A stretch of 64,000 bases of DNA from Alistipes sp. GTDB taxonomy: Bacteria > Bacteroidota > Bacteroidia > Bacteroidales > Rikenellaceae. This document shows, piece by piece, positions 1 through 64,000 of this stretch. The translations under genes and the position numbers were made by a program. Under the pieces are notes generated by a model. The model was not told the DNA's origin, did no database searches, and saw only the letters and a program-made list of their open reading frames with translations. The DNA is taken from NCBI GenBank assembly GCA_017623115.1, contig JAGAPT010000017.1, positions 62,001 to 126,000 of the forward strand, written 5' to 3'. Each line of letters begins with the position of its first letter. Positions within the stretch are counted from its first letter, which is position 1.

Positions 1-618
1 GCCGCTTTACAGGCAGGCGACCAGGTAATTGGCGTTGGTGAAACCACCACGGGATTGGACCAAGCAGCCATCTATCGCGCCCTCAAAGCGGCTGCCGGCA
101 GGGAGATTCTGCTGCATGTCGTGCGAGGTGCAGACTCGTTGCAATTCAACCTTCCCGTCTCGGAGGAGGGCAAATTGGGCGTCATGATTCGCAATCCGCT
201 GGAGTTACGCACCCGACAATATACCCTGCTGGAGTCGATTCCGGCCGGTATCGAGCGAGCAGGCAAGACGATCGCCTCCTATTGGGAGCAGCTGAAACTC
301 ATCGTCAAACCCCAAACCAAGATGTACGAGGAGTTGGGAGGATTCATCGCCATCGGCAGCATCTTTGCGCCCGAATGGAATTGGCTCGACTTCTGGCTCA
401 AGACCGCCTTCTTGTCGATTATCCTGGCTGTGATGAACATCCTGCCGATTCCGGGTCTCGACGGTGGCCACGCCATCTTTACCTGCTGGGAGATGCTCAC
501 CGGACGTAAGGTCAGCGACCGCATCCTGGAGATTGCGCAATACATCGGATTGGCCATTCTGCTCGTGCTGTTGCTCTATGCCAATGGCAACGACATCTAC
601 CGATTCTTCATCAAATAG
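1..618 (+). CDS. rseP: RseP-family site-2 membrane metalloprotease, 3' part
   Basis: The frame is open from base 1, so the start lies outside the window; 205 codons remain before TAG at 616-618. The first residues (AALQAGDQVIGVG) are the end of a PDZ-domain motif. After it come a hydrophobic stretch and NILPIPGLDGGH, the second conserved motif of site-2 proteases, whose Asp is a zinc ligand; two further membrane segments close the protein. RseP cleaves membrane-embedded anti-sigma factors and signal peptides. The N-terminal HExxH half is upstream of the window. A lipoprotein gene follows after 13 bases on the same strand, so this is probably the start of a small operon running to the thioredoxin. 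Confidence 0.9.
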   Translation, partial: AALQAGDQVIGVGETTTGLDQAAIYRALKAAAGREILLHVVRGADSLQFNLPVSEEGKLGVMIRNPLELRTRQYTLLESIPAGIERAGKTIASYWEQLKLIVKPQTKMYEELGGFIAIGSIFAPEWNWLDFWLKTAFLSIILAVMNILPIPGLDGGHAIFTCWEMLTGRKVSDRILEIAQYIGLAILLVLLLYANGNDIYRFFIK

Positions 619-631
619 TTTGACACGAACC

Positions 632-1129
632 ATGAAATTTTGGTTTTACACCCTGCTCGCCTCACTCACGTTAGCAGGTTGCTCGAAACAAGAGGATGTC
701 TTCTACTCGACGGTTTACCCCGTTACGGAGATTCAGGTGCAGTACACGACCCAGAAGAGCGAAAGCGACTATCTGGCACAACTCGAGGAGTTGACAGCAG
801 CGGCAACAGCGGAGGCTCCCGTAAAGGCCGGAGGCTACTACCACCTCGATTTCAGCCGCCACAACGGCGGTGAACTCTATGTGATGCCAAATGAGGGCAG
901 CGAGGTTATCAGCGGCGAGTTCGACAAGAAACCCGCATCGGATAAGATGACTTTCCGCTATGGGGAGCAGGCGTATGAGGTACACATCACCTCATATACC
1001 AACACCGAGGAGATTCGTTGTGTCTGCTTCGAGGTCGACCTAACCGAGGCTTATAAGCAGGCCTACCAAATCGAAGACGAATCTTTCAAACTGATTCGTC
1101 GCGAATTGACGGCACATATCTACGATTAA
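632..1129 (+). CDS. hypothetical lipoprotein
   Basis: 165 residues. The start was set at 632 because it gives a lipoprotein signal peptide (MKFWFYTLLASLTLAGC) with the cleavage Cys at residue 17; the longer open frame from 464 overlaps rseP and lacks a signal. The mature part is acidic and probably beta-rich, with no motif I recognise. It lies 13 bases after rseP and 20 bases before radA, so it is probably co-transcribed. An envelope role is inferred only from the signal peptide. Confidence 0.75.
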   Translation: MKFWFYTLLASLTLAGCSKQEDVFYSTVYPVTEIQVQYTTQKSESDYLAQLEELTAAATAEAPVKAGGYYHLDFSRHNGGELYVMPNEGSEVISGEFDKKPASDKMTFRYGEQAYEVHITSYTNTEEIRCVCFEVDLTEAYKQAYQIEDESFKLIRRELTAHIYD

Positions 1130-1149
1130 CACTGCACAAACAGACGACG

Positions 1150-2520
1150 ATGGCAAAGGTTAAAAAGGCTTTTTTCTGCCGCAGCTGCGGCTTCGAGGCT
1201 CCCAAATGGTTGGGCAAATGTCCCTCGTGTGGCGAGTGGAACTCCTTCACCGAGGAGGTTATTGCCCGCGAGAGTGCCACCCCTTCCCTCGCGGCAGCGG
1301 CATCGCTACAACGAGGCTCGCGACCGCAACCCATTCGGGAGATTCGCGAAAGCGACCATCGTCGCATTGACACGGGCAACGCTGAAGTCAATCGCGTACT
1401 CGGAGGAGGCGTTGTCCCCGGTTCGCTTGTGTTGTTGGGTGGAGAGCCCGGCATCGGTAAATCGACCCTGTCGTTGCAACTTGCGCTGGCACACAACGGA
1501 CTGAAAACGCTCTATGTATCGGGCGAGGAGTCCGCTGAGCAGATTCGCATGCGTGCCGACCGCATCGGCATCTGCAACGAGCAGTGCCTCATCTATCCCG
1601 AAACCTTGTTGGAGAATATCACTGCGCAGATTGTCGAAGAGCAACCTCATGTGGTGATTATCGACTCGATTCAGACCATCTATTCCGAGAGCATCGAATC
1701 GTCGGCAGGCAGCGTATCGCAAATCCGCGAATGTGCCGCCACACTCCTCAAATATGCCAAAACGACCGGTACGGCCATCTTCATCATCGGCCATATCACG
1801 AAAGATGGCACGATTGCAGGCCCCAAGATTCTGGAGCACATCGTCGATGTTGTCCTGCAATTCGAGGGGGATGCCAACAACTGCTACCGCATCCTCCGAG
1901 GCATCAAGAATCGCTTTGGAGCCACCTTTGAAATTGGCGTTTTCGAGATGCTCGACCACGGGCTGCGCAGTGTCGACAACCCCTCGGAAATCCTATTGTC
2001 GCACTACGAGGAGGCCTTAAGCGGTATTGCTGTCGGCGCTACGGTCGATGGACTACGCCCCTACCTGATTGAGGTACAGGCGTTGGTCTGCAATGCAGCC
2101 TATGGAACCCCCCAGCGGTCGACCACCGGCTTCGATTCGCGACGCATGAGCATGCTGCTGGCCGTACTCGAAAAACGGGTCGGCATGAAGATGTTCCAAA
2201 AGGATGTCTTCCTCAACTTTGCCGGTGGTTTCAAGGTGGCTGATACGGGGTTAGACTTGGCTGTCGTTGCCGCGGTCATCTCCTCCTATTTCGACCGTCC
2301 CGTAGCCGAGGGGGTGTGCTGTGCCGGTGAGATTGGTCTCTCGGGAGAGGTACGTCCTGCACCTCGCACCGAGCAACGTATCAGCGAGGCGGCTCGTCTC
2401 GGGTTCCGTCGCATCATCGTCTCGGGATACTTGGCCAAGCAGCTCAAACACCCGAAATCAATCGAGGTGGTAACCATCAACAACATCGCAGAATTACCGA
2501 AAGCACTCTTTATGGAATAG
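1150..2520 (+). CDS. radA: DNA repair protein RadA (Sms)
   Basis: 456 residues, the usual RadA length. The N-terminal zinc finger has Cys10, Cys13, Cys24 and Cys27. A RecA-like ATPase core follows with Walker A GEPGIGKST near residue 100 and the RadA-specific motif KNRFG near residue 253. The C-terminal Lon-like domain (SxxGFDSRRMSMLLAVLEKR onward) lacks protease function in this family. RadA is a DnaB-like helicase that promotes branch migration during recombinational repair. All key motifs are intact. It sits 20 bases after the lipoprotein gene. Confidence 0.97.
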   Translation: MAKVKKAFFCRSCGFEAPKWLGKCPSCGEWNSFTEEVIARESATPSLAAAASLQRGSRPQPIREIRESDHRRIDTGNAEVNRVLGGGVVPGSLVLLGGEPGIGKSTLSLQLALAHNGLKTLYVSGEESAEQIRMRADRIGICNEQCLIYPETLLENITAQIVEEQPHVVIIDSIQTIYSESIESSAGSVSQIRECAATLLKYAKTTGTAIFIIGHITKDGTIAGPKILEHIVDVVLQFEGDANNCYRILRGIKNRFGATFEIGVFEMLDHGLRSVDNPSEILLSHYEEALSGIAVGATVDGLRPYLIEVQALVCNAAYGTPQRSTTGFDSRRMSMLLAVLEKRVGMKMFQKDVFLNFAGGFKVADTGLDLAVVAAVISSYFDRPVAEGVCCAGEIGLSGEVRPAPRTEQRISEAARLGFRRIIVSGYLAKQLKHPKSIEVVTINNIAELPKALFME

Positions 2521-2553
2521 TATTTGCTTCGATACCTCGAAAAAAGGTATCAG

Positions 2554-3516
2554 ATGCAACAAAAGAGAATTGTCGTATTGGGAGGTGTGGGGTTTATCGG
2601 CTCACACCTCTGTCATCGATTACTGGAGCAGGGGCACGAACTCTTCTGCGTCGACATGCGGGATGTAGCCAACGCTCCGATGCTGCGCGAAGTTCGCCAC
2701 TCGGCCTCCTTCCACTACATCCACCACAACATCATCCACCCCTTTGGCATTCGTTGCGACGAGCTTTACAACCTCGCAGCACCCTCCATGGTGCGCTACA
2801 ACAAAGCCCTGCCGGTCGAGACGCTCAAAGTGAGCATGCTGGGCACGATCCACACACTCGACACGGCTCGCAGTGAACATGCACGGGTTCTGTTCGGCTC
2901 CTCGGGAAGCGTTGCCTCGTTGCACCACAACCTACCGCATACCTCTCCCACCACCTCCCAAATTGTCGCCGAGGGGAAATTAGCCGCCGAAGCACTTCAT
3001 CGAGCCTATCACGCCGAATTCGGCGTGGACACCCGCATCGCCCGTATCTTCAACACCTATGGCAGTGGTGCCGACCTGATGGATCAGCGGGTCGTCATCA
3101 AGATGTTGATGGCGGCACTGCAGCATCGGGATATTGTCATCGAGGGGAGTGGTAATCAGGTGCGCACGTTCTGCTGGGTAGAGGATATCGTCGAGGGATT
3201 AATTGGGTTGATGGAGGCACCTGAGAGTGATGCCATCCGCTGCATCGACCTCGGTAGCGACCACGAAATCTCCATCAACGGATTAGCTGAGAAGATTGTC
3301 GACCTCTGTGGTAGCAAATCTCGCATCGTGCATATCGAAGCCCGACAAGGCGAATCGAATCGTTGCATGCCCAACCTGGTGGCGACACGCGAGGCCATCG
3401 GCTGGCAACCGACAACGACACTGACCGAAGGGTTGAAACGAGCGATTCGCTACGTGGATGCCGAATTGGGACATCGAGCCCACGCCTACATCTCCTGGGT
3501 AGAACTTAACAACTAA
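2554..3516 (+). CDS. SDR-family nucleotide-sugar epimerase/decarboxylase-like protein, catalytic Tyr missing
   Basis: 320 residues from ATG 2554, preceded by an AAAAAGG ribosome site; a TTG at 2524 is open but less likely. The N-terminal Rossmann motif GGVGFIGSH is intact, and the body resembles UDP-glucuronate decarboxylase (LYNLAAPSMV, LGTIHTLDTA, RIARIFNTYG, RTFCWVEDIVEGLIGLM). In that family the active site reads STSEVYG followed by YDEGK. Here the first is SSGSVAS and the second VAEGK: the Lys remains but the catalytic Tyr is Val. NAD and sugar-nucleotide binding may persist, but normal SDR chemistry is doubtful. It lies between radA and a thioredoxin, 10 bases before the latter. Confidence 0.8.
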   Translation: MQQKRIVVLGGVGFIGSHLCHRLLEQGHELFCVDMRDVANAPMLREVRHSASFHYIHHNIIHPFGIRCDELYNLAAPSMVRYNKALPVETLKVSMLGTIHTLDTARSEHARVLFGSSGSVASLHHNLPHTSPTTSQIVAEGKLAAEALHRAYHAEFGVDTRIARIFNTYGSGADLMDQRVVIKMLMAALQHRDIVIEGSGNQVRTFCWVEDIVEGLIGLMEAPESDAIRCIDLGSDHEISINGLAEKIVDLCGSKSRIVHIEARQGESNRCMPNLVATREAIGWQPTTTLTEGLKRAIRYVDAELGHRAHAYISWVELNN

Positions 3517-3526
3517 ACATAGCGTT

Positions 3527-3859
3527 ATGACAACCAATTTTGACCAACTGATTTGGCAAGAGAAGTTGACCTTGGTCGATTTTTATGCCTCATGGTGCGG
3601 CCCCTGCAGGCAGATGGAGCCGATTGTACAGCAATTTAAGGAGCGTATGCACGAACGAACCGATGTGCTGCGCATCGACATCGAAGATGCCACCTTTCAG
3701 CATATCGTGCGACGCTACAACATCGTCTCGATTCCGACGTTGATGTTTTTCCGACGAGGCGAGGTGATGTGGCGTGAAAGCGGGTGCGTGGGTTACAACC
3801 ACCTGGTAACGATTCTCGAAGAGCTGGAGCAGTATGAATTGGCCGCACAGCGTTATTAA
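3527..3859 (+). CDS. thioredoxin
   Basis: 110 residues with the canonical fold: VDFYASWCGPC with redox cysteines 24 and 27, and the cis-proline motif SIPTLMFF. There is no signal peptide, so it is cytoplasmic and acts as a general disulfide reductant. It follows the epimerase-like gene by 10 bases as the last gene of the rightward group. Its final four bases overlap the end of the convergent AlkD-like gene, and I see no terminator hairpin between them. The gene is too generic to name as trxA with certainty. Confidence 0.93.
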   Translation: MTTNFDQLIWQEKLTLVDFYASWCGPCRQMEPIVQQFKERMHERTDVLRIDIEDATFQHIVRRYNIVSIPTLMFFRRGEVMWRESGCVGYNHLVTILEELEQYELAAQRY

Positions 3860-4506
3860 TAGGCTAAACGCCACGTCAGCTCTTCGCGCAGATACTCCTC
3901 CCATGGAGCATGACCGAGTGCCGAAAGTCGCTCGGTCATTTTCATGCGTAGCGCAGGTTGTTGGCGCACCACCTGTTCACCCAGCAACACGGCAGCCTGC
4001 CACCACAAACGATGGTACTCATGTGCCTCCATATCGGTATGAGAAAGGTATTGCACCACCCGCTCAAACCACGCTGCCTCGGCCTCAGCATGACGTGCTG
4101 CAGCCATCCAAAGCGCATAGCGTTGTAACGGGGTGAGATCGGCCGCATCGAGCCATGTAGCGAGGTCTGCACACCAACTCAAGAGGGCAAAAGCTGCCTC
4201 TTCGGCCATCTCCGAGTTGCGGATGCCTTGCAACCAAAAAATCAGCTCGGCCCCTTGGGATAAGCAGGCAACATCGGCCAAATGCAGGGCTGCGAGTTTC
4301 AGTTCACGCACATCCTGCTCATAGAGGAAACGGGCAAAGGCATGGTCCGTAGGAAGTTCCCGCACCACACGACGCACCGTAGCCAGCGACACCCCATAAT
4401 TTAAGCCATAGCCGGCTCCGTGGAACAGCATCGTATCAGCCACCAAGCCGTTACGCTCACGACGAAAGGCCGTGAGCAGGGCTACCATCTGTGTGGTATG
4501 GTTCAT
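3856..4506 (-). CDS. AlkD-like HEAT-repeat protein (putative DNA alkylation repair)
   Basis: 216 residues, all alpha-helical. The pattern (LVADTMLFHGAGYGLNYGV near the start, then RNSEMAEEAAFALL) resembles the short Bacteroidales proteins usually annotated as DNA alkylation repair enzymes, which are HEAT-repeat relatives of AlkC/AlkD glycosylases. A DNA glycosylase role follows only from that resemblance; I cannot point to a defined catalytic residue. It is the last gene of the leftward housekeeping operon and overlaps the end of the thioredoxin gene by four bases. Confidence 0.6.
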   Translation of the reverse strand: MNHTTQMVALLTAFRRERNGLVADTMLFHGAGYGLNYGVSLATVRRVVRELPTDHAFARFLYEQDVRELKLAALHLADVACLSQGAELIFWLQGIRNSEMAEEAAFALLSWCADLATWLDAADLTPLQRYALWMAAARHAEAEAAWFERVVQYLSHTDMEAHEYHRLWWQAAVLLGEQVVRQQPALRMKMTERLSALGHAPWEEYLREELTWRLAY

Positions 4507-4533
4507 GGGGTCGTGTGAAGTACGCTACAAGGA

Positions 4534-5454
4534 TTATTTACGACGAGGCAGGGCGAAGGTCACCGTGCGACCAAATTGGAAGAGGGGCAACTCGGCACGC
4601 GCAACCTCCTCACCGGCATACTGCACCGTGCAGGCGGTGCGATTAGCCACTACGCAGGTTGCCGTAGCAACATCTTTGGGACCTGCCTCGGGAATCGGCG
4701 ACGTAACTTGTTCTTCAGGCACCAACTGCAAGACCACCATATTTCCCATCAAGTCGGTCGAAGGCAGCAGGCCCTTCTCCTCGCTGAAACGGCATACGAC
4801 ATACTGTTTTTTGGCCTTTTCGGGCGTTACGAAGTAGCGTTGCGTATAGGTTGCCTGGCTCTGCTTGCCGAGGAAGAGTTCCAAATAGGCCTGTTCTTGG
4901 CGAGCTATCTCCTCCAATGCAGCCTCCAAACCCTCGCCAAAGACATGTTCACCGGCCTCGCCCGTAATGAGCTCCATGCGGTGTTTGCGCAGCGAATAGA
5001 TGGCATCGGCAGCCGCCTGTGCCGCAGCCTCCAGCGTGGGAGCAAACGACGAACGCTTATCGAGCAGGAAGGGGGCAAACTCAGCACCACCCTCGGTGTG
5101 CGAAACCAGAGAGGAGGTAGGGTCGGCTACCTTATCCGACGCCCACTGTTCGCCCTCGGCCAGTGCCACCGTAGCAGCTGCCACACGCCACGCGCACTTA
5201 TCGGTCAGCGGAGCGCGTACGCCCAGAAACTTTTGGGCATAACGGGCATAGGGTCCACACACGGTGCGCTCACACGCCACCGTAACATCCACCGCCACGG
5301 TGCTCTGCGGAGCATAGAGTTCAATCGAACCATCGGTCTTCTCGACTACTCCCGAGAGGGAGATATAGGGATTTTGTGCCCACAGCGAGGTGGCGAGGGC
5401 CGTCATCATCAGGGTAAACAACAGGCGTTTCATAGCGTGCAAGGTTTTATTCAT
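4534..5454 (-). CDS. DUF4831 family periplasmic protein
   Basis: 306 residues from ATG 5454; an internal ATG at 5433 would also begin a good signal peptide (MKRLLFTLMMTALATSLWAQ). The mature protein carries the feature of the Bacteroidota DUF4831 family, PYARYAQKFLGV, within an N-terminal region that begins with a predicted beta-strand domain. No enzymatic motif is visible and the family function is unknown. It lies 31 bases after trmN6 and 27 before the AlkD-like gene in the leftward operon. Confidence 0.8.
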   Translation of the reverse strand: MNKTLHAMKRLLFTLMMTALATSLWAQNPYISLSGVVEKTDGSIELYAPQSTVAVDVTVACERTVCGPYARYAQKFLGVRAPLTDKCAWRVAAATVALAEGEQWASDKVADPTSSLVSHTEGGAEFAPFLLDKRSSFAPTLEAAAQAAADAIYSLRKHRMELITGEAGEHVFGEGLEAALEEIARQEQAYLELFLGKQSQATYTQRYFVTPEKAKKQYVVCRFSEEKGLLPSTDLMGNMVVLQLVPEEQVTSPIPEAGPKDVATATCVVANRTACTVQYAGEEVARAELPLFQFGRTVTFALPRRK

Positions 5455-5485
5455 TAGGACAAATGTAACAGAATTTGTCCTGATT

Positions 5486-6190
5486 TCAAAATTTCAGGTA
5501 AAAATCGTGCGTCAAGAGGCGGTATTCCTCGGTGAACACCTCCGACACCCCCGTTCCGATGGTGAGGGTCTCGGTAGCGATCGTAGTCGATTGTTCCCCG
5601 GTGTGCATCATCTCCAACAACACCCGTTTAGCCGGATGGCGGGGTGTGGTACGCACCTCACAACGTCGTATCACAGCGAGTTTTCCTTCACACAAAGCAA
5701 CAAAGCGAGCCGCCTCCTGCGTCGGCAGCACCAGTGCAAAACGCCCCATCGGAGCAAGCAGGCGTACCACCGCATCCCGCAACTCCTCGAAAGGCAACTC
5801 CACGGCATGACGCGCCAACGAACGTCCCGGGTCGGGGCAGGTCAACGCCTCCACAAAGAAGGGGGGATTCGAGACGATTAAATCAAATGGCTCGGCAGTA
5901 AATTGCTGGATTGGCTGTTGCGCAAAGGATACCCGAGTCGCCCACGGCGATTGCTCGGCATTTTCGCACGCCTCTGCAACATCCACCACATCGACACCCG
6001 TAATCTGTGCCTCGGGGGCTCGTTGTGCCAGCATCAGCGCAATGACGCCCGTGCCGGTACCGATATCGAGTATCCGTCGGTCGGAGGGACGCACCTCCAC
6101 CCAAGCACCCAACAGCACTCCATCCGTACCCACCTTCATCGGGGTACGATGCTGCCGAATTGTAAACTGCTTGAAACGAAACTCCGACAT
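5486..6190 (-). CDS. trmN6: tRNA1(Val) (adenine37-N6)-methyltransferase
   Basis: 234 residues. The Rossmann-fold methyltransferase motif I is LDIGTGTGVIALMLAQR, and the N6-adenine catalytic motif is SNPPFF, as in YfiC/TrmN6. The N-terminal FKQFTIRQHRTPMKVGTDGVLLGAW is diagnostic of this family. It methylates A37 of tRNA-Val using S-adenosylmethionine in the cytoplasm. Length and motifs are complete. It lies 12 bases after lolD in the operon. Confidence 0.93.
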   Translation of the reverse strand: MSEFRFKQFTIRQHRTPMKVGTDGVLLGAWVEVRPSDRRILDIGTGTGVIALMLAQRAPEAQITGVDVVDVAEACENAEQSPWATRVSFAQQPIQQFTAEPFDLIVSNPPFFVEALTCPDPGRSLARHAVELPFEELRDAVVRLLAPMGRFALVLPTQEAARFVALCEGKLAVIRRCEVRTTPRHPAKRVLLEMMHTGEQSTTIATETLTIGTGVSEVFTEEYRLLTHDFYLKF

Positions 6191-6202
6191 GGTGCAAGGT
6201 TG

Positions 6203-6859
6203 CTATTCCGAGAGAATCTGTCCATCCGAAAGGCGGATGCAACGGTCGGTCGTGGCGGCCAATCGCTCATCGTGGGTCACGATAACCGTAGTTTGCCCCA
6301 GCTCATCCCGCAGGTCGAAAAACAGGCGGTGTATCTCCTCCCGATTGCGGGTATCGAGATTTCCCGAGGGCTCATCTGCCAGCAACACCGCCGGCTTATT
6401 GATCAAGGCACGGGCAATAGCAACGCGCTGTTGCTCACCGCCCGAAAGTTGTGCCGGCTTGTGCGTGGCACGTGCTTCGAGACCCATGCGTTGCAGCAAG
6501 GCCATCGCCTCCTGCTCCACCTCACTGCGCTTGCGACCTGCTATCAGCCCCGGGATGCAGATATTCTCAAAGGCGGTAAATTCAGGCAGCAGGTGATGAA
6601 ATTGGAAGACAAAGCCGATGTGGCGATTACGGAACTGCGACAAGCGGCTGTCGTTCAGACGGAAGACCTCCTCGCCATCGATCCGCACCTCACCAGCATC
6701 GGGACGCGAGAGGGTACCCATGATTTGCAACAACGTGGTTTTTCCTGCACCACTGGCCCCGACTACCGAGACCAATTCACCCCGCCTCACCTCCAACGAG
6801 ACTCCTTTGAGCACCTCCAACGTCCCAAAGCGTTTGTGAAGATTCGTCACCTGTATCAT
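6203..6859 (-). CDS. lolD: LolD-type ABC transporter ATP-binding protein
   Basis: 218 residues, single ABC domain. Walker A is GASGAGKTT, the Q-loop region is [18 protein letters not shown], the signature is LSGGEQQRV, and Walker B is [11 protein letters not shown]. The HHLLPEFTA segment is characteristic of LolD, the ATPase of the LolCDE complex that releases lipoproteins from the inner membrane. The permease partner is not next to it, which is common in Bacteroidota. The start codon overlaps the folP stop by four bases, indicating translational coupling. Confidence 0.9.
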
Positions 6860-7710
6860 CCCTTTGCAATTGTTTGTTCGTAAAAATTATACATCTCGAG
6901 CACCTGTCGAGCCTCACGCACATCGTGTACACGCTCAATCGCTACCCCTTTGCACCACAACTCCCAATGCAGGGCGGTCATAGCAGGCAGGCAATCGTGC
7001 TTATCCAGGTGGAGAGCCGCCGTAATCATCGACTTGCGCGAGATACCCGCCAACACAGGATAGCCCAATGCCACTACCTGATCCAAGCCATCGAGCAACA
7101 GATACTCCTGCTCCAAGGTCTTGGCAAAGCCAAAACCCGGGTCGAGCGTAATCTGCCAATCCTCGATACCCGCCTCGTGCATCTTCGTTGTGCGCTCACG
7201 GAGGGCCTCGGCAACCTCCTTCGCCACATCCGTATAATCGGTCAGCGTCATCATCGTCTGCGGTGTGCCACGCATATGCATCGCCACATAGTGTACACGC
7301 TTTTCGGCTATCAACGCGTACATCGCAGCGTCGTAGAGGCCGCCCGTCACATCGTTAATCATCCCCACGCCAAACTCCTCGATGGCACGTCGTGCCACCT
7401 CGGCATGGAACGTATCGACCGACAAGAGTGCCTCCTGCCCCCATGTCTGGATGGCTCGCTGTGCAGCACGCAACCCCAGGCGCACCCGACGCCACTCCTC
7501 CTCCGGATTGACCGCCTCGGCATAGGGGCGGGTCGAGCACCCACCGATATCGATGATGGCAGCACCTCCCTGCAGATGCCCAAGCACCTGTTTCTCGAGT
7601 GTGCGGGTGTGCGGCAACCGCCCTATCCCCGTATAGAACGAATCGGGGGTGCAGTTTACAATACCCATAATCCGGCGTTGATGCGCCTTATGTCCATCGT
7701 TTCTATGCAT
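6856..7710 (-). CDS. folP: dihydropteroate synthase
   Basis: 284 residues from ATG 7710; the open frame extends to 7752, but 7710 overlaps the coaE stop by only 8 bases and gives the expected N-terminus shortly before [14 protein letters not shown]. Family motifs are intact: [30 protein letters not shown] and the C-terminal ERVHDV. It condenses p-aminobenzoate with dihydropterin pyrophosphate in folate synthesis and is the sulfonamide target. The gene is coupled to coaE upstream and lolD downstream. Confidence 0.94.
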
Positions 7711-8293
7711 GCGCCAAGGCTCTAAAACGGCTATCCAACTCCTGTACGGCAACCTCCAAATCCTCTTCGAAGATGTTCACCAACGACACATCCGCACGGC
7801 GGTGCAACTCCTCGTCGCTCAACTGTGCAGCTATGCGGCTACGAATCTGCTCCTCGGTAGCCCCGTCACGCTGCATGGCTCGCTCGATGCGCAAACGCTC
7901 GGGTGCCAGCACCGCTACTACCCTATCTACTGCTTGGTCGAGCCCCGCCTCATACAAGATGGCACTCTCCACCACCACATAGGCACTCTGCTGCTCCGTG
8001 GCCCAGCGTTCGAAGTCGGCAATGACGGCCGGATGCACCAGCCGATTCAGTGCCTGCAGGGCCGCCTCGTCGCCAAAGACCTGACGAGCCAGCCACGGGC
8101 GGTTCAACGCCCCCTCCTGATAGCTCTCTTCCCCAAAACGAGCCTCGATGGCACGACGCAACGCCGCATCTTCAGCCATCAGTCGTTTGGCGGCAGCATC
8201 CGTGTCATAGACAGCAATACCGCGTGCCGCAAAGAGCCTGCACACGGTACTTTTACCACTCCCGATACCGCCCGTAACGCCAATCTTCAACAT
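7703..8293 (-). CDS. coaE: dephospho-CoA kinase
   Basis: 196 residues from ATG 8293; a GTG directly before it (8296) is possible. The P-loop is GVTGGIGSGKST, and the CoA-binding LID residues follow (MQRDGATEEQIRSRIAAQ). It phosphorylates dephospho-CoA in the last step of coenzyme A synthesis. The ATG shares one base with the stop of the upstream YbbR-like gene, and the gene end overlaps folP by 8 bases, so three genes are translationally linked. Confidence 0.95.
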   Translation of the reverse strand: MLKIGVTGGIGSGKSTVCRLFAARGIAVYDTDAAAKRLMAEDAALRRAIEARFGEESYQEGALNRPWLARQVFGDEAALQALNRLVHPAVIADFERWATEQQSAYVVVESAILYEAGLDQAVDRVVAVLAPERLRIERAMQRDGATEEQIRSRIAAQLSDEELHRRADVSLVNIFEEDLEVAVQELDSRFRALAHA

Positions 8294-8691
8294 CACTTAT
8301 TCGTCTTCGGGGTGTTGATTTCGGGAACCTCGCCAATCGAGATAATCTTGATGTCGGAGCAACGCACCGAGATGGCTTGCTGCAGCGAGTGGGGGTCGAG
8401 CACCAGTTTGCCGATATGCCCCGCCTCGGTCGAGCATCCGGCCCGCAACTCCGAGAGCGGGATGCGCAACACTTTGTTGTTATAGACCCGATAGCCGAAG
8501 AGGTTCGTGCCCACCCCCTCGACGACACACGTTACGGTAAACTTCTCGCCATTGACATTGATGCGGAAGTGCTGTTCGGTGGTGTAGGTATAGTTGAGTT
8601 TAGCGATAAACCACAGGATGAACGACGCTACAAAGAGCGTGATAAATACGGGCGAGATGGAGCCTCGCACCCATTGCCATAGCTTCTCCAT
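8293..8691 (-). CDS. short YbbR-like membrane protein
   Basis: 132 residues. One N-terminal membrane segment (about residues 13-31, SPVFITLFVASFILWFIAK) is followed by a single soluble domain containing VEGVGTNLFGYRV and IPLSEL. In other Bacteroidales the gene directly before coaE encodes a YbbR-like protein of two to three times this length with the same layout. This looks like a reduced version carrying one domain. Family assignment rests on position plus weak pattern similarity. It is the first gene of the seven-gene leftward operon. Confidence 0.55.
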   Translation of the reverse strand: MEKLWQWVRGSISPVFITLFVASFILWFIAKLNYTYTTEQHFRINVNGEKFTVTCVVEGVGTNLFGYRVYNNKVLRIPLSELRAGCSTEAGHIGKLVLDPHSLQQAISVRCSDIKIISIGEVPEINTPKTNK

Positions 8692-8723
8692 AAACGAGCC
8701 TTGTTTGTTTCCTTATTCCTTGA

Positions 8724-8731
8724 CAAAGATA
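8724..8731 (-). promoter_or_regulatory. promoter -7 box for the ybbR-like/coaE/folP operon
   Basis: TATCTTTG on the minus strand matches the Bacteroidota -7 consensus TAnnTTTG exactly and lies 32 bases upstream of the first ATG. No clear TTTG box lies at the usual 19-21 base spacing, so only the -7 element is claimed. Confidence 0.55.
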
Positions 8732-8790
8732 CACAAATAAATGCAAAATATAGCATGCAACATGCAAAATGGCAGATGAAAACAGCAAAA

Positions 8791-8830
8791 CAAAAAACGA
8801 GCGGATGCACTCGCAAAGAGTGCATCCGCT
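8791..8830 (-). terminator. intrinsic terminator downstream of rluB
   Basis: A perfect 13-bp stem (8800-8812 with 8818-8830) has a 5-base loop and, read on the minus strand, is followed by CGTTTTTTG. It sits 24 bases after the rluB stop codon. Confidence 0.85.
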
Positions 8831-8854
8831 TATCATGACGGAACGGTCTTACGG

Positions 8855-10060
8855 CTATTCGTAGAGGCCGGCTTTGAGGCGCGAAACCTCCTCCTTCGTC
8901 AGGAAACGCCAAGCACCTCGCTTGAGGTTCTTCTTCGTCAGACCGGCGTAGTAGACACGGTCGAGCTTCGTCACCGTATAGCCCAAGAACTCGAACATGC
9001 GACGCACGATGCGGTTGCGACCCGAGTGAATCTCAATGCCCACCTCCTGCTTATTCTCCTTCAAATAGGAGATTTCGTCGGCATAAATCTCGCCATCCTC
9101 GAGCGTAATACCCTCGGCCAGGCGATCCATATCGGCACGTGTCAGGGGCTTATCGAGTGTCACCTGGTAGATCTTCTTCTTGCGATACGAGGGGTGCGTG
9201 AGGGTCTTCGTTAGGTCACCATCGTTCGTAAAGAGCAGCAGACCCAGCGAGTTCTTATCCAAACGTCCCACGGGATAGATACGCTCCGTGCAGGCATTCT
9301 TCACCAAATCCATCACCAGCTTATCGGCATGAGGGTCTTCGAGCGAGGTAACATACCCCTTCGGCTTGTTCAGCACCAGATAGACCTTCTTCTCGCCCTG
9401 CAGACGCTCGTCGTTGAAGCGCACCTCATCGGTAGGCTTCACCTTCGTACCCAGCTCCGAGACAATCACACCATTGACCGACACCAAACCGGCCGTGATG
9501 AAGTCATCCGCCTCACGACGTGAGCAGATACCCGACTGCGCCAAGAAACGATTCAGGCGAATCTCGCCCGTCTGACGCTCGGGGTTGAACTTCGGATAGT
9601 GTTGCGGACGCTCGTCCGAAGCCGTATAGGAGCGTTTCATGCCCGGCTTCTTGTCGCCGAACTTCTTGCCTCCGAACTTCTTGTCGCCACCAAATTTTTT
9701 GTCACCACCAAACTTCTTCTCACCGCCAAATCGCTTCTCGCCACCCGAACGCTCGCCATAGGGCTTACGCTCGCGACGCTCCTCAAAGAGGGGACGATTC
9801 TCCTCCGAGAAGTGCGGGTTGTACGATGCACGCTTGGTCGGCTGTGCACCCTGCGTGGTGCGATTTTCGCGTTGTGTACGATTGAAGCCACCCTGGCGGC
9901 CTCCTGCCGTGCGCTCATTGCGCTCATAACGCCCACCCTCCGTATGCTCGGTACGCGGGCGACGCTCTACACGCTCGGTGGCGGCCGTCACGGTACGCAC
10001 ACGCTTATCACGTCCGAAACGCGACAAGGCCGAGCTTGAGTCGTTGAATTTCTTTTCCAT
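8855..10060 (-). CDS. rluB: 23S rRNA pseudouridine synthase (RluB/RsuA family) with long basic N-terminal tail
   Basis: 401 residues. Residues 1 to about 165 are a low-complexity Arg/Gly/Lys/Glu region with tandem FGG(E/D)KK units near residues 108-136. Then come an S4 RNA-binding domain (IRLNRFLAQSGICSRREAD) and the pseudouridine synthase core with the catalytic motif YPVGRLDKNSLG. RluB isomerises a uridine in helix 89 of 23S rRNA. The disordered tail roughly doubles the 230-250 residues of the typical enzyme; such tails are common in Bacteroidales homologs and probably add RNA affinity. The RluB versus RsuA assignment is less sure than the family. Confidence 0.88.
   Translation of the reverse strand: MEKKFNDSSSALSRFGRDKRVRTVTAATERVERRPRTEHTEGGRYERNERTAGGRQGGFNRTQRENRTTQGAQPTKRASYNPHFSEENRPLFEERRERKPYGERSGGEKRFGGEKKFGGDKKFGGDKKFGGKKFGDKKPGMKRSYTASDERPQHYPKFNPERQTGEIRLNRFLAQSGICSRREADDFITAGLVSVNGVIVSELGTKVKPTDEVRFNDERLQGEKKVYLVLNKPKGYVTSLEDPHADKLVMDLVKNACTERIYPVGRLDKNSLGLLLFTNDGDLTKTLTHPSYRKKKIYQVTLDKPLTRADMDRLAEGITLEDGEIYADEISYLKENKQEVGIEIHSGRNRIVRRMFEFLGYTVTKLDRVYYAGLTKKNLKRGAWRFLTKEEVSRLKAGLYE
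9650..9745 (-). repeat. short tandem repeats inside rluB
   Basis: Imperfect repeats of about 18 bases encode successive GGEKKF/GGDKKF/GGKKF units of the RluB tail. They stay in frame, so copy number could change without breaking the gene. Confidence 0.7.
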
Positions 10061-10089
10061 TGTTCTTATTAATAGGTATTTTGCGGCTG

Positions 10090-10097
10090 CAAAGGTA
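10090..10097 (-). promoter_or_regulatory. promoter -7 box for rluB
   Basis: TACCTTTG on the minus strand fits TAnnTTTG and lies 29 bases before the rluB start. A TTG lies about 21 bases further upstream. It is back to back with the MATE promoter. Confidence 0.55.
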
Positions 10098-10160
10098 ATT
10101 CAATTTTTAAGAAATGCACAATAACCGCACCCCGAAATACGAAAAACGACGAAAACTTGC

Positions 10161-10168
10161 TACCTTTG
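10161..10168 (+). promoter_or_regulatory. promoter -7 box for the MATE gene, giving a near-leaderless mRNA
   Basis: TACCTTTG matches TAnnTTTG and ends only 8 bases before ATG 10177. This places transcription start almost at the start codon and argues against the longer open frame from 10114. Confidence 0.6.
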
Positions 10169-10176
10169 CGACCGAT

Positions 10177-11502
10177 ATGCAGATGAATCGCGACATCATC
10201 CGGTTGGCTGTGCCCAACATCATCTCCAACGTGACGGTACCACTGATGGGTATCGCCTCGACGGCCATTGCCGGACACTGGGGCACAGACACCGCCGCCA
10301 CCATCGGTGCGCTGGCCATCGGAGCCTCCATCTTCAACTTCATCTATTGGAATTGTTCGTTCGTGCGGATGGGCACGAGCGGCCTTACAGCGCAAGCCTA
10401 TGGCGCACAAGATTGGACCGAATGCACCACGATGCTGGCTCGTGCGTTGCTCGTCGCTGCCATCATCGGCCTGCTGATTTTAGCACTGCAATGGCCCCTC
10501 GGCGAGTTGGCCCTGCACATCATGAAGGGTGATGCGATGACCCGCGACTACTTCTATGCCCGCATCTGGGCCGTGCCGGCAGGCATCCTGCTCTTCGGCT
10601 TCAACGGCTGGTTTACGGGCATGCAGAATGCCGTGATTCCAATGGCCACGGCCATCGTCGTCAACCTGATTCACATCGGATGCAGTTTTCTCTTCGCCTT
10701 TGGACTCGACCAGGGCATTGTCGGCATCGCCTATGCCTCGGTTCTGGCGCAATACATCGGTGTAGCCCTCTCGGTTGGCCTGCTGTGGGGACGTTATGGA
10801 GATATGCTTACCACCATTGATTGGCGACGAGTGGTCGATTTCGAACCGATGCGCAACTTCTTCCGCATCAACCGCGACATCATGATTCGCACGCTGTGCA
10901 ATGTGATCGTCTACACCTTCTTTACGGCCGCTTCGGCCCGCATGGGTGACGCGAAGATTCTGGCCGTCAATACCCTCCTGATGCAGCTCTTCACGCTCTT
11001 CTCCTACATGACCGATGGATTTGCCTACGCAGCCGAAGCCCTCACAGGTCGTTTCATCGGTGCCCGCGACCCCAAACGTCTGCGCCTTTGCATCAATCGC
11101 TCCATGCTGTGGAGTGTCGCCATCGCCCTGCTCTTCGTCTCGGCCTACATCTTCGGATGGCGCGACCTGCTTACGCTCTTTGTCGATGAGTCGGATGCCG
11201 CCTCGGGCGAGATTCTGGCCCTGGCCGGTCAGTATATCGCGTGGATTGTCATGATTCCCATCTTCTGCGCCATTCCGTTTGCCCTCGACGGCATCATGAT
11301 TGGTGCTACCGAGAGCCGTGTGATGCGCAACTCGATGGTGCTGGCAACCATCGCTTTCTTCTCGCTCTACTACATAGGATTACCTCTGATTGGCAATAAC
11401 GCGCTGTGGGCAGCCTTCACGCTCTACATGCTCTGCCGTGGTGCCTTCCAGTATCTGCTGACCAATCGCTTGCAGACGCTCTACGAAAAAGCCTCCCGAT
11501 AA
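10177..11502 (+). CDS. MATE family multidrug/cation antiporter
   Basis: 441 residues from ATG 10177 (ATG 10183 is also possible); the frame is open from 10114 but the promoter lies inside that extension. About 12 membrane segments form two homologous bundles. The N-terminal AVPNIISNVTVPLMGIASTAIAG contains the usual MATE helix 1, and the loop RMGTSGLTAQAYGA is the conserved family motif between helices 2 and 3. It exports cationic compounds with Na+ or H+ exchange, closest in style to the DinF group. The substrate is unknown. The stop codon lies in the loop of its own terminator. Confidence 0.9.
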   Translation: MQMNRDIIRLAVPNIISNVTVPLMGIASTAIAGHWGTDTAATIGALAIGASIFNFIYWNCSFVRMGTSGLTAQAYGAQDWTECTTMLARALLVAAIIGLLILALQWPLGELALHIMKGDAMTRDYFYARIWAVPAGILLFGFNGWFTGMQNAVIPMATAIVVNLIHIGCSFLFAFGLDQGIVGIAYASVLAQYIGVALSVGLLWGRYGDMLTTIDWRRVVDFEPMRNFFRINRDIMIRTLCNVIVYTFFTAASARMGDAKILAVNTLLMQLFTLFSYMTDGFAYAAEALTGRFIGARDPKRLRLCINRSMLWSVAIALLFVSAYIFGWRDLLTLFVDESDAASGEILALAGQYIAWIVMIPIFCAIPFALDGIMIGATESRVMRNSMVLATIAFFSLYYIGLPLIGNNALWAAFTLYMLCRGAFQYLLTNRLQTLYEKASR

Positions 11503-11520
11503 CCAATCGGAAGGCTTTTT
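11486..11520. terminator. bidirectional terminator between the MATE gene and GH43
   Basis: AAAAGCCTCCCGAT pairs with ATCGGAAGGCTTTT around a short loop with one wobble pair, with T-runs on both strands. It serves the rightward MATE gene, whose TAA lies in the loop, and the leftward GH43 gene ending at 11540. Confidence 0.85.
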
Positions 11521-11539
11521 GCATCGTGCCAACGGGACA

Positions 11540-13186
11540 TTACTTCTTCGAGGTACGGAACCAGTCCACATCGACCCATCCGCCATCATTCTTCAGAACC
11601 GAGGCATCGGTGTAGTAGCCAATCTTGGCACCAATCCAATGGCCGGCTTCCGCTTCGAAGGGCTCTCCCACCTCCGTGAAGCGTTTGCCATCGGTGCTAT
11701 ACGAGAAACGGCACCACAGGTGCGGTTGCTCCCCCTTCGTCCATACCTGCTCGATACGGCATCGCAGATAAACATCCACGGGTTGCAGCCCATCAGCATA
11801 GGGCAACGTAGCAACAATCTGCTCGGCACCCCGCTTGCGCATGGCATCGGGGCATACGCCCTGCTCCAGGACTATCTTCCCATCCTGCAAACGCAGGCCT
11901 ATCGTCGCATAGGCATGCCCCATCATGATCAGACCGGCTCGGTCGCCCTCATAGGCAGGTCGGAAACGCATCTTCGTCGTCGCCGTATAGTTGGGAGCAT
12001 TGACCTTCTGCAGGAGCAGGTTTCCGTTATCCGAGAGGTTACGCCACTCCCGGTCATGCGCACGGCAATAGAGGCGCATCTCGCCCTGTGAGGGGTTCAT
12101 AAACATCCAGCGCACCTCGGGATTGGCATGCCACTGCCACTGCAAGCCGAGACGATAGTCTGTAAACTCATCGCTATCGGCCGGCGTTTTCACCGGCGAA
12201 GGCACCTTCGAAGCGGGTTTGCGGTAGCGCTGAACGGGCTCACCTACCCCATTCTTATCGTAATCGACGCCCATCGTACACCAATCATCGGCCGTCCACT
12301 GCATCGGCTGCAGGTGGCAGACACGACCATAGGCATACATATCGACAAAGTGCAGGAACCAGCAGTCACCGGCCACATCCTCGACCCAACCTCCTTGGTG
12401 CGGTCCCGGAATACCGGTCGACCCCTCCTCCAAGACGGTACGAATCTCATAGGGACCATAGGGCGAACGCGAGCGCAGCACCACCTGCCAACCCGTCTTC
12501 ACGCCACCTGCCGGAGCAAAGACATAGTACCAACCATTGCGCTTATAGAACTTCGGGCCTTCGATGGTCGGATGCTCGCCATGACCATCGAAAATCATCA
12601 CCTCGGGGCCTATAATGCGCTCGCCATCTGTCGACATCTCCGCGACGGTCAGCACGCTTTTCAATCCGGCACGTGAACCGGCCCAACCATGCACCAGGTA
12701 GGCCTTGCCATCCTCATCCCACAGCGGCGAGGTATCGATAATACCCTTGGCCTCCCGTACCAGCAACGGTTTGGTCCACTCACCACGCGGATCCTGCGCT
12801 TTGGTCATCATCACACCCCGATCGGGATCGCCCCAATAGATGTAGTACCACCCATCGTGATAGCGGATACAAGGTGCCCAGACACCATCGCCATGGCGCG
12901 GTTTGTCAAACCAATCGTAGGGCGGTTGATTCAAAAAGGCATAATTGACAATTTCCCAATTGACCAAATCGGTCGAATGGAGAATCGGCAGACCCGGTGC
13001 ACAATTGAACGACGAGGCTGTCATCCAATAATCCTCCCCGACACGAATCAAATCGGGGTCCGAATAATCGGCATAGAGCACCGGATTCTGATAGGTTCCA
13101 TTGCCCAAATCGGGAGTCCAAACCGTCTGTGCCGACATCGTAGCAACACCGAGCAACAACGCGGCGAAAAGTAGCAATTTCTTCAT
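11540..13186 (-). CDS. GH43 glycoside hydrolase (beta-xylosidase/arabinosidase type), secreted
   Basis: 548 residues with signal peptide (MKKLLLFAALLLGVATMSAQ). The five-bladed propeller starts with NPVLYADYSDPDLIR, whose Asp43 is the probable general base of GH43. FDGHGEHPTIEGPKF carries the probable catalytic Glu. A C-terminal beta-sandwich (residues about 350-548) is typical of GH43 beta-xylosidases. The likely role is removal of xylose or arabinose side chains from pectin or hemicellulose. It lies 3 bases after the pectin methylesterase at the tail of the hexuronate operon, so it is probably co-expressed with galacturonate catabolism. The exact subfamily and substrate cannot be fixed by eye. 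Confidence 0.9.
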   Translation of the reverse strand: MKKLLLFAALLLGVATMSAQTVWTPDLGNGTYQNPVLYADYSDPDLIRVGEDYWMTASSFNCAPGLPILHSTDLVNWEIVNYAFLNQPPYDWFDKPRHGDGVWAPCIRYHDGWYYIYWGDPDRGVMMTKAQDPRGEWTKPLLVREAKGIIDTSPLWDEDGKAYLVHGWAGSRAGLKSVLTVAEMSTDGERIIGPEVMIFDGHGEHPTIEGPKFYKRNGWYYVFAPAGGVKTGWQVVLRSRSPYGPYEIRTVLEEGSTGIPGPHQGGWVEDVAGDCWFLHFVDMYAYGRVCHLQPMQWTADDWCTMGVDYDKNGVGEPVQRYRKPASKVPSPVKTPADSDEFTDYRLGLQWQWHANPEVRWMFMNPSQGEMRLYCRAHDREWRNLSDNGNLLLQKVNAPNYTATTKMRFRPAYEGDRAGLIMMGHAYATIGLRLQDGKIVLEQGVCPDAMRKRGAEQIVATLPYADGLQPVDVYLRCRIEQVWTKGEQPHLWCRFSYSTDGKRFTEVGEPFEAEAGHWIGAKIGYYTDASVLKNDGGWVDVDWFRTSKK

Positions 13187-13189
13187 GGG

Positions 13190-14167
13190 TTAATTGAGAT
13201 TAAACGTACCATCCCACGGCCAGCGATATTGCTCCGAGCCGACCTTCAAGGCAAAAATCTTCTCCAAAGTATAGTCCGCAGCCTGCTCGTCGGTCAATTC
13301 GTGCGACCACTTCACACGCTTCGAGCGATCGGCTCCCGGGCCATAGCACTTATACTCGGCATAGAACGCACGCTCCTCGCGATCCTTCGCACCCCAATTG
13401 TGCCACCCCTCGGGGCGAATCTGCTCAGGCATATAGCACTCCATCCATACCGTGCGGCCGGTCGACTTCCAAGGGCGACCCAAATACATCGCCGTAACCT
13501 CCGGAGCCGTCGTAATGCGGCATTTGCGGAAGATATAGCCATAGATGGTACGCTCGGCCGTCGAGGCGGCTGTGATATAACTATTCTGCTTGCAATGAAT
13601 CTCACAATTATCGAACACGGTCGTCGAAGCTCCGAAGATGAAGTCACACGTACCCTCGATGTAGGAGTCTTTGACATAGATGCGGGCTACATAATCCTTC
13701 GTAAAGAAGGTGTCCTGATTACCCAGCAGACGACAATTTTCGATGCGGATGCGGTCGCCCCGTGTTTCAAGAGCCACAGCCTGTCCCACACGGCCTGCCG
13801 CATTCTCAATGGTCAGGTTCTGCAACCATACCTCATCGGCCTGCACCGACATCGTCCAGCAGTCGTAGGTAGTCATCGTGTAGCCATCGACTGTCTTTCC
13901 CGAGTGGTCGTCCCAGACGATACGCACATCGCCTTCGCCCACCAGATTCAGCTTATCCTTATAGACATCGATGGTCACCTTCTCACGATAAACACCCTCT
14001 TTGATGGTCACCGTGCGCCACACAGGCGATTTGGAGGGCAGAGCGTCCAGGCACTCCTGAACGCTCTGAAAATCACCCTTTCCATTGCAGTCGACCACAT
14101 ACTCCGTCTTCGGGCCGCTCTGGCATCCCGCCAAGAGCAACGCCCATACAGCGAGCAAGAATCGCAT
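13190..14167 (-). CDS. pectin methylesterase (CE8), lipoprotein
   Basis: 325 residues with a lipoprotein signal (MRFLLAVWALLLAGC, Cys15). The right-handed beta-helix carries all CE8 signatures: GNQDTFF (Asp acid), CDFIFGAS (Asp nucleophile) and LGRPW (Arg). It hydrolyses methyl esters of homogalacturonan, releasing methanol. It lies 12 bases after uxaA and 3 before the GH43 gene, tying a surface or periplasmic pectin step to cytoplasmic galacturonate catabolism. A second CE8 domain is in the CE12-CE8 fusion at 28134. Confidence 0.95.
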   Translation of the reverse strand: MRFLLAVWALLLAGCQSGPKTEYVVDCNGKGDFQSVQECLDALPSKSPVWRTVTIKEGVYREKVTIDVYKDKLNLVGEGDVRIVWDDHSGKTVDGYTMTTYDCWTMSVQADEVWLQNLTIENAAGRVGQAVALETRGDRIRIENCRLLGNQDTFFTKDYVARIYVKDSYIEGTCDFIFGASTTVFDNCEIHCKQNSYITAASTAERTIYGYIFRKCRITTAPEVTAMYLGRPWKSTGRTVWMECYMPEQIRPEGWHNWGAKDREERAFYAEYKCYGPGADRSKRVKWSHELTDEQAADYTLEKIFALKVGSEQYRWPWDGTFNLN

Positions 14168-14179
14168 GGTCGAACTACG

Positions 14180-15673
14180 CTACAAGGTTACACCCGTCTT
14201 GAAGATGGCAATCTCCTTGAAGCCGGTCTTCTCGTGCTTGAGTTTATCGCCATTGACCGTCGCGATAATCTTCTCGACAAGACGCTCCAAAACCACCTGC
14301 GGCTCCTCATCCTCGACCATCGTACCGGCATTGAAATCAATCCAGTTGGCCTTGAACTGCGAGAGCTGCGTGTTGGTCGAGATCTTCATCGTCGGCACAA
14401 AGGCACCAAACGGCGTACCACGACCCGTCGTGAAGAGCACAATCTGGCAACCCGACAAGGCCAGCGACGAGGCTGCAACGAGGTCATTACCCGGAGCCTG
14501 CAACAGATTCAGACCCGACTTCACAATCGGCTGGCAGTAGTTCAGCACATCGACAACCTGCTGTGCACCACCCTTCTGCACGCAACCGAGCGACTTCTCC
14601 TCCAAGGTCGTGATACCACCCTTCTTGTTACCCGGCGAGGGGTTCTCATAGATGGGTTGGTCGTACTTGCGGAAGTAGCCCTTGAAGTCGTTAATCAGGC
14701 AGACCGTATTCTCAAACACCTCTTTATTAATAGCGCGGTCCATCAAAATGGTCTCGGCACCAAACATCTCCGGCACCTCCGTCAGGATCGTCGTACCGCC
14801 CTGTGCGATGAGCCAGTCAGAGAACAGACCTACCAACGGATTGGCCGTGATGCCCGAGAAACCATCCGAACCACCACACTTCAAGCCGACACGCAGGTAG
14901 CTCAACGGCAGCGGCTCACGCTTATCCTCGCGCGTCTTCTCAACCAGCTCCTTGCAAATCTCAAAGCCCGTCTCAATCTCATCCTCGACCTCCTGTGCGA
15001 TGAGGAACTTCACACGCTCCTCGTCCCACTCGCCAATGACCTCCTTGAACGAGGCAATCTGGTTGTTCTCGCAACCCAAACCCAGCACCAACACAGCACC
15101 GGCATTCGGATGTTTCACAAGGGCGGCCAGCGCCTTCTGCGTATTGGCGTGGTCCTCACCGAGCTGCGAACAGCCGTAGTTATGGGTATAAACACGCACA
15201 TCGTCCAGATGCGAGCAGTCGCACTCACGCTTCACACGCTCGGCAATAGCCTGTGCCTGACCATTCACGCAACCTACCGAAGGTACAATCCACAACTCGT
15301 TGCGGATACCCATCGTGTTGTTCTTGCGCAGATAACCCATCACCTTCAAATCCTCACGCTTCGGATAGTCAATCGTATAGGTTTTGTGGTCATAGGTATA
15401 CTCGAGGTTGTCGTGCAGGTTCGTCTTCAGGTTATGGGAGTGAATCCACGCACCCTGCTTCACCGCTTCGGTAGCATGACCAATCGGATAGCCATATTTG
15501 ATGACATGCTCGCCCTCGGCTACATCGACCAGGGCGAATTTATGACCGCGGGCAATATCCTCGAGCAGCGTAATCTGCTTGCCGTCGATCTCGACCACCT
15601 CGCCGGCCTTCAAATCATCGGCAATGGCCACAGCCACGTTATCGACCGCATTAATTTTCAGAAATCTTTTCAT
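14180..15673 (-). CDS. uxaA: altronate dehydratase
   Basis: 497 residues, full length. The N-terminal SAF domain (VAVAIADDLKAGEVV, GHKFAL, YGYPIGHATE) is followed by the iron-dependent dehydratase domain with YTHNYGCSQ and LKCGGSDGFSG. It converts D-altronate to 2-keto-3-deoxygluconate in the cytoplasm. It follows uxaB in the operon, but a strong hairpin with a T-run lies in the 80-base gap between them, just 15 bases before the uxaA ATG. Without room for a new promoter, transcription probably reads through that hairpin at reduced level. Confidence 0.96.
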   Translation of the reverse strand: MKRFLKINAVDNVAVAIADDLKAGEVVEIDGKQITLLEDIARGHKFALVDVAEGEHVIKYGYPIGHATEAVKQGAWIHSHNLKTNLHDNLEYTYDHKTYTIDYPKREDLKVMGYLRKNNTMGIRNELWIVPSVGCVNGQAQAIAERVKRECDCSHLDDVRVYTHNYGCSQLGEDHANTQKALAALVKHPNAGAVLVLGLGCENNQIASFKEVIGEWDEERVKFLIAQEVEDEIETGFEICKELVEKTREDKREPLPLSYLRVGLKCGGSDGFSGITANPLVGLFSDWLIAQGGTTILTEVPEMFGAETILMDRAINKEVFENTVCLINDFKGYFRKYDQPIYENPSPGNKKGGITTLEEKSLGCVQKGGAQQVVDVLNYCQPIVKSGLNLLQAPGNDLVAASSLALSGCQIVLFTTGRGTPFGAFVPTMKISTNTQLSQFKANWIDFNAGTMVEDEEPQVVLERLVEKIIATVNGDKLKHEKTGFKEIAIFKTGVTL

Positions 15674-15687
15674 CGTTTGTTTGGGGT

Positions 15688-15735
15688 ATAAAAAAGATTC
15701 GGGCGGGCGGCTCTTGCGGTCGCTCCGCCCGAATC
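15688..15735 (-). terminator. intra-operon terminator/attenuator between uxaB and uxaA
   Basis: A perfect 11-bp GC-rich stem (15696-15706 with 15725-15735), with an 18-base loop that can pair further, is followed on the minus strand by TTTTTTATA. It lies between two genes of one pathway and ends only about 15 bases before uxaA. Confidence 0.75.
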
Positions 15736-15753
15736 GGTTTGTTGTTGTGCTAC

Positions 15754-17208
15754 TTAAGCGAGAAACTTCTTCAGCGTGGCAGCCATACCAATCGACTCGA
15801 TGTCGGCCAGGTAGGCAGCAACCGTCGGAACAAACTCCGGAACCTCCGAGAAGTCAACCGTAAAGATGCCGCTCTCCTTGACAATCTTCGAAACCGTAGC
15901 CTCCAAATCGGCTGCGTTCCAATTGTTGCGGATGTAGGCAACAAACTCGGCCGTATCATCGGGCTCGAAGCCGCTGTTCGGGCCATAGTAAGCCATCAGG
16001 GCTGCGAAGGTCAGGCACTCATGCTTGGCAATCTTGCCGGCCTTGAACCAGTTGTCCTTCACAGTCGGATAGTTACGAGCCTCCCACTTCGAGAGCGAGT
16101 TGAGCGAAATCGACTTCAACATGTGCTTGATGTAGGGGTTGTAGAAACGCTCCAAGATGCTCGAAGCAAACTCCTGCAACTCGGCCTGGTCCTCCTCGAT
16201 CATCGGAATAACCTCCTCGGCAACCATCTGGTTCACGAACTTCTCGATATCAGGCGTGTTGAAGGCATCCATCACCGTCTCGCAGCCCATCATCAATGCC
16301 ATCGTCACCATACCCGTGTGCGAGCCATTCAGGATGCGCACCTTCTTGTCGCGGAACTGCTTGATCGAGGGCATGAAAATCACGTGAAGACCCGCCTTAT
16401 CCAGCGGCAACTCCTCCATGACCTTCTTATAGCCCGGGCCACCGATTGCCCACAGGTGGTACAACTCGGCCTTCACCACGAGGTTATCGTCGAAGCCAAT
16501 CTCCTCCTTAATCTCGTTGATCGTATCACGCGGGAAGCCCGGCACGATGCGGTCTACGAGCGTGTCGCAGAAGTGGCAATTTGCCTCTACCCAGTCGATG
16601 AAGTCCTGACCCAGCTTGTGGTACTCGGCATGCTTGATGACATACTCGTGCAACGTCGAGCCATTGTTCTCGATCAGCTCGCAGCAGATAATCACCAGAC
16701 CCTTCGTCGGATCGCCTGCAAAGTGCTTGAAACGCTTGTACAAGAGAGCCGTCATCTTGGCGGGATACGACTTCGGCGGGCAAGCCGTCAGATCGTCACC
16801 CTCCTCATAGCGGATACCGGCCTCGGTCGTGTTCGAAATCGTGATTTTCAACTCCGGCGAGAGGAAATACTGCTCATACTTGGCATACTCCTCATAGGGG
16901 TTGAACGAATCCATCACGCTCTTCACCATGCGGACATCCTTCTTCGGCTGCTTGTTCTCGATACCCTCGAGGTAAACATGGTACATATTGTCCTGCTCGT
17001 TGAGCATCTCCACCATCTTCAACACCTTCTTCTCGGGGTCGATAATCGGCTGGCAGATGGCTACACCCGAGTTCATCACGCCCTTCTCGTTGGCAATGTC
17101 AATCTGCCAATCCACGAAGGCACGCAGGAAGTTACCCTCACCAAACTGAAGGATTTTCACAGGACGCTCGACCTTCTCTACGGTCGATTTATTCAGTTTC
17201 TTAATCAT
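15754..17208 (-). CDS. uxaB: tagaturonate reductase (altronate oxidoreductase)
   Basis: 484 residues of the mannitol dehydrogenase family. The N-terminal NAD-binding motif is LQFGEGNFLRAF, and the catalytic region contains VRILNGSHTGMV (Lys/Asn/His). It reduces D-tagaturonate to D-altronate. The chain length and the VERPVKILQFGEGNF start match UxaB rather than fructuronate reductase UxuB. It lies 31 bases after exuT in the operon. Confidence 0.94.
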   Translation of the reverse strand: MIKKLNKSTVEKVERPVKILQFGEGNFLRAFVDWQIDIANEKGVMNSGVAICQPIIDPEKKVLKMVEMLNEQDNMYHVYLEGIENKQPKKDVRMVKSVMDSFNPYEEYAKYEQYFLSPELKITISNTTEAGIRYEEGDDLTACPPKSYPAKMTALLYKRFKHFAGDPTKGLVIICCELIENNGSTLHEYVIKHAEYHKLGQDFIDWVEANCHFCDTLVDRIVPGFPRDTINEIKEEIGFDDNLVVKAELYHLWAIGGPGYKKVMEELPLDKAGLHVIFMPSIKQFRDKKVRILNGSHTGMVTMALMMGCETVMDAFNTPDIEKFVNQMVAEEVIPMIEEDQAELQEFASSILERFYNPYIKHMLKSISLNSLSKWEARNYPTVKDNWFKAGKIAKHECLTFAALMAYYGPNSGFEPDDTAEFVAYIRNNWNAADLEATVSKIVKESGIFTVDFSEVPEFVPTVAAYLADIESIGMAATLKKFLA

Positions 17209-17239
17209 TGTTTTGTTTGCGTTATTGAACGTGTATACC

Positions 17240-18688
17240 TTATTTTACCACAATAGGCTTATGCTTCGGCACGAGCGACTTCATGATTGACCAGGCAACC
17301 AGATAAGCAACGGCGCAGATGCAGAAGATGATCATGTAACCGGCGGGCTTACCCTCGAAACCGGCAAACGTGAAGGCCGAACCCTGCGCCTCAGCATAGG
17401 TGAAGAGCATACCGGCACCCTTGTTAATCAGGAACGAGCCGCAACCACCGGCCATGGCACCGATACCCGTAATCGTTGCAATCGTCGATTTGGGGAACAT
17501 ATCACCCGTCGTCGAGAAGATATTAGCCGACCAAGCCTGGTGACCCGCACCGGCAATACCGATGATAATAGCAGGGAACCAAATCGAGAAATCCTGCAAC
17601 GGCTGAGCGAAGAGGGCCAACAGCGGGAAAAAGGCAAAGATCAACATGGCACGCATACGTCCTGCATAGGGCTCCATGCCCTTCTTCTCCACGAAGAGCT
17701 TCGGCAGATAGCCGCCACCGATCGAGATCACCGTAACAATCAGGTAAAGCACAAAGACGAGTATCTTACCGAGCGTCGTATCCATACCATAACCGCACTC
17801 CGAGAAGTATGCCGGAGCCCAGAACAGGTAGAACCACCAAACACCATCGGTGAAGAACTTACCGGCGATGAACGACCAGGTCTGCTTGTAACCGAAGCAC
17901 TGGAGGAACGGAATCGTCTTCTCCTCCTCGGCAGCCGGCTTCACCTCCTTCGGAGCCTCCTTCTCATCCTGCAGGATATACTCCAACTCGGCAGCATTCA
18001 CATGGCTCGACTTCTCCGGTTTGTCATACATGTACACCCAGAAGAACATCCAGATGAAGCCCAGGGCACCAATGATGATGAAGGCCATCTCCCAGCCCCA
18101 AGCCTGTGCCAGAATCGGAATGGTCAGCGGCGCCGCCAACGCACCTACCGAAGCACCTGCATTGAAGAGCGACGTAGCCAACGCACGGTCCTTCTTGGGG
18201 AAGTACTCGGCCGTCACCTTAATGGCTGCCGGGAAGTTACCGGCCTCACCCAGCGCAAGAATAGCACGACAAATAAGGAAGAGCCATACACTCAGTGCAG
18301 CCGCAGCCATCGCTGCCTGCGAACCGGTCTCCACAGCACGCAGAGCCTCCAACGACTCGTAGCCCTGAATCTGCATCGTCACCCAGCCGCAACCGGCGTG
18401 CATACATGCACCCAACGACCAAACACCGATAGCCCACAAGAAACCCTTCTTCGTACCCATCCAGTCTACGAACTTACCGGCAAAGAGGCAGGCAATAGCG
18501 TAGAAAATCGAGAAGAAACCCGTGATGGTACCATAGTCCGAATCAGTCCAATGGAACTCGGGAGCGATGAAATCCTTCCACGTCAGCGAAAGCACCTGAC
18601 GGTCCATGTAGTTCACCGTCGTTGCCACGAACAAGAGCAGGCACATCCACCAACGCCAGTTCGTCATTTGCGATTTTTTTTGTGTCAT
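17240..18688 (-). CDS. exuT: MFS hexuronate transporter (ExuT-like)
   Basis: 482 residues with about 12 membrane segments. The N-terminal RWWMCLLLFVATTVNYMDRQ is typical of the anion:cation symporter family that includes ExuT. Further landmarks are ILALGEAGNFPAAIK and SLFNAGASVGALAAP. A cytoplasmic loop near residue 230-255 is rich in Glu/Lys. It imports galacturonate or glucuronate across the inner membrane with protons. Its place between kdgA and uxaB fixes the substrate class as hexuronate. Confidence 0.92.
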   Translation of the reverse strand: MTQKKSQMTNWRWWMCLLLFVATTVNYMDRQVLSLTWKDFIAPEFHWTDSDYGTITGFFSIFYAIACLFAGKFVDWMGTKKGFLWAIGVWSLGACMHAGCGWVTMQIQGYESLEALRAVETGSQAAMAAAALSVWLFLICRAILALGEAGNFPAAIKVTAEYFPKKDRALATSLFNAGASVGALAAPLTIPILAQAWGWEMAFIIIGALGFIWMFFWVYMYDKPEKSSHVNAAELEYILQDEKEAPKEVKPAAEEEKTIPFLQCFGYKQTWSFIAGKFFTDGVWWFYLFWAPAYFSECGYGMDTTLGKILVFVLYLIVTVISIGGGYLPKLFVEKKGMEPYAGRMRAMLIFAFFPLLALFAQPLQDFSIWFPAIIIGIAGAGHQAWSANIFSTTGDMFPKSTIATITGIGAMAGGCGSFLINKGAGMLFTYAEAQGSAFTFAGFEGKPAGYMIIFCICAVAYLVAWSIMKSLVPKHKPIVVK

Positions 18689-18712
18689 TTGATATGAGTT
18701 TTAGATTAGATT

Positions 18713-19384
18713 TTACTTCGCACGAATCTCGGCAATGATGTCGAGGCACTCACGGCACTTGTTGGTCACATACTCCCAATCCTCGGCCTTTACCTTATCG
18801 CCCGGGAAGAGCTTCGAGCCCATACCCACGCAGTAAACGCCGGCTTTGAACCACGAGGTCAGATTCTCACGATCGGGCGATACGCCACCCGTTACCATAA
18901 TCTTCGACCACGGGCAGGGAGCCATCAGACCCTTCACCATGTTCGGGCCATAGACATCACCCGGGAAGAGTTTCGTCAGGTCGCAACCCAGCTCCTGTGC
19001 CTTACCAATCTCCGACACCGTACCGCAACCCGGGCAGTAGGGAATCGAACGACGGTTGCAGACGGGCGCAATCTCGGGATTGAAGAGCGGGCCCACAATG
19101 AAATTGGCACCCAGCTGGATGTACAGCGCAGCCGTCGGAGCATCGACAATCGAGCCGATACCGAGTGCCAACTCGGGGCACTCCACAGCAGCCCACTTCA
19201 CCAACTCGCCGAAAATCTCGTGAGCGAAGTCACCGCGATTCGTAAACTCAAAGGCACGAACACCACCCTCGTAGCAGGCCTTCACAACCTTTTTGGCTAC
19301 CTCGACATCTTTGTGGTAGAATACGGGAACCATACCTGTCTCGCCGATTTTCTTCATCACGGCGATTTTATCAAACTTTGCCAT
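18713..19384 (-). CDS. kdgA: 2-dehydro-3-deoxy-phosphogluconate (KDPG) aldolase
   Basis: 223 residues, class I aldolase barrel. The segment [18 protein letters not shown] contains the Schiff-base Lys, and [10 protein letters not shown] the phosphate-binding loop. It splits KDPG to pyruvate and glyceraldehyde-3-phosphate, the last step of the uronate pathway. It is separated from kdgK by 185 bases holding a long hairpin. Also called eda. Confidence 0.95.
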
Positions 19385-19483
19385 TATTGCAAATTCAGAA
19401 TTTAGATTGTAGAATTTGAAAGTATATAAATAGGTATTACCTGTTTTTCGTCAAGGCGCGGCAGATTTTGATTTTTGTGCCGT

Positions 19484-19527
19484 GAGTGCGGATGGGCTGT
19501 ACTTGGCGTACTGCCCATTCGCAACTC
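19484..19527 (-). other. long imperfect hairpin between kdgK and kdgA
   Basis: An outer stem of about 13 bp with one bulge and one mismatch encloses an inner GTAC-GCCAA-GTAC hairpin. It lies in a 185-base gap that otherwise holds no gene. There is no pure T-run on either side, so it is not a classical terminator. It may be an mRNA processing or stabilising structure, or an operator. Confidence 0.6.
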
Positions 19528-19569
19528 GCAAGCAAAGGTCAAAAGGTGCCCGTCTTCACGGAAAACTTT

Positions 19570-20589
19570 TTAGCGCTGTACACGGCCGTTCGCATTACCA
19601 CCTGCCAACGACTCTACCTCCTCAACCGATACAAGGTTGAAGTCGCCATTGATGGTGTGCTTCAAGGCCGAAGCAGCCACAGCGAACTCCAAGGCCTCAC
19701 CCTGGTTGGGCTTCGTCAACAGACCGTGGATAATACCACCCGAGAACGAGTCACCACCACCTACGCGGTCGATAATCGGGTTGATGTCGTATCGCTTCGA
19801 CTCGTAGAACTCCTCGCCGTTGTAAATCATAGCCTTCCAGCCATTGTGCGTAGCCGAGAACGACTCACGCAGCGTCGAGATGACATACTTGAAGTCGAAC
19901 TCCTTGGCCATCTGCTTGAAGATGCCCTTGTAGCCCTCAGCGTTCGTCTCGCCACCCTCTACATCAGCATCGGGTTTGAAGCCCAAGCACAACTCGGCAT
20001 CCTCCTCGTTACCGATGCAGACATCTACATACTGCATCAAGGGGCGCATAATCGACTGTGCCTTCTCCTTCGTCCAGAGCTTCTTACGGAAGTTCAGGTC
20101 GACCGAAACGGTTACACCGTGACGCTTGGCAGCCTCACAAGCCAACTTCGTCAGCTCGGCAGCCTTGTCCGAGATAGCCGGCGTGATACCCGACCAGTGG
20201 AACCAATCGGCACCCTCCATAATCGCATCAAAATCGAAATCGGTCGTATCAGCCTCGGCAATCGACGAGTGAGCGCGGTCGTAAATCACCTTCGAGGGAC
20301 GCATCGAAGCACCCGTCTCGAGGAAATAGATACCTACACGATCACCACCACGAGCGATGAAGTCGGTCTTCACACCATATTTACGCAGGGCATTGACAGC
20401 CGACTGGCCAATCTCATGCTTCGGCAACTTCGTCACGAAGTAGGCCTCATGACCATAGTTAGCGCAGCTCACAGCCACATTGGCCTCGCCACCGCCATAC
20501 ACCACGTCGAACGAGTCCGACTGAACAAAACGCGTGTTACCCGGCGTCGAGAGACGCAGCATGATCTCACCTAAAGTTACGATTTTCAT
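19570..20589 (-). CDS. kdgK: 2-dehydro-3-deoxygluconate kinase
   Basis: 339 residues of the PfkB sugar kinase family. The N-terminal VVYGGGEANVAVSCANYG and the C-terminal ATP/anion-hole motif DRVGGGDSFSGG with catalytic Asp are intact. It phosphorylates KDG to KDPG. It lies 21 bases after uxaC and is the second gene of the operon. Confidence 0.95.
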   Translation of the reverse strand: MKIVTLGEIMLRLSTPGNTRFVQSDSFDVVYGGGEANVAVSCANYGHEAYFVTKLPKHEIGQSAVNALRKYGVKTDFIARGGDRVGIYFLETGASMRPSKVIYDRAHSSIAEADTTDFDFDAIMEGADWFHWSGITPAISDKAAELTKLACEAAKRHGVTVSVDLNFRKKLWTKEKAQSIMRPLMQYVDVCIGNEEDAELCLGFKPDADVEGGETNAEGYKGIFKQMAKEFDFKYVISTLRESFSATHNGWKAMIYNGEEFYESKRYDINPIIDRVGGGDSFSGGIIHGLLTKPNQGEALEFAVAASALKHTINGDFNLVSVEEVESLAGGNANGRVQR

Positions 20590-20610
20590 TGTTGTAGATT
20601 GTTTGAGTTA

Positions 20611-22023
20611 TTAGAATTTGAAATAATTTTTAGCATTGCGATAGCATACGCCCTCGACGATCTCCTTGCCGATGAACTCCATCTCCGAAGCGGGCAACAG
20701 ACCCTGCTCGATGTCATTACCCAGCAGGTTGCAGAGCGTGCGACGGAAATACTCGTGACGCGGGTACGAGAGGAACGAGCGCGAGTCGGTGAGCATACCG
20801 ACGAAGCGGCTCAACAGACCGAGTGTCGAGAGGGCATTCATCTGCTTCTCCATACCGTCCTTCTGATCGAGGAACCACCAGCCCGAGCCGAACTGAATCT
20901 TACCGGCACCGTAGCGGCCATCCTGGAAGTTACCGAGCATCGTGGCAACCAACTCGTTGTCGCGCGGATTGAGGTTATAGATAATCGTCTTCGTCAGTTT
21001 ATCCTGCTCGTCGAGCATATTGAAGAACTTGGACATCTTCTTGGCTACCGTGAAGTCGCCAATCGAATCGAAGCCCGTGTCGGGACCCAGCTGACGGAAC
21101 ATGCGGCCGTTGTTGTCGCGGATAGCACCATAGTGGAACTGCTGCGTCCAACCCGTCTCCCAGTCCATGATGGCAAACTCGACCATCATCGCCGTCTTAT
21201 ACTTCAGAATCTCCTCGTGCGTCAACGTCTGACCACCATACACCTTCACGAAGATAGCATCAATCTCCGACTGGGTGTAATCCTCGGCATAGAACTCCTC
21301 GATACCATGGTCCGAAAGGCGGCAACCTACCTCCTCGAAGAACTTATGACGTACACGCAGTGCCTCGATCACATCCTGGAACTTCTTGATCTCGACACCC
21401 GACACCTCGGCCAACTTATCGATGTAAGCCTTGAAGTTGGCGGGAACCTCCACGGCCATCGCCTTATCGGGACGCCACGTCGGCAACATCTTCACCTTGA
21501 AACCATCGGCTGCCACCTTCAGGTGGTGCTCCAGCGAATCAATCGGGTCATCGGTCGTGCAGACAGCCTCCACGTTGTAGTGCTCCATCAGGCCGCGAGC
21601 ATAGAACTCGGGCTGCTGCAACTTCTCGGTGCAGACATCGTAAATTTCACGAGCCGTCGAGGGATTCAGCAACTTCGTTACGCCAAAGGCGGTCTTCAAC
21701 TCGAGGTGAGTCCAGTGGTAGAGCGGATTGCGCATCGTGTAGGGAACGGTCTCGGCCCACTTCTCGAACTTCTCCCAGTCGGTCGTATCTTTACCCGTGC
21801 AGTAACGCTCGTCTACGCCATTCGTACGCATGGCACGCCACTTATAGTGGTCACCCTCAAGCCAGATTTTCGACAGGTTGTCGAACCTGTGGTTCGAAGC
21901 CACATACTCGGGAATCAGGTGGCAGTGATAGTCGATAATGGGCATCTTGGCCGCATAATCGTGATACAAGCGCTCGGCAGCCGGCGTCTGCAACAGGAAA
22001 TTGTCGTCATTAAACTGTTTCAT
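20611..22023 (-). CDS. uxaC: glucuronate/galacturonate isomerase
   Basis: 470 residues, the normal UxaC size, amidohydrolase-like fold. The N-terminal MPIIDYHCHLIPEYVA has the conserved metal-binding HCH, and DPRxxF-like LNPRDNELVATM lies towards the middle. It interconverts galacturonate with tagaturonate and glucuronate with fructuronate. It is the first gene of the leftward operon uxaC-kdgK-kdgA-exuT-uxaB-uxaA-CE8-GH43, with a perfect 12-base palindrome directly before its ATG. Confidence 0.96.
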   Translation of the reverse strand: MKQFNDDNFLLQTPAAERLYHDYAAKMPIIDYHCHLIPEYVASNHRFDNLSKIWLEGDHYKWRAMRTNGVDERYCTGKDTTDWEKFEKWAETVPYTMRNPLYHWTHLELKTAFGVTKLLNPSTAREIYDVCTEKLQQPEFYARGLMEHYNVEAVCTTDDPIDSLEHHLKVAADGFKVKMLPTWRPDKAMAVEVPANFKAYIDKLAEVSGVEIKKFQDVIEALRVRHKFFEEVGCRLSDHGIEEFYAEDYTQSEIDAIFVKVYGGQTLTHEEILKYKTAMMVEFAIMDWETGWTQQFHYGAIRDNNGRMFRQLGPDTGFDSIGDFTVAKKMSKFFNMLDEQDKLTKTIIYNLNPRDNELVATMLGNFQDGRYGAGKIQFGSGWWFLDQKDGMEKQMNALSTLGLLSRFVGMLTDSRSFLSYPRHEYFRRTLCNLLGNDIEQGLLPASEMEFIGKEIVEGVCYRNAKNYFKF

Positions 22024-22210
22024 AATCTATAGATTGGTTGTTAAATATGTACACATTTCAAATTGTAAAATTAATATATCTTTCCGAATTTTACAACGCT
22101 TTTTTAAACGAATTTATCGCGAATATTCACAAAAGAATAGCAATTTTTGCGATTTTAATTATAAATTTGCATCACAAGAATATTTTTCAAAAAAAAATAC
22201 CACAACGAAA
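22024..22210. promoter_or_regulatory. divergent regulatory region between uxaC and the DUF4861 gene
   Basis: This AT-rich 187-base stretch holds no gene. TAAATTTG at 22162-22169 fits the -7 box for the rightward gene. TACAATTTG at 22059-22067 on the minus strand is a near match (one base longer) for uxaC. The perfect palindrome AATCTATAGATT lies at 22024-22035 beside the uxaC ATG, and GAATATTC at 22121-22128. These could be operators for a uronate-responsive regulator, but no regulator gene is nearby. Confidence 0.5.
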
Positions 22211-23347
22211 ATGAAACAGATGATGCTTTTGCTGGCAGCTGCCGCCATGACGGCCTGCTGTCCGAAGGGGGTTGAAGTAACGGTTACCAACCCGACCGCC
22301 GACGAGCGCGACAACGAGACCGTAGAGATTCAGTGGAGTGCCGTAACGGAGGGACTCCAAGGTGCCACCGCCACCAACCTGGTGGTAACAGACGACGAGG
22401 GCGAAGAGATTCCCTCGCAGGTGATTTTCAAGGGTGAGACCGAGCCGCAGGCCCTCATCTTCCAGGTAGACATCGACGCGAACGAGAGCGAGTGCTACTA
22501 CATCAACACCGGTACGCCGGCCACCTACGTCCAGAAGACCTTCGGTCGTCAGGTTCCCGAGCGTCTCGACGACTATGCCTGGGAGAATAACCTCTGCGCC
22601 TATCGTCTTTACGGCCCGGCCCTCGAGACCTCGAAAGAGCAGCTCATCACACCGGGTATTGACGTATGGGTGAAGTGCACCGAGAAACTCGTCATCGACG
22701 AGTGGTATGCCAAAGGCGACTACCACCACAACTACGGCGACGGCATGGATTGCTACAAGGTAGGCCGCACGTTGGGTGGCGGTGCTTCGGTGCCGATGGT
22801 GGATGGCAAATTCTGGCCCATGGACCACAACTACAACACCTACCAGACGCTTGACAACGGCCCGATTCGCACCAGTGTAAAATTGGTCTACACGCCGTGG
22901 GATGTAAACGGAACGGCTGTATCGCTCGTAAAAATCATCTCACTCGATGCCGACCATCGCTTCAACCGCATGGAGAACATCTACGAGGGTGCCTTCGAGG
23001 AGCTGCCCATCGCAGCCGGATTCGTACGTCATGATGTAAAACAGACGACGCAGGGTGAGGGTTGGCTCGCCATGGTCGAGGCCGTATCGGACTCGAAGCA
23101 GCCCGAGGTGGATGGCGACATCTATCAGGCGGTGATTCTGCCGGGTGCCGAGTTACACGCCGACCTGCTGGGTCACTCGCTGGCTGTCACAAAGGTGAAG
23201 TCGGGCGAGCCGATGGTGTACTATAGCGGTTCGGGCTGGAGCCAGGGCGGCGTAGAGGATATGGAGGATTGGGTAGAGGACATCACCGAGTATCAGGCCA
23301 TGATTGCCCAGCCGTTGCAGGTAACCGTAAAGCCGGCTTGCAAATAA
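22211..23347 (+). CDS. DUF4861 family lipoprotein
   Basis: 378 residues from ATG 22211, chosen because it begins a lipoprotein signal (MKQMMLLLAAAAMTACC). Family features are PERLDDYAWENNLCAYRLYGPAL, split over residues near 115-138, then GIDVWVK, DGMDCYKVGRTLGGG and NGPIRTSVKLVY. DUF4861 proteins have no proven activity that I know of. The large beta-sandwich and the regular pairing with pectin genes suggest a carbohydrate-active role. It is divergent from uxaC, which shares its control region. A paralog is at 33346. Confidence 0.8.
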   Translation: MKQMMLLLAAAAMTACCPKGVEVTVTNPTADERDNETVEIQWSAVTEGLQGATATNLVVTDDEGEEIPSQVIFKGETEPQALIFQVDIDANESECYYINTGTPATYVQKTFGRQVPERLDDYAWENNLCAYRLYGPALETSKEQLITPGIDVWVKCTEKLVIDEWYAKGDYHHNYGDGMDCYKVGRTLGGGASVPMVDGKFWPMDHNYNTYQTLDNGPIRTSVKLVYTPWDVNGTAVSLVKIISLDADHRFNRMENIYEGAFEELPIAAGFVRHDVKQTTQGEGWLAMVEAVSDSKQPEVDGDIYQAVILPGAELHADLLGHSLAVTKVKSGEPMVYYSGSGWSQGGVEDMEDWVEDITEYQAMIAQPLQVTVKPACK

Positions 23348-23362
23348 GCACATCCTATCACG

Positions 23363-23396
23363 AAAAAAGCGAGGCTTCGACCTCGCTTTTTTTTGT
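23363..23396. terminator. bidirectional terminator
   Basis: AAAAAAGCGAGG (23363-23374) pairs with CCTCGCTTTTTT (23381-23392) around a 6-base loop. It serves the DUF4861 gene (+) and tsaB (-). Confidence 0.9.
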
Positions 23397-23407
23397 GTTT
23401 GCGCCCA

Positions 23408-24115
23408 TCAGAACAACCGTTTCTTGGAGGTTGTCACCACAAAATCCTTCAGATAGAAAGGTTCGAAATAGGCGATATCCTCGAACTGCTCCTGCGCAAA
23501 GGCCTCCTCAGCCAGACGCACCAGGCCACGTGCCGAAGGAGCCACCTTGACCAGCACGGCATCCGACAGCACCTCGGCACATTTCGCTGCACCATTGCCA
23601 AAGATGACAAACGGACGGCCATCGGTACGTTGCGCAGCGAAACTCTCGGCAGCAACCACCTCGGCACGCACCTCATCCTCGGCCGCGCCTGCGCTATTGA
23701 ACAGTTGTGTGTAGACCTCCATGCGGCGGGCATCGACCATCGGGCACAGATGTGCCTCCTCCCAGCCATCGACATCGAGAATGCCCGCTTCGTAATCCTC
23801 GCGTGCCACCTCGACCAACGCCTGCAACGAGCCGACAGCGATGAGTGGCTTACCCACACCATAGCACAGCCCCTTGGCAAACGACACGCCAATACGCAAT
23901 CCCGTATAGGAACCCGGGCCCTTTCCTACGGCCACAGCATCCAGCTCCTCGGCCTGCAGTTGCTGCTCTCGCAGCAATTCATCCACAAAAACAGCCACCT
24001 GACGGGCATGGTCACGCCCCTCATCGCTCTCGCGCAAGGCAATCAGTTCCCCATCGCGAGCTATTCCTACCGAGCAGATATCCGTGCCCGTTTCGATGCA
24101 AAGTATCAGTGCCAT
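23408..24115 (-). CDS. tsaB: tRNA threonylcarbamoyladenosine synthesis protein TsaB
   Basis: 235 residues, ASKHA fold. The N-terminal LILCIETGTDICSVGIA and GKGPGSYTGLRIGVSFAKGL are diagnostic of TsaB/YeaZ. It is a non-catalytic partner of TsaD in forming t6A37 on tRNAs reading ANN codons. It lies 5 bases after smpB and ends at a strong bidirectional terminator. Confidence 0.95.
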   Translation of the reverse strand: MALILCIETGTDICSVGIARDGELIALRESDEGRDHARQVAVFVDELLREQQLQAEELDAVAVGKGPGSYTGLRIGVSFAKGLCYGVGKPLIAVGSLQALVEVAREDYEAGILDVDGWEEAHLCPMVDARRMEVYTQLFNSAGAAEDEVRAEVVAAESFAAQRTDGRPFVIFGNGAAKCAEVLSDAVLVKVAPSARGLVRLAEEAFAQEQFEDIAYFEPFYLKDFVVTTSKKRLF

Positions 24116-24120
24116 AATCG

Positions 24121-24582
24121 CTATCTGTAATGTTTCATTGCTTTATCCATCTCGCGCTTTGCGTCATTCTCCTTGAGGTATTCGCGCTTATCGTATGCCT
24201 TGCGACCACGCGCCAGACCAATGGCGATTTTCGCCAGTCCTCGCTCATTGAGGAAGAGACGCAGGCCGACAATCGTCAACCCCTTATCCTGCGCCGCACG
24301 CTCCAACTTGGCCAATTCTCGCCCTGTGAGCAAGAGTTTACGGTCGCGGCGCGGTGTATGGTTATTGCACGTACCCCATGCATACTCGGCGATATTGACA
24401 CCACGAATCCAAAGTTCGCCGCGGTCGAAATAGCAATACGAGTCGACCATTGAGGCCTTACCGGCCCGTATCGACTTGATTTCCGTACCTACGAGTACCA
24501 CACCGGCCACCCACTCCTCCAGAATTTCGTAGTCGAAGGTAGCACGTTTGTTCTTTATGTTAATCTTTTTTTGTTCGCTCAT
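24121..24582 (-). CDS. smpB: SsrA-binding protein SmpB
   Basis: 153 residues from ATG 24582 (a GTG lies directly before). Family motifs are intact: [28 protein letters not shown], and the basic C-terminal tail after [14 protein letters not shown]. It delivers tmRNA to stalled ribosomes. The tmRNA gene is not in the flanking 210 bases. The upstream gap holds a candidate small RNA on the opposite strand. Confidence 0.96.
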
Positions 24583-24655
24583 CACACAATAACGGCATAT
24601 TAATTGCTCTTTTCAGCAGCAGAGATGGGTATCGGGTCAAGGTAACTAATTCTTT

Positions 24656-24663
24656 TATCTTTG
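24656..24663 (+). promoter_or_regulatory. promoter -7 box of the candidate small RNA
   Basis: TATCTTTG fits TAnnTTTG exactly on the plus strand, pointing away from smpB into the gap. No good -33 box is visible. On the other strand TTACCTTG, about 25 bases to the left, is a weak -7 candidate for smpB. Confidence 0.45.
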
Positions 24664-24669
24664 ATATGT

Positions 24670-24780
24670 TTTACACATCTTTCTGTTTATTTTCTGTTTG
24701 CACACGGTATGCGTAGTGATACGCATACGCCCCGAGGCTCATCTCTGCCTGCTTTTCACTCGAAGAGCAGGCTCTTTCTT
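24670..24780 (+). ncRNA. candidate small RNA between smpB and dnaG
   Basis: The inferred transcript of about 110 nt starts after the TATCTTTG box. It contains a perfect 9-bp hairpin (24707-24715 with 24720-24728, loop GTGA) and ends at an 11-bp hairpin with one G-U pair (24747-24757 with 24762-24772) followed by TCTTTCTT. In addition, CATCTCTG at 24740-24747 pairs with CAGAGATG near 24620-24628 and its flanks, which would make a longer rod-shaped RNA on either strand, somewhat like 6S RNA. No open frame is plausible. I cannot decide strand or family by eye. Confidence 0.4.
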
Positions 24781-24802
24781 ATTTCCGGTTCCTGCGTTTG
24801 TA

Positions 24803-26794
24803 TTATAAAATCATGCGTTGCAATCGGTTCGCAATCGTCACCTTAATCGAGTTGAGTTGCGAAAGGTGGCGCAAGATACTCTCCTCTTCCGCTTCGCTCA
24901 ATGCTCCGGAGGCCAACTTCTGCTGCTCCTCACGAATCAGCCGCTCCACGACCTTCGATTTATAGAGCGTGACAGCCTTTGGCACTCCGTTGGCCAGCAT
25001 CTCCTCCTCGCTCTCGACATGCACCTCCTTGCGACGCCACAGCTCGCTCGGCACATAGTTATCGTCCGCCATCAGAATATCAACCGCGATATTGCACACA
25101 TCGGGATTTACATGGCTCACAAAGTGGTCGTGCGACACCTCCACGCCCGTACCCAACCGTTGCCATTCGGCTCGATAGGTCTCCAAAATCTGATTGTATC
25201 GTTCATCGGTAAAGTGCAGGTTATCGGCATCCAACTCGCCAAAGATTACCTCGGCGACGTTGCAGGCAACCATATTCTTGCCCTCCTTGAAGTTGAAGAA
25301 ACGATGTCCGTATTTGAGCAAATCACGCACCAATTCCCGCTCCAGAGCATCGACTGAACTGCCCACCTCGATGCGGGCTCGAAACTCCGTCTCACCGGCC
25401 TGCGGCATCGGTGCCTGTCCCTCCTCGCGACGTTGCCGAGCCATCTGGCGACGCACGAAGTCATCAGCCTCCCGATCTCCCGTTGTAGCCATACGCTTGC
25501 GAGCCACTTCGCCAATGAGAATCTGCTCGTCGATATCCATCGTGCGGGCGCACTCTTTGATATAGACCGAACGCTGAATCGAATCGGGAATCTGCGCAAT
25601 CGACTGCACCATATCCGTAATGAGCGACGCCTTGCGGATCGGATCGCCCTGTGCCTCATCCAGCAGCAGATGCGCCTTAAAATCGAGGAAATCCTGCTCA
25701 TGGTCGTGGATATAGCGTTGCAACTCCTCCGATGAGCGACCTCGTGCAAACGTATCGGGGTCTTCGCCCTCGGGCAGCGACACCACACGCACATTCATCC
25801 CCTCTTTGAGAATCATGTCGATACCGCGCAACGACGCCTTAATACCGGCCGAGTCTCCATCGTAGATGACCGTCATATTGCGTGTGAAACGCCCCAACAG
25901 ACGAATCTGCTCGGTCGTCAGCGACGTGCCCGACGAGGCCACGACATTCTCGACCCCTGCCTGATGCATCGAAATCACATCGAGGTAGCCTTCGACCATG
26001 ATGGCGCAATCCTGTTGTTGGATGGCGCGCTTGGCAAAGTAAAGGCCGTAGAGTTCGTTCTTCTTGCTATAAATCTCGCTCTCGGGCGAGTTAAGGTATT
26101 TGGCGACCTCCTTATCCGAGCGTAGCGTGCGTGCTCCAAAGGCCACGACACGTCCAGAGATATTGTGTACGGGGAAAATGACACGGTCACGAAAACGGTC
26201 ATACAACGACTGATCGCTCTCTCGCTCCTTCGACAATCCGGTCGAGAGCAGGAACTCCTTCTTATAACCTGCCGCCAGCGCATCCTTCGACATGCGATCA
26301 CCTCGTGAGGGGCAGAATCCGAGTCCGAATTTCTGGATGGTCGCATCGGTCAACTCACGCTTTTGGCGGAAGTAACTCAACCCGACAGCGATGCCCTCAT
26401 CGTCACGATGGAGGTAGTTGATGAAGTAATCGGCCGCCCAACTATTGACCGCAAACATACTCTCGCGATCGTTGTTGCGGCGCACATCCTCCTCGGTCTG
26501 CTCACGCTCCTGCACCTCGATGTTGTAGCGTTTGGCCACCATCTTCAAGGCCTCGGGATAGGTCAGACTCTCATGCTCCATGAGGAAGGTTACCGCATTG
26601 CCACCCTTACCACAGCCGAAGCATTTGTAGACTCCTTTGGCGGGCGACACGATAAATGAGGGGGTCTTTTCATTGTGAAACGGACAGCACGCCGTATAGT
26701 TGACACCCTTGCGTTTGAGCGTCACAAAGTCGCCGATGATATCAACGATATCGGCGGCGGCGTAGATTCTGTCAACAGTTTCACGATCAATCAT
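24803..26794 (-). CDS. dnaG: DNA primase
   Basis: 663 residues from ATG 26794. The open frame extends to 26887, but MIDRETVDRIYAAADIVDII is the standard DnaG start and the promoter lies just upstream of it. The zinc-binding domain reads CCPFHNEKTPSF and CFGCGKGG. The TOPRIM catalytic motifs are MVEGYLDVIS and VIYDGDSAGIKAS. The C-terminal third is the DnaB-interacting helical region. It synthesises RNA primers at the replication fork. The gene stands alone between terminators and appears to be transcribed from its own near-leaderless promoter. Confidence 0.96.
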   Translation of the reverse strand: MIDRETVDRIYAAADIVDIIGDFVTLKRKGVNYTACCPFHNEKTPSFIVSPAKGVYKCFGCGKGGNAVTFLMEHESLTYPEALKMVAKRYNIEVQEREQTEEDVRRNNDRESMFAVNSWAADYFINYLHRDDEGIAVGLSYFRQKRELTDATIQKFGLGFCPSRGDRMSKDALAAGYKKEFLLSTGLSKERESDQSLYDRFRDRVIFPVHNISGRVVAFGARTLRSDKEVAKYLNSPESEIYSKKNELYGLYFAKRAIQQQDCAIMVEGYLDVISMHQAGVENVVASSGTSLTTEQIRLLGRFTRNMTVIYDGDSAGIKASLRGIDMILKEGMNVRVVSLPEGEDPDTFARGRSSEELQRYIHDHEQDFLDFKAHLLLDEAQGDPIRKASLITDMVQSIAQIPDSIQRSVYIKECARTMDIDEQILIGEVARKRMATTGDREADDFVRRQMARQRREEGQAPMPQAGETEFRARIEVGSSVDALERELVRDLLKYGHRFFNFKEGKNMVACNVAEVIFGELDADNLHFTDERYNQILETYRAEWQRLGTGVEVSHDHFVSHVNPDVCNIAVDILMADDNYVPSELWRRKEVHVESEEEMLANGVPKAVTLYKSKVVERLIREEQQKLASGALSEAEEESILRHLSQLNSIKVTIANRLQRMIL

Positions 26795-26801
26795 AGAGGG
26801 A

Positions 26802-26833
26802 CAAAGATAGTGAAAGCCGAGCGCACTGCCAAA
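26802..26833 (-). promoter_or_regulatory. dnaG promoter, canonical Bacteroidota type
   Basis: On the minus strand, TTTG (26833-26830), 20 bases, TATCTTTG (26809-26802). The box ends 7 bases before the ATG, so the mRNA is almost leaderless. Confidence 0.75.
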
Positions 26834-26838
26834 AATTT

Positions 26839-26884
26839 GGCCAAAAAACAAACGAGGGCCTCCTGCATTGCAAGAAACCCTCGT
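26839..26884 (-). terminator. terminator of the pectinase operon
   Basis: ACGAGGG/CCCTCGT stem (26852-26858 with 26878-26884), followed on the minus strand by TTTGTTTTTTGG. It lies 20 bases after the GH105 stop and overlaps the region upstream of the dnaG promoter. Confidence 0.75.
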
Positions 26885-26903
26885 CAATCATCATGCACCA
26901 CAG

Positions 26904-28121
26904 CTATTTCGCCCGCTCATACTCCATCGACGCCCAAATAAAGGGGCCCGTGGCCTTCGGGTCGTTGTCACGCACCGGCTCCGAAAGGTAGTAGGCATAG
27001 GTGCCATCCCGACGAGTGCCCTCCGTATCGAGCCCCGCCACGGCACAGCACGAGGTAATCGAAATCGTGCCATCCTCATTTTCCTTCACAAAACGATCGA
27101 CAAACTGACGATAGCGTTTCATACCCTCCTCGCGGTACTCGGCCGGCAGATACCCCAGACGAGCCCCTTTCAACATGGCGTAGACAAACATAATCGAGCC
27201 AGTCGACTCCTCATAATTTCCTTCACGCTCGGGGCTATCAAGCACCTGATACCACATTCCACTCTCGGGATTCGCATAACGCGGCAAGGTCTTCATCAAG
27301 TGATGCAGAATCTCCACCATCGGCTGGGCAGCCGGCAGCTCACCGATATACTGCAGGGTCTCGACGAGTGCCATGGCATACCATCCCACAGCACGCCCCC
27401 ACGCATGTTGCGACTGACCGGTCTCCTTGTCACACCAAAATTGCGCCCGCACATCGTCATAAGCATGACGGAAGAGCCCCGTCGCGGGGTCATAGGTATG
27501 TTTGGCCGCGGCCACAAACTGATTGACAATATCGGCTACGCACAGCGCGCCCTGCACCGAATCCTGCGGCATGATGTTGCGCATCACATACTCGGCATAG
27601 AACGGTTCGCCCATGTAGATACCATCGAGCCACATCTGTTGCGGATAACGCTTCTTATGCCAGAAGCCGCCATCAGCGATGCGTGGTTGGTGCTGCAACT
27701 GCAGGAAGAGCGTATCCATCACCTGGCGATAACGCTCCTCGCCCGTGCGTTCATAGAGTTCAAAGAGCGGACGTCCCGGGCAGATGTGGTCGATATTATA
27801 CTTCTCGCGAGCATAGCTCCACACCGAGCCGTCGGGTTGCACAATCGTATCGTAGTAACGCTCGGCATAGGCATCAAAATCGGGGCGATCATACATCTTG
27901 GCCGCCTCCATCATCGCCAGCAGTTCCAGGCCCGTCGTATAGTTCCAACGCACCACTCCCGGGGGCATAAAATCAATCAAAGCAGGGGTCGGGTTGCGCA
28001 CGATTTCGCTCTCGACCATACGAACCGCCAACGGCTTATCGCCATCAATAAGCGGATGTTTCGGGGTACAGCAAGCCACCAACAGTGCACCTGCCAACAA
28101 TACCAAAAGTGTTTTTTTCAT
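26904..28121 (-). CDS. GH105 unsaturated rhamnogalacturonyl/uronyl hydrolase, lipoprotein
   Basis: 405 residues from ATG 28121 (a GTG at 28130 is possible). The signal is MKKTLLVLLAGALLVACC. The (alpha/alpha)6-barrel family marks include GRPLFELYERTGEERY, QMWLDGIYMGEPFYAEY with the putative catalytic Asp, and HAWGRAVGWYAMALVETL. GH105 removes the 4,5-unsaturated uronate that lyases leave at the non-reducing end. It is the last gene of the six-gene pectinase operon, where it would process PL1 products. The paralog at 60378 sits in a different operon. Confidence 0.93.
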   Translation of the reverse strand: MKKTLLVLLAGALLVACCTPKHPLIDGDKPLAVRMVESEIVRNPTPALIDFMPPGVVRWNYTTGLELLAMMEAAKMYDRPDFDAYAERYYDTIVQPDGSVWSYAREKYNIDHICPGRPLFELYERTGEERYRQVMDTLFLQLQHQPRIADGGFWHKKRYPQQMWLDGIYMGEPFYAEYVMRNIMPQDSVQGALCVADIVNQFVAAAKHTYDPATGLFRHAYDDVRAQFWCDKETGQSQHAWGRAVGWYAMALVETLQYIGELPAAQPMVEILHHLMKTLPRYANPESGMWYQVLDSPEREGNYEESTGSIMFVYAMLKGARLGYLPAEYREEGMKRYRQFVDRFVKENEDGTISITSCCAVAGLDTEGTRRDGTYAYYLSEPVRDNDPKATGPFIWASMEYERAK

Positions 28122-28133
28122 CGTTTTCACTGC

Positions 28134-29768
28134 TTAAAAACTGCGTACATGGAATTTTTCGATATAGGCATCCGCCTCTTCACGCGAGAGTTGTTTCGAC
28201 CACTTCACGCGTTTTCGAGGCGCAGCGCCCTCACCTTTTGAGCCACACTCGCCATAGAACACGGTCTGCTCGGCATGGGGTTTACCCCAGTTATGCCACC
28301 CCTCGGGAAGGATATGGCTACCCAATTCACAGTCGATAAAGACGGTCTGCGCATAGTCACGCCACGGACGCCCCAAATAGCACTTCGTAACCCCTTCATC
28401 GGCCGTCAGGCGACATCTCACAAAGGCAAAGCCGCACGTAAGGCCGGGCGGTGTCGAGGCTGCCGTCACATAGGAGTCGCTCTTCGAGTGGATGTGGCAG
28501 TCGACAAAGAGTGCCGACGAGGCTCCAAAGATGAAGTCGGTCGTTCCCTCGATGTAACACTTCTCGAAATAGACCCATGTGGTTTCGGTTTGAGGCTTCT
28601 CCTTATTGCCTGCGCCATGTACATAGAGCGTATCCTGATAACCGAGGAAACGGCAATTTTTGAAACGGATGTTGTTCGACAACGTCTGCACAGCCACCGC
28701 CTGCCCGACGGACCCTGCCGTATTCTCGAAGGTGATGTTCTCCACCTGCCAACCGCTAGCTCCAAAGTAGATGGTCGAGGAGCCTGACGTGCCGAGGTTG
28801 TGTCCCAAGGCACCCTTTTTCGAGGCGTAATCGCCCCACGAAACAACGGCCTTGCCCACGCCATAGAGGCGCACATTGCGCTTGGTCCACGGAATCGAGA
28901 TCTTCTCCCGATAGAGTCCCTCCGAGAGGCGGATCTTGGCAACCGAGGGGTTGAAATCGGGCACCGCAGCAATTGCCTCGGTGAGGGTAAAGAAGTCGCC
29001 CGTACCATCCTTAGCCACCACGAAATCGGCCACTTCGAGGTGCTCGGCAAGCGGCCAAGCGATACGTTTGAGCTCCGACACTACCATGCGGGCAACGGCA
29101 TGTGCTCCACGCACATTCAGATGCGTATTATCCTCACGACCATCGGGATAGAGGGGTGAAGTACCCGCCTTGACCCACACGAAATAATCGCGTGAGGGGA
29201 TATCTCCCAACTCCTTGAGCCACTGCTCGGTGAGTTGCTCCATCTCAAGCAACGGCACCTGCTCCTCCTCCGCCACACGACGGGTTACATCGGGATAAAC
29301 GCCATGCGTTTTTTTCAGCACCCCCTCCTCGGTAAAGTGACGACGGGCAATCGGAGTCAGCAAGATAGGAATACCCCCCTTTTCGCGCGTCTCACGCACA
29401 TAGCGACGCAGATTCTCGGCAAAAACCTCGGGCACGGAACCCACCTTCGGGCGGTCAATCTTCTCGTCGTTGTGTCCAAACTGGATGAAGACATAATCGC
29501 CCGCCTGCATGCCGTTGTAAATCGGCTCCCAGCGTCCCTCCTCCCGGAACGACTTGGTCGAACGACCATTCAGCGCATGGTTCTCCACCACCACCGCCTC
29601 ATCGAAGAAGGCGCGGAAGAGCTGCCCCCATCCACGTTCGGGATTCTCCTTATCGAGCTGTTTATTGGCACAGGTCGAGTCGCCAATCAGGTAGACATGT
29701 GTCGGGCGTTCGGCAGCCGTAACCGCCATACACCCCAGCAACGCCACCAACAAGAGGATTCGTTTCAT
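28134..29768 (-). CDS. bifunctional pectin acetylesterase (CE12) - pectin methylesterase (CE8)
   Basis: 544 residues with signal peptide MKRILLLVALLGCMAVTAAE. Residues about 22-245 are an SGNH esterase of CE12 type: IGDSTCANK (Ser), GRSTKSF, FIQFGHNDE and DNTHLN (Asp/His). Residues about 250-544 are a CE8 beta-helix with FLGYQDTLY, TTDFIFGASSA and LGRPWRDYAQ. The two halves would remove acetyl and methyl groups from the same pectin chain ahead of PL1 and GH28. It lies 3 bases from both PL1 and GH105. Both active sites look complete. Confidence 0.95.
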   Translation of the reverse strand: MKRILLLVALLGCMAVTAAERPTHVYLIGDSTCANKQLDKENPERGWGQLFRAFFDEAVVVENHALNGRSTKSFREEGRWEPIYNGMQAGDYVFIQFGHNDEKIDRPKVGSVPEVFAENLRRYVRETREKGGIPILLTPIARRHFTEEGVLKKTHGVYPDVTRRVAEEEQVPLLEMEQLTEQWLKELGDIPSRDYFVWVKAGTSPLYPDGREDNTHLNVRGAHAVARMVVSELKRIAWPLAEHLEVADFVVAKDGTGDFFTLTEAIAAVPDFNPSVAKIRLSEGLYREKISIPWTKRNVRLYGVGKAVVSWGDYASKKGALGHNLGTSGSSTIYFGASGWQVENITFENTAGSVGQAVAVQTLSNNIRFKNCRFLGYQDTLYVHGAGNKEKPQTETTWVYFEKCYIEGTTDFIFGASSALFVDCHIHSKSDSYVTAASTPPGLTCGFAFVRCRLTADEGVTKCYLGRPWRDYAQTVFIDCELGSHILPEGWHNWGKPHAEQTVFYGECGSKGEGAAPRKRVKWSKQLSREEADAYIEKFHVRSF

Positions 29769-29771
29769 CGT

Positions 29772-31634
29772 CTATTCGAGTTTTTTGTAAGTTCCGCCTG
29801 CGGTCTGTCCTGCGGTGATATCCTTCACCAAATAGTGCAGGTAGATTTCAAAGTTGGTATAGAGCCCCTGCGGATCGAGCGTCTTGGCCGTAGCATCGGC
29901 CTTCGTCTTATCCAGGCCGAGCAACGCCTCGTAGTAATCGGGGATATGGTCGCCATCGCTATCTTTCGTGGCACGCTCAATCTCCTCGGAGGAGGCCGTC
30001 AAGGTCGGCCAGCCACCTGCATCGTTCTGTGAATCAATCAAACCATTCTTCGATCCGTTGCTACCGCTCATGCAGGTTGCCTTGCCGTTGCGAGCATCAT
30101 CCATATAGCGTTTATCGACCGCATCACGCTTCAACGATGCACCGGCATAATCCAGCGCACGGGCATAGGCATCGGCAGCCGTATGGGTCGTAGTGTAGCA
30201 GAGCGTAGCATCGTCCTTCTTGATCGGTAGCGGAGCCGAGAGTTTGGCACCCGACACATCGCCGGCTGCATGCTTCGTGGCATCGCCTTGATCGTGCCAA
30301 TAGATACCCTGCCAGTTGTCGCTGTTCAACGCCGTGGCATAGCTGCCTGCATGGTAGTTATCCTCCAAATACAAACGCGGGTATTTGTACTGCGTACTGC
30401 CCGAAGAGTAGTAGCCGTTGGCATCGAGGAAGTATTTGCGCGGCTGCGAAGCCGGTCCGGGCTTGTAGTAGTTTCCTACCATGTTTATGTGAAGATCCTC
30501 GCCACCATACGATGAGTTATCGCCCCAGTTGTAAACCACATTGTTGCGGTAATCAACATTGCCACGATGGGTCGAAAGCTGATTGCCATAAACCTGCGGG
30601 TGGCAGAAACGAGGATTACGGCTGTTGTTGTGGATTAGCAGATTATGGTGGAATGAAGCATTCTTACCACCCCAGATACCACCATAGCCGTGACTCTTCT
30701 TTGAGTGCTTCGAGTTGCAAAGGCCCTCACCGATCGTGCACCACTGCATCGTGAAGTTCTTGTTGGCATAGAACGAAGCCACCTCGTCGATTGACCATGA
30801 ATAGCTATTATGGTCAAGGATGATATCCTGATAGTAGCGACCCCACGAGGCATCCGAGCCATCCGAGACAAACGAACTTTCATCACCCATGCGGAAACGG
30901 ACAAAGCGAATGATCAGGTTGCTGGCTTTAATCTGAACCGTACCACCCTTGATGCAGATGCCATCACCCGGAGCGGTCTGGCCGGCAATGGTTAGATCGC
31001 CATAACCGATCTCCAAATCGCTTTTGAGCGTAATCGTACCTGCAACATCGAATACAATGATACGTTTACCCGATGTGTTGATCGCTGCACGCAACGAGCC
31101 CGTACCCGAATCGTTCAGGTTCGTCACATGAATCACCTTACCTCCGCGACCGCCCGTGGTGTACATACCGCCACCCTCGGCTCCCGGGAAGGCACGAATC
31201 ACGCCATCCTGCTCATGCTCGGGAAGTCCCAAATCTGTGGTCGGTGTCGGATCCTGAGGTTCTTCGGGCTCCTCACTCGGTTCGTAGGTCACAGCGACAA
31301 ACTCCGACCAATCCGAATCTTGATACGCACTACCCTTCTCGGCCTGAGCCTTGACACGAAATTGATAGGATTTATGTGCATCGAGTTTGGTCGAAAAGGA
31401 GTTGACGGCCAGCGATCCGCTACCCTTTGACATCTCCTCACACGTCAATTCATAAAAGTACGCTTTAGCAGACGGCACGGGTGGCCAATTAAATTGTGCC
31501 ACTGCGCCATTCAACGTCACAGCAGGTTTCGGAGTTGCCAACTTCTCGGGCGTAAAATCATCGCCGCCACTACCGCCACACGCCGTCAGCAGCAGTGCCA
31601 CAGCACCGGCTATTCCATATAAAATGCGATTCAT
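29772..31634 (-). CDS. pectate lyase (PL1), lipoprotein with fibronectin-III-like domain
   Basis: 620 residues; lipoprotein signal MNRILYGIAGAVALLLTAC. Residues about 35-120 form a fibronectin type III-like domain, then a Glu/Pro linker. The PL1 beta-helix begins with AFPGAEGGGMYTTGGRGG and continues with RIIVFDVAGTI, LTIAGQTAPG and IIRFVRFRMGD. It cleaves polygalacturonate by beta-elimination, producing unsaturated ends for GH105. The DGDHIPDYYEALLGLD segment near the C-terminus resembles a calcium-binding thrombospondin-type repeat. Fourth gene of the operon. Confidence 0.92.
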   Translation of the reverse strand: MNRILYGIAGAVALLLTACGGSGGDDFTPEKLATPKPAVTLNGAVAQFNWPPVPSAKAYFYELTCEEMSKGSGSLAVNSFSTKLDAHKSYQFRVKAQAEKGSAYQDSDWSEFVAVTYEPSEEPEEPQDPTPTTDLGLPEHEQDGVIRAFPGAEGGGMYTTGGRGGKVIHVTNLNDSGTGSLRAAINTSGKRIIVFDVAGTITLKSDLEIGYGDLTIAGQTAPGDGICIKGGTVQIKASNLIIRFVRFRMGDESSFVSDGSDASWGRYYQDIILDHNSYSWSIDEVASFYANKNFTMQWCTIGEGLCNSKHSKKSHGYGGIWGGKNASFHHNLLIHNNSRNPRFCHPQVYGNQLSTHRGNVDYRNNVVYNWGDNSSYGGEDLHINMVGNYYKPGPASQPRKYFLDANGYYSSGSTQYKYPRLYLEDNYHAGSYATALNSDNWQGIYWHDQGDATKHAAGDVSGAKLSAPLPIKKDDATLCYTTTHTAADAYARALDYAGASLKRDAVDKRYMDDARNGKATCMSGSNGSKNGLIDSQNDAGGWPTLTASSEEIERATKDSDGDHIPDYYEALLGLDKTKADATAKTLDPQGLYTNFEIYLHYLVKDITAGQTAGGTYKKLE

Positions 31635-31646
31635 GAGCGGATGTTG

Positions 31647-33314
31647 TTAGTTGATTTTTACCTTATCAGCCGCCTTGGGCGAGAGCGAGCTGTTCTCGGC
31701 CGAAATCTGCGGTGAGCAAATCCAAATATGCTCGTTGCGGCTACCCGTTACGGTCAGTGCCGTGGTCATCGTCTCGGGGCAGATGAAGTTCTCGGTCTTG
31801 ACCTGCTTGGCATTGTTAATCGCCAAAGCGGGACCCTCCGCAGGTACAATCGTTACGTTCTTCAGTTCGACATTCGTCGACTCGTTAATCTGTGCACCGG
31901 TGGTCGTATAGAACTGTGCATCCGCCACACGCACATGCTCGACATTCATCTCCGGAAGGCCGTTGAACAACATGGCTCGGCGAGCACCATGGCAACGCAC
32001 GTTCTTGATATCGATGTTGCGGAAGGCCGGGGTCGTCTCATCCACAGGTTTGAACGGCATATCGGTCACCTCACCCTCGTCGCCATCGGCCAACGCCTCC
32101 GAGGCCGACTTGCCACCATAGAAGAGGTCGAAGAGCAGGCCATCGGTCAGGATGTTGTTCATCGTGATATTCTCGATGAAGATATTCTCCACCACGCCAC
32201 CACGGCCTCGGGTCGACTTAAAGCGCAGGCCGACATCTGTGCCCGAGAAGGTCAGGTCACGCACGCAGACATTCTTCACGCCACCCGACATCTCGCTACC
32301 GACCACAAAGCCACCATGACCATGGAAGACGATGCAATTCTGCACAATCACATTCTCACACGGGATACCACGCTTGCGACCATCCTCGTTCTTACCGCTC
32401 TTGATGCAGATAGCATCATCACCGGCATCAATCGACGAGTTGATGAAGAGCACATTCTTACACGACTCGATATCCACGCCATCGCCATTCTGGGCATACG
32501 ACGGACAACGCACCGTGATGCCGTCAATCGTCAGATTCGTACAGATTGCCGGGTGAATCGTCCAGCAGGGCGAGTTCTGGAAAGTAACCCCCTCCAAGAG
32601 CACATTCTCGCAGTTGTGGATGGCTACCATCACCGGACGCAGGAAGTCACGAATCGGCTCGAAATCCTCCTTCGAACGCATGTTTTCATTCACATTCTGG
32701 TCCGTAGCACCCATCTGACCACGATAGTAGCTCTCCGTGGGATACCAGTTCGTGCCATCGACAATACCACCGCTTGCTACGAGTTTCTTCCAGGCCGATT
32801 CGAGCACCTTGCCCTTCTTGACCATGCGCCAGGCATCACCACCACCATCGATGACACCACCACCCGTGATGGCGACATTCTTCACGCCACGCGCCGAAAT
32901 GGGCGACTGCAGACGCCACGTATTCAATCCCTCGAAGATAATCTCGGTCAGCTCATAGAGCGAGCGGTCGCTGCTAAAGAGAATCATGGCATGGTTCGAG
33001 AGGTTCAACTCGATATTATCCTTCATCACGATGGGACCCGTGAGCCAAATACCATCGGGCACATGCACCGTACCACCTCCCTGCGAAGCCAGGTGGTCGA
33101 TAGCCTCGGCAAAGGCCTCCGTGCAGAGGGTCAAGCCATCACCTACGCCACCGAAGTCGGCCACACTCACCGTGCGGTCGGGAATCGCAGGACGTACCAC
33201 CTCCGGCATCTCGAACGGCAGGTCGGCATAGGGGTTGCAGGTTTGTTCATTGGGGCAGCAGCAGGCCGTCAGAGCCGCAGCCACCAGCAGCATCATGGAA
33301 TGTTTGATTTTCAT
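31647..33314 (-). CDS. GH28 polygalacturonase, lipoprotein
   Basis: 555 residues from ATG 33314, chosen because it starts the signal MKIKHSMMLLVAAALTACC; an ATG at 33335 is also possible, while the open frame to 33365 would overlap the gene before. GH28 signatures are intact: QNGDGVDIES, DAGDDAICIKSG and GHGGFVVGSEMSGG, then RFKSTRGRGG. It hydrolyses galacturonosyl linkages in homogalacturonan or rhamnogalacturonan, in exo or endo mode that cannot be told by eye. It lies 31 bases after the DUF4861 gene. Confidence 0.94.
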   Translation of the reverse strand: MKIKHSMMLLVAAALTACCCPNEQTCNPYADLPFEMPEVVRPAIPDRTVSVADFGGVGDGLTLCTEAFAEAIDHLASQGGGTVHVPDGIWLTGPIVMKDNIELNLSNHAMILFSSDRSLYELTEIIFEGLNTWRLQSPISARGVKNVAITGGGVIDGGGDAWRMVKKGKVLESAWKKLVASGGIVDGTNWYPTESYYRGQMGATDQNVNENMRSKEDFEPIRDFLRPVMVAIHNCENVLLEGVTFQNSPCWTIHPAICTNLTIDGITVRCPSYAQNGDGVDIESCKNVLFINSSIDAGDDAICIKSGKNEDGRKRGIPCENVIVQNCIVFHGHGGFVVGSEMSGGVKNVCVRDLTFSGTDVGLRFKSTRGRGGVVENIFIENITMNNILTDGLLFDLFYGGKSASEALADGDEGEVTDMPFKPVDETTPAFRNIDIKNVRCHGARRAMLFNGLPEMNVEHVRVADAQFYTTTGAQINESTNVELKNVTIVPAEGPALAINNAKQVKTENFICPETMTTALTVTGSRNEHIWICSPQISAENSSLSPKAADKVKIN

Positions 33315-33345
33315 AGGTATATAGTTTTTATTCATTTGTTTTCGC

Positions 33346-34518
33346 TTAACGGATACGCTCCACACGCACCTCTTTGGCCGCCTCGCGCACCGACTCCATC
33401 ACGCCCGACAACAGCTCGTCATCCGAGCGGTCGGCCAGCCACGAACTCTTGCGCCAGAACATATCAAAGACATAGTCAATCTCGCCCTTGGCATTGGGAG
33501 TTACCTGGAACAGATAGCTCAATTTATCATCTTGCTGTGAAAGCACCTGCACCCCCTCGGGCAATGCCACGGCCAAAGCCACGGTCTCCATCGGCCACTT
33601 ATTGTAGTCGTTCTCGGGATGGTCCGCACCAATCTGCGCCACGGCTCGTTGACCACGCAGCACGCGTGTATCGCGCATCTTCATGACGCCCGTCACAAAG
33701 GTCAGCCCCTCGAAGTCGCCCTCCAGGCGATTCTCGACCACCACATCACTATGACCCGCATAGATGATATAGCGCGAGGTCATGTTCAGTTCACGACCGC
33801 AATAACGCCACCCCTCGACACGCATCTCCATGATGGCACGCACGGGCCCTTTGGCCACAACACGCGCCTCACGTCGCTTAAAATCGGTGATATGAGGCAT
33901 CCCCTTCTCGGCATCCCAGCCCTTCAGCACGCCGACACCGATTGAGCCAAAGACACGCAGATTATCGTGTCCGAACCCTTCGGCCAGCTGTTCAGGGGTC
34001 GAGTACCACATCGAGCGACGAAGCTCGAGTTGCTCCTGTTTTTTGCCGTAGGTATCGATGGTCTGTTTCTTGTCGAAATAGACGCGATAGGCAGCTCGCT
34101 CGGATTCGATAGCCGGTCCGTGATGGTGCAGTTTGCGGTACATATCGTCCTTGAACGAGAAGAGGGTATCACGCTCCGAAAGCGTCTTATCCTCATTCTT
34201 CCACCACATTTGGGCATTGACGCGCGACACAGGTTGCACCTTCGAAGGTTGATCCGAGAAGGTCACCCGAAAGCATCGTTCTTTGCAAATATCCGCTACG
34301 AAAGCCGCCTCGCCCAACGCCTTATCCAGCTGTGCCGGAATCGACGTTCCATCGGCAACCACCTGTACGCTCTCGGCCCACGCCGGAACCTCATCAATCA
34401 CCACCGGACAATCCCGACGAAATCCGTCGACCGACACCCGATAGGTTGCTTTCCATGTTTTGGCCATCGCGCCTTGACTCAACAGCAGCGCAACTACAAG
34501 CCATACAATTCTTCTCAT
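33346..34518 (-). CDS. DUF4861 family secreted protein
   Basis: 390 residues with signal peptide MRRIVWLVVALLLSQGAMA. Family marks are LHHHGPAIESERAAYRVYFDKKQ (split over two lines of the domain), TIDTYGKKQ, DNLRVFGSIGVGVLKGWD and AKGPVRAIMEMRVEG. The function is unknown. The embedded position between an esterase (2 bases) and GH28 (31 bases) in a pectinase operon argues for a role on pectin, perhaps as an uncharacterised lyase, hydrolase or binding protein. It is more distant from the paralog at 22211 than a recent duplication would be. Confidence 0.8.
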   Translation of the reverse strand: MRRIVWLVVALLLSQGAMAKTWKATYRVSVDGFRRDCPVVIDEVPAWAESVQVVADGTSIPAQLDKALGEAAFVADICKERCFRVTFSDQPSKVQPVSRVNAQMWWKNEDKTLSERDTLFSFKDDMYRKLHHHGPAIESERAAYRVYFDKKQTIDTYGKKQEQLELRRSMWYSTPEQLAEGFGHDNLRVFGSIGVGVLKGWDAEKGMPHITDFKRREARVVAKGPVRAIMEMRVEGWRYCGRELNMTSRYIIYAGHSDVVVENRLEGDFEGLTFVTGVMKMRDTRVLRGQRAVAQIGADHPENDYNKWPMETVALAVALPEGVQVLSQQDDKLSYLFQVTPNAKGEIDYVFDMFWRKSSWLADRSDDELLSGVMESVREAAKEVRVERIR

Positions 34519-34520
34519 CT

Positions 34521-35894
34521 CTATTTCAGTTTATCAATTATCTCCTCCAACTCCTTGGCCGAACGAATAGCTCCCTCGGGCCACTCGCCACGGAAACTCT
34601 GCAACGCCTCCACCGGTTGCAGAACAACCTTTGCCTCATCGACCTGCGAGGCATCGAGCCCCAGATGTTCGGCAAAAAAGCGATAGACCGCGGCTCGTTT
34701 GTTCACGCCGTAGTCATGTTTTTCCTCGGGAAAATGGGCATTTTCGACCTTACGTTCCGCACCATAGAATCCCCAAATACGTTGCAGGTAGGGGTACTCC
34801 AGCCACGGATAGGTATGGGTCCAATCGCCTCCGTCGCTCACCACAAGCGTGGGGCGCGGAGCCATCACGGCCGCCAACAATTCGGGCATGGCACTGCCTC
34901 CTGCAGCCAACGCAACCGGTCGGCCGCTCTCACACGGACAACCACCATCAAAATGGGACACCAGATGAACTACCGGTGCCAAGACCGAGAAACGGCCATC
35001 GACCAAGGCCAGCAAGAGCGTATGCGTGGCACCACCCGAGCCGCCCGTAGCAGCCATGCGTTGCGGGTCTATATCGTTGCGGGTAGCCAACATCCAGTCG
35101 GTTACGACCTTCGACCAGAGGGTCTGAATCTGTTGGGCATAGGGTGCTTGATGTGTTTCGATACCTAACTGCTCCTCCGATTCGCCCCACGCCACGATAT
35201 CCATATCAACAGCCACTGCCCCCATACGGGCAAAAGTCGCCATGCGATATTGCTGGTCGGCACGATAGCGACCTTGTGGCCAATGGCCAGCCGGAGAGAT
35301 GATGAGTGGGCGTTTGCCCGAATCCTGCACAGGGGCGTAAATCGTTCCGCAGACATAGAGCCCCGGAAGGGTTTCGAGGGCATAGTTTTGGGTCGTATAG
35401 CCATCGTGGCGTATCGGCTTGGCGAGCACCACCTGCGGATGCGTCACCACCCCACGCAGAAAGGGTTCGAGGGCAAGTATTTGCAACGCCTCACGACGCA
35501 CCTGCTCGGCACGTTGCTCCCATGCGGTTTGGTTATCGTATTGCGCCGAGAGCCATGCCAAAAGTTTCACGCCATCGGCCGGTGTGCGACGATGGTATTC
35601 GTAGGGTTGAAGGGTGATTTTTTGTTCGCCACTCCACTTCAAATCGAGCGGACGGCAGATATTATCCAGCGTCTCCTGCAACGAGTAGGGACGCATGCGT
35701 GAATCGGCATAGGTCAATGTAACCGTGTCGGCCACAAAATTTTTGCAACGAATCGACACCTCAAAACGGTGCTCAACTTCCTGCAATACATCCGATAACA
35801 CACGCGTAAAAGGCGCAGGGCCCGGGACCTGCGCTACAAGCGGGCATGCACATACGAGGCACACCCCTACGAGCAATACACGAAGGCGATTCAA
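34521..35894 (-). CDS. alpha/beta-hydrolase esterase with STN-like N-terminal domain (CE19/acetyl-esterase type)
   Basis: 457 residues from TTG 35894; no ATG is available and a good promoter precedes it. After the signal peptide (MNRLRVLLVGVCLVCACPLVA), residues about 28-92 resemble an STN/secretin short domain (EHRFEVSI, LTYADSRMRPYSLQETLDNI). The catalytic domain has nucleophile elbow GGSGGA, Asp in VSDGGDW and His in EEKHDYG. Homologs are annotated as acetyl-xylan or pectin methylesterases; the Bacteroides CE19 pectin methylesterase BT1017 is one possible relative. First gene of the pectinase operon. Confidence 0.75.
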   Translation of the reverse strand: MNRLRVLLVGVCLVCACPLVAQVPGPAPFTRVLSDVLQEVEHRFEVSIRCKNFVADTVTLTYADSRMRPYSLQETLDNICRPLDLKWSGEQKITLQPYEYHRRTPADGVKLLAWLSAQYDNQTAWEQRAEQVRREALQILALEPFLRGVVTHPQVVLAKPIRHDGYTTQNYALETLPGLYVCGTIYAPVQDSGKRPLIISPAGHWPQGRYRADQQYRMATFARMGAVAVDMDIVAWGESEEQLGIETHQAPYAQQIQTLWSKVVTDWMLATRNDIDPQRMAATGGSGGATHTLLLALVDGRFSVLAPVVHLVSHFDGGCPCESGRPVALAAGGSAMPELLAAVMAPRPTLVVSDGGDWTHTYPWLEYPYLQRIWGFYGAERKVENAHFPEEKHDYGVNKRAAVYRFFAEHLGLDASQVDEAKVVLQPVEALQSFRGEWPEGAIRSAKELEEIIDKLK

Positions 35895-35920
35895 CGTCGG
35901 GTTAATGTATGGTTGGTGAA

Positions 35921-35928
35921 CAAAGATA
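35921..35928 (-). promoter_or_regulatory. promoter -7 box of the pectinase operon
   Basis: TATCTTTG on the minus strand matches TAnnTTTG and lies 26 bases before the TTG start of the esterase. The -33 region is AT-rich without a clear TTTG. Confidence 0.6.
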
Positions 35929-35984
35929 CAATTAATCTCGTTAATTTGAAATTTTCCTCTTTTTTTTCTGTATTTTCACCACTC

Positions 35985-36029
35985 GACCTAACAAAACAGA
36001 GGTTGCAGGGCTTCACGCCCTACAACCTC
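35985..36029 (-). terminator. terminator of the SusCD/S9 peptidase operon
   Basis: A 13-bp stem with one mismatch (35999-36011 with 36017-36029), loop TTCAC, followed on the minus strand by TGTTTTGTTAG. It lies 34 bases after the S9 peptidase stop. Confidence 0.8.
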
Positions 36030-36062
36030 CTGCAGCTGCATGTTTTGAACTTTTTATTTGGG

Positions 36063-38693
36063 TTAGTCGAGTTTTAGGTCATATCCCTCATCCTCTTTCG
36101 TAATTCCCTCACGCATCCATCGCGGAGCGGGGGCATGCAGCAAATAGTGATCAAAGAATTGTTCCATGCGCATCGACCAATCCCGACACGCCTCCTTGCT
36201 GTTCACCGAGTGGCCTTCGCCACGGTAATTCACCAACCATGCCGGTTGTCCAAAGCGACGCATCGCCAAGAAGAGTGCCAAGCCCTCCGAGAAGGGAACG
36301 GCATCATCGCCCTCGTTGTGGAAAATCAGCAACGGCGTGCGGATACGGTCAGCACGGAAGATGGGCGAATTGCGCAGATACATCTCGGGATCCTCCCACA
36401 GATGCTTGCCCAGGCGACCCTGCGCATCCTCATAGACATAGAGTCGGGGTACGCCCGAGCGACCACGCAGTGCCAAATAGGAGGAGGTCAGGTTCGTCAC
36501 GGCAGCTCCGGGTGAAGCGCAGCAGAACAGATGGGTACGCGTCACCAAATCGGCCACCTGGTAACCACCCCAACTATGGCCACACAGGCCGATGCGTTTC
36601 GGATCGGCAATGCCGCTTTTAATGAGGTACTCCACGCCACTCACCACCGCATCGTAGCAACTTTGCGACGGCTCGCCTATCGTATAGGCCACATCGGGCA
36701 TAAAGACCACATAGCCACGGCTGACATAGGTCGGGATATCGATCACCGAGCTACTGAACTCGGGTACCCGATAGCTAAACAACTCCCGCGAATGGGTCTC
36801 ATAGAAATTCACCAGCACGGGATAGGTACGCGAAGGATCATACCCCTCGGGCAGGTAGAGGATACCATCATTCTGTTTGCCTGCACCATTGGTCCAACGA
36901 GCCAAACGGGCACTACCCCAATAGAAATCGGCCTGTTGCGGATTGGTGTCGGTTATACGGATCGCCTTCTCGGGACTCTGCACACTGCTCCACAGCAAAT
37001 CGGGATAGCAATCGAAGGCCGAGCGGCTCCACACGAACGATTTCTCATCTGCCGAAAGCGCATGCAGGCGGAATCCATAGGCCCCCTCCTGCGAGATGCG
37101 ACGCACCTTACCCTTCTCCAAGACATAGAGTGCTGTACCCGTCGTATCGGTATCAAAACCCGTAAAATAGGTTCGCGCACCACGACGCTCGCTAACACGC
37201 AGTTCGACACCATGCGCACGCCCATACCCATTGGTCAACGACGTAGCCTTCGCCGCTGCATCCATCGGCAGACGCCACAGATCGTAGCGGTCATAGACCA
37301 CTACCGCATCCTCCTCCCACCAGGCGATACCATAGGCCGAGGGCTCTTTCGGCATATCGTGCGACTCCACATGAATCGGATAACCGATACGGCTCGAGAG
37401 GTCGATGAGCGCACCCGTATCGGGCTCTACACGCAACCAACGACGTGTTGCAAAGTCATACACCACAGCATAACGCCCATCAGGACTCCATGCCGGCATG
37501 CTACGGGTATCCCGCATCAGCAACGTGCGTTTACCATCGCTCAGGCGCACACAATAGAGATCGCCACGCAACTCATGCTGCCAGTCGAATTGGGTCCGAT
37601 AGGGAGCCGTATCACAGTAAACCGCATAGTCGAAACGGTCGCATTGCGGAGTTACGCAGTTCATGATGCCGGCCGGCACAATCTCAATGAAGCGTTTTGC
37701 CTCCACATCATAGACATAGTGTGGCACTTGTGTCGGGTTGAAGCCCGGGCGTGCAGGACGCTGTCGGCGGTGTGAGAAGGGCTCATTCCACGCCCAAAGT
37801 TCCACCTCATAGCCCACCTCCAACTTTTTGCGTGGTGCGGGAGGCGTAAACTTCTCCGGCTGCAAATCGACCATAATCAATTTGCCGTCATTAATCGGGA
37901 GATAGGGATTCGGTGCCACCTTCAACCCCTCGGGAAGTCCCTCGGTAAAGGAGAAGTCGAAAACCTGACGGACATGACCATTGCAGTCGAACGTGCATAG
38001 GGTCTCGGGATTGAAGCGATTCTCGGGCGACGCAGCATGGGTAAAACTACCCTTCTCGCCATCGAAGTTGTAGTTGCAGATAAAGCCATCGGTGGCATAA
38101 ATCGTGCGTTCGCGACCATTCACCTCACGCAGGCGTAGCTCGCGGCCCGTCGAATAGAGCAAACGACCCTTTTCATCCAGCACGGTCGACATCTCCACGC
38201 TGTCGATGATGGTCTCCCGTCGTGTAGCGAGGTTATACAGGCAGAGATTGCGCACCTGGCTTCCCTCCTCGTTGTAGGTATACGACACCACATCGGGGAT
38301 AATCGTCGGGATCAAGAAGGGACTGCGCCCCCGCCACTCGGTGCTCCGTCGTTGTTTCAAGTCCATCACACGGGTTACCGAGGTGGTTTGACCCAGCGAA
38401 TCGGGCTCGGAGGTTTGCGTATACTTCAGCCAACGACTGCTCAAAAACATCGCATCGGAGAGTTTACCCAAGGTATCGACCTGCTGCCGCTCGACATCGA
38501 ACAAGCAGGCGGGATATCCCTTCTCCTGGAACAGATGGCCGTATTGAAACAGCACCCACTTTCCATCGGGAGAGACATGCTGATTACGCAACACACGCCA
38601 ATCCACACAATCATCAATCTGCAAGGCTCGTTTCTCGGCCACAGCGGTCGCTATTGCAACGACTGCACACAGACTCAGCACCAGTTTTTTCAT
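36063..38693 (-). CDS. S9 family (prolyl oligopeptidase-like) peptidase, secreted
   Basis: 876 residues with signal peptide MKKLVLSLCAVVAIATAVA. A long N-terminal beta-propeller (residues about 20-600) precedes the alpha/beta-hydrolase domain with GHSWGG (Ser near residue 707), GDDAVPF (Asp) and GEGHSV (His). S9 enzymes cut short peptides that reach the active site through the propeller. Its ATG follows the stop of the TlpA-like gene with no gap, so it is the last gene of the SusCD operon. Peptide substrates are inferred; some S9-like proteins act on other esters or amides. Confidence 0.9.
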   Translation of the reverse strand: MKKLVLSLCAVVAIATAVAEKRALQIDDCVDWRVLRNQHVSPDGKWVLFQYGHLFQEKGYPACLFDVERQQVDTLGKLSDAMFLSSRWLKYTQTSEPDSLGQTTSVTRVMDLKQRRSTEWRGRSPFLIPTIIPDVVSYTYNEEGSQVRNLCLYNLATRRETIIDSVEMSTVLDEKGRLLYSTGRELRLREVNGRERTIYATDGFICNYNFDGEKGSFTHAASPENRFNPETLCTFDCNGHVRQVFDFSFTEGLPEGLKVAPNPYLPINDGKLIMVDLQPEKFTPPAPRKKLEVGYEVELWAWNEPFSHRRQRPARPGFNPTQVPHYVYDVEAKRFIEIVPAGIMNCVTPQCDRFDYAVYCDTAPYRTQFDWQHELRGDLYCVRLSDGKRTLLMRDTRSMPAWSPDGRYAVVYDFATRRWLRVEPDTGALIDLSSRIGYPIHVESHDMPKEPSAYGIAWWEEDAVVVYDRYDLWRLPMDAAAKATSLTNGYGRAHGVELRVSERRGARTYFTGFDTDTTGTALYVLEKGKVRRISQEGAYGFRLHALSADEKSFVWSRSAFDCYPDLLWSSVQSPEKAIRITDTNPQQADFYWGSARLARWTNGAGKQNDGILYLPEGYDPSRTYPVLVNFYETHSRELFSYRVPEFSSSVIDIPTYVSRGYVVFMPDVAYTIGEPSQSCYDAVVSGVEYLIKSGIADPKRIGLCGHSWGGYQVADLVTRTHLFCCASPGAAVTNLTSSYLALRGRSGVPRLYVYEDAQGRLGKHLWEDPEMYLRNSPIFRADRIRTPLLIFHNEGDDAVPFSEGLALFLAMRRFGQPAWLVNYRGEGHSVNSKEACRDWSMRMEQFFDHYLLHAPAPRWMREGITKEDEGYDLKLD

Positions 38694-40682
38694 CTATTTT
38701 TCCTTTTTGATATGGTTCACAGCGCAGGTAATCTCATCGGCCAGACGGCTCGGACTGCCCGAATACCCCTCCGAGGTGTAGCGCAAACGCCCCTTGTGCA
38801 GGATTACCTTGCGGGGGATTCCCGACGAGTTGAATCGCTCGGCAAACACCCGGAATGCCGCACCCGTATTGCGACCCTGTTCACGTGGCTGGTCGTAGCA
38901 GATACGGAACGTATAGCCCTTATCCTCTACCAGATGACGCACACGCGCCACCAGTTCCTCACTATAGGGACGATCCTGGGTGCAGACGAAAAGGAACAGC
39001 ACCTCCTTATCCTTGGCAAAGCGGTCAACGGCCATCTGCATACCGGGGAAAGCGGCCTGGCACGGGCCACACCACGTTGCCCAGAAGTCGATGACGACCA
39101 CCTTGTCGCCCCACTCTTCGCTACTGATCGGCTCCCCTTCGGCATCGAGTACCGTGAAGGGTTCGAACGGCTCATCAAGCAGGTGGTTGCGAACCTCACG
39201 CTCCAAGCCACGACGGGTCTCCTCCGACTGCAAGGCGTAGAGATACTCCTCGAAGCCCTCCTTCGAGCCCTTTTCAGCCACATAGGCTGTTTGCAAGGCC
39301 TCGTGCATGGTCGGCGACAGGGCATTCACGGCAGCCGCAGCCATCAGCGTGGCCTCCGCCTCCTCCGAACGACCCATCTTCACCAGCACATCATAACGCA
39401 AACCACTGCGCGAGGCGGTGCGATAGCGCATGTCGGGCGCAATCTGATTCAAGGCCGCCAACGCCTCCTCGTATTTTCCGGCACGGTCGAGCAGGATAGC
39501 CTGCGTCTCCGAACGGTCATCGATTTGCGCCTGCACAGAGGCAGCCACCTCCAGGGGTGTCAGCCGCATACCATCCACCATCGATCCATCATCCCGCTTA
39601 CGCAGCAATTCGGCGTAGAAGGCCTCCGCCACGGGCACCAACTCCTCGGTCGGCACATTGCGACGTTTCACGGCAGCAAAGATATTCCAGCGATAGACCT
39701 CGCTGAGCGATTGAAAATCCATATCGGGTAGCAACGCCAAGAGTTCTTCGTAGCGATGCTGGGCAAAAAGGACATTCCCCAACACGCGATAGCAACGATA
39801 GTAGTGTTGCTGTGCCGACGGATGCTCCGCACGCGGATAGCGTTGCAGGAAGCGCATCAATGCATCAGCAATCTTCGGATTGGGGTTCGACTCAATCTTG
39901 CGCAAGTCATCTCGCATCGCTATATCGCCCTTCGGGAAACGGCGAACCAGCTCCCGATAAATCGAATCGGCACGCACCTCGTCACGCAACGCGAAGCGGA
40001 ACTGATGATAGAACGTAGCCATCGAGCGTTCGGTAGGGCCGAATTGCGCATCGTATTGCTCCATGATTTGCGGCAAGGCTCGTGCATAGTTCTCGCCCGA
40101 GCGCAACGCCACCATGCGCAGGTAGTAGTCGAGGAAATCCGGCAGACGATTCCCGTTGCGCTGAATCTCCTTCGTAACCCACATCTCCAACGCCTCATCG
40201 GCGATATCGAACTCCTGGAAATAGTTGGCAATACCGAAGGTCTTGCTCTTGCGGAAGACACCCCAGGCCAAATCGCCACCGGGGAGTCGATTGCCCAAAC
40301 TATCGGCCGTCACATAGACAAAACCCTGATCGTCGTTCGTATCCCAAAGCCAACTACCGGCATCCGCCGAGCGAAATTTCAAGGCCATGAAGGCGCAATC
40401 CGTCGGCAGCGTCGTCTGACCACCCCACGATTTCCCTTTGCGCTCCAAGAGTACATCATCGACCGTCCAGCGATAATCATCGTAGCGATAGATAATGCCG
40501 ACAATCGAGTCACATGCTGCCAATGGCCCCTCTTTCGGCCAATAGCGAATATCGAGTGTGCTTCCCGCAACGGGAACTCCCAGGTCCGACAAACGACCTT
40601 CAGGCTCCGGCTCGCCACAAGCGGCCAGGCTGAGGAGCATCGCGCCAAGCGCGATACTCCTTGTCCAAAATTTGAGGTTCAT
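38694..40682 (-). CDS. lipoprotein with C-terminal TlpA/thioredoxin-like domain
   Basis: 662 residues; lipoprotein signal MNLKFWTRSIALGAMLLSLAAC. Residues about 150-500 are helical and TPR-like (repeats such as YEEALAALNQIAPDM). The C-terminal domain from about 515 is thioredoxin-like with VVIDFWATWCGPCQ (Cys near 535 and 538) and a cis-Pro region SSGIPRKVILHKG. Such chimeras are common in Bacteroidota envelopes and are thought to handle disulfide exchange. The operon position between the metallopeptidase-like lipoprotein and the S9 peptidase suggests reduction of disulfide-bonded peptide substrates; this is inference. Confidence 0.85.
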   Translation of the reverse strand: MNLKFWTRSIALGAMLLSLAACGEPEPEGRLSDLGVPVAGSTLDIRYWPKEGPLAACDSIVGIIYRYDDYRWTVDDVLLERKGKSWGGQTTLPTDCAFMALKFRSADAGSWLWDTNDDQGFVYVTADSLGNRLPGGDLAWGVFRKSKTFGIANYFQEFDIADEALEMWVTKEIQRNGNRLPDFLDYYLRMVALRSGENYARALPQIMEQYDAQFGPTERSMATFYHQFRFALRDEVRADSIYRELVRRFPKGDIAMRDDLRKIESNPNPKIADALMRFLQRYPRAEHPSAQQHYYRCYRVLGNVLFAQHRYEELLALLPDMDFQSLSEVYRWNIFAAVKRRNVPTEELVPVAEAFYAELLRKRDDGSMVDGMRLTPLEVAASVQAQIDDRSETQAILLDRAGKYEEALAALNQIAPDMRYRTASRSGLRYDVLVKMGRSEEAEATLMAAAAVNALSPTMHEALQTAYVAEKGSKEGFEEYLYALQSEETRRGLEREVRNHLLDEPFEPFTVLDAEGEPISSEEWGDKVVVIDFWATWCGPCQAAFPGMQMAVDRFAKDKEVLFLFVCTQDRPYSEELVARVRHLVEDKGYTFRICYDQPREQGRNTGAAFRVFAERFNSSGIPRKVILHKGRLRYTSEGYSGSPSRLADEITCAVNHIKKEK

Positions 40683-40707
40683 AAAACGAATGATTTAACC
40701 GATATGT

Positions 40708-41661
40708 TTAGGGATTGACACCTGCAGCACGGTTACCCATCTCATGCAGGTTGATGCCATACTCCTTCTGGAAGAAATCGAGTACCACGGCCGTCTTCTG
40801 CTTGATGTAGTAGTGATAAACATAATCACCCCATTCACCAATCGAGCTATCCCACGACGAGCCGGCATCGAAGGTCGGGTCATAAGCCCACGCCTCGTAA
40901 GCCTCCTGCGACATCGTCGTCAGGTACTTCACATAAAGACCAAAGTCGTAGTAGACATCGATAGCCGCATTGTACTCGAGGTGACCACGGCCGCTATAAC
41001 CCCACTGACCCGAGTAATCCGAGTTACTACCGGTCTGGGTACCCTGCGTATAGAGGTCTTTGAATTCCTGCGGAATATCCATCAGACCACGCGAGGTGGC
41101 GTAACCAACCAAGGCACACGAGAACTGTCCCACCGCCTTCAACTTATCGGCATCGGACTTCGTAGCAAAACTGCTGTTCACCACGCCAATCGAGAGGTGG
41201 TTGAAGCCGTAAATGGCATCGTAGTGCTTATCGACAACCTCCTGCTGGGTCGAAGTCTGCGTATTGGGATCCCAGACCCACGACGTTTTCTTATCGTAGA
41301 TATCGCTTGCCAAGAAGATTTTGGTCGGCAGATAGCTGCGCAGAAAATCGTCGGGCCACACAGTCAGGCATCGCGATGTAAAGAAGTTCCACACATCCGA
41401 TACGGCTGACATCTCGGGAGCCGTCGGATAGTAGGGCAACATGGTCGTTACATTCCAACGGAAATCGGTCTCTCCATAGTCATACAGCACATAGGTGCCA
41501 TAATCCTCGTAGAATGCCACAAACTCGGCATCGTAGGCATTATCCCCCTGCGGAAACTCGATAAACTCCTGCGGATCGGAGGGGGTAAGTGCCTCCTCGC
41601 TGCACCCAACCGAGAGGGTCAGCAGCGCAAAGCTCATAAGAATCAAATATGCTTTTTTCAT
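40708..41661 (-). CDS. SusCD-associated zinc-metallopeptidase-like lipoprotein, HExxH absent
   Basis: 317 residues from ATG 41661, giving signal MKKAYLILMSFALLTLSVGC; the longer frame to 41727 overlaps susD. Its place directly after susD and its overall layout (Asp/Tyr-rich N-terminus, C-terminal AVVLDFFQKEYGINLHEM) match the lipoproteins annotated as substrate-import-associated zinc metallohydrolases. Those carry HExxH near the middle. Here the corresponding stretch reads AVGQFSCALVGYATSRG, with no HExxH anywhere in the protein. It is either an inactive, binding-only homolog or a misassigned family. Confidence 0.6.
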   Translation of the reverse strand: MKKAYLILMSFALLTLSVGCSEEALTPSDPQEFIEFPQGDNAYDAEFVAFYEDYGTYVLYDYGETDFRWNVTTMLPYYPTAPEMSAVSDVWNFFTSRCLTVWPDDFLRSYLPTKIFLASDIYDKKTSWVWDPNTQTSTQQEVVDKHYDAIYGFNHLSIGVVNSSFATKSDADKLKAVGQFSCALVGYATSRGLMDIPQEFKDLYTQGTQTGSNSDYSGQWGYSGRGHLEYNAAIDVYYDFGLYVKYLTTMSQEAYEAWAYDPTFDAGSSWDSSIGEWGDYVYHYYIKQKTAVVLDFFQKEYGINLHEMGNRAAGVNP

Positions 41662-41689
41662 AACTCTTCTGTTTTTCGATTCGTAAAGT

Positions 41690-43171
41690 TTAGATACCCG
41701 TAGCCTCACGACGCGGTGCCATCTCATTCTGCTCGAGGTTCGGATTACGCGTCAAGGCAGCCGGCGGGAAAGGCAATACCCAACCCGGATCACCGGTCGG
41801 CAAGGTGTACTTGTTGTGTACATTCGAAGCATCGATGAAGACGTGCTCGATGGTCGGCATGCCATAGCGGCGCAGGTCGAACCAGCGATGACCCTCGAAG
41901 CAAAGTTCACGACGACGCTCGGCACGAATCTCCTCAACCAAAGCCTCGGCCGACGAAGGTGTATAGCCCGAATAGGTCTGGTAGCGGTTGCGACACAACT
42001 CGTTCAAATCAGCCACAGCCTTGGCACCTGCATCTGCTTGGCCGGCAGCATACAGCTCGGCATAGGCCTCTGCACGATTCAAATAGAGCTCGGCCGTACG
42101 AATCACATACGAGAACTCGGAAGTTGCACCTTTATGCCATACGGCAGCACCCGTCCAGTTCACACCGAAGAACTCGGTTTTACGGATATCGTTATCGGCA
42201 AATGTAGCGGTCAGGTTCGGCGAAACGCAGAAGGTTGCACTACCGGAGAGCGACCAATTGCTGCTCATAAAGCCCATCAACAGGATATTCTCCGGATAGT
42301 TGCGCGTCATCACATGATTCGCACCCGACGACGGTTTGTTATAGGGATTCGTATAACCAAAGTCGTAGGTGTGATAATCAGCCACCTTCGGTGCATAACG
42401 CAGTGCTTCGGTTGCCTTCTCTACCACCTTATCCCACTGCTCCATATAGAGGTAAACACGCGAAGCAAAGGCGCAAGCGGCCGTATAGCCCACACGTAAC
42501 AAGCCATTGTTGCGTTTCTCCTGACCAAGCAGCGTGATGGCCTGCTCGATATCCTTGACAATCTGCGTATAGACATCTGCCACCGAATTGCGCACCGGAC
42601 CCTCGTCGAGAATCTCCGAAGCGATAATCACCGGCACACCGGGCAACTGCTCGGGAGTCGTTCCAGGCGTATTATAGGGCTTGGCAAAGAGGTTCACCAG
42701 CTGGAAATAGTACATCGCACGCAGTGCATAAGCCTGACCCATGACATTGGCCTTATCGGCCTCCGAGCCCTGCGAATCGGGAGTCGATTCGATGACGATG
42801 TTGCAGGGCATAATCTGGGCGTACAAATCCTGATAGAGCTCTGCATTGCCAAATGTTGACTTCTCCTCTAGGGTCTGATAAAAGGTCGACTGCCACGAGA
42901 AGGCCTCCAAAATCACATTGGTAGTCTCCGTGTAGTAGTATTGCGGCGTCGAAGGATTCGGGTTCACATTGGCAGCATCATCGGACATGATCTCCAACAC
43001 CTCCCCCATATGGAAAGCAAAGTTATAACCCTCACCCATCAACAATTCATCGAAGGCAGTGGTCGTTTTGGGCTCAAACTCATCCTGCGAGTACTCCTCG
43101 AGGAAATCGCTGCACGCCCCCAGGGCCATCACAGCGAAAGCGAGCGCCATCAATTGAAATATCTTTTTCAT
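41690..43171 (-). CDS. SusD/RagB family outer-membrane nutrient-binding lipoprotein
   Basis: 493 residues; lipoprotein signal MKKIFQLMALAFAVMALGAC. SusD marks are GQAYALRAMYYFQLVNLFAKPY near residue 150, a TPR-like helical body, and the C-terminal EIRAERRRELCFEGHRWFDLRRYG (split over two helices). It caps the SusC channel and captures substrate. It lies 22 bases after susC. The ligand cannot be read from sequence; the downstream peptidase suggests peptides or glycopeptides. Confidence 0.95.
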   Translation of the reverse strand: MKKIFQLMALAFAVMALGACSDFLEEYSQDEFEPKTTTAFDELLMGEGYNFAFHMGEVLEIMSDDAANVNPNPSTPQYYYTETTNVILEAFSWQSTFYQTLEEKSTFGNAELYQDLYAQIMPCNIVIESTPDSQGSEADKANVMGQAYALRAMYYFQLVNLFAKPYNTPGTTPEQLPGVPVIIASEILDEGPVRNSVADVYTQIVKDIEQAITLLGQEKRNNGLLRVGYTAACAFASRVYLYMEQWDKVVEKATEALRYAPKVADYHTYDFGYTNPYNKPSSGANHVMTRNYPENILLMGFMSSNWSLSGSATFCVSPNLTATFADNDIRKTEFFGVNWTGAAVWHKGATSEFSYVIRTAELYLNRAEAYAELYAAGQADAGAKAVADLNELCRNRYQTYSGYTPSSAEALVEEIRAERRRELCFEGHRWFDLRRYGMPTIEHVFIDASNVHNKYTLPTGDPGWVLPFPPAALTRNPNLEQNEMAPRREATGI

Positions 43172-43193
43172 GCTATAATTCGTTGTTTAAGGG

Positions 43194-46100
43194 TTAGAAA
43201 CCAATGTTTACCGAAAGCGAATAGGTCTGCGCGATAGGCAGTGCTACGTTACCCGTATTCTCCAATTCAGGATCCTGACCATTGAATCGCTTGCTGCAAA
43301 TCGTGAACGGATTGGTCACGTTGAACGAGCAGCTCAGATTCTGCATGTGCAGTTTACCGGCCAACTTCTTCGGTGCATACCACGTCAGCATCAAATTACG
43401 GCAACGGAAGAAGTCTCCCTTCACGATGCGAGCCGACGAGTAGTTATACATCTCATAGGTGTTCATCTGGCTATTCACACCGGTCGGTACATAGGTGTTA
43501 TAGGACATCTTATCGTCGAAGACAAAGCCCGGAATCGACGTGTAGGCCTCATCACCGGGCTGACGCCAGCGACCGAGCAACTCGACATTGAGGTTCTCGT
43601 GCGGCTGGGGCATCAGAGCAGCACCATTGTAGAGGAAGTTCAGACGACGCACATTGCCAAAGGCATAGGCGAAATTACCCGTCAGCGAGAAGTTCTTATA
43701 GCGGAACGACATGGTCAGACCACCGCTGATCTTCGGGTCTTTCTGTCCCGAGTAAACCAGATAATCCTTCGGATCATCGCTCACCTCCACCTGCGAAGCA
43801 TCACGCGACGTGTGGGCAAACTGGGCATAACCCTTCTCGGGATCGAGGCCCGTGAACTCCCACGAATAGATGGCATTCACCGGACGGCCGTTCTCATAAG
43901 CGTTACCTACCAGATAATCCATATAGGTATACTTCTGGTCGGTGGTCTTCGAGATGTTGTTCGTATTCTTCGACCAGTTGGGCGTAATGGTCCATTGGAA
44001 ATCCTTCGTGCGAATCGGAATGAAGGTGATGGCCAACTCGAAACCGGTGTTCTTCAACGAAGCGCCATTGCGATAGGTGTTCTGCGTACCATACTCGGCA
44101 GCAACCGGCAGGTTGAAGATGATATCCTCGCCTCGCTTCTCGTAGTAGTCGAACGTACCGGCGATGCGACCATCGAACAACGAGAAGTCAACACCCAGGT
44201 TGATCGTATTGGTCTTCTCCCAGCGCAGGTTGGGATAGGGCAGACGGCTGATACCAATCTGGTAGTCGCCCGTCCAGCGGTTGATGGTCGGCGACATATA
44301 CTTCGCCACCACGTTCGGGCCCACCGAGGTCGGCACATTACCCTGACGTCCATACGAAGCGCGGAAACTCAAATCATTAATCACACGCTGATTCTTCATC
44401 CACTCCTCCTCGGCCATGCTCCAACGAGCAGCCACACTCCATACGGGCTGGAACTTGTTGTTCGTGTACTGTCCGAAGCGGTTCGAAGCATCACCACGCA
44501 CGTTGAAGTTGAGCACATAGCGGTTCTTATAGGCATATACCAACGTACCGAAGGCCGAAATCGTATTGCTCTTCTGATCCGTGATTTTCACCGTGTGCTT
44601 GTTGAGCGACGACTGCGAGCCGGCCCAACTGCCGGTCTGACCCGAGGTTGTCGAGTCATACTCGTAACTTACATTCTTACCACGCTCGGGGAAGTAGCCA
44701 TACTCCACAGTCGAGAAACCGTCGTACTGCACCGAACGCGCCTCATAACCGGCCATGACGTTGATGGCGTGATCCTTACCGAAGGTCTTGTTGTACTGCA
44801 ACTGAACACGGGCCGTGTAACTCGTATTGTTCGTATTGTCGTAATTCAGGATACCACCCTGCGGCAACTTCGAAGCCAACTGCTCGGCACTACCCGGAGC
44901 AACGGCTCCATAATCATAGCCACGAATCGTAGCGATATAGTAGGACATCTCGTCGGCCCAACTCTGCTGATTCGAGTTCGAGTAACCAACACCGAGCAAG
45001 ACATTGGCACGCAGACCCGGCAACAGATCGGCATTCAGACCCACGCTGGCATTTACCGAGCGAACCTTCGCCTCGTTGCCCGTGTGGTTGAGCTCATTGA
45101 AGATGTTATATTTGAGCGGATAGTTCGATGTGCCGACACCCGGGAAGGTGGTTACCTGCGTCGTGTAGTACTCATCGGGATGGATGGCACGCGACGTCGA
45201 GGTCGCATAGTCGAACGGATTGACCGTATAGAAACTCTCCGACTTACGATCGGCAAACGAAAGTTTCGTATCCACCTCCAACCAACGGGTCAGGCGGGTC
45301 ATCAGGTTCGACGAGAAGGTGTATTGACGAGCCTCATCGCCCTTTGCCGTACCTTGGCTGTTGTTATAACCGAGCGATACATAGTAACTCGTCTTATCCG
45401 TACCACCCGAGATGCTGGCCGAATAGTCCTGGCTGAACGAGTTCTGGAACAGCAAATCGAACCAGTCGGTATTCATCGTCTCGAGCGAGGCTACGCGAGC
45501 ATCAAACTCACTCTTCGTAATCTTATTGTCATAATAGTCGAACAAGGCACCTTCGTAACCCGTGTTATAGGGCATCGAGCTATACAGGTAACCATCTTCC
45601 ACCACCTCGCGCGATACGCCGATACGCTGCTTCGAGTTCATCAGGTTGTACTGATCGTAACGCGGAGCGGCCGAGAAACCGAGCGACATCGAGTAGTTCA
45701 CCGACGGAGCACCCGTCTTACCACGTTTCGTGGTCACGACAATCACACCATTTGCTGCACGCGTACCATAGATAGCCGTTGCCGAAGCATCCTTCAGGAA
45801 GGTAATCGACTCGATATCATTGGGATTCACACCCGAAATGGCGTTACCAATCAGGCTCAGGCTGGCATTCTCATTCATCTGATCGGTCAGCACATCCGTA
45901 CCACCATAGAGCACGTTGTTCAACTCGTCGTTCGACAGGGGCACGGGATCCTCACGGATGATGCCATCCACTACCCATACCGGAGCGGCATTACCGAAGA
46001 TGGTCGACGAACCACGGACACGGATACGCGGAACAGCATTCGGACTACCCGAGGTCTGCTGCACCGTAACACCCGGCACATGACCCTGAATCATGTTACC

Positions 46101-46841
46101 CAGATTGGTCACATTGGGCATCTGAATCTCCTCCATCATAATCTGCGTCGTAGCACTTGCGCTCAAACGCTTATCGAGTTTCTGATAACCCGTAACCACC
46201 ACATCCTCGATGTCGTTACCGGCATCAGCCAAGGCTACATTGATGCGTGTTTGGGCATCCGAATAGGTAACCTCCTCGGTCTTCTTGCCCACATAGGAGA
46301 AGACAAGCGTACCACCACCGGCCGGCACCGAGATGCTATAACTACCGTCCGAACTCGTTGTCTTGCCAATGGTCATGCCCTTGACATAGACAGCAGCACC
46401 GATCAGCGGCTCTCCCAACTCCTTATCGGTTACCACACCTGAGATGTGCACCTTCGATAACTCTTGTTGCAACATCTGGCGGTTGCTCACGAAGACCGTA
46501 ATCGTGTTTTGGTTGATTTTATAATCCAGACCCGAATCGCGGAACAGCACATCGAGTGCCTCGCGCAACGGGGTGCGATTGAAACTGGCCGTCACACGCT
46601 TACCGGTCAGCAGCATAGCCTGCTCACCATAGAAGAAGGTAAACGGAGCCTTCGAATCAATCGTCTTCAATGCCTTTTCGATGGTCACATTCGACAGCTC
46701 GAGCGTGATAGTCACATCGTCGGGCGATTGTGCAACTGCCTTATCCGCTGCCAACACACAGGCAAGCAGCAAGGCCACCAGTCGGAAGTTGCGATACGAT
46801 GCCGCAACAACCCGTCTCAACAGAACGTAAATTTGGGGCAT
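43194..46841 (-). CDS. SusC/RagA TonB-dependent transporter with STN signalling domain
   Basis: 1215 residues from ATG 46841. After the signal region comes an STN domain (about 48-115: LSNVTIEKALKTIDSKAPF), then a carboxypeptidase-like beta-sandwich (about 130-215: ISGVVTDKELGEPLIGAAV), a plug with TRAANGVIVVTTKRG, and a large beta-barrel ending in Phe. The STN domain signals to the FecR/ECF sigma pair encoded just upstream. It imports oligomers across the outer membrane with TonB energy. The upstream 234 bases carry no TAnnTTTG box but do carry the motif shared with fecR. Confidence 0.95.
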   Translation of the reverse strand: MPQIYVLLRRVVAASYRNFRLVALLLACVLAADKAVAQSPDDVTITLELSNVTIEKALKTIDSKAPFTFFYGEQAMLLTGKRVTASFNRTPLREALDVLFRDSGLDYKINQNTITVFVSNRQMLQQELSKVHISGVVTDKELGEPLIGAAVYVKGMTIGKTTSSDGSYSISVPAGGGTLVFSYVGKKTEEVTYSDAQTRINVALADAGNDIEDVVVTGYQKLDKRLSASATTQIMMEEIQMPNVTNLGNMIQGHVPGVTVQQTSGSPNAVPRIRVRGSSTIFGNAAPVWVVDGIIREDPVPLSNDELNNVLYGGTDVLTDQMNENASLSLIGNAISGVNPNDIESITFLKDASATAIYGTRAANGVIVVTTKRGKTGAPSVNYSMSLGFSAAPRYDQYNLMNSKQRIGVSREVVEDGYLYSSMPYNTGYEGALFDYYDNKITKSEFDARVASLETMNTDWFDLLFQNSFSQDYSASISGGTDKTSYYVSLGYNNSQGTAKGDEARQYTFSSNLMTRLTRWLEVDTKLSFADRKSESFYTVNPFDYATSTSRAIHPDEYYTTQVTTFPGVGTSNYPLKYNIFNELNHTGNEAKVRSVNASVGLNADLLPGLRANVLLGVGYSNSNQQSWADEMSYYIATIRGYDYGAVAPGSAEQLASKLPQGGILNYDNTNNTSYTARVQLQYNKTFGKDHAINVMAGYEARSVQYDGFSTVEYGYFPERGKNVSYEYDSTTSGQTGSWAGSQSSLNKHTVKITDQKSNTISAFGTLVYAYKNRYVLNFNVRGDASNRFGQYTNNKFQPVWSVAARWSMAEEEWMKNQRVINDLSFRASYGRQGNVPTSVGPNVVAKYMSPTINRWTGDYQIGISRLPYPNLRWEKTNTINLGVDFSLFDGRIAGTFDYYEKRGEDIIFNLPVAAEYGTQNTYRNGASLKNTGFELAITFIPIRTKDFQWTITPNWSKNTNNISKTTDQKYTYMDYLVGNAYENGRPVNAIYSWEFTGLDPEKGYAQFAHTSRDASQVEVSDDPKDYLVYSGQKDPKISGGLTMSFRYKNFSLTGNFAYAFGNVRRLNFLYNGAALMPQPHENLNVELLGRWRQPGDEAYTSIPGFVFDDKMSYNTYVPTGVNSQMNTYEMYNYSSARIVKGDFFRCRNLMLTWYAPKKLAGKLHMQNLSCSFNVTNPFTICSKRFNGQDPELENTGNVALPIAQTYSLSVNIGF

Positions 46842-46887
46842 AAGCAATAAATTTAAGGGTTAGTTTTTTTCATGCGTTTCTTATATA

Positions 46888-46917
46888 AGTTACATATCAC
46901 CAAAAAAGACCTTACAA
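46888..46917 (-). promoter_or_regulatory. candidate ECF-sigma promoter of susC
   Basis: On the minus strand, TTGTAAGGT (46917-46909), 16 bases, TAACT (46892-46888), about 46 bases before the susC ATG. The same two blocks at the same spacing occur before fecR. Confidence 0.6.
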
Positions 46918-47010
46918 TTTTTTCAAAAAATTCAACATCCCTGCACTTTTTTTCATGACACCGACGATTTCAAGCCCCAAAAAAATCACATCAATACGCT
47001 GGTTTACAGC

Positions 47011-47051
47011 AAGAAACAAAAAACCTCTCCAATGCAGTCATCGAAGAGGTT
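47011..47051 (-). terminator. terminator after fecR
   Basis: AACCTCT (47022-47028) pairs with AGAGGTT (47045-47051), followed on the minus strand by TTTTTGTTTC. It separates fecR from susC, supporting independent susC transcription. Confidence 0.7.
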
Positions 47052-47075
47052 ATGCGCTAAAAAATTGTAAGTTTA

Positions 47076-48104
47076 CTATTGATAGAGCAGATATCCGTCG
47101 TCAATTTTCCGCACCCGAATTCCTTCGCTTTGATTCAGCACTTTGAAAATTTGCTCCAACGAGAGGGAATGAGGCAGATAGCCGTAGAAGGTCACATCCT
47201 CAATCAGCGGGTCTCCGATATAGATTTCGGTATTGTATTGACGGCTGATTTTCCGTGCCAACACCGACAGCGGCTCATTGTCGCAGCTGATACTTTCACC
47301 AAACCAGGCTGTGCTCATCTTCGTGTCGACCCAACGCACGTCAAAGCCCTCTTCGGCCACACGGGCCTGCTGTCCGGGCAGCAGACGACAGGTATCGCAC
47401 TGCGAAAGCACCCGTACCGCACCATCGAGCAGCGTTACGGCACAAGGAGTTTCGGGATAGGCCGTTACATTGAATTGCGTACCCAGCACCTGCGTTTGTA
47501 CGCCATGTTCGGTAATCACACGGAAGGGGCGCATGCGGTCTGCCGTAACCTCAAACATAGCCTCACCACACAGTTCCACCTGGCGTACCGAGTCGGCGAA
47601 CTCCACCGGATAGCGCAATCGGCTATCGGCATTCAGCGTCACGCAACTACCATCGGAGAGGGTCAGCGAATAACGATGTCCCGGCGGAACGGTCAAGGTG
47701 GCATATTGCATCGGGCGCACCTCGATACGATAGGCCATGCTATCCGTAGCCTCACTGATCACCTCCAAGGTCTGGCAATCGCCCCGCAGGCTGCTTTCGG
47801 CTGACAACTCGGCGATGAAATCCTCATCCACAGCCAACTGAATACCTGTCGTAGCAACAAATTGACGCACCGGCGGCGTCGAAGGTTCAAAGCGATTCGG
47901 CCAGATAAGCAAGAGACCGATGGCCAACAATGCAGCAACAGCCGTAGCACTTATCGTGATACGGTGCATCCATCTTCGGCGTTGGAGATGTTGCCACATG
48001 CGGTTGGATGCTCCATGGGCATTCCATTCGCCCTCCACATCCAACGTGTGCTCCCAAATCCATTCCAACGAACGATTTTCGCTATGCTGCCACTCGTTAT
48101 TCAT
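47076..48104 (-). CDS. FecR family anti-sigma factor
   Basis: 342 residues. A cytoplasmic N-terminus is followed by one membrane segment (about 49-68, ITISATAVAALLAIGLLLIW). The periplasmic FecR domain has VPPGHRYSLTLSDGS, VTLNADSRLRYP and VLGTQFNVTAYP, and the C-terminal DUF4974 domain starts near SISCDNEPLSVLARKISRQY (split). It holds the ECF sigma factor until SusC signals through its STN domain. It lies between the sigma gene and susC with its own candidate ECF promoter, which implies positive autoregulation. Confidence 0.94.
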   Translation of the reverse strand: MNNEWQHSENRSLEWIWEHTLDVEGEWNAHGASNRMWQHLQRRRWMHRITISATAVAALLAIGLLLIWPNRFEPSTPPVRQFVATTGIQLAVDEDFIAELSAESSLRGDCQTLEVISEATDSMAYRIEVRPMQYATLTVPPGHRYSLTLSDGSCVTLNADSRLRYPVEFADSVRQVELCGEAMFEVTADRMRPFRVITEHGVQTQVLGTQFNVTAYPETPCAVTLLDGAVRVLSQCDTCRLLPGQQARVAEEGFDVRWVDTKMSTAWFGESISCDNEPLSVLARKISRQYNTEIYIGDPLIEDVTFYGYLPHSLSLEQIFKVLNQSEGIRVRKIDDGYLLYQ

Positions 48105-48129
48105 ATTTTCCGTCGCACTCCTACTTAAT

Positions 48130-48159
48130 AGTTATTTTTTTCGCAAAAACACCTTACAA
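48130..48159 (-). promoter_or_regulatory. candidate ECF-sigma promoter of fecR
   Basis: On the minus strand, TTGTAAGGT (48159-48151), 16 bases, TAACT (48134-48130), about 25 bases before the fecR ATG. Block sequences and spacing are identical to the susC site. A housekeeping-like TATTTTTG (48164-48157) overlaps it. Confidence 0.6.
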
Positions 48160-48185
48160 AAATAAACATTTATTTATATCGCCTG

Positions 48186-48800
48186 CTATTTTTGGGTGAA
48201 AATATCATCCTTTGCGTTCGCGGTTGTCTCCTTTTTGTGCAATTGTCGCAGCTGCACATACTCCTTGATTTTCCGCACAGCACGAGTAATCTGCGTATCT
48301 ACCGTTTTAATCGAGAGGGAGAGCATGGCTGCAATCTCTTTTTGGCGCAACCCCTCACGCTTATTCAGCAGGAAGATGCGCCGACATTGTTCCGGTAGTT
48401 GTTCTATGGCCGTATGCACCATCTCCAAGCGACGGATCTCCTCATCCGAAAAACCCTCGGGCCATCCCTCGCCTTCCGTACCCTTCGGGAAAAGGTCGGA
48501 CAGCGGTTGTTGCTGGTGAATACGTGTATGATGCTGGAGTGCAAGGTTATAGACACTGCGCATCAGGTAGTGGTCGACCGAGGTGTGAATGATCAATTCG
48601 CGGCGACGTTTCCACAGCGAAAGAAAGGCCTCCTGCACCACATCCTCCACGGCACTGCGGTCGTGCAGAATCAACGAGGCAAAAGCGCAAAGTCGGGGAT
48701 AGAGCCGTTCGTAGATACGCTCGAACTCCTGCGTACTCGCAATGGAATACGCCTCACCCACGGGGGGGGGAATTTTTGCAGGTCGGTCGAGTTTGTTCAT
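48186..48800 (-). CDS. ECF RNA polymerase sigma factor
   Basis: 204 residues from ATG 48800, chosen because a canonical promoter ends 19 bases upstream and the open frame beyond it (to 49007) is not sigma-like. Region 2 contains FASLILHDRSAVEDVVQEAF, region 4 LPEQCRRIFLLNKREGLRQ and the helix-turn-helix KEIAAMLSLSIKTVDTQI. It directs transcription of its own SusCD locus after release from FecR. Codons 11-13 are CCC CCC CCC, a nine-base homopolymer in the coding sequence where slippage would shift the frame. Confidence 0.93.
   Translation of the reverse strand: MNKLDRPAKIPPPVGEAYSIASTQEFERIYERLYPRLCAFASLILHDRSAVEDVVQEAFLSLWKRRRELIIHTSVDHYLMRSVYNLALQHHTRIHQQQPLSDLFPKGTEGEGWPEGFSDEEIRRLEMVHTAIEQLPEQCRRIFLLNKREGLRQKEIAAMLSLSIKTVDTQITRAVRKIKEYVQLRQLHKKETTANAKDDIFTQK
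48762..48770 (-). repeat. nine-C homopolymer in the ECF sigma gene
   Basis: Nine consecutive G on the plus strand, so nine C in the coding strand, at codons 11-13 of the sigma gene. One-base slippage would abolish the full-length product. Confidence 0.9.
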
Positions 48801-48818
48801 ACGAATAGCAAGAAAGGG

Positions 48819-48850
48819 CAAATATAGCAATCTTTTGGTAAATCGACAAA
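48819..48850 (-). promoter_or_regulatory. promoter of the ECF sigma gene, canonical
   Basis: On the minus strand, TTTG (48850-48847), 20 bases, TATATTTG (48826-48819), 18 bases before the ATG. Full match to the Bacteroidota consensus. Confidence 0.8.
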
Positions 48851-49082
48851 TAGGAAGCCGGCAGAGATTGGAGGCTATGAACGAAATTGGCGGTTGGTTG
48901 TTGTAAGGCGGTAAGGTGGTCGAGATTGGCTCCTTCGCACGCCTGTGGCTTGCTTCGTAACTTCTTGCTCTTTCCCGCCGGAGGTATCCTTGCAAAAAGC
49001 CAAACAAGATTGATTTGAACGGTTACAAAGTAACTTACTTTTTGCTTTTAAGGGTAATCTTATGCGAGCACAAATCCCCTTA
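48851..49082. other. non-coding stretch between the sigma promoter and the tRNA terminator
   Basis: About 230 bases without a credible gene. Short open frames here have no recognisable motif or ribosome site. It contains one arm of the inverted repeat described separately. Confidence 0.6.
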
Positions 49083-49143
49083 AAAAAAAAAGACCTCTGC
49101 AAAAGCAGAGGTCGTGCAAATCCATCTTGTTTGCCTTTTTGCG
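48991..49143. repeat. 30-bp inverted repeat flanking the tRNA-Ser terminator
   Basis: 48991-49020 and 49114-49143 are inverted copies with 26 of 30 positions equal. The right arm includes the last two bases next to the tRNA 3' end; the arms enclose 93 bases with the terminator. It could be a relic of an inverted duplication or insertion at the tRNA. Confidence 0.7.
49083..49113 (-). terminator. terminator of tRNA-Ser
   Basis: GACCTCTGC (49092-49100) pairs with GCAGAGGTC (49105-49113) around AAAA, followed on the minus strand by a run of ten T. Confidence 0.92.
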
Positions 49144-49229
49144 GAGAGGACGAGATTCGAACTCGTGGTACCCTAATCAGGTACGTCGGTTTAGCAAACC
49201 GGTGGTTTCAGCCACTCACCCACCTCTCC
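49142..49229 (-). tRNA. tRNA-Ser (anticodon GCU)
   Basis: 88 nt class II tRNA. The acceptor stem GGAGAGG/CCTCTCC pairs fully, the discriminator is G, and CCA is not encoded. The T-arm contains GTTCGAATC, the variable arm is long, and the anticodon GCT lies at 49195-49193 in the loop TTTGCTAAA. It decodes AGC/AGU serine codons. It has its own canonical promoter and terminator. Confidence 0.97.
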
Positions 49230-49257
49230 GTTTGGCCTTTCTCGTTGAAAGGGTGTG

Positions 49258-49288
49258 CAAATATAGGTGCTTTTTTGGAATTAACAAA
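49258..49288 (-). promoter_or_regulatory. tRNA-Ser promoter
   Basis: On the minus strand, TTTG (49288-49285), 19 bases, TATATTTG (49265-49258), about 28 bases before the tRNA 5' end. Confidence 0.8.
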
Positions 49289-49322
49289 ATTTTGTGCTGA
49301 AAAATTAGCGTTAATCTACAGC

Positions 49323-50720
49323 TTACTCATCTCCAAGTTGCGCATGCTCACTATCGGCATGCAACACCACCCGCTCTGCAATCCGACGGATTGTTTGAGC
49401 CGTTTCCGGATTTACACCGCAGCAGGAGACCGTTGCCGTAAATGGCGCACGATAAATCAATAAATAATTGATACAGGCCTTCATATATGCACCCTCACGG
49501 CTTTGATGGCGATGATCGGTATGAAGCAACGAGAGGTTTTGCGCGCGTCCAAGGGTAAACCCCTTCCCGATGGGACTTACCCATATTTCATACTCCGCGA
49601 GCTGTTCGGTAAGTTGTTGAGTGCCACGTTCAAGTAGCTCTTCAAGACGTTCATAGCTGCCATATCCACGATAGTTGCCATACGGGCATCCCCACGTATG
49701 CTCGTAAATGAGTTGACAATTCGGCGAATAACATAACGTAAGATCATTGATCTTCTTACAAGCCTCCAGAATTGCAGCATCGTGAGTGTCAGCGTATTTG
49801 GCAGCATTGGGGGATGTATCCTGCAAAAAGGCATAATCAAACCCGCCCCGTGTTATCGCCTCGATGGTTCGCTCCAGTTCAAGGTGTTCGCTAAACTCCT
49901 GTCCACCCTTTACAGACACCACAATATCGACCTGATGACCCTCGGAACGGGCAATCTCCTTAAACATAAAAGGCGTACCATAAAAATAGGTAAATGAGTT
50001 GCCGACAAAGAGGATTCGTCGCTGATCACGCACATCGGGGGCACCCTTATATCGGAGTAGTTGCAGGCTTACATATTTACTACTACCCGTCAGTTTCACC
50101 TTCCCCTCACCGGCCGCAAGGGTGCGCAAACGCACCTTCACACGGCCGTTCTCGATGGGTTGCATGAGCGTAAACGACTGTGCAAATGTCACAGGATGTG
50201 CTGATTGAAAATATTTGGTATAGAAGGAGTAACGGATGGAAGAATCCTCCTCGGCACTATGCAATGCGGCATCCACGCTATTCCAACGCCCACAATCCCA
50301 ATACTCAAACACCCAATACTTCGGAGCATCGGGCTCTACCGCAGTCATCGTACACATAAAGTCAAACTGCTCACCGGCCATCACATGTGTCACGGGTACC
50401 TCCAAAAGGTAGTAATCCCCCAGACCCATACCTGCAACCGTTGCGCCCTGTTCGTTGGTTGTAAAGAGGGTATTTCCGCTTTCACTCACAACACTGAGTC
50501 GAGCATCACTCCCTTGTAGCGAACAACATCCATAACGGCTCCACTGTGCGGTATCATATCGTTGCGTCTCCATACGCACCGGGAAGCTATCCACAGCTTT
50601 TGCATTGCCCGGCAACGCACCAACCATCGCCGCACCTCCATGTTCCCCACGTTCCCCGGCCATTGCCTGATGGCCACCGATTGCAATCAGCACCGCTACA
50701 TAAAGCAAAAATCTTCTCAT
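49323..50720 (-). CDS. secreted SGNH-hydrolase-like protein (DUF4886 type)
   Basis: 465 residues with signal peptide MRRFLLYVAVLIAIGGHQAMA. Residues about 50-225 form a beta-rich N-terminal region. The C-terminal part has the SGNH/DUF4886 block I ILFVGNSFTYF (Ser near 244), FLQDTSPNA, and the final block HTDHRHQSREGAYMKA in place of the usual DxxH. DUF4886 proteins are predicted esterases of unknown substrate. It lies 21 bases after a small membrane protein gene and is the last gene of the corrinoid operon. Confidence 0.75.
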   Translation of the reverse strand: MRRFLLYVAVLIAIGGHQAMAGERGEHGGAAMVGALPGNAKAVDSFPVRMETQRYDTAQWSRYGCCSLQGSDARLSVVSESGNTLFTTNEQGATVAGMGLGDYYLLEVPVTHVMAGEQFDFMCTMTAVEPDAPKYWVFEYWDCGRWNSVDAALHSAEEDSSIRYSFYTKYFQSAHPVTFAQSFTLMQPIENGRVKVRLRTLAAGEGKVKLTGSSKYVSLQLLRYKGAPDVRDQRRILFVGNSFTYFYGTPFMFKEIARSEGHQVDIVVSVKGGQEFSEHLELERTIEAITRGGFDYAFLQDTSPNAAKYADTHDAAILEACKKINDLTLCYSPNCQLIYEHTWGCPYGNYRGYGSYERLEELLERGTQQLTEQLAEYEIWVSPIGKGFTLGRAQNLSLLHTDHRHQSREGAYMKACINYLLIYRAPFTATVSCCGVNPETAQTIRRIAERVVLHADSEHAQLGDE

Positions 50721-50741
50721 ACCACCATCTATTTCAATGTG

Positions 50742-51026
50742 CTATTTTATCGAAAGCTGTATCGCCACAGCCGTACCTAAAGCAAAGGGAATACACACGG
50801 CCGGTGGTATCAGGTCATGATCGACGCCACACCCATACAGCACCAACAATATCAAAGCCGGCATCATCAGCCCCACGAAGGCTATTCGCCCCACCTTGCG
50901 ACGATCCATGCGTCGTTTCTGCTCGGCTGAAAGGCCGTTAATCAACTGCGGAAAAGCCCCCGTCAGGCAGGCACAAAGTGCCAAGATACTTGCCGTCAGC
51001 AAATAGGTCATAGGCTCTTTTTTCAC
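50742..51026 (-). CDS. small membrane protein (DUF3784-like)
   Basis: 94 residues from GTG 51026, whose GTGA overlaps the stop of the gene before; ATG 51011 is an alternative. It has three predicted membrane segments and a central basic stretch, INGLSAEQKRRMDRRKVGR, resembling the DUF3784 pattern. No function is known. The overlap indicates translational coupling with the MetH-activation-domain protein. Confidence 0.6.
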   Translation of the reverse strand: MKKEPMTYLLTASILALCACLTGAFPQLINGLSAEQKRRMDRRKVGRIAFVGLMMPALILLVLYGCGVDHDLIPPAVCIPFALGTAVAIQLSIK

Positions 51027-51739
51027 ATCTCGCCCTGCTCACGTGCCACAATCTTGCGATAGATGCAGGTCTTATTCTGGCAAATCACACAGCCATAGGC
51101 ACGACGACGCGCCTTCGTGCCGATACCGATGATACCGCTCACCGATTTAATCGGGTGCATCAGACACGAATTGCTCAACACGATGCCCGTCGGATTCTCC
51201 CCGACAAAGGCAAACAACGCTCGCTGATCGACCAACGGCCAATTGCAGTAGCCCGGGCTGTAGCGATTCGTGATTTTTAATCCGCGGCCGGCTTGTTCCT
51301 CGGCTAGAGCCCGGTGGATACGATCCATGGCGTGCTCCACGGTCATCGACCCGATGGTATCGATGATGTAGGCCTCGAGAAACTCCCCCTGTTCATTCAG
51401 GGCATGTGCCTCATCGGAGAACAATGCACCCGCCGTACACAAAAAGAGAGCCGCCTCTTCGGCCTCTTTCAGGTAGCCACAGACCTGCACCCCCACCCGA
51501 AAATCGTAGCCTTCGACCGTCACGATGCCTGCTGCCGTATCCATGCGCTCGACACGACCGAGCACATAGCCTCCGATCGTCTCCAACGTCGATGCCGCAA
51601 GTTCGGCCAGCCGCTGTTGCATATAGTGATAAGCAGGATGCTCGACATCTCCCTCCATGTGGAGATGCCGAGCAAGCTCATCGAGCGAGGGCAAGACCTC
51701 GCACAAAGGGTAGCGATAGGTATGGAAACACCTCTCCAC
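51023..51739 (-). CDS. free-standing MetH-type (B12-dependent methionine synthase) activation-domain protein
   Basis: 238 residues from GTG 51739, preceded by AGGGG and 4 bases after the methyltransferase stop; the open frame to 51847 runs into that gene. It contains the S-adenosylmethionine-binding motif NRYSPGYCNWP of the MetH reactivation domain and a C-terminal SNSCLMHPIKSVSG with a CxxC...C cluster (CVICQNKTC). Free-standing versions accompany corrinoid methyltransferases. They may reductively methylate cob(II)alamin back to methylcobalamin, but that role here is inferred. Confidence 0.85.
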   Translation of the reverse strand: MERCFHTYRYPLCEVLPSLDELARHLHMEGDVEHPAYHYMQQRLAELAASTLETIGGYVLGRVERMDTAAGIVTVEGYDFRVGVQVCGYLKEAEEAALFLCTAGALFSDEAHALNEQGEFLEAYIIDTIGSMTVEHAMDRIHRALAEEQAGRGLKITNRYSPGYCNWPLVDQRALFAFVGENPTGIVLSNSCLMHPIKSVSGIIGIGTKARRRAYGCVICQNKTCIYRKIVAREQGEM

Positions 51740-51743
51740 TCCC

Positions 51744-52736
51744 CTATTTATTATAGGCCTCAACCGCACCAAAGAAGGCCTCAAGATTGGCCTCGGGCAC
51801 AGCAGGAGGCAGGTCACAACCCGACGAGATGACAAAGTTCTTGGCACCCCGTGTCTTCTCCAGCAGATCGGTCGTAGCAGCGGCCACCTGTTCGGGGGTT
51901 CCCTGCTTGAAAATGCCCACCGGATCCAGATTACCCATCACAAGCATATGCTCGGGCACCTCGGTCAGAGCCTGCGGGATATCAACCAGGTTGCCGAAGT
52001 GCATTGCAGCAGCCCCCGTTTCGACCATGGCACCGGTACACTGTCCCGTATTACCGCAGTTGTGCAGAATCACCGTGAAGTCATCATCCTGCACGGCATC
52101 GACAATCTGCTTCACATAGGGTGTAGCATACATCTGGTGGTCTTCGTTCGAAAGCAGACCGGCAGCCGGCTCGGCCATCACCACGCCGGCGACACCCGTT
52201 GCCTTCAAGGCCTTGCAATAGTCAATGAGGAAGGCCGTACACTTATCGAGCAGGGCCATAATGACATCCGGCTCGATGTAGATGGCCACCATAATCTCAC
52301 TCATGTCGTACAGACGACCGGCCAACGAGAAGGGGCCGATACAGCCTGCCAACACCGGCCGGTCGGTGATATGTTCCGCAGCCAAGCGATTGGCTTTAAG
52401 GTATTCGGGCACACGACCGGCATCGAGCGATGGCACCTGCAACGCCTCCACCGAGGCTGCATCCGACACCAAGCGTTCGGTAACGGTCGGAATCTCCTCC
52501 TCGGGAATCAGAATCTTTGCACCGAAGGCCTCGGCCTCGACCGTCAAGTCCATAATCACCGTGCAGGCAGCCGAAGGATAACGCTCGGCCAGCGCCTTGA
52601 TGGCAGCGAAGTGCACTTCGCCATCGGTTACGGCTTCACGCACCGTCTTACCCACATACTCGATACCCGGGTGGGTCATAATCGGGAGGGCAATGCGCTT
52701 CTCCGATGCCAACACCTCCTCAATCCACTTTTTCAT
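51744..52736 (-). CDS. MtaA/CmuA-type (UroD superfamily) corrinoid methyltransferase
   Basis: 330 residues of the UroD-like barrel. The zinc ligands of MtaA-type enzymes are in place: LHNCGN (His225, Cys227) and SSGCDLPP (Cys307). It moves a methyl group between a corrinoid protein and a thiol. Coenzyme M is not known in Bacteroidota, so the acceptor is more likely another thiol or a folate route. It lies 12 bases after the corrinoid protein gene. No MtaB- or MttB-type partner is adjacent. Confidence 0.9.
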   Translation of the reverse strand: MKKWIEEVLASEKRIALPIMTHPGIEYVGKTVREAVTDGEVHFAAIKALAERYPSAACTVIMDLTVEAEAFGAKILIPEEEIPTVTERLVSDAASVEALQVPSLDAGRVPEYLKANRLAAEHITDRPVLAGCIGPFSLAGRLYDMSEIMVAIYIEPDVIMALLDKCTAFLIDYCKALKATGVAGVVMAEPAAGLLSNEDHQMYATPYVKQIVDAVQDDDFTVILHNCGNTGQCTGAMVETGAAAMHFGNLVDIPQALTEVPEHMLVMGNLDPVGIFKQGTPEQVAAATTDLLEKTRGAKNFVISSGCDLPPAVPEANLEAFFGAVEAYNK

Positions 52737-52748
52737 GGGTGTAATGGC

Positions 52749-53420
52749 TTATGCGTTCAGGAAACTCTCCAGAATCTTGATGTCGTCCTGCGGGTCGGCA
52801 GCATAGCCGTCGGCACCAATCTCGGCAGCAAACTCGGCCGACACAGGAGCACCTCCGACGATGAACTTCGTCTCGGGATACTTCTCATGCACCTGGTCGA
52901 TGATGGTCTTCATGTTGGTCATCGTCGTCGTCAACAGCGCCGACAGACCTACATAGGCATTCGGATGCTCATCGAGGGCAGCAATAAATTTCTCGGCCGA
53001 AGCATCCACTCCCAGATCGACAACCTCCCAGCCGGCACCCTCGACCATCATGCAGACGAGGTTCTTGCCGATGTCGTGCAGGTCGCCAAAGACCGTACCG
53101 ATGATAAACGTACCCTTACGCTGCACCTCACCCGACGAGAAATAGGGCTTGATATAGGTCAAAGCGGCATTCATCGCCTTGGCCGAGAGCAACATCTGTG
53201 GCACAAAAACCTTTCCCTCGGTGAATTTCTGCCCCACACAAGTCATGGCCGGAATCAACGCCTCGTCCATAATCTGCGACGGAGCAATACCGGCTGCAAG
53301 AGCCTGCTGAGTCAATTCCTGGGCACCATCCTCGCCACGCATCTGAGGCGGATAGGGCGACGCTGCATTGATTTTTCCGAACTCAACGCAGGTAAACAAT
53401 TTTTGCAATAATTCGTTCAT
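52749..53420 (-). CDS. corrinoid (methylcobalamin-carrier) protein, MtaC/MtbC type
   Basis: 223 residues. An N-terminal helical cap (about 1-95) is followed by the B12-binding Rossmann domain with DLHDIG (His115 as lower cobalt ligand), GLSALLTT (Ser160) and VGGAP (about 188-192), the three MetH-like motifs. It carries a methyl group on cobalt between two methyltransferases. First gene of a five-gene leftward operon with its own promoter, divergent from the GH141-like gene. Confidence 0.93.
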   Translation of the reverse strand: MNELLQKLFTCVEFGKINAASPYPPQMRGEDGAQELTQQALAAGIAPSQIMDEALIPAMTCVGQKFTEGKVFVPQMLLSAKAMNAALTYIKPYFSSGEVQRKGTFIIGTVFGDLHDIGKNLVCMMVEGAGWEVVDLGVDASAEKFIAALDEHPNAYVGLSALLTTTMTNMKTIIDQVHEKYPETKFIVGGAPVSAEFAAEIGADGYAADPQDDIKILESFLNA

Positions 53421-53460
53421 AGTTTATTTGGGTATTGTTGTTTGCTACACTAAAAACATG

Positions 53461-53492
53461 CGAATATACAAAATTTTGCAGAGTTTTTCAAA
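53461..53492 (-). promoter_or_regulatory. promoter of the corrinoid operon
   Basis: On the minus strand, TTTG (53492-53489), 20 bases, TATATTCG (53468-53461); the -7 box has one mismatch. About 40 bases before the ATG. Confidence 0.6.
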
Positions 53493-53538
53493 CATTTTTG
53501 CCGAAAGGTTATCGCATTTGATTTTTCAATCCCCTGCC

Positions 53539-53570
53539 GTTGTTTTTTCACACGCAAATCGTTATATTTG
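53539..53570 (+). promoter_or_regulatory. promoter of the GH141-like/GH31 operon
   Basis: GTTG (53539-53542), 20 bases, TATATTTG (53563-53570), 26 bases before ATG 53597. Divergent from the corrinoid operon promoter; the two -33 boxes are about 46 bases apart. Confidence 0.7.
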
Positions 53571-53596
53571 TTCGATTTTAGCCTAACCTAACCGCT

Positions 53597-55375
53597 ATGA
53601 CCCGAAAACTCGCCCTCTTACTCCTGTTCGTGGCCGCACCATTGGTGGTATCGGCAGGAACGATTTATGTGTCGCCCAAGGGCAATGACCAGGCTGATGG
53701 TTCGCAACAAAGTCCGCTCCGCACGCCTCACGCAGCCTTGAAAATGGCGCGCGAATGGCGTCGTATCGGTGACCCTCGTATCGAGGGGGGCATTGAGATT
53801 CGTTTTCAGGAGGGCATCTACACGCTCGACCGTCCGCTCTACATCCGACCCGAAGACAGCGGAACGGCCGATTCGCCAACCACGCTGCGTGCCGAAGAGG
53901 GACAAGAGGTTGTCTTCAGCGGAGGCACTCCGCTGGCTTCGTTCCGCCGCGCAGACGGCTATTGGGTTGCCGAGGCACCCAGGATACATGGGCGGCCACT
54001 CCTCGTGCGCGAGTTATGGGGTGGCACGCTGCGCCGAGCCACGCAATTCGGAGCCGAAGAGATGGCCCGCATGATTGCCTTTGACCCTGCGACCGAAAGC
54101 ATCACCATTCCCCGCCCCGCCATCGAGGGGTTAGAACAGGCCGAGGGGCTCGAAATGTTGGTGCATCAACGCTGGGCGGTGGCCATTCTGCGCATCAAAG
54201 CCATCCGTTACGAGGGGGAGCAAGCCGTCGTCACGTTCCTCAACCCGGAGAGCTATTTGGAGTTTGCCCACCCGTGGCCCCAACCGGTCATTGACGGCGA
54301 GCGTGGCAACTCCTCCTTCATGCTCATGAACGCCAAAGCACTCCTCGATGAAAATGACGAGTGGTGGCAGGACTATGCTACAGGGCGCATCTATACGCTT
54401 CGTAAACCTCGGACAACCATCTATGCGCCCCATCTGGAGCGATTGATGACTATCGAGGGAGCCCGACAGAAAGCCGTACAGCATCTTCGGTTCGAAGGCA
54501 TTCGCTTTGCCCATACGGCCTGGAATCGACCCATGGAGCAAGGTCATGTTACCTTGCAGGGCGGCTTCGCCTTTATCGACGGCTATAAACTCTACGAGAA
54601 GGAGGGCTTTGCGTGGGATCCCAACCTCGAAAATCAGGCCTGGCTCGAACGCCCCGAGGCGGCTATCTCGGTGCGCAATGCCTCGCACATCACCTTCGAG
54701 GGGTGTTCGTTCCACGAATTGGGGGCAACGGGTCTCGATTTGGTCTCCAACGTACACCACACCTCGGTACGCGGTTGTACGTTCCAGCGTATTGGCGGCA
54801 CAGCGTTGTTGGCCGGCTCATTCGGGGAGGGAGCAACCGAAGTTCACATTCCGTTCGATCGAATTGGCGACCCAACGGATTTCTGTTCTCACCTGCACAT
54901 CGAGGCCAATCGTATCTACGACGTTACCTGCACCGATTGGGGTGCGGTGGCCATCGGATGTGGCTATGTTCGTGACACGGAGATTGTCGACAACCACATC
55001 AATAAGGTCAACTATTCGGGTATCTGCGTCGGCTGGGGATGGACCAAGCACGACACGGGCATGCACCGCAACCGCATTGCCCGCAATCGGGTCGAGAACT
55101 ACGCCCGTCAACTCTATGATGCCGGTGGCATCTACACCCTCTCGAATCAGCCCGGTTCGGTCATCGAGCAAAACATCGTTTCGAAGCCCTACCCGGCACC
55201 TTATGCCACCAACCATCGCGGATTCTGCATCTACCTCGATGCGGCTACCGACGGCTACACGATTCGCAACAATTGGTTGGAGGTCGAAGCGTCCATCGGC
55301 TTCAACAACCCCGGACCGGCCGTGCGCTTCGAGGGTACAAATGGACCGGAAACGCCACTTCCGCAACAGCAATAA
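53597..55375 (+). CDS. right-handed beta-helix glycosidase (GH141-like), secreted
   Basis: 592 residues with signal peptide MTRKLALLLLFVAAPLVVSA. The start IYVSPKGNDQADGS and the later blocks HVTLQGGFAFIDGYKL, FEGCSFHELGATGLDL, VNYSGICVGWGWT and DAGGIYTLSNQPGSVIEQN match the parallel beta-helix proteins grouped with GH141. Characterised GH141 members act on fucose in rhamnogalacturonan II or on xylan. GH141 is my best assignment, but related beta-helix families share these motifs. First gene of the rightward operon, 29 bases before GH31. Confidence 0.75.
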   Translation: MTRKLALLLLFVAAPLVVSAGTIYVSPKGNDQADGSQQSPLRTPHAALKMAREWRRIGDPRIEGGIEIRFQEGIYTLDRPLYIRPEDSGTADSPTTLRAEEGQEVVFSGGTPLASFRRADGYWVAEAPRIHGRPLLVRELWGGTLRRATQFGAEEMARMIAFDPATESITIPRPAIEGLEQAEGLEMLVHQRWAVAILRIKAIRYEGEQAVVTFLNPESYLEFAHPWPQPVIDGERGNSSFMLMNAKALLDENDEWWQDYATGRIYTLRKPRTTIYAPHLERLMTIEGARQKAVQHLRFEGIRFAHTAWNRPMEQGHVTLQGGFAFIDGYKLYEKEGFAWDPNLENQAWLERPEAAISVRNASHITFEGCSFHELGATGLDLVSNVHHTSVRGCTFQRIGGTALLAGSFGEGATEVHIPFDRIGDPTDFCSHLHIEANRIYDVTCTDWGAVAIGCGYVRDTEIVDNHINKVNYSGICVGWGWTKHDTGMHRNRIARNRVENYARQLYDAGGIYTLSNQPGSVIEQNIVSKPYPAPYATNHRGFCIYLDAATDGYTIRNNWLEVEASIGFNNPGPAVRFEGTNGPETPLPQQQ

Positions 55376-55404
55376 CAAAAGAACTTAATTACCTATATAC
55401 ACAC

Positions 55405-57660
55405 GTGAAACAGACTAATTATCATCTTTTCGATTTCCTCGACTTCGATCCCGATTTACAGGTAAACGAGTCGTTGTGGAAAGCCTATAAACCCACGGCC
55501 GTCGAGGTGGTGGAGGGTGAGATTCACATCACCGTTCCCTTCCAGAAACAGCAGTTGGCAGCCGACATGGCGGCCGATACGACCACAGCTCCGGTCAACC
55601 ATACGTTGCGCCTGCGCGCCTATGGCGATCAAATCCTGCGCCTGCAGCTCTCGGCCGAGGATATCGCCCCTCGTGAAACCTCCGAGATGCTCGATATCGC
55701 TCCTACGTTGCAGCGTGAGCCCCTGACGGCAAACCTGCTCGACAACGTATGGCAGTTCCACGACACGAAGGGCGTGTTGCGTGGCGAGTTGAATCTCCGC
55801 GAGGCCGAAATCGACTTTTGGAGCGACCTGCAACCGGCCCCCCAATCGACCATCGACCTGACGCTCTATCCCGATGGAAAACATTCGAAGCCGGTGCGTC
55901 TGTCGGCCTATGATCACTTCTCGCCCCCGCGTTACGATGCCCTTCCGTTAGCCTACTGCGAGAAGGAGGGCAAACCCGAACGGGCTACACTCTCGTTCGA
56001 GTGCAAGGCTGACGAGTGCTTTGTCGGCACGGGTGAGCGTTTCACGAAGATGGACCTCGCCGGCCACACCTTCCAACTCAAGAATCAGGATGGGCAGGGC
56101 GTCAACAACCGCCGTGCCTACAAGAATATTCCGTTCTACCTCTCGAGCCGCATGTATGGTGTCTTCTACCACACCAGCGACTACTGCAAACTCTCGCTGG
56201 CCGACCATTCGACCCGTTCGGTGCAGTTCCTGGCCGATGGTGCCGAGGTCGATGCCTTCCTCATCGGCGGTGCCACCCCCGAGCGTATCCTCTACAACTA
56301 CCGCTCGCTGACCGGCTTCCCGACCCTGCCTCCGCTGTGGAGTTTCGGTATCTGGATGAGCCGCATGACCTATTTCAGTGCCGATGAGGTAGAGGATATT
56401 TGCGCCCGTCTGCGTCGGGAGCACTATCCCTGCGATGTCATTCACCTCGACACGGGTTGGTTCCGCACCGACTGGCTCTGCGAATGGAAATTCAACCCCG
56501 AGCGTTTCCCCGATCCGAAGGGATTCCTCACCCGTTTGAAAGATGATGGTTACCGTGTATCGCTCTGGCAGCTGCCCTATGTAGCGCAGGGTGCTGAGCA
56601 GATTGACGAGGCGAAAGCCAACCGCTATATCGCCCCGCTGACCAAGGAGCAGGAGCGCAGCGAGGGGTCGAATTTCTCGACACTGGACTATGCCGGCACC
56701 ATCGACTTTACCTATCCGAAGGCTACGGAGTGGTACAAGGGTTTGCTGAAGGAGTTGCTCGATATGGGCGTGGTCTGCATCAAGACCGACTTTGGCGAAA
56801 ATATCCACATGGATGCCGATTACTACGGCATGAAGCCCGAACAACTCAACAACCTCTATGCGTTACTCTACCAAAAAGCCGCTTACGAGATTACGAAGGA
56901 GGTAACGGGCGACGGCATCGTCTGGGCGCGTGCAGCCTGGGCCGGATGCCAGCGTTATCCGCTCCATTGGGGTGGCGACTCGGCCTCGACATGGGACGGC
57001 ATGGCCGGCTCGATTAAGGGAGGTCTGCACTTCGGCTTGTCGGGATTCGGCTTCTGGAGCCACGATGTACCGGGGTTCCATTCGCTGCCCAACTTCATGA
57101 ACTCGCCGCTCGACGAGAAGGTCTATGTACGCTGGTCGCAGTTCGGTGTCTTTACCTCGCACATGCGCTACCACGGCTCGTTCAAGCGTGAGCCTTGGCA
57201 CTACCCCGCCATCGCCCCCATCGTGAAGCGTTGGTGGAAATTGCGCTATCGCCTGATGCCCTACATCATGGAGGAGGCCAAGGTGGCTACCGAAACGGGC
57301 TATCCGATGTTACGAGCCCTGATGATGCACCACCCCGAAGACCGCACCGTATGGCACATCGACGACGAGTATTACTTCGGCTCGCAGTTCCTCGTTGCCC
57401 CCGTGATGAACGACGAGGGGGTGCGCGATATCTATCTACCCGAGGGTCAATGGGTCGATTTCTTCACGGGCGAACGCCATGCGGGAGGTCGCTGGTTACG
57501 CGATGTCGAAGTACCGCTTGAGCGCATGCCCGTCTTTGTACGCGAGGGGGCACAAATCGCTCTCTACCCTGATGAGGAGGTCGAGTGCACCGACCAGATG
57601 GATCTTGCGAAGGCCGAAATCCTCACCATCGACAACACATTCCACGGATTTAAGTTCTAA
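55405..57660 (+). CDS. GH31 alpha-xylosidase
   Basis: 751 residues from GTG 55405; the open frame from 55273 runs back into the preceding gene. No signal peptide, so probably cytoplasmic. The nucleophile motif is KTDFGEN (Asp462), the form typical of YicI-type alpha-xylosidases rather than alpha-glucosidases. FGIWMSRMTYFSADEV and WGGDSAS are further GH31 marks. It would release alpha-linked xylose from an imported oligosaccharide. It lies 7 bases before the UroD-like gene. Confidence 0.93.
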   Translation: MKQTNYHLFDFLDFDPDLQVNESLWKAYKPTAVEVVEGEIHITVPFQKQQLAADMAADTTTAPVNHTLRLRAYGDQILRLQLSAEDIAPRETSEMLDIAPTLQREPLTANLLDNVWQFHDTKGVLRGELNLREAEIDFWSDLQPAPQSTIDLTLYPDGKHSKPVRLSAYDHFSPPRYDALPLAYCEKEGKPERATLSFECKADECFVGTGERFTKMDLAGHTFQLKNQDGQGVNNRRAYKNIPFYLSSRMYGVFYHTSDYCKLSLADHSTRSVQFLADGAEVDAFLIGGATPERILYNYRSLTGFPTLPPLWSFGIWMSRMTYFSADEVEDICARLRREHYPCDVIHLDTGWFRTDWLCEWKFNPERFPDPKGFLTRLKDDGYRVSLWQLPYVAQGAEQIDEAKANRYIAPLTKEQERSEGSNFSTLDYAGTIDFTYPKATEWYKGLLKELLDMGVVCIKTDFGENIHMDADYYGMKPEQLNNLYALLYQKAAYEITKEVTGDGIVWARAAWAGCQRYPLHWGGDSASTWDGMAGSIKGGLHFGLSGFGFWSHDVPGFHSLPNFMNSPLDEKVYVRWSQFGVFTSHMRYHGSFKREPWHYPAIAPIVKRWWKLRYRLMPYIMEEAKVATETGYPMLRALMMHHPEDRTVWHIDDEYYFGSQFLVAPVMNDEGVRDIYLPEGQWVDFFTGERHAGGRWLRDVEVPLERMPVFVREGAQIALYPDEEVECTDQMDLAKAEILTIDNTFHGFKF

Positions 57661-57667
57661 CCACGCT

Positions 57668-58732
57668 ATGAAAACTTGGAAAACAAATTGGGAGGAGTCG
57701 AAGCAGCACTACCTCGATTGGTGGCAACACAAAGGGTGCGTCGTCACGATGTGGGAGCATTTCCAGCAGGGGGTAACCCCGCATGCGCCGATTGCGGCAC
57801 CTGCGCCCGCTGCGGATTGGAACCAGCGTTGGTTTGACCCCGCATGGCGTTCAGCCGAACTCGACCACTATGTGGCTCATAGTTCGCTCAAAGCCGATAT
57901 GATTCCCGTGGCCAACACCCAGCTCGGGCCGGGCTCATTGGCGGCCATTCTGGGCGGTCGTCTCGAGGGAGGCCCCGACACGATCTGGATTCATCCGGCC
58001 GATGCGGTCGGTGAGGAGATTCGCTTCGACCCCGAGAACGAGGCTTACAAACTCCACAAGGCTCTGCTCAAAGCCTGCAAAGAGCGTGCGCAAGGCAACT
58101 ATTATGTCGGCATGCCCGACCTGATGGAGGGCCTCGACGTGCTGGCTGCCATTCGTGGCACGGACAACGTACTGCTCGACACGATGATTAACCCCGAGTT
58201 GCTTGATGCGCAATTGCAGCAGGTAAACGACATCTACTTCAAGGTCTACGACGAGTTGTACGACATCGTGCGCGAGGATGACGGCATGGCCTTCTGTTAC
58301 TTCTCGATTTGGGGACCGGGCCGTGTCAGCAAACTGCAGAGCGACATCTCCATCATGATTTCGGAGGAGGATTATCGTCGCTTCGTACAGCCCTACATCC
58401 GTCAGCAGTGCCAAAAATTGGATTACACGCTCTACCACCTCGATGGCGTGGGTGCCATTCGACACCTCGATGCCCTGCTCGAGATTGAGGAGCTCGACGC
58501 CATCCAATGGACCCCCGGTGTGGGTGAGCCGCAGGGGGGCGACAAGAAGTGGTACGACCTCTATCGTCGCATCAAGGCCGGCGGGAAATCGATTGAAGCC
58601 AACTGGATTACCCTCGACGAGCTGGAGCCCCTGCTGGACAATGTCGGTGCCGAGGGTATGCTCCTCTCGATGGATTTCCACCACGAAGCGGAGGTCGATA
58701 AGGCACTAAAGATTGTTGAACGCTATCGCTAA
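57668..58732 (+). CDS. UroD/MtaA-superfamily protein in a sugar operon (putative methyltransferase)
   Basis: 354 residues from ATG 57668. Conserved blocks are FSIWGPGRVSKLQSDIS, ISEEDYRRFVQPYI, LYHLDGVGAIRHLDALL (near 255-270) and IQWTPGVGEP. The YHLDG block aligns with the HxDG of UroD-like methyltransferases. The HxC...C zinc set of MtaA is not present, so the metal ligands, if any, differ. It is not a haem-synthesis UroD. Its place between alpha-xylosidase (7 bases) and symporter (39 bases) indicates a sugar-related substrate. Activity is unproven. Confidence 0.75.
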   Translation: MKTWKTNWEESKQHYLDWWQHKGCVVTMWEHFQQGVTPHAPIAAPAPAADWNQRWFDPAWRSAELDHYVAHSSLKADMIPVANTQLGPGSLAAILGGRLEGGPDTIWIHPADAVGEEIRFDPENEAYKLHKALLKACKERAQGNYYVGMPDLMEGLDVLAAIRGTDNVLLDTMINPELLDAQLQQVNDIYFKVYDELYDIVREDDGMAFCYFSIWGPGRVSKLQSDISIMISEEDYRRFVQPYIRQQCQKLDYTLYHLDGVGAIRHLDALLEIEELDAIQWTPGVGEPQGGDKKWYDLYRRIKAGGKSIEANWITLDELEPLLDNVGAEGMLLSMDFHHEAEVDKALKIVERYR

Positions 58733-58771
58733 CTAAACTACCAACCTGGACTCACAACCTAACCAACACCT

Positions 58772-60355
58772 ATGCTACACCTTTTACAAATCAGTTCCGA
58801 GCAATTACACCTGCTCGACTGGTCGATTTTGGTCGGCTACTTCATCGTGCTGCTGGCCATCGGCGTCTGGGCCAGCACAAAACGCCAGAAGGGAAGTTCG
58901 CTCTTCTTGGCCGAGAACTCGTTGCGCTGGCATCACATCGGTTTCTCGATGTGGGGCACGAACGTAGGCCCCTCGATGCTCATCGCATCGGCATCAGCCG
59001 GTTTTACGACCGGTATCGTATCGGGTAACTTCGCCTGGTATGCCTTCATCTTCATCTGCCTGCTGGCCTTTGTCTTTGCCCCACGCTATCTGGGAGCCAA
59101 GGTCTCGACCCTGCCCGAATTTATGGGTAAACGCTTCGGACAATCGACCCGCAACATCCTGGCGTGGTACACGATGGTGACGATTCTCATCTCGTGGCTG
59201 GCCCTCACGCTCTTTGCCGGCGGCGTGCTGATTCGTCAGGTCTTCGATGTTCCGATGTGGCAATCGGCCCTCATCCTGCTGGCTATCTCGGCCTTCTTCA
59301 CGATGCTGGGAGGATTGAAGGCTGTGGCCTACACGAATGTCTACCAGATGTTGCTTCTGATTTTCGTCTCGGCCACCATCGTCATCGTCGGTCTCTACAA
59401 GGTTGGCGGTGTAGATGGGCTCATTGCCGCTACGCCCGAAGATTATTGGGTGCTCTTCCGCCCCAATTCGGATGTCGATTTCCCCTGGTTGCCGATTATC
59501 TTGGGCTACCCGATTTCGGGTGTCTGGTTCTGGTGTACCGACCAATCGATGGTGCAACCTGTCTTGGCAGCTCGCAGTCTGAAAGAGGGACAACTCGGCA
59601 CAAACTTCACGGGGTGGCTCAAAATCCTTGATGTACCCCTCTACATCCTGCCCGGTATCATCTGCTTTGCCCTCTACCCCACGTTGGCAAATCCCGACGA
59701 GGCCTATATGACGATGGTCAAGAACCTCTTCCCGATTGGTATGGTCGGATTGGTATTGGCCGTACTGACTGCAGCCCTTGTCAGCACCATCGGCTCGGCA
59801 CTCAATGCCTTGAGTACGGTCTTCACGATGGACATCTATGTCAAGAAGTTTAACCCCAAGGCCTCGAACCGCGAGATTATCCGCATGGGGCAACTCGTTA
59901 CGGTAGTCGGTGCCATCATCTCGGTATTGATTTGCATCGCCATCGACTCAATCAAGGGGCTCAATCTTTTCAATGTCTTCCAGTCGGTTTTGGGCTTCAT
60001 CGCACCCCCGATGACCGCCGTCTTCCTCATGGGTGTCTTCTGGAAACGTGCCACGAAGCGTGCTGCCAACCTGGCCCTGACGCTCGGAACGCTCATCAGC
60101 ATCGGCACGGGTGTCATGTACCTCTGGGCATGGCCCGAGGGGTTGGCCAAGCCGCACTTCATGCTGCTCTCGTTCTACCTCTGCGTATTTATCCTCATAG
60201 CCATGACACTCATCTCGCTCTTCGACCACTCAAAGCCCGAGAGCGGCACAACAACCTTCGACAAGGTGGAGCGTGCACATACCGGTCGTATGGTAGCCGG
60301 TCTGTGGATTGCCCTGATTGTGGTCATGGTAGGCCTTTATATCTTCTTTAACTAA
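58772..60355 (+). CDS. sodium:solute symporter (SSS family), sugar type
   Basis: 527 residues with about 14 membrane segments. Family marks: SLRWHHIGFSMWGTNVGPS, SWLALTLFAGGVLI, YTNVYQMLLLIFVSA and GSALNALSTVFTMD. It is related to SGLT/YidK-type sugar transporters and would import a mono- or oligosaccharide with Na+. It follows the UroD-like gene and precedes GH105 (22 bases), so it probably delivers the substrate for GH31 and the UroD-like protein. Confidence 0.92.
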   Translation: MLHLLQISSEQLHLLDWSILVGYFIVLLAIGVWASTKRQKGSSLFLAENSLRWHHIGFSMWGTNVGPSMLIASASAGFTTGIVSGNFAWYAFIFICLLAFVFAPRYLGAKVSTLPEFMGKRFGQSTRNILAWYTMVTILISWLALTLFAGGVLIRQVFDVPMWQSALILLAISAFFTMLGGLKAVAYTNVYQMLLLIFVSATIVIVGLYKVGGVDGLIAATPEDYWVLFRPNSDVDFPWLPIILGYPISGVWFWCTDQSMVQPVLAARSLKEGQLGTNFTGWLKILDVPLYILPGIICFALYPTLANPDEAYMTMVKNLFPIGMVGLVLAVLTAALVSTIGSALNALSTVFTMDIYVKKFNPKASNREIIRMGQLVTVVGAIISVLICIAIDSIKGLNLFNVFQSVLGFIAPPMTAVFLMGVFWKRATKRAANLALTLGTLISIGTGVMYLWAWPEGLAKPHFMLLSFYLCVFILIAMTLISLFDHSKPESGTTTFDKVERAHTGRMVAGLWIALIVVMVGLYIFFN

Positions 60356-60377
60356 CCCTCGAAAATCTAACGAAACA

Positions 60378-61730
60378 ATGAAACGATTGACACTTACCAC
60401 CCTGCTGGCTGCTTTGGCATTGACCGCCTGCACAACACAGCCTGCCGAGCAACCGCTCTCCCAACAGATGGTCGAGGCGCACGGTCTCGGCGATTTCTAC
60501 TGCAACCGCCATTACCAAACACAACTGTCTGAAACCGGCTGGGACTATGTATCGGGCTTGGTAGCAGGCGCTGTACTCAAAACATGGGTACTCTATCCCG
60601 AGCAGCAGGCCTACTACGATGCCGTCAAGGCCTTTGCCGACTTCAGCCTCAACGAGGATGGCACCTTCATCAAAACCCTCAAAGGGGGCAATGCTCTGCG
60701 TCCGAGTAACATCGACGACCTGGCTGCCGGCAACATCTATTTTGCCCTCTACCGTGAGGAGCTGCGCAAGGGAAATACCACCGATGCCGAGCGTTATCGT
60801 GCCGCTGCCACGATGATTCGCAACAAACTCAAATATGACCACAGCCGTATTCCCGAGGGGATGCCCGGAGCCGGTGGCTTCTACCACAAGGCGGTCTATC
60901 CGAATCAGATGTGGCTCGATGGTCTCTACATGGGCTCGCCCGTCTACGCCATGTGGCAAGCCGCGTTTGGCGCGGAAAACGAGGCCGAGAATCTGGAAAG
61001 CTGGAACGACATCGCCCACCAATTCAAGACCATTCATCAATACACCTACGATGCCGAGAAGCAACTCAACTACCACGCTTGGTCGGCCGAGCCGGAGAAC
61101 GCCGACTCGTTCTGGGCACGTCGTGAAGAGCCTTTCAAAGGGTGCAGTCCCGAGTTCTGGGCACGAGGCATGGGCTGGTACTTTGCCGCCTTGGTCGATG
61201 TGCTGGAGGTAATGCCCAAGGAGCATGCCGACTACGCTGCGATGGTTGCTATCTACAACGAGGTGGCTGCCGGTCTGGCTCGTTGGCAGGATAAGGAGTC
61301 GGGCGTATGGTATCAGTTGTTGCAGTATGGTGCCGATGTAACGGCTGACGGTATCGGCGACACGGTACAAGGCCAGGTGTACAATGTCGGCACGCAGCCG
61401 AACTACCTGGAGGCTTCGGCATCGTGTATCTTCACCTACGCCTACCTGAAAGGTCTGCGTTTAGGCCTGCTAGATGAGGCAACCTATGCCCCCATAGCCG
61501 AGAAGGCCTATCAAGGTATTCTCGACACCTTCATCACCGAGCAGGAGGGTAAGATGGCCATTGTGCAGACCTGCGCCTCGGCCGGTTTGGGCCCCGCCAA
61601 GAACCTCTCACGCACAGGTACCATCAACTACTACCTGGCCGGCAAAGATGTCGGCATCACGCAAAATGAGGGCAAAGCCGTCGGCACCTTCATCCTCGCC
61701 TCGCTCGAATACGAGATGCGCAAGATGTAA
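60378..61730 (+). CDS. GH105 family unsaturated uronyl hydrolase, lipoprotein
   Basis: 450 residues; lipoprotein signal MKRLTLTTLLAALALTAC. Barrel marks are GWDYVSGLVAGAVLKTW, QMWLDGLYMGSPVYAMW and WARGMGWYFAALVDVL. It would remove an unsaturated uronate from a lyase product. The divergence from the paralog at 26904 suggests a different substrate, fitting the alpha-xylosidase and GH141-like partners. Last gene of the operon, ending at a bidirectional terminator. Confidence 0.9.
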   Translation: MKRLTLTTLLAALALTACTTQPAEQPLSQQMVEAHGLGDFYCNRHYQTQLSETGWDYVSGLVAGAVLKTWVLYPEQQAYYDAVKAFADFSLNEDGTFIKTLKGGNALRPSNIDDLAAGNIYFALYREELRKGNTTDAERYRAAATMIRNKLKYDHSRIPEGMPGAGGFYHKAVYPNQMWLDGLYMGSPVYAMWQAAFGAENEAENLESWNDIAHQFKTIHQYTYDAEKQLNYHAWSAEPENADSFWARREEPFKGCSPEFWARGMGWYFAALVDVLEVMPKEHADYAAMVAIYNEVAAGLARWQDKESGVWYQLLQYGADVTADGIGDTVQGQVYNVGTQPNYLEASASCIFTYAYLKGLRLGLLDEATYAPIAEKAYQGILDTFITEQEGKMAIVQTCASAGLGPAKNLSRTGTINYYLAGKDVGITQNEGKAVGTFILASLEYEMRKM

Positions 61731-61750
61731 CAAATACCATACGATTACGA

Positions 61751-61783
61751 ACAAAGAAGCAGCCTTCGGGGCTGCTTCTTTGT
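61751..61783. terminator. bidirectional terminator
   Basis: A 14-bp stem (61751-61764 with 61770-61783) with loop TTCGG. On both strands it ends in a TTCTTTGT run. It overlaps the stop codon of the ligase gene. Confidence 0.88.
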
Positions 61784-63081
61784 TAATGGCGCAAATCGAC
61801 AAACTTGACCACCTTGCGGCTCATCGGTGGCATCTGCTGCCGAGCAATCAGTTCGACCGGCTCGAAGCGAATATCGGGGGCTACACGCACCTTCGAGCGG
61901 AAAATATCCTTAATCTGCTTGATAAAGGCCTCCGAATGGTTGCGACTGCCAATCTTAATTTGAATCTGATCCGTCCCGAGGTCGTTCGTGAAGACCTCGA
62001 CCAGATAGTTCTCCACCTCGGGGATATTATCCAAAATATCGAACAGCGCAGGCGGATAGAGCGTCGTACCTTTGAACTTAATCATCTGCCCCTTACGGCC
62101 GATGACCGAACTGAGACGAGCCGTCTGACGACCACAACGACATGGCTCGGAGTAACGGATACAGATATCGCCGGTCTTAAAGCGCAGCAACGGCATTCCC
62201 TCCACGCCAAGCGTCGTAATGGTCACCTCGCCGGGGGTACCATCCGCTACGGGCTGATGCTGTTCGTCGAGCAACTCCACGATAATCAAATCGGCCGGGA
62301 TATGCCCACCGCAATGGTACTCACACTCGGTAAACGAGGCCTGCATCTCGGTCGAAGCATAGGTCGAAAAGAGTTCGAGCGAGGGCCAGCGACGGACAAT
62401 ACGTTGCCCCAGCGTTGTCAGTTCGCCATCGGGTGTACGCAGTGCCTCGCCAATACAAATGGCGCGACGCAACGAACTTGCATTGCAATCAAAGCCGTGT
62501 GCATCGGCAAAATCAATCAGTTTCATCAGGAACGAGGGAACCACCATACAAGCGGTCGATTCGACACGTCGTATCGTATCCCACTGCAACTCGGGAATGC
62601 CATTCCCGACACGCACGACACCACACCCCAATTCACGGGCTCCGAGGAAGTAGGCCAAACCGGCCATGAAACGACGGTCGATAGTCGTCATGAGTTGCAT
62701 CACATCCTCGCGCGTGCAACCGGCCATCGTAAAGGAGCAGGCCTCGTTGTAGGCCAGGCGTTGCAGGTCGCCCTCGGTCAGGGCAAAGGTAACCGGCTCT
62801 CCGAGTGTACCCGAGGTCGTCACATAATCGATGATTTCACTTCTCGGCACGCATATAAAGTCGGTGTTATGTTGCTGCAACTCCCGCTTGGTAGTTACAG
62901 GCAATCGTTGCAAATCGGCCAGCGTACAAATCGACTGTGGGTCAATCTGCGCTTCCGCAAACATACGTTGATAGAAGGGCGATTTGGTAGTTAGATAGGC
63001 AACCGTTTCGCGCAAACGTTCCTCCTGAAAGGCCTGAATCTCGGCAGGCGAGAGTGCATGCAAATGACTATTTCGTATCAT
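61783..63081 (-). CDS. phenylacetate-CoA ligase-like (PaaK family) AMP-forming enzyme
   Basis: 432 residues. The adenylation domain has YVTTSGTLGEPVTF (the P-loop-like motif), STYASTEMQASF, and the C-terminal FKTGDICIRY and GRKGQMIKFKGTTLYP. It activates an aryl or acyl acid as AMP ester, then CoA or carrier thioester. The ATG overlaps the preceding C45 gene by 14 bases. In Bacteroidota such pairs occur in clusters that make modified lipids; the acid cannot be predicted here. Confidence 0.85.
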   Translation of the reverse strand: MIRNSHLHALSPAEIQAFQEERLRETVAYLTTKSPFYQRMFAEAQIDPQSICTLADLQRLPVTTKRELQQHNTDFICVPRSEIIDYVTTSGTLGEPVTFALTEGDLQRLAYNEACSFTMAGCTREDVMQLMTTIDRRFMAGLAYFLGARELGCGVVRVGNGIPELQWDTIRRVESTACMVVPSFLMKLIDFADAHGFDCNASSLRRAICIGEALRTPDGELTTLGQRIVRRWPSLELFSTYASTEMQASFTECEYHCGGHIPADLIIVELLDEQHQPVADGTPGEVTITTLGVEGMPLLRFKTGDICIRYSEPCRCGRQTARLSSVIGRKGQMIKFKGTTLYPPALFDILDNIPEVENYLVEVFTNDLGTDQIQIKIGSRNHSEAFIKQIKDIFRSKVRVAPDIRFEPVELIARQQMPPMSRKVVKFVDLRH

Positions 63082-64000
63082 ATCGTTTCAGTTTTTTCTC
63101 GATAGCAAGGCGTTGTGCCACACGCGGTATCTCCTTACCGAGGGCTGTACGCCACATCTGTAACGCCTCATCCATCCGTGTATGTGCTCGATAGTAATCC
63201 CCTACCAGGTCATAGGTCTCATAGAAACAGGGATTCAAAGCGATATACTCCCGCACGAAATTTTCAGAGAGCATCACTCGGTTTGCTGTAGCCTCCTTCA
63301 ACTGCTTCGTGCGACGACGATAGGAGCCGATGCGCGGATACTCATCGGCCAAAAAGGTGGTATCGGCACCGATTATACGCTCCTCATCGTTCCACGAATG
63401 GCGTTGTGGCAACGTATCGGCAAAGACCTCATCCAAATCGTAGCAAAGCATGGCACCCGCCTGCCAGGGGGATGTCGATACCCACATGCGACGAGCCATC
63501 GGCTCGAACAGGACTGCGTGGTGCGCAATCGACTGATTGAGTGCCATTTCATTCGCCAGGCCAATATCCTCACCCCCCAACCCATATCGGTTGCGCAAGA
63601 TGGATGCACCGCGTTCGGGCGTCAGCGGAGCCTCCTCGGTGAGCAGTTCGGTCAATCGAGCATGCCGATAACGGCTATCGCTCACGGCTATATTCTCTAT
63701 ATTATAGGGGTCGGCTGCAAACGTATGCGACTGGTAGTGATTCGTCACGGCCAACGATTGCCCATGTCCGCGATACAACCCGATACGTTCCGGGCTCTTC
63801 TCAATAACGGCTGCAGCCCCATCGGCCGCTGAACCTATCAAGAATGATTCGGAGACAAACGTGCGGTGTTCGGAGGCGATACGATAGGCCTCATCAATCG
63901 TCGAGGCATACTGCAAAATATGCCGCGCCAGCAACGATATCGGCAGGGCCGAGGAGGTCGGCAAGGCACCTTTGGCGGCATTGAGGGTCACGGTCAAGCC
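63068..64000 (-). CDS. C45-family acyltransferase/hydrolase (AAT-like), 3' part
   Basis: 310 residues in frame to the window end; the start and the N-terminal catalytic Cys lie beyond 64000. GLTVTLNAAKGA and FLIGSAADGAAAVIEKSP, then AVTNHYQSHTF, are typical of the acyl-CoA:6-aminopenicillanate acyltransferase fold (N-terminal nucleophile). About 80 C-terminal residues are helical. It overlaps the PaaK-like gene, so the two are coupled. The substrate is unknown. Confidence 0.8.
   Translation of the reverse strand, partial: GLTVTLNAAKGALPTSSALPISLLARHILQYASTIDEAYRIASEHRTFVSESFLIGSAADGAAAVIEKSPERIGLYRGHGQSLAVTNHYQSHTFAADPYNIENIAVSDSRYRHARLTELLTEEAPLTPERGASILRNRYGLGGEDIGLANEMALNQSIAHHAVLFEPMARRMWVSTSPWQAGAMLCYDLDEVFADTLPQRHSWNDEERIIGADTTFLADEYPRIGSYRRRTKQLKEATANRVMLSENFVREYIALNPCFYETYDLVGDYYRAHTRMDEALQMWRTALGKEIPRVAQRLAIEKKLKRYDTK

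Follow-up and report, generated by a model that had tools for sequence, protein, structure and literature searches.

The 64,000-nt stretch of DNA analyzed here from Alistipes sp. (the window, whose coordinates are used throughout) carries a corrinoid methyl-transfer operon next to a sugar operon. Is the protein encoded at 57668, among the sugar genes, the enzyme that joins the two by passing the methyl group of an O-methylated sugar to the corrinoid protein?

The minus-strand operon contains three genes, and all their open reading frames are intact. They encode a corrinoid methyl-carrier protein (52749..53420; PF02607 and PF02310, motif DLHDIG), an MtaA/CmuA-like protein predicted to be the MT-II (51744..52736; PF01208, 203 bits) and a 238-aa protein of the MetH activation-domain type, the likely activator of the corrinoid protein (51023..51739; PF02965, 26.5 bits with a cut-off of 25; sequence match to 1j6r at 2.4e-6). 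The open frame of the latter reaches 51847, and its true start is probably the GTG at 51739. A gap of 176 bp (53421..53596), presumed to hold both promoters, separates this operon from the divergent plus-strand one. There we found a GH141 enzyme with a signal-peptide-like start (53597..55375; PF21231), a GH31 enzyme with no obvious signal peptide (55405..57660; PF01055, 289 bits), the 57668 protein, which is the predicted methyl-sugar:corrinoid methyltransferase or MT-I (57668..58732), a sodium:solute symporter predicted to import a disaccharide (58772..60355; PF00474, 184 bits) and, last of the run, a GH88-type hydrolase (60378..61730; PF07470). Judged by eye, the start of GH31 is probably the GTG at 55405 instead of 55273. 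An earlier, sequence-only reading of this DNA had described the three corrinoid-system genes as one operon lying back to back with the sugar operon, and both statements agree with the gene positions and domains. It was also right about GH31, 57668 and the symporter, but it omitted GH141, the first gene of the sugar operon.

On the other side of the corrinoid operon lies a pectin-type cluster (26904-40682) with GH88, pectinesterase, GH28 and DUF4861 domains; SusC/SusD-like genes were recognized by eye on that same side at 41690-46847. Between this cluster and the corrinoid operon, 49323-50720 encodes a 465-aa protein with no match in Pfam or NCBIfam. Downstream of the sugar operon, a flexirubin-type acyl-CoA ligase, FlxY (61783-63081; NF053551, 687 bits with a cut-off of 520), begins a pigment-like cluster.

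We compared the window and 60 fetched loci against a single reference protein set. This sample is uneven, with 29 loci obtained via the 57668 search, 20 picked by the corrinoid protein and 11 by MT-I or GH31, and ten of its loci come from close Rikenellaceae. MT-I was present at an identity of at least 50% in 36 loci, the window included. It was accompanied by the symporter in 32 of them, which adjoins it in most loci, by GH31 in 30, the corrinoid protein in 26, GH141 in 25, the activator in 17, MT-II in 16 and a homocysteine domain in 12. At least one corrinoid-system gene was found in 29/36. Seven loci, some of them short contigs, had none in the locus DNA (L009, L027, L029, L030, L032, L097 and L099), and their genomes encode corrinoid proteins elsewhere. 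The gene set is repeated in several families, and three loci carry it as a single-strand run: corrinoid protein, MT-II, activator, GH141, GH31, MT-I and symporter in L026; a PF02574 protein, corrinoid protein, activator, GH141, GH31, MT-I and symporter in L028; and GH31, MT-I, symporter, corrinoid protein, MT-II, activator and GH141 in L089. The GH88-type hydrolase is perhaps outside the core gene set, since tblastn found it in only 2/29 loci (L008 and L009).

We then asked where the methyl group might end up. The 51744 protein scores 146 bits against TIGR01463, below the curated cut-off of 235. Its H225, C227 and C307 (HNC...C) align with the HIC...C of MtaA (PDB 4ay7) and are invariant in 7/7 aligned sequences, so that the HxC...C ligands proposed from the sequence do match MtaA. 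In MtaA these H-x-C...C residues bind zinc. Retention of all three by the predicted MT-II points to a thiol as the methyl acceptor.

Other loci carry a homocysteine methyltransferase domain (PF02574) instead of, or together with, MT-II. Among the 47 loci with a corrinoid protein, 14 have MT-II only, 14 have PF02574 only, 15 have neither and four have both (L019, L020, L025 and L036). These four weaken the case for MT-II and PF02574 strictly excluding each other, and their MT-II may serve another thiol. Homocysteine methyltransferases of the PF02574 family are expected to have NC and GGCC motifs, and both were found in L028 and L019. In L019 and L023, chains of about 1000 residues are ordered MT-I, PF02574, PF02607, PF02310, and neither a folate (PF00809) nor an activation (PF02965) domain was found in these fusions at E 0.001. 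Several observations speak against an acceptor other than homocysteine: PF02574 is flanked by MT-I and the corrinoid domain in these chains, a stand-alone PF02574 protein occupies the MT-II position in L028 and another is part of the L095 operon, and the gene set yielded no pterin-binding domain. Such an acceptor, either tetrahydrofolate or another thiol, would leave the demethylation as proposed and is compatible with our main reading. In its favor, the window carries an MtaA-like protein rather than PF02574, four loci hold both MT-II types, and, in the available text of PMC10418091, tetrahydrofolate takes the methyl group in known corrinoid O-demethylases and coenzyme M is used by MtaA. We regard this alternative as possible, though somewhat unlikely, and homocysteine as the fairly probable final acceptor, judging from these domain arrangements; the sequence-only reading had proposed no final acceptor.

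SPGYC and a C-terminal CxxCx4C occur in 17/17 aligned activator sequences, and we speculate that the CxxCx4C holds a metal or an Fe-S cluster. No Ram/RACE-type activator was found in the gene cluster, which has the MetH-activation-type protein in its stead.

Next, we considered the substrate. The GH141 enzyme of the window matches BT_1002 (PDB 5mqp) with 471 bits. In the available text of the review PMC10154630, 2-O-methyl-D-xylose-a1,3-L-fucose is the product that BT_1002 cuts from chain A of rhamnogalacturonan II, with D523 and D564 being critical, and excerpts of a second paper give the same product and list xylanase and endo-fucanase as other GH141 activities (PMC12786026). Both critical Asp residues are present in the window enzyme as D508 and D548 (with an inferred index offset of 5). 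For GH31, the nearest model is that of an alpha-xylosidase, NF007940 (495 bits, below the curated cut-off of 606), and the nearest PDB entry is 5f7c, deposited as an alpha-glucosidase (1280 bits). Among the neighboring sugar genes, a fucose isomerase adjoins L019, GH95 and GH2 enzymes adjoin L030, and an apiosidase adjoins L033, a distant relative; the window's own genome encodes xylose and fucose isomerases. The GH141 likeness, GH31, the neighboring sugar genes and the isomerases together make 2-O-methyl-xylose our best guess for the substrate of 57668, and a likely one. The sequence-only reading had offered this sugar as an example, a choice that the BT_1002-like neighbor favors.

The chemistry could be unchanged and the substrate different: 2-O-methyl-fucose, 4-O-methyl-glucuronate or similar, or the disaccharide before its cleavage by GH31. 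The first of these is also part of rhamnogalacturonan II according to excerpts of PMC12282258, and the specificity of GH31 is not fixed by its sequence. Two Anaerolineae loci have a GH31 of only 29-30% beside MT-I, and the distant relatives L033-L035 gave no GH31 match in the locus DNA. Nevertheless, this alternative appears improbable to us in view of the BT_1002-kind GH141 and the GH31 orthologue that accompany MT-I in 25/36 and 30/36 loci, respectively, and of the 2-O-methyl-xylose-fucose that BT_1002 produces. We thus retain 2-O-methyl-xylose in what follows.

The 57668 protein itself belongs to a large family, with 3628 homologues at E 0.001, and the nearest named relatives in our tree come from Alistipes and other Rikenellaceae genomes. 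A plasmid collection gave one match only, which covers 58% of the query at 27% identity. At E 0.001, 57668 matched no family in either Pfam or NCBIfam, the Pfam URO-D family included, and ten relatives searched at E 5 gave just two chance-like matches (best 0.017), none of which names URO-D. PDB sequences yielded a single chance-like match (E 0.8) with the protein alone and none with a profile. A profile of 19 relatives matched a profile of six UroD-like proteins with a probability of 91% over 98 columns, ending at an H-x-D/C-G motif; a narrower profile comparison between the 57668 group and MT-II alone gave 1.8% and did not support kinship. The H-x-D (H257, D259) is present in 57668 and 18 aligned relatives, where MT-II has H-x-C. 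The UroD kinship of 57668 is therefore tentative, drawing on this one remote profile match. The placement of 57668 in the UroD/MtaA superfamily, made in the sequence-only reading, therefore agrees with that match and finds no support in Pfam, NCBIfam, the PDB sequence search or the narrower profile.

To connect 57668 with the corrinoid operon, we relied on fusions and on co-occurrence. Corrinoid-binding domains are present in 88 of the best 120 of the 3628 homologues, PF02574 in 5 and no Pfam domain in 27; these were counted by hand, and many rows are near copies. In a tree of 69 rows, all 28 fused ones cluster together. Four of the fused rows (P0082, P0101, P0131 and P0137) and L021 come from truncated proteins or contigs and carry the label of their visible part. 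This grouping argues against repeated independent origins and suggests a single fusion event with later variation.

A 57668 orthologue (E < 1e-70) is encoded in 10/393 genomes of the order Bacteroidales, including the window's own, and seven further genomes have weak matches only. A non-MetH corrinoid protein (E <= 1e-40) is found in 63/393 genomes (both sets were counted by hand). A wide spread of the 57668 family among organisms without corrinoid proteins, which the sequence-only reading had named as evidence against itself, is not what we observed: all ten orthologue genomes encode a non-MetH corrinoid protein, compared with 53/383 of the others (p 6e-9, with kinship ignored). Three of these ten genomes have the corrinoid protein in fused form, three encode it within 5 kb of the orthologue on one contig and four encode it elsewhere. 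PF02310 proteins are present in 13/13 genomes of chosen related loci, which is weak evidence because 12/14 control genomes have such proteins too. In another genus, MT-I occurs in 8/27 genomes; its reading frames there span 570-1033 residues, which means that they are fused or truncated.

GH31 follows MT-I as well. Its orthologue is found in 8/10 MT-I genomes versus 2/383 others. Of the two GH31 genomes without MT-I, one is represented by a contig that stops just past GH31 (L091), and the other is a real exception, with GH31 and the symporter present and the MT-I orthologue absent (L098, genome G221). Conversely, G124 has MT-I and lacks the GH31 orthologue. Within one genus of 15 genomes, nine have MT-I, and GH31 occurs in eight, all within those nine (8/9 versus 0/6).

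Genome co-occurrence and the neighborhoods of the 36 loci led us to reject chance adjacency of the two operons. The corrinoid operon could in principle handle methyl-sulfur or methyl-selenium compounds on its own and adjoin the sugar operon by accident, with 57668 doing something else, given that its MtaA-like protein is similar to the Mlp/SCMT proteins tied to sulfur and selenium (PMC10418091, excerpts) and that 53/383 genomes have a corrinoid protein and no 57668 orthologue, but the fusions, the single-strand runs (L026, L028 and L089) and the 10/10 co-occurrence make this highly improbable. The earlier claim that 57668 is an MT-I for an O-methylated sugar is therefore supported by the corrinoid fusions and by co-occurrence, with the activity itself being a prediction. 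We consider a function of 57668 in corrinoid-linked sugar demethylation very likely.

Our model is that genes 51023-60355 constitute one pathway, with homocysteine as the likely acceptor and 57668 as the MT-I for 2-O-methyl-D-xylose, a role that we find quite likely from comparative genomics. GH141 would act in the periplasm, cutting 2-O-methyl-xylose-a1,3-fucose out of side chain A of rhamnogalacturonan II. This disaccharide would enter the cell through the symporter and be split by GH31 in the cytoplasm. MT-I would then transfer the methyl group of 2-O-methyl-D-xylose to the Co(I) of the 52749 corrinoid protein, leaving D-xylose, and the zinc-type MT-II (51744) would pass it on to a thiol, most likely homocysteine, giving methionine. 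The 51023 protein would reactivate oxidised cobalt.

How does this compare with known systems? Corrinoid demethylation by an MT-I of the UroD superfamily is described for aryl ethers and haloalkanes in the available text of PMC13222342. According to the same text, MtvB, OdmB, VdmB and CdmBCA likewise combine MT-I, corrinoid protein, MT-II and activator; their MT-I is in or near that superfamily. The MT-II of these O-demethylase and chloromethane systems, of the CdmA or MtoA/MtvA type, has a link to tetrahydrofolate, whereas here the MT-II is MtaA-like or PF02574. Their substrates are aryl ethers or haloalkanes, unlike the sugar predicted for the window, and the known O-demethylases have a Ram/RACE-type activator in contrast to the MetH-activation-type protein of the window's cluster. 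CdmB (9rui) is weakly matched by the 51744 protein only, 57668 being too distant for a PDB sequence match. The 51744 protein has the H-x-C...C residues in common with methanogen MtaA, and MtaA-like clusters are also known outside methanogens, tied to sulfur and selenium (PMC10418091, excerpts). The type 1 mlp clusters include a corrinoid protein, as at the window locus, but they have several Mlps, a Ram/RACE activator and a sulfur/selenium connection (same excerpts), where the window has a MetH-activation-type protein and a sugar operon.

MetH shares with the system proposed here its homocysteine and corrinoid modules and a MetH-like activation protein. It has a folate module, and the methyl-sugar module would fill that place in the L019 and L023 fusions. 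Demethylation is likewise coupled to methionine synthesis by MtgBCDE of marine bacteria; in excerpts of PMC12478193 this system acts on glycine betaine via a pfam06253 protein and a pterin-binding protein, unlike the one here. The rhamnogalacturonan II pathway of Bacteroides thetaiotaomicron cuts every linkage except one, according to excerpts of PMC12282258. Its BT_1002 is a GH141 of the same kind as that of the window, with both critical Asp in common. The uncut linkage is reportedly 2-O-methyl-xylose-fucose. No demethylation step was found in the parts of the descriptions of this pathway that were available, and no description of corrinoid demethylation of sugars was found in the open-access literature among the matches listed. 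Thus, the chemistry is of a known kind, and what appears new is the substrate, along with the MT-I family and the sugar-homocysteine-corrinoid fusion.

In aerobes, P450 enzymes demethylate sugars. If our model is true, the pathway would be their oxygen-free counterpart and would explain the fate of a methylated sugar from a very complex plant polysaccharide. It would also link fiber breakdown in animal guts to methionine and B12 supply, and give a function to the large family of 57668 homologues. A bolder version, for which we see the balance as even, is that of a folate-free methionine synthase fed by wall sugars. The methyl group of 2-O-methyl-xylose from rhamnogalacturonan II would pass via the corrinoid to homocysteine, in some species within one chain of methyl-sugar, homocysteine and corrinoid modules, and the single stand-alone corrinoid protein of the window's genome would also serve further sugar-linked MT-I proteins.

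That genome encodes three more UroD-like proteins on other contigs, beside sugar-type transporters (L066:5036-6103 and L065:7316-10004, by eye). One of them has relatives (53-56%) in L085 and L079, beside or near the corrinoid protein, and in L099, downstream of MT-I; L079 also carries, near the corrinoid protein, a 65% relative of a second one. These extra proteins may act as additional MT-I enzymes that draw on the corrinoid operon of the window. In L074, L084 and L088, which lack MT-I, the neighbors of the corrinoid protein are UroD-like proteins, a PF02574-like protein and a protein of 540 aa that matches MT-II weakly; these are probably other corrinoid systems. Finally, in a Phocaeicola locus (L016:1103-5217), the MT-I operon adjoins cobalamin assembly genes (CobD/CbiB, CobS, CobT-type and CobU).
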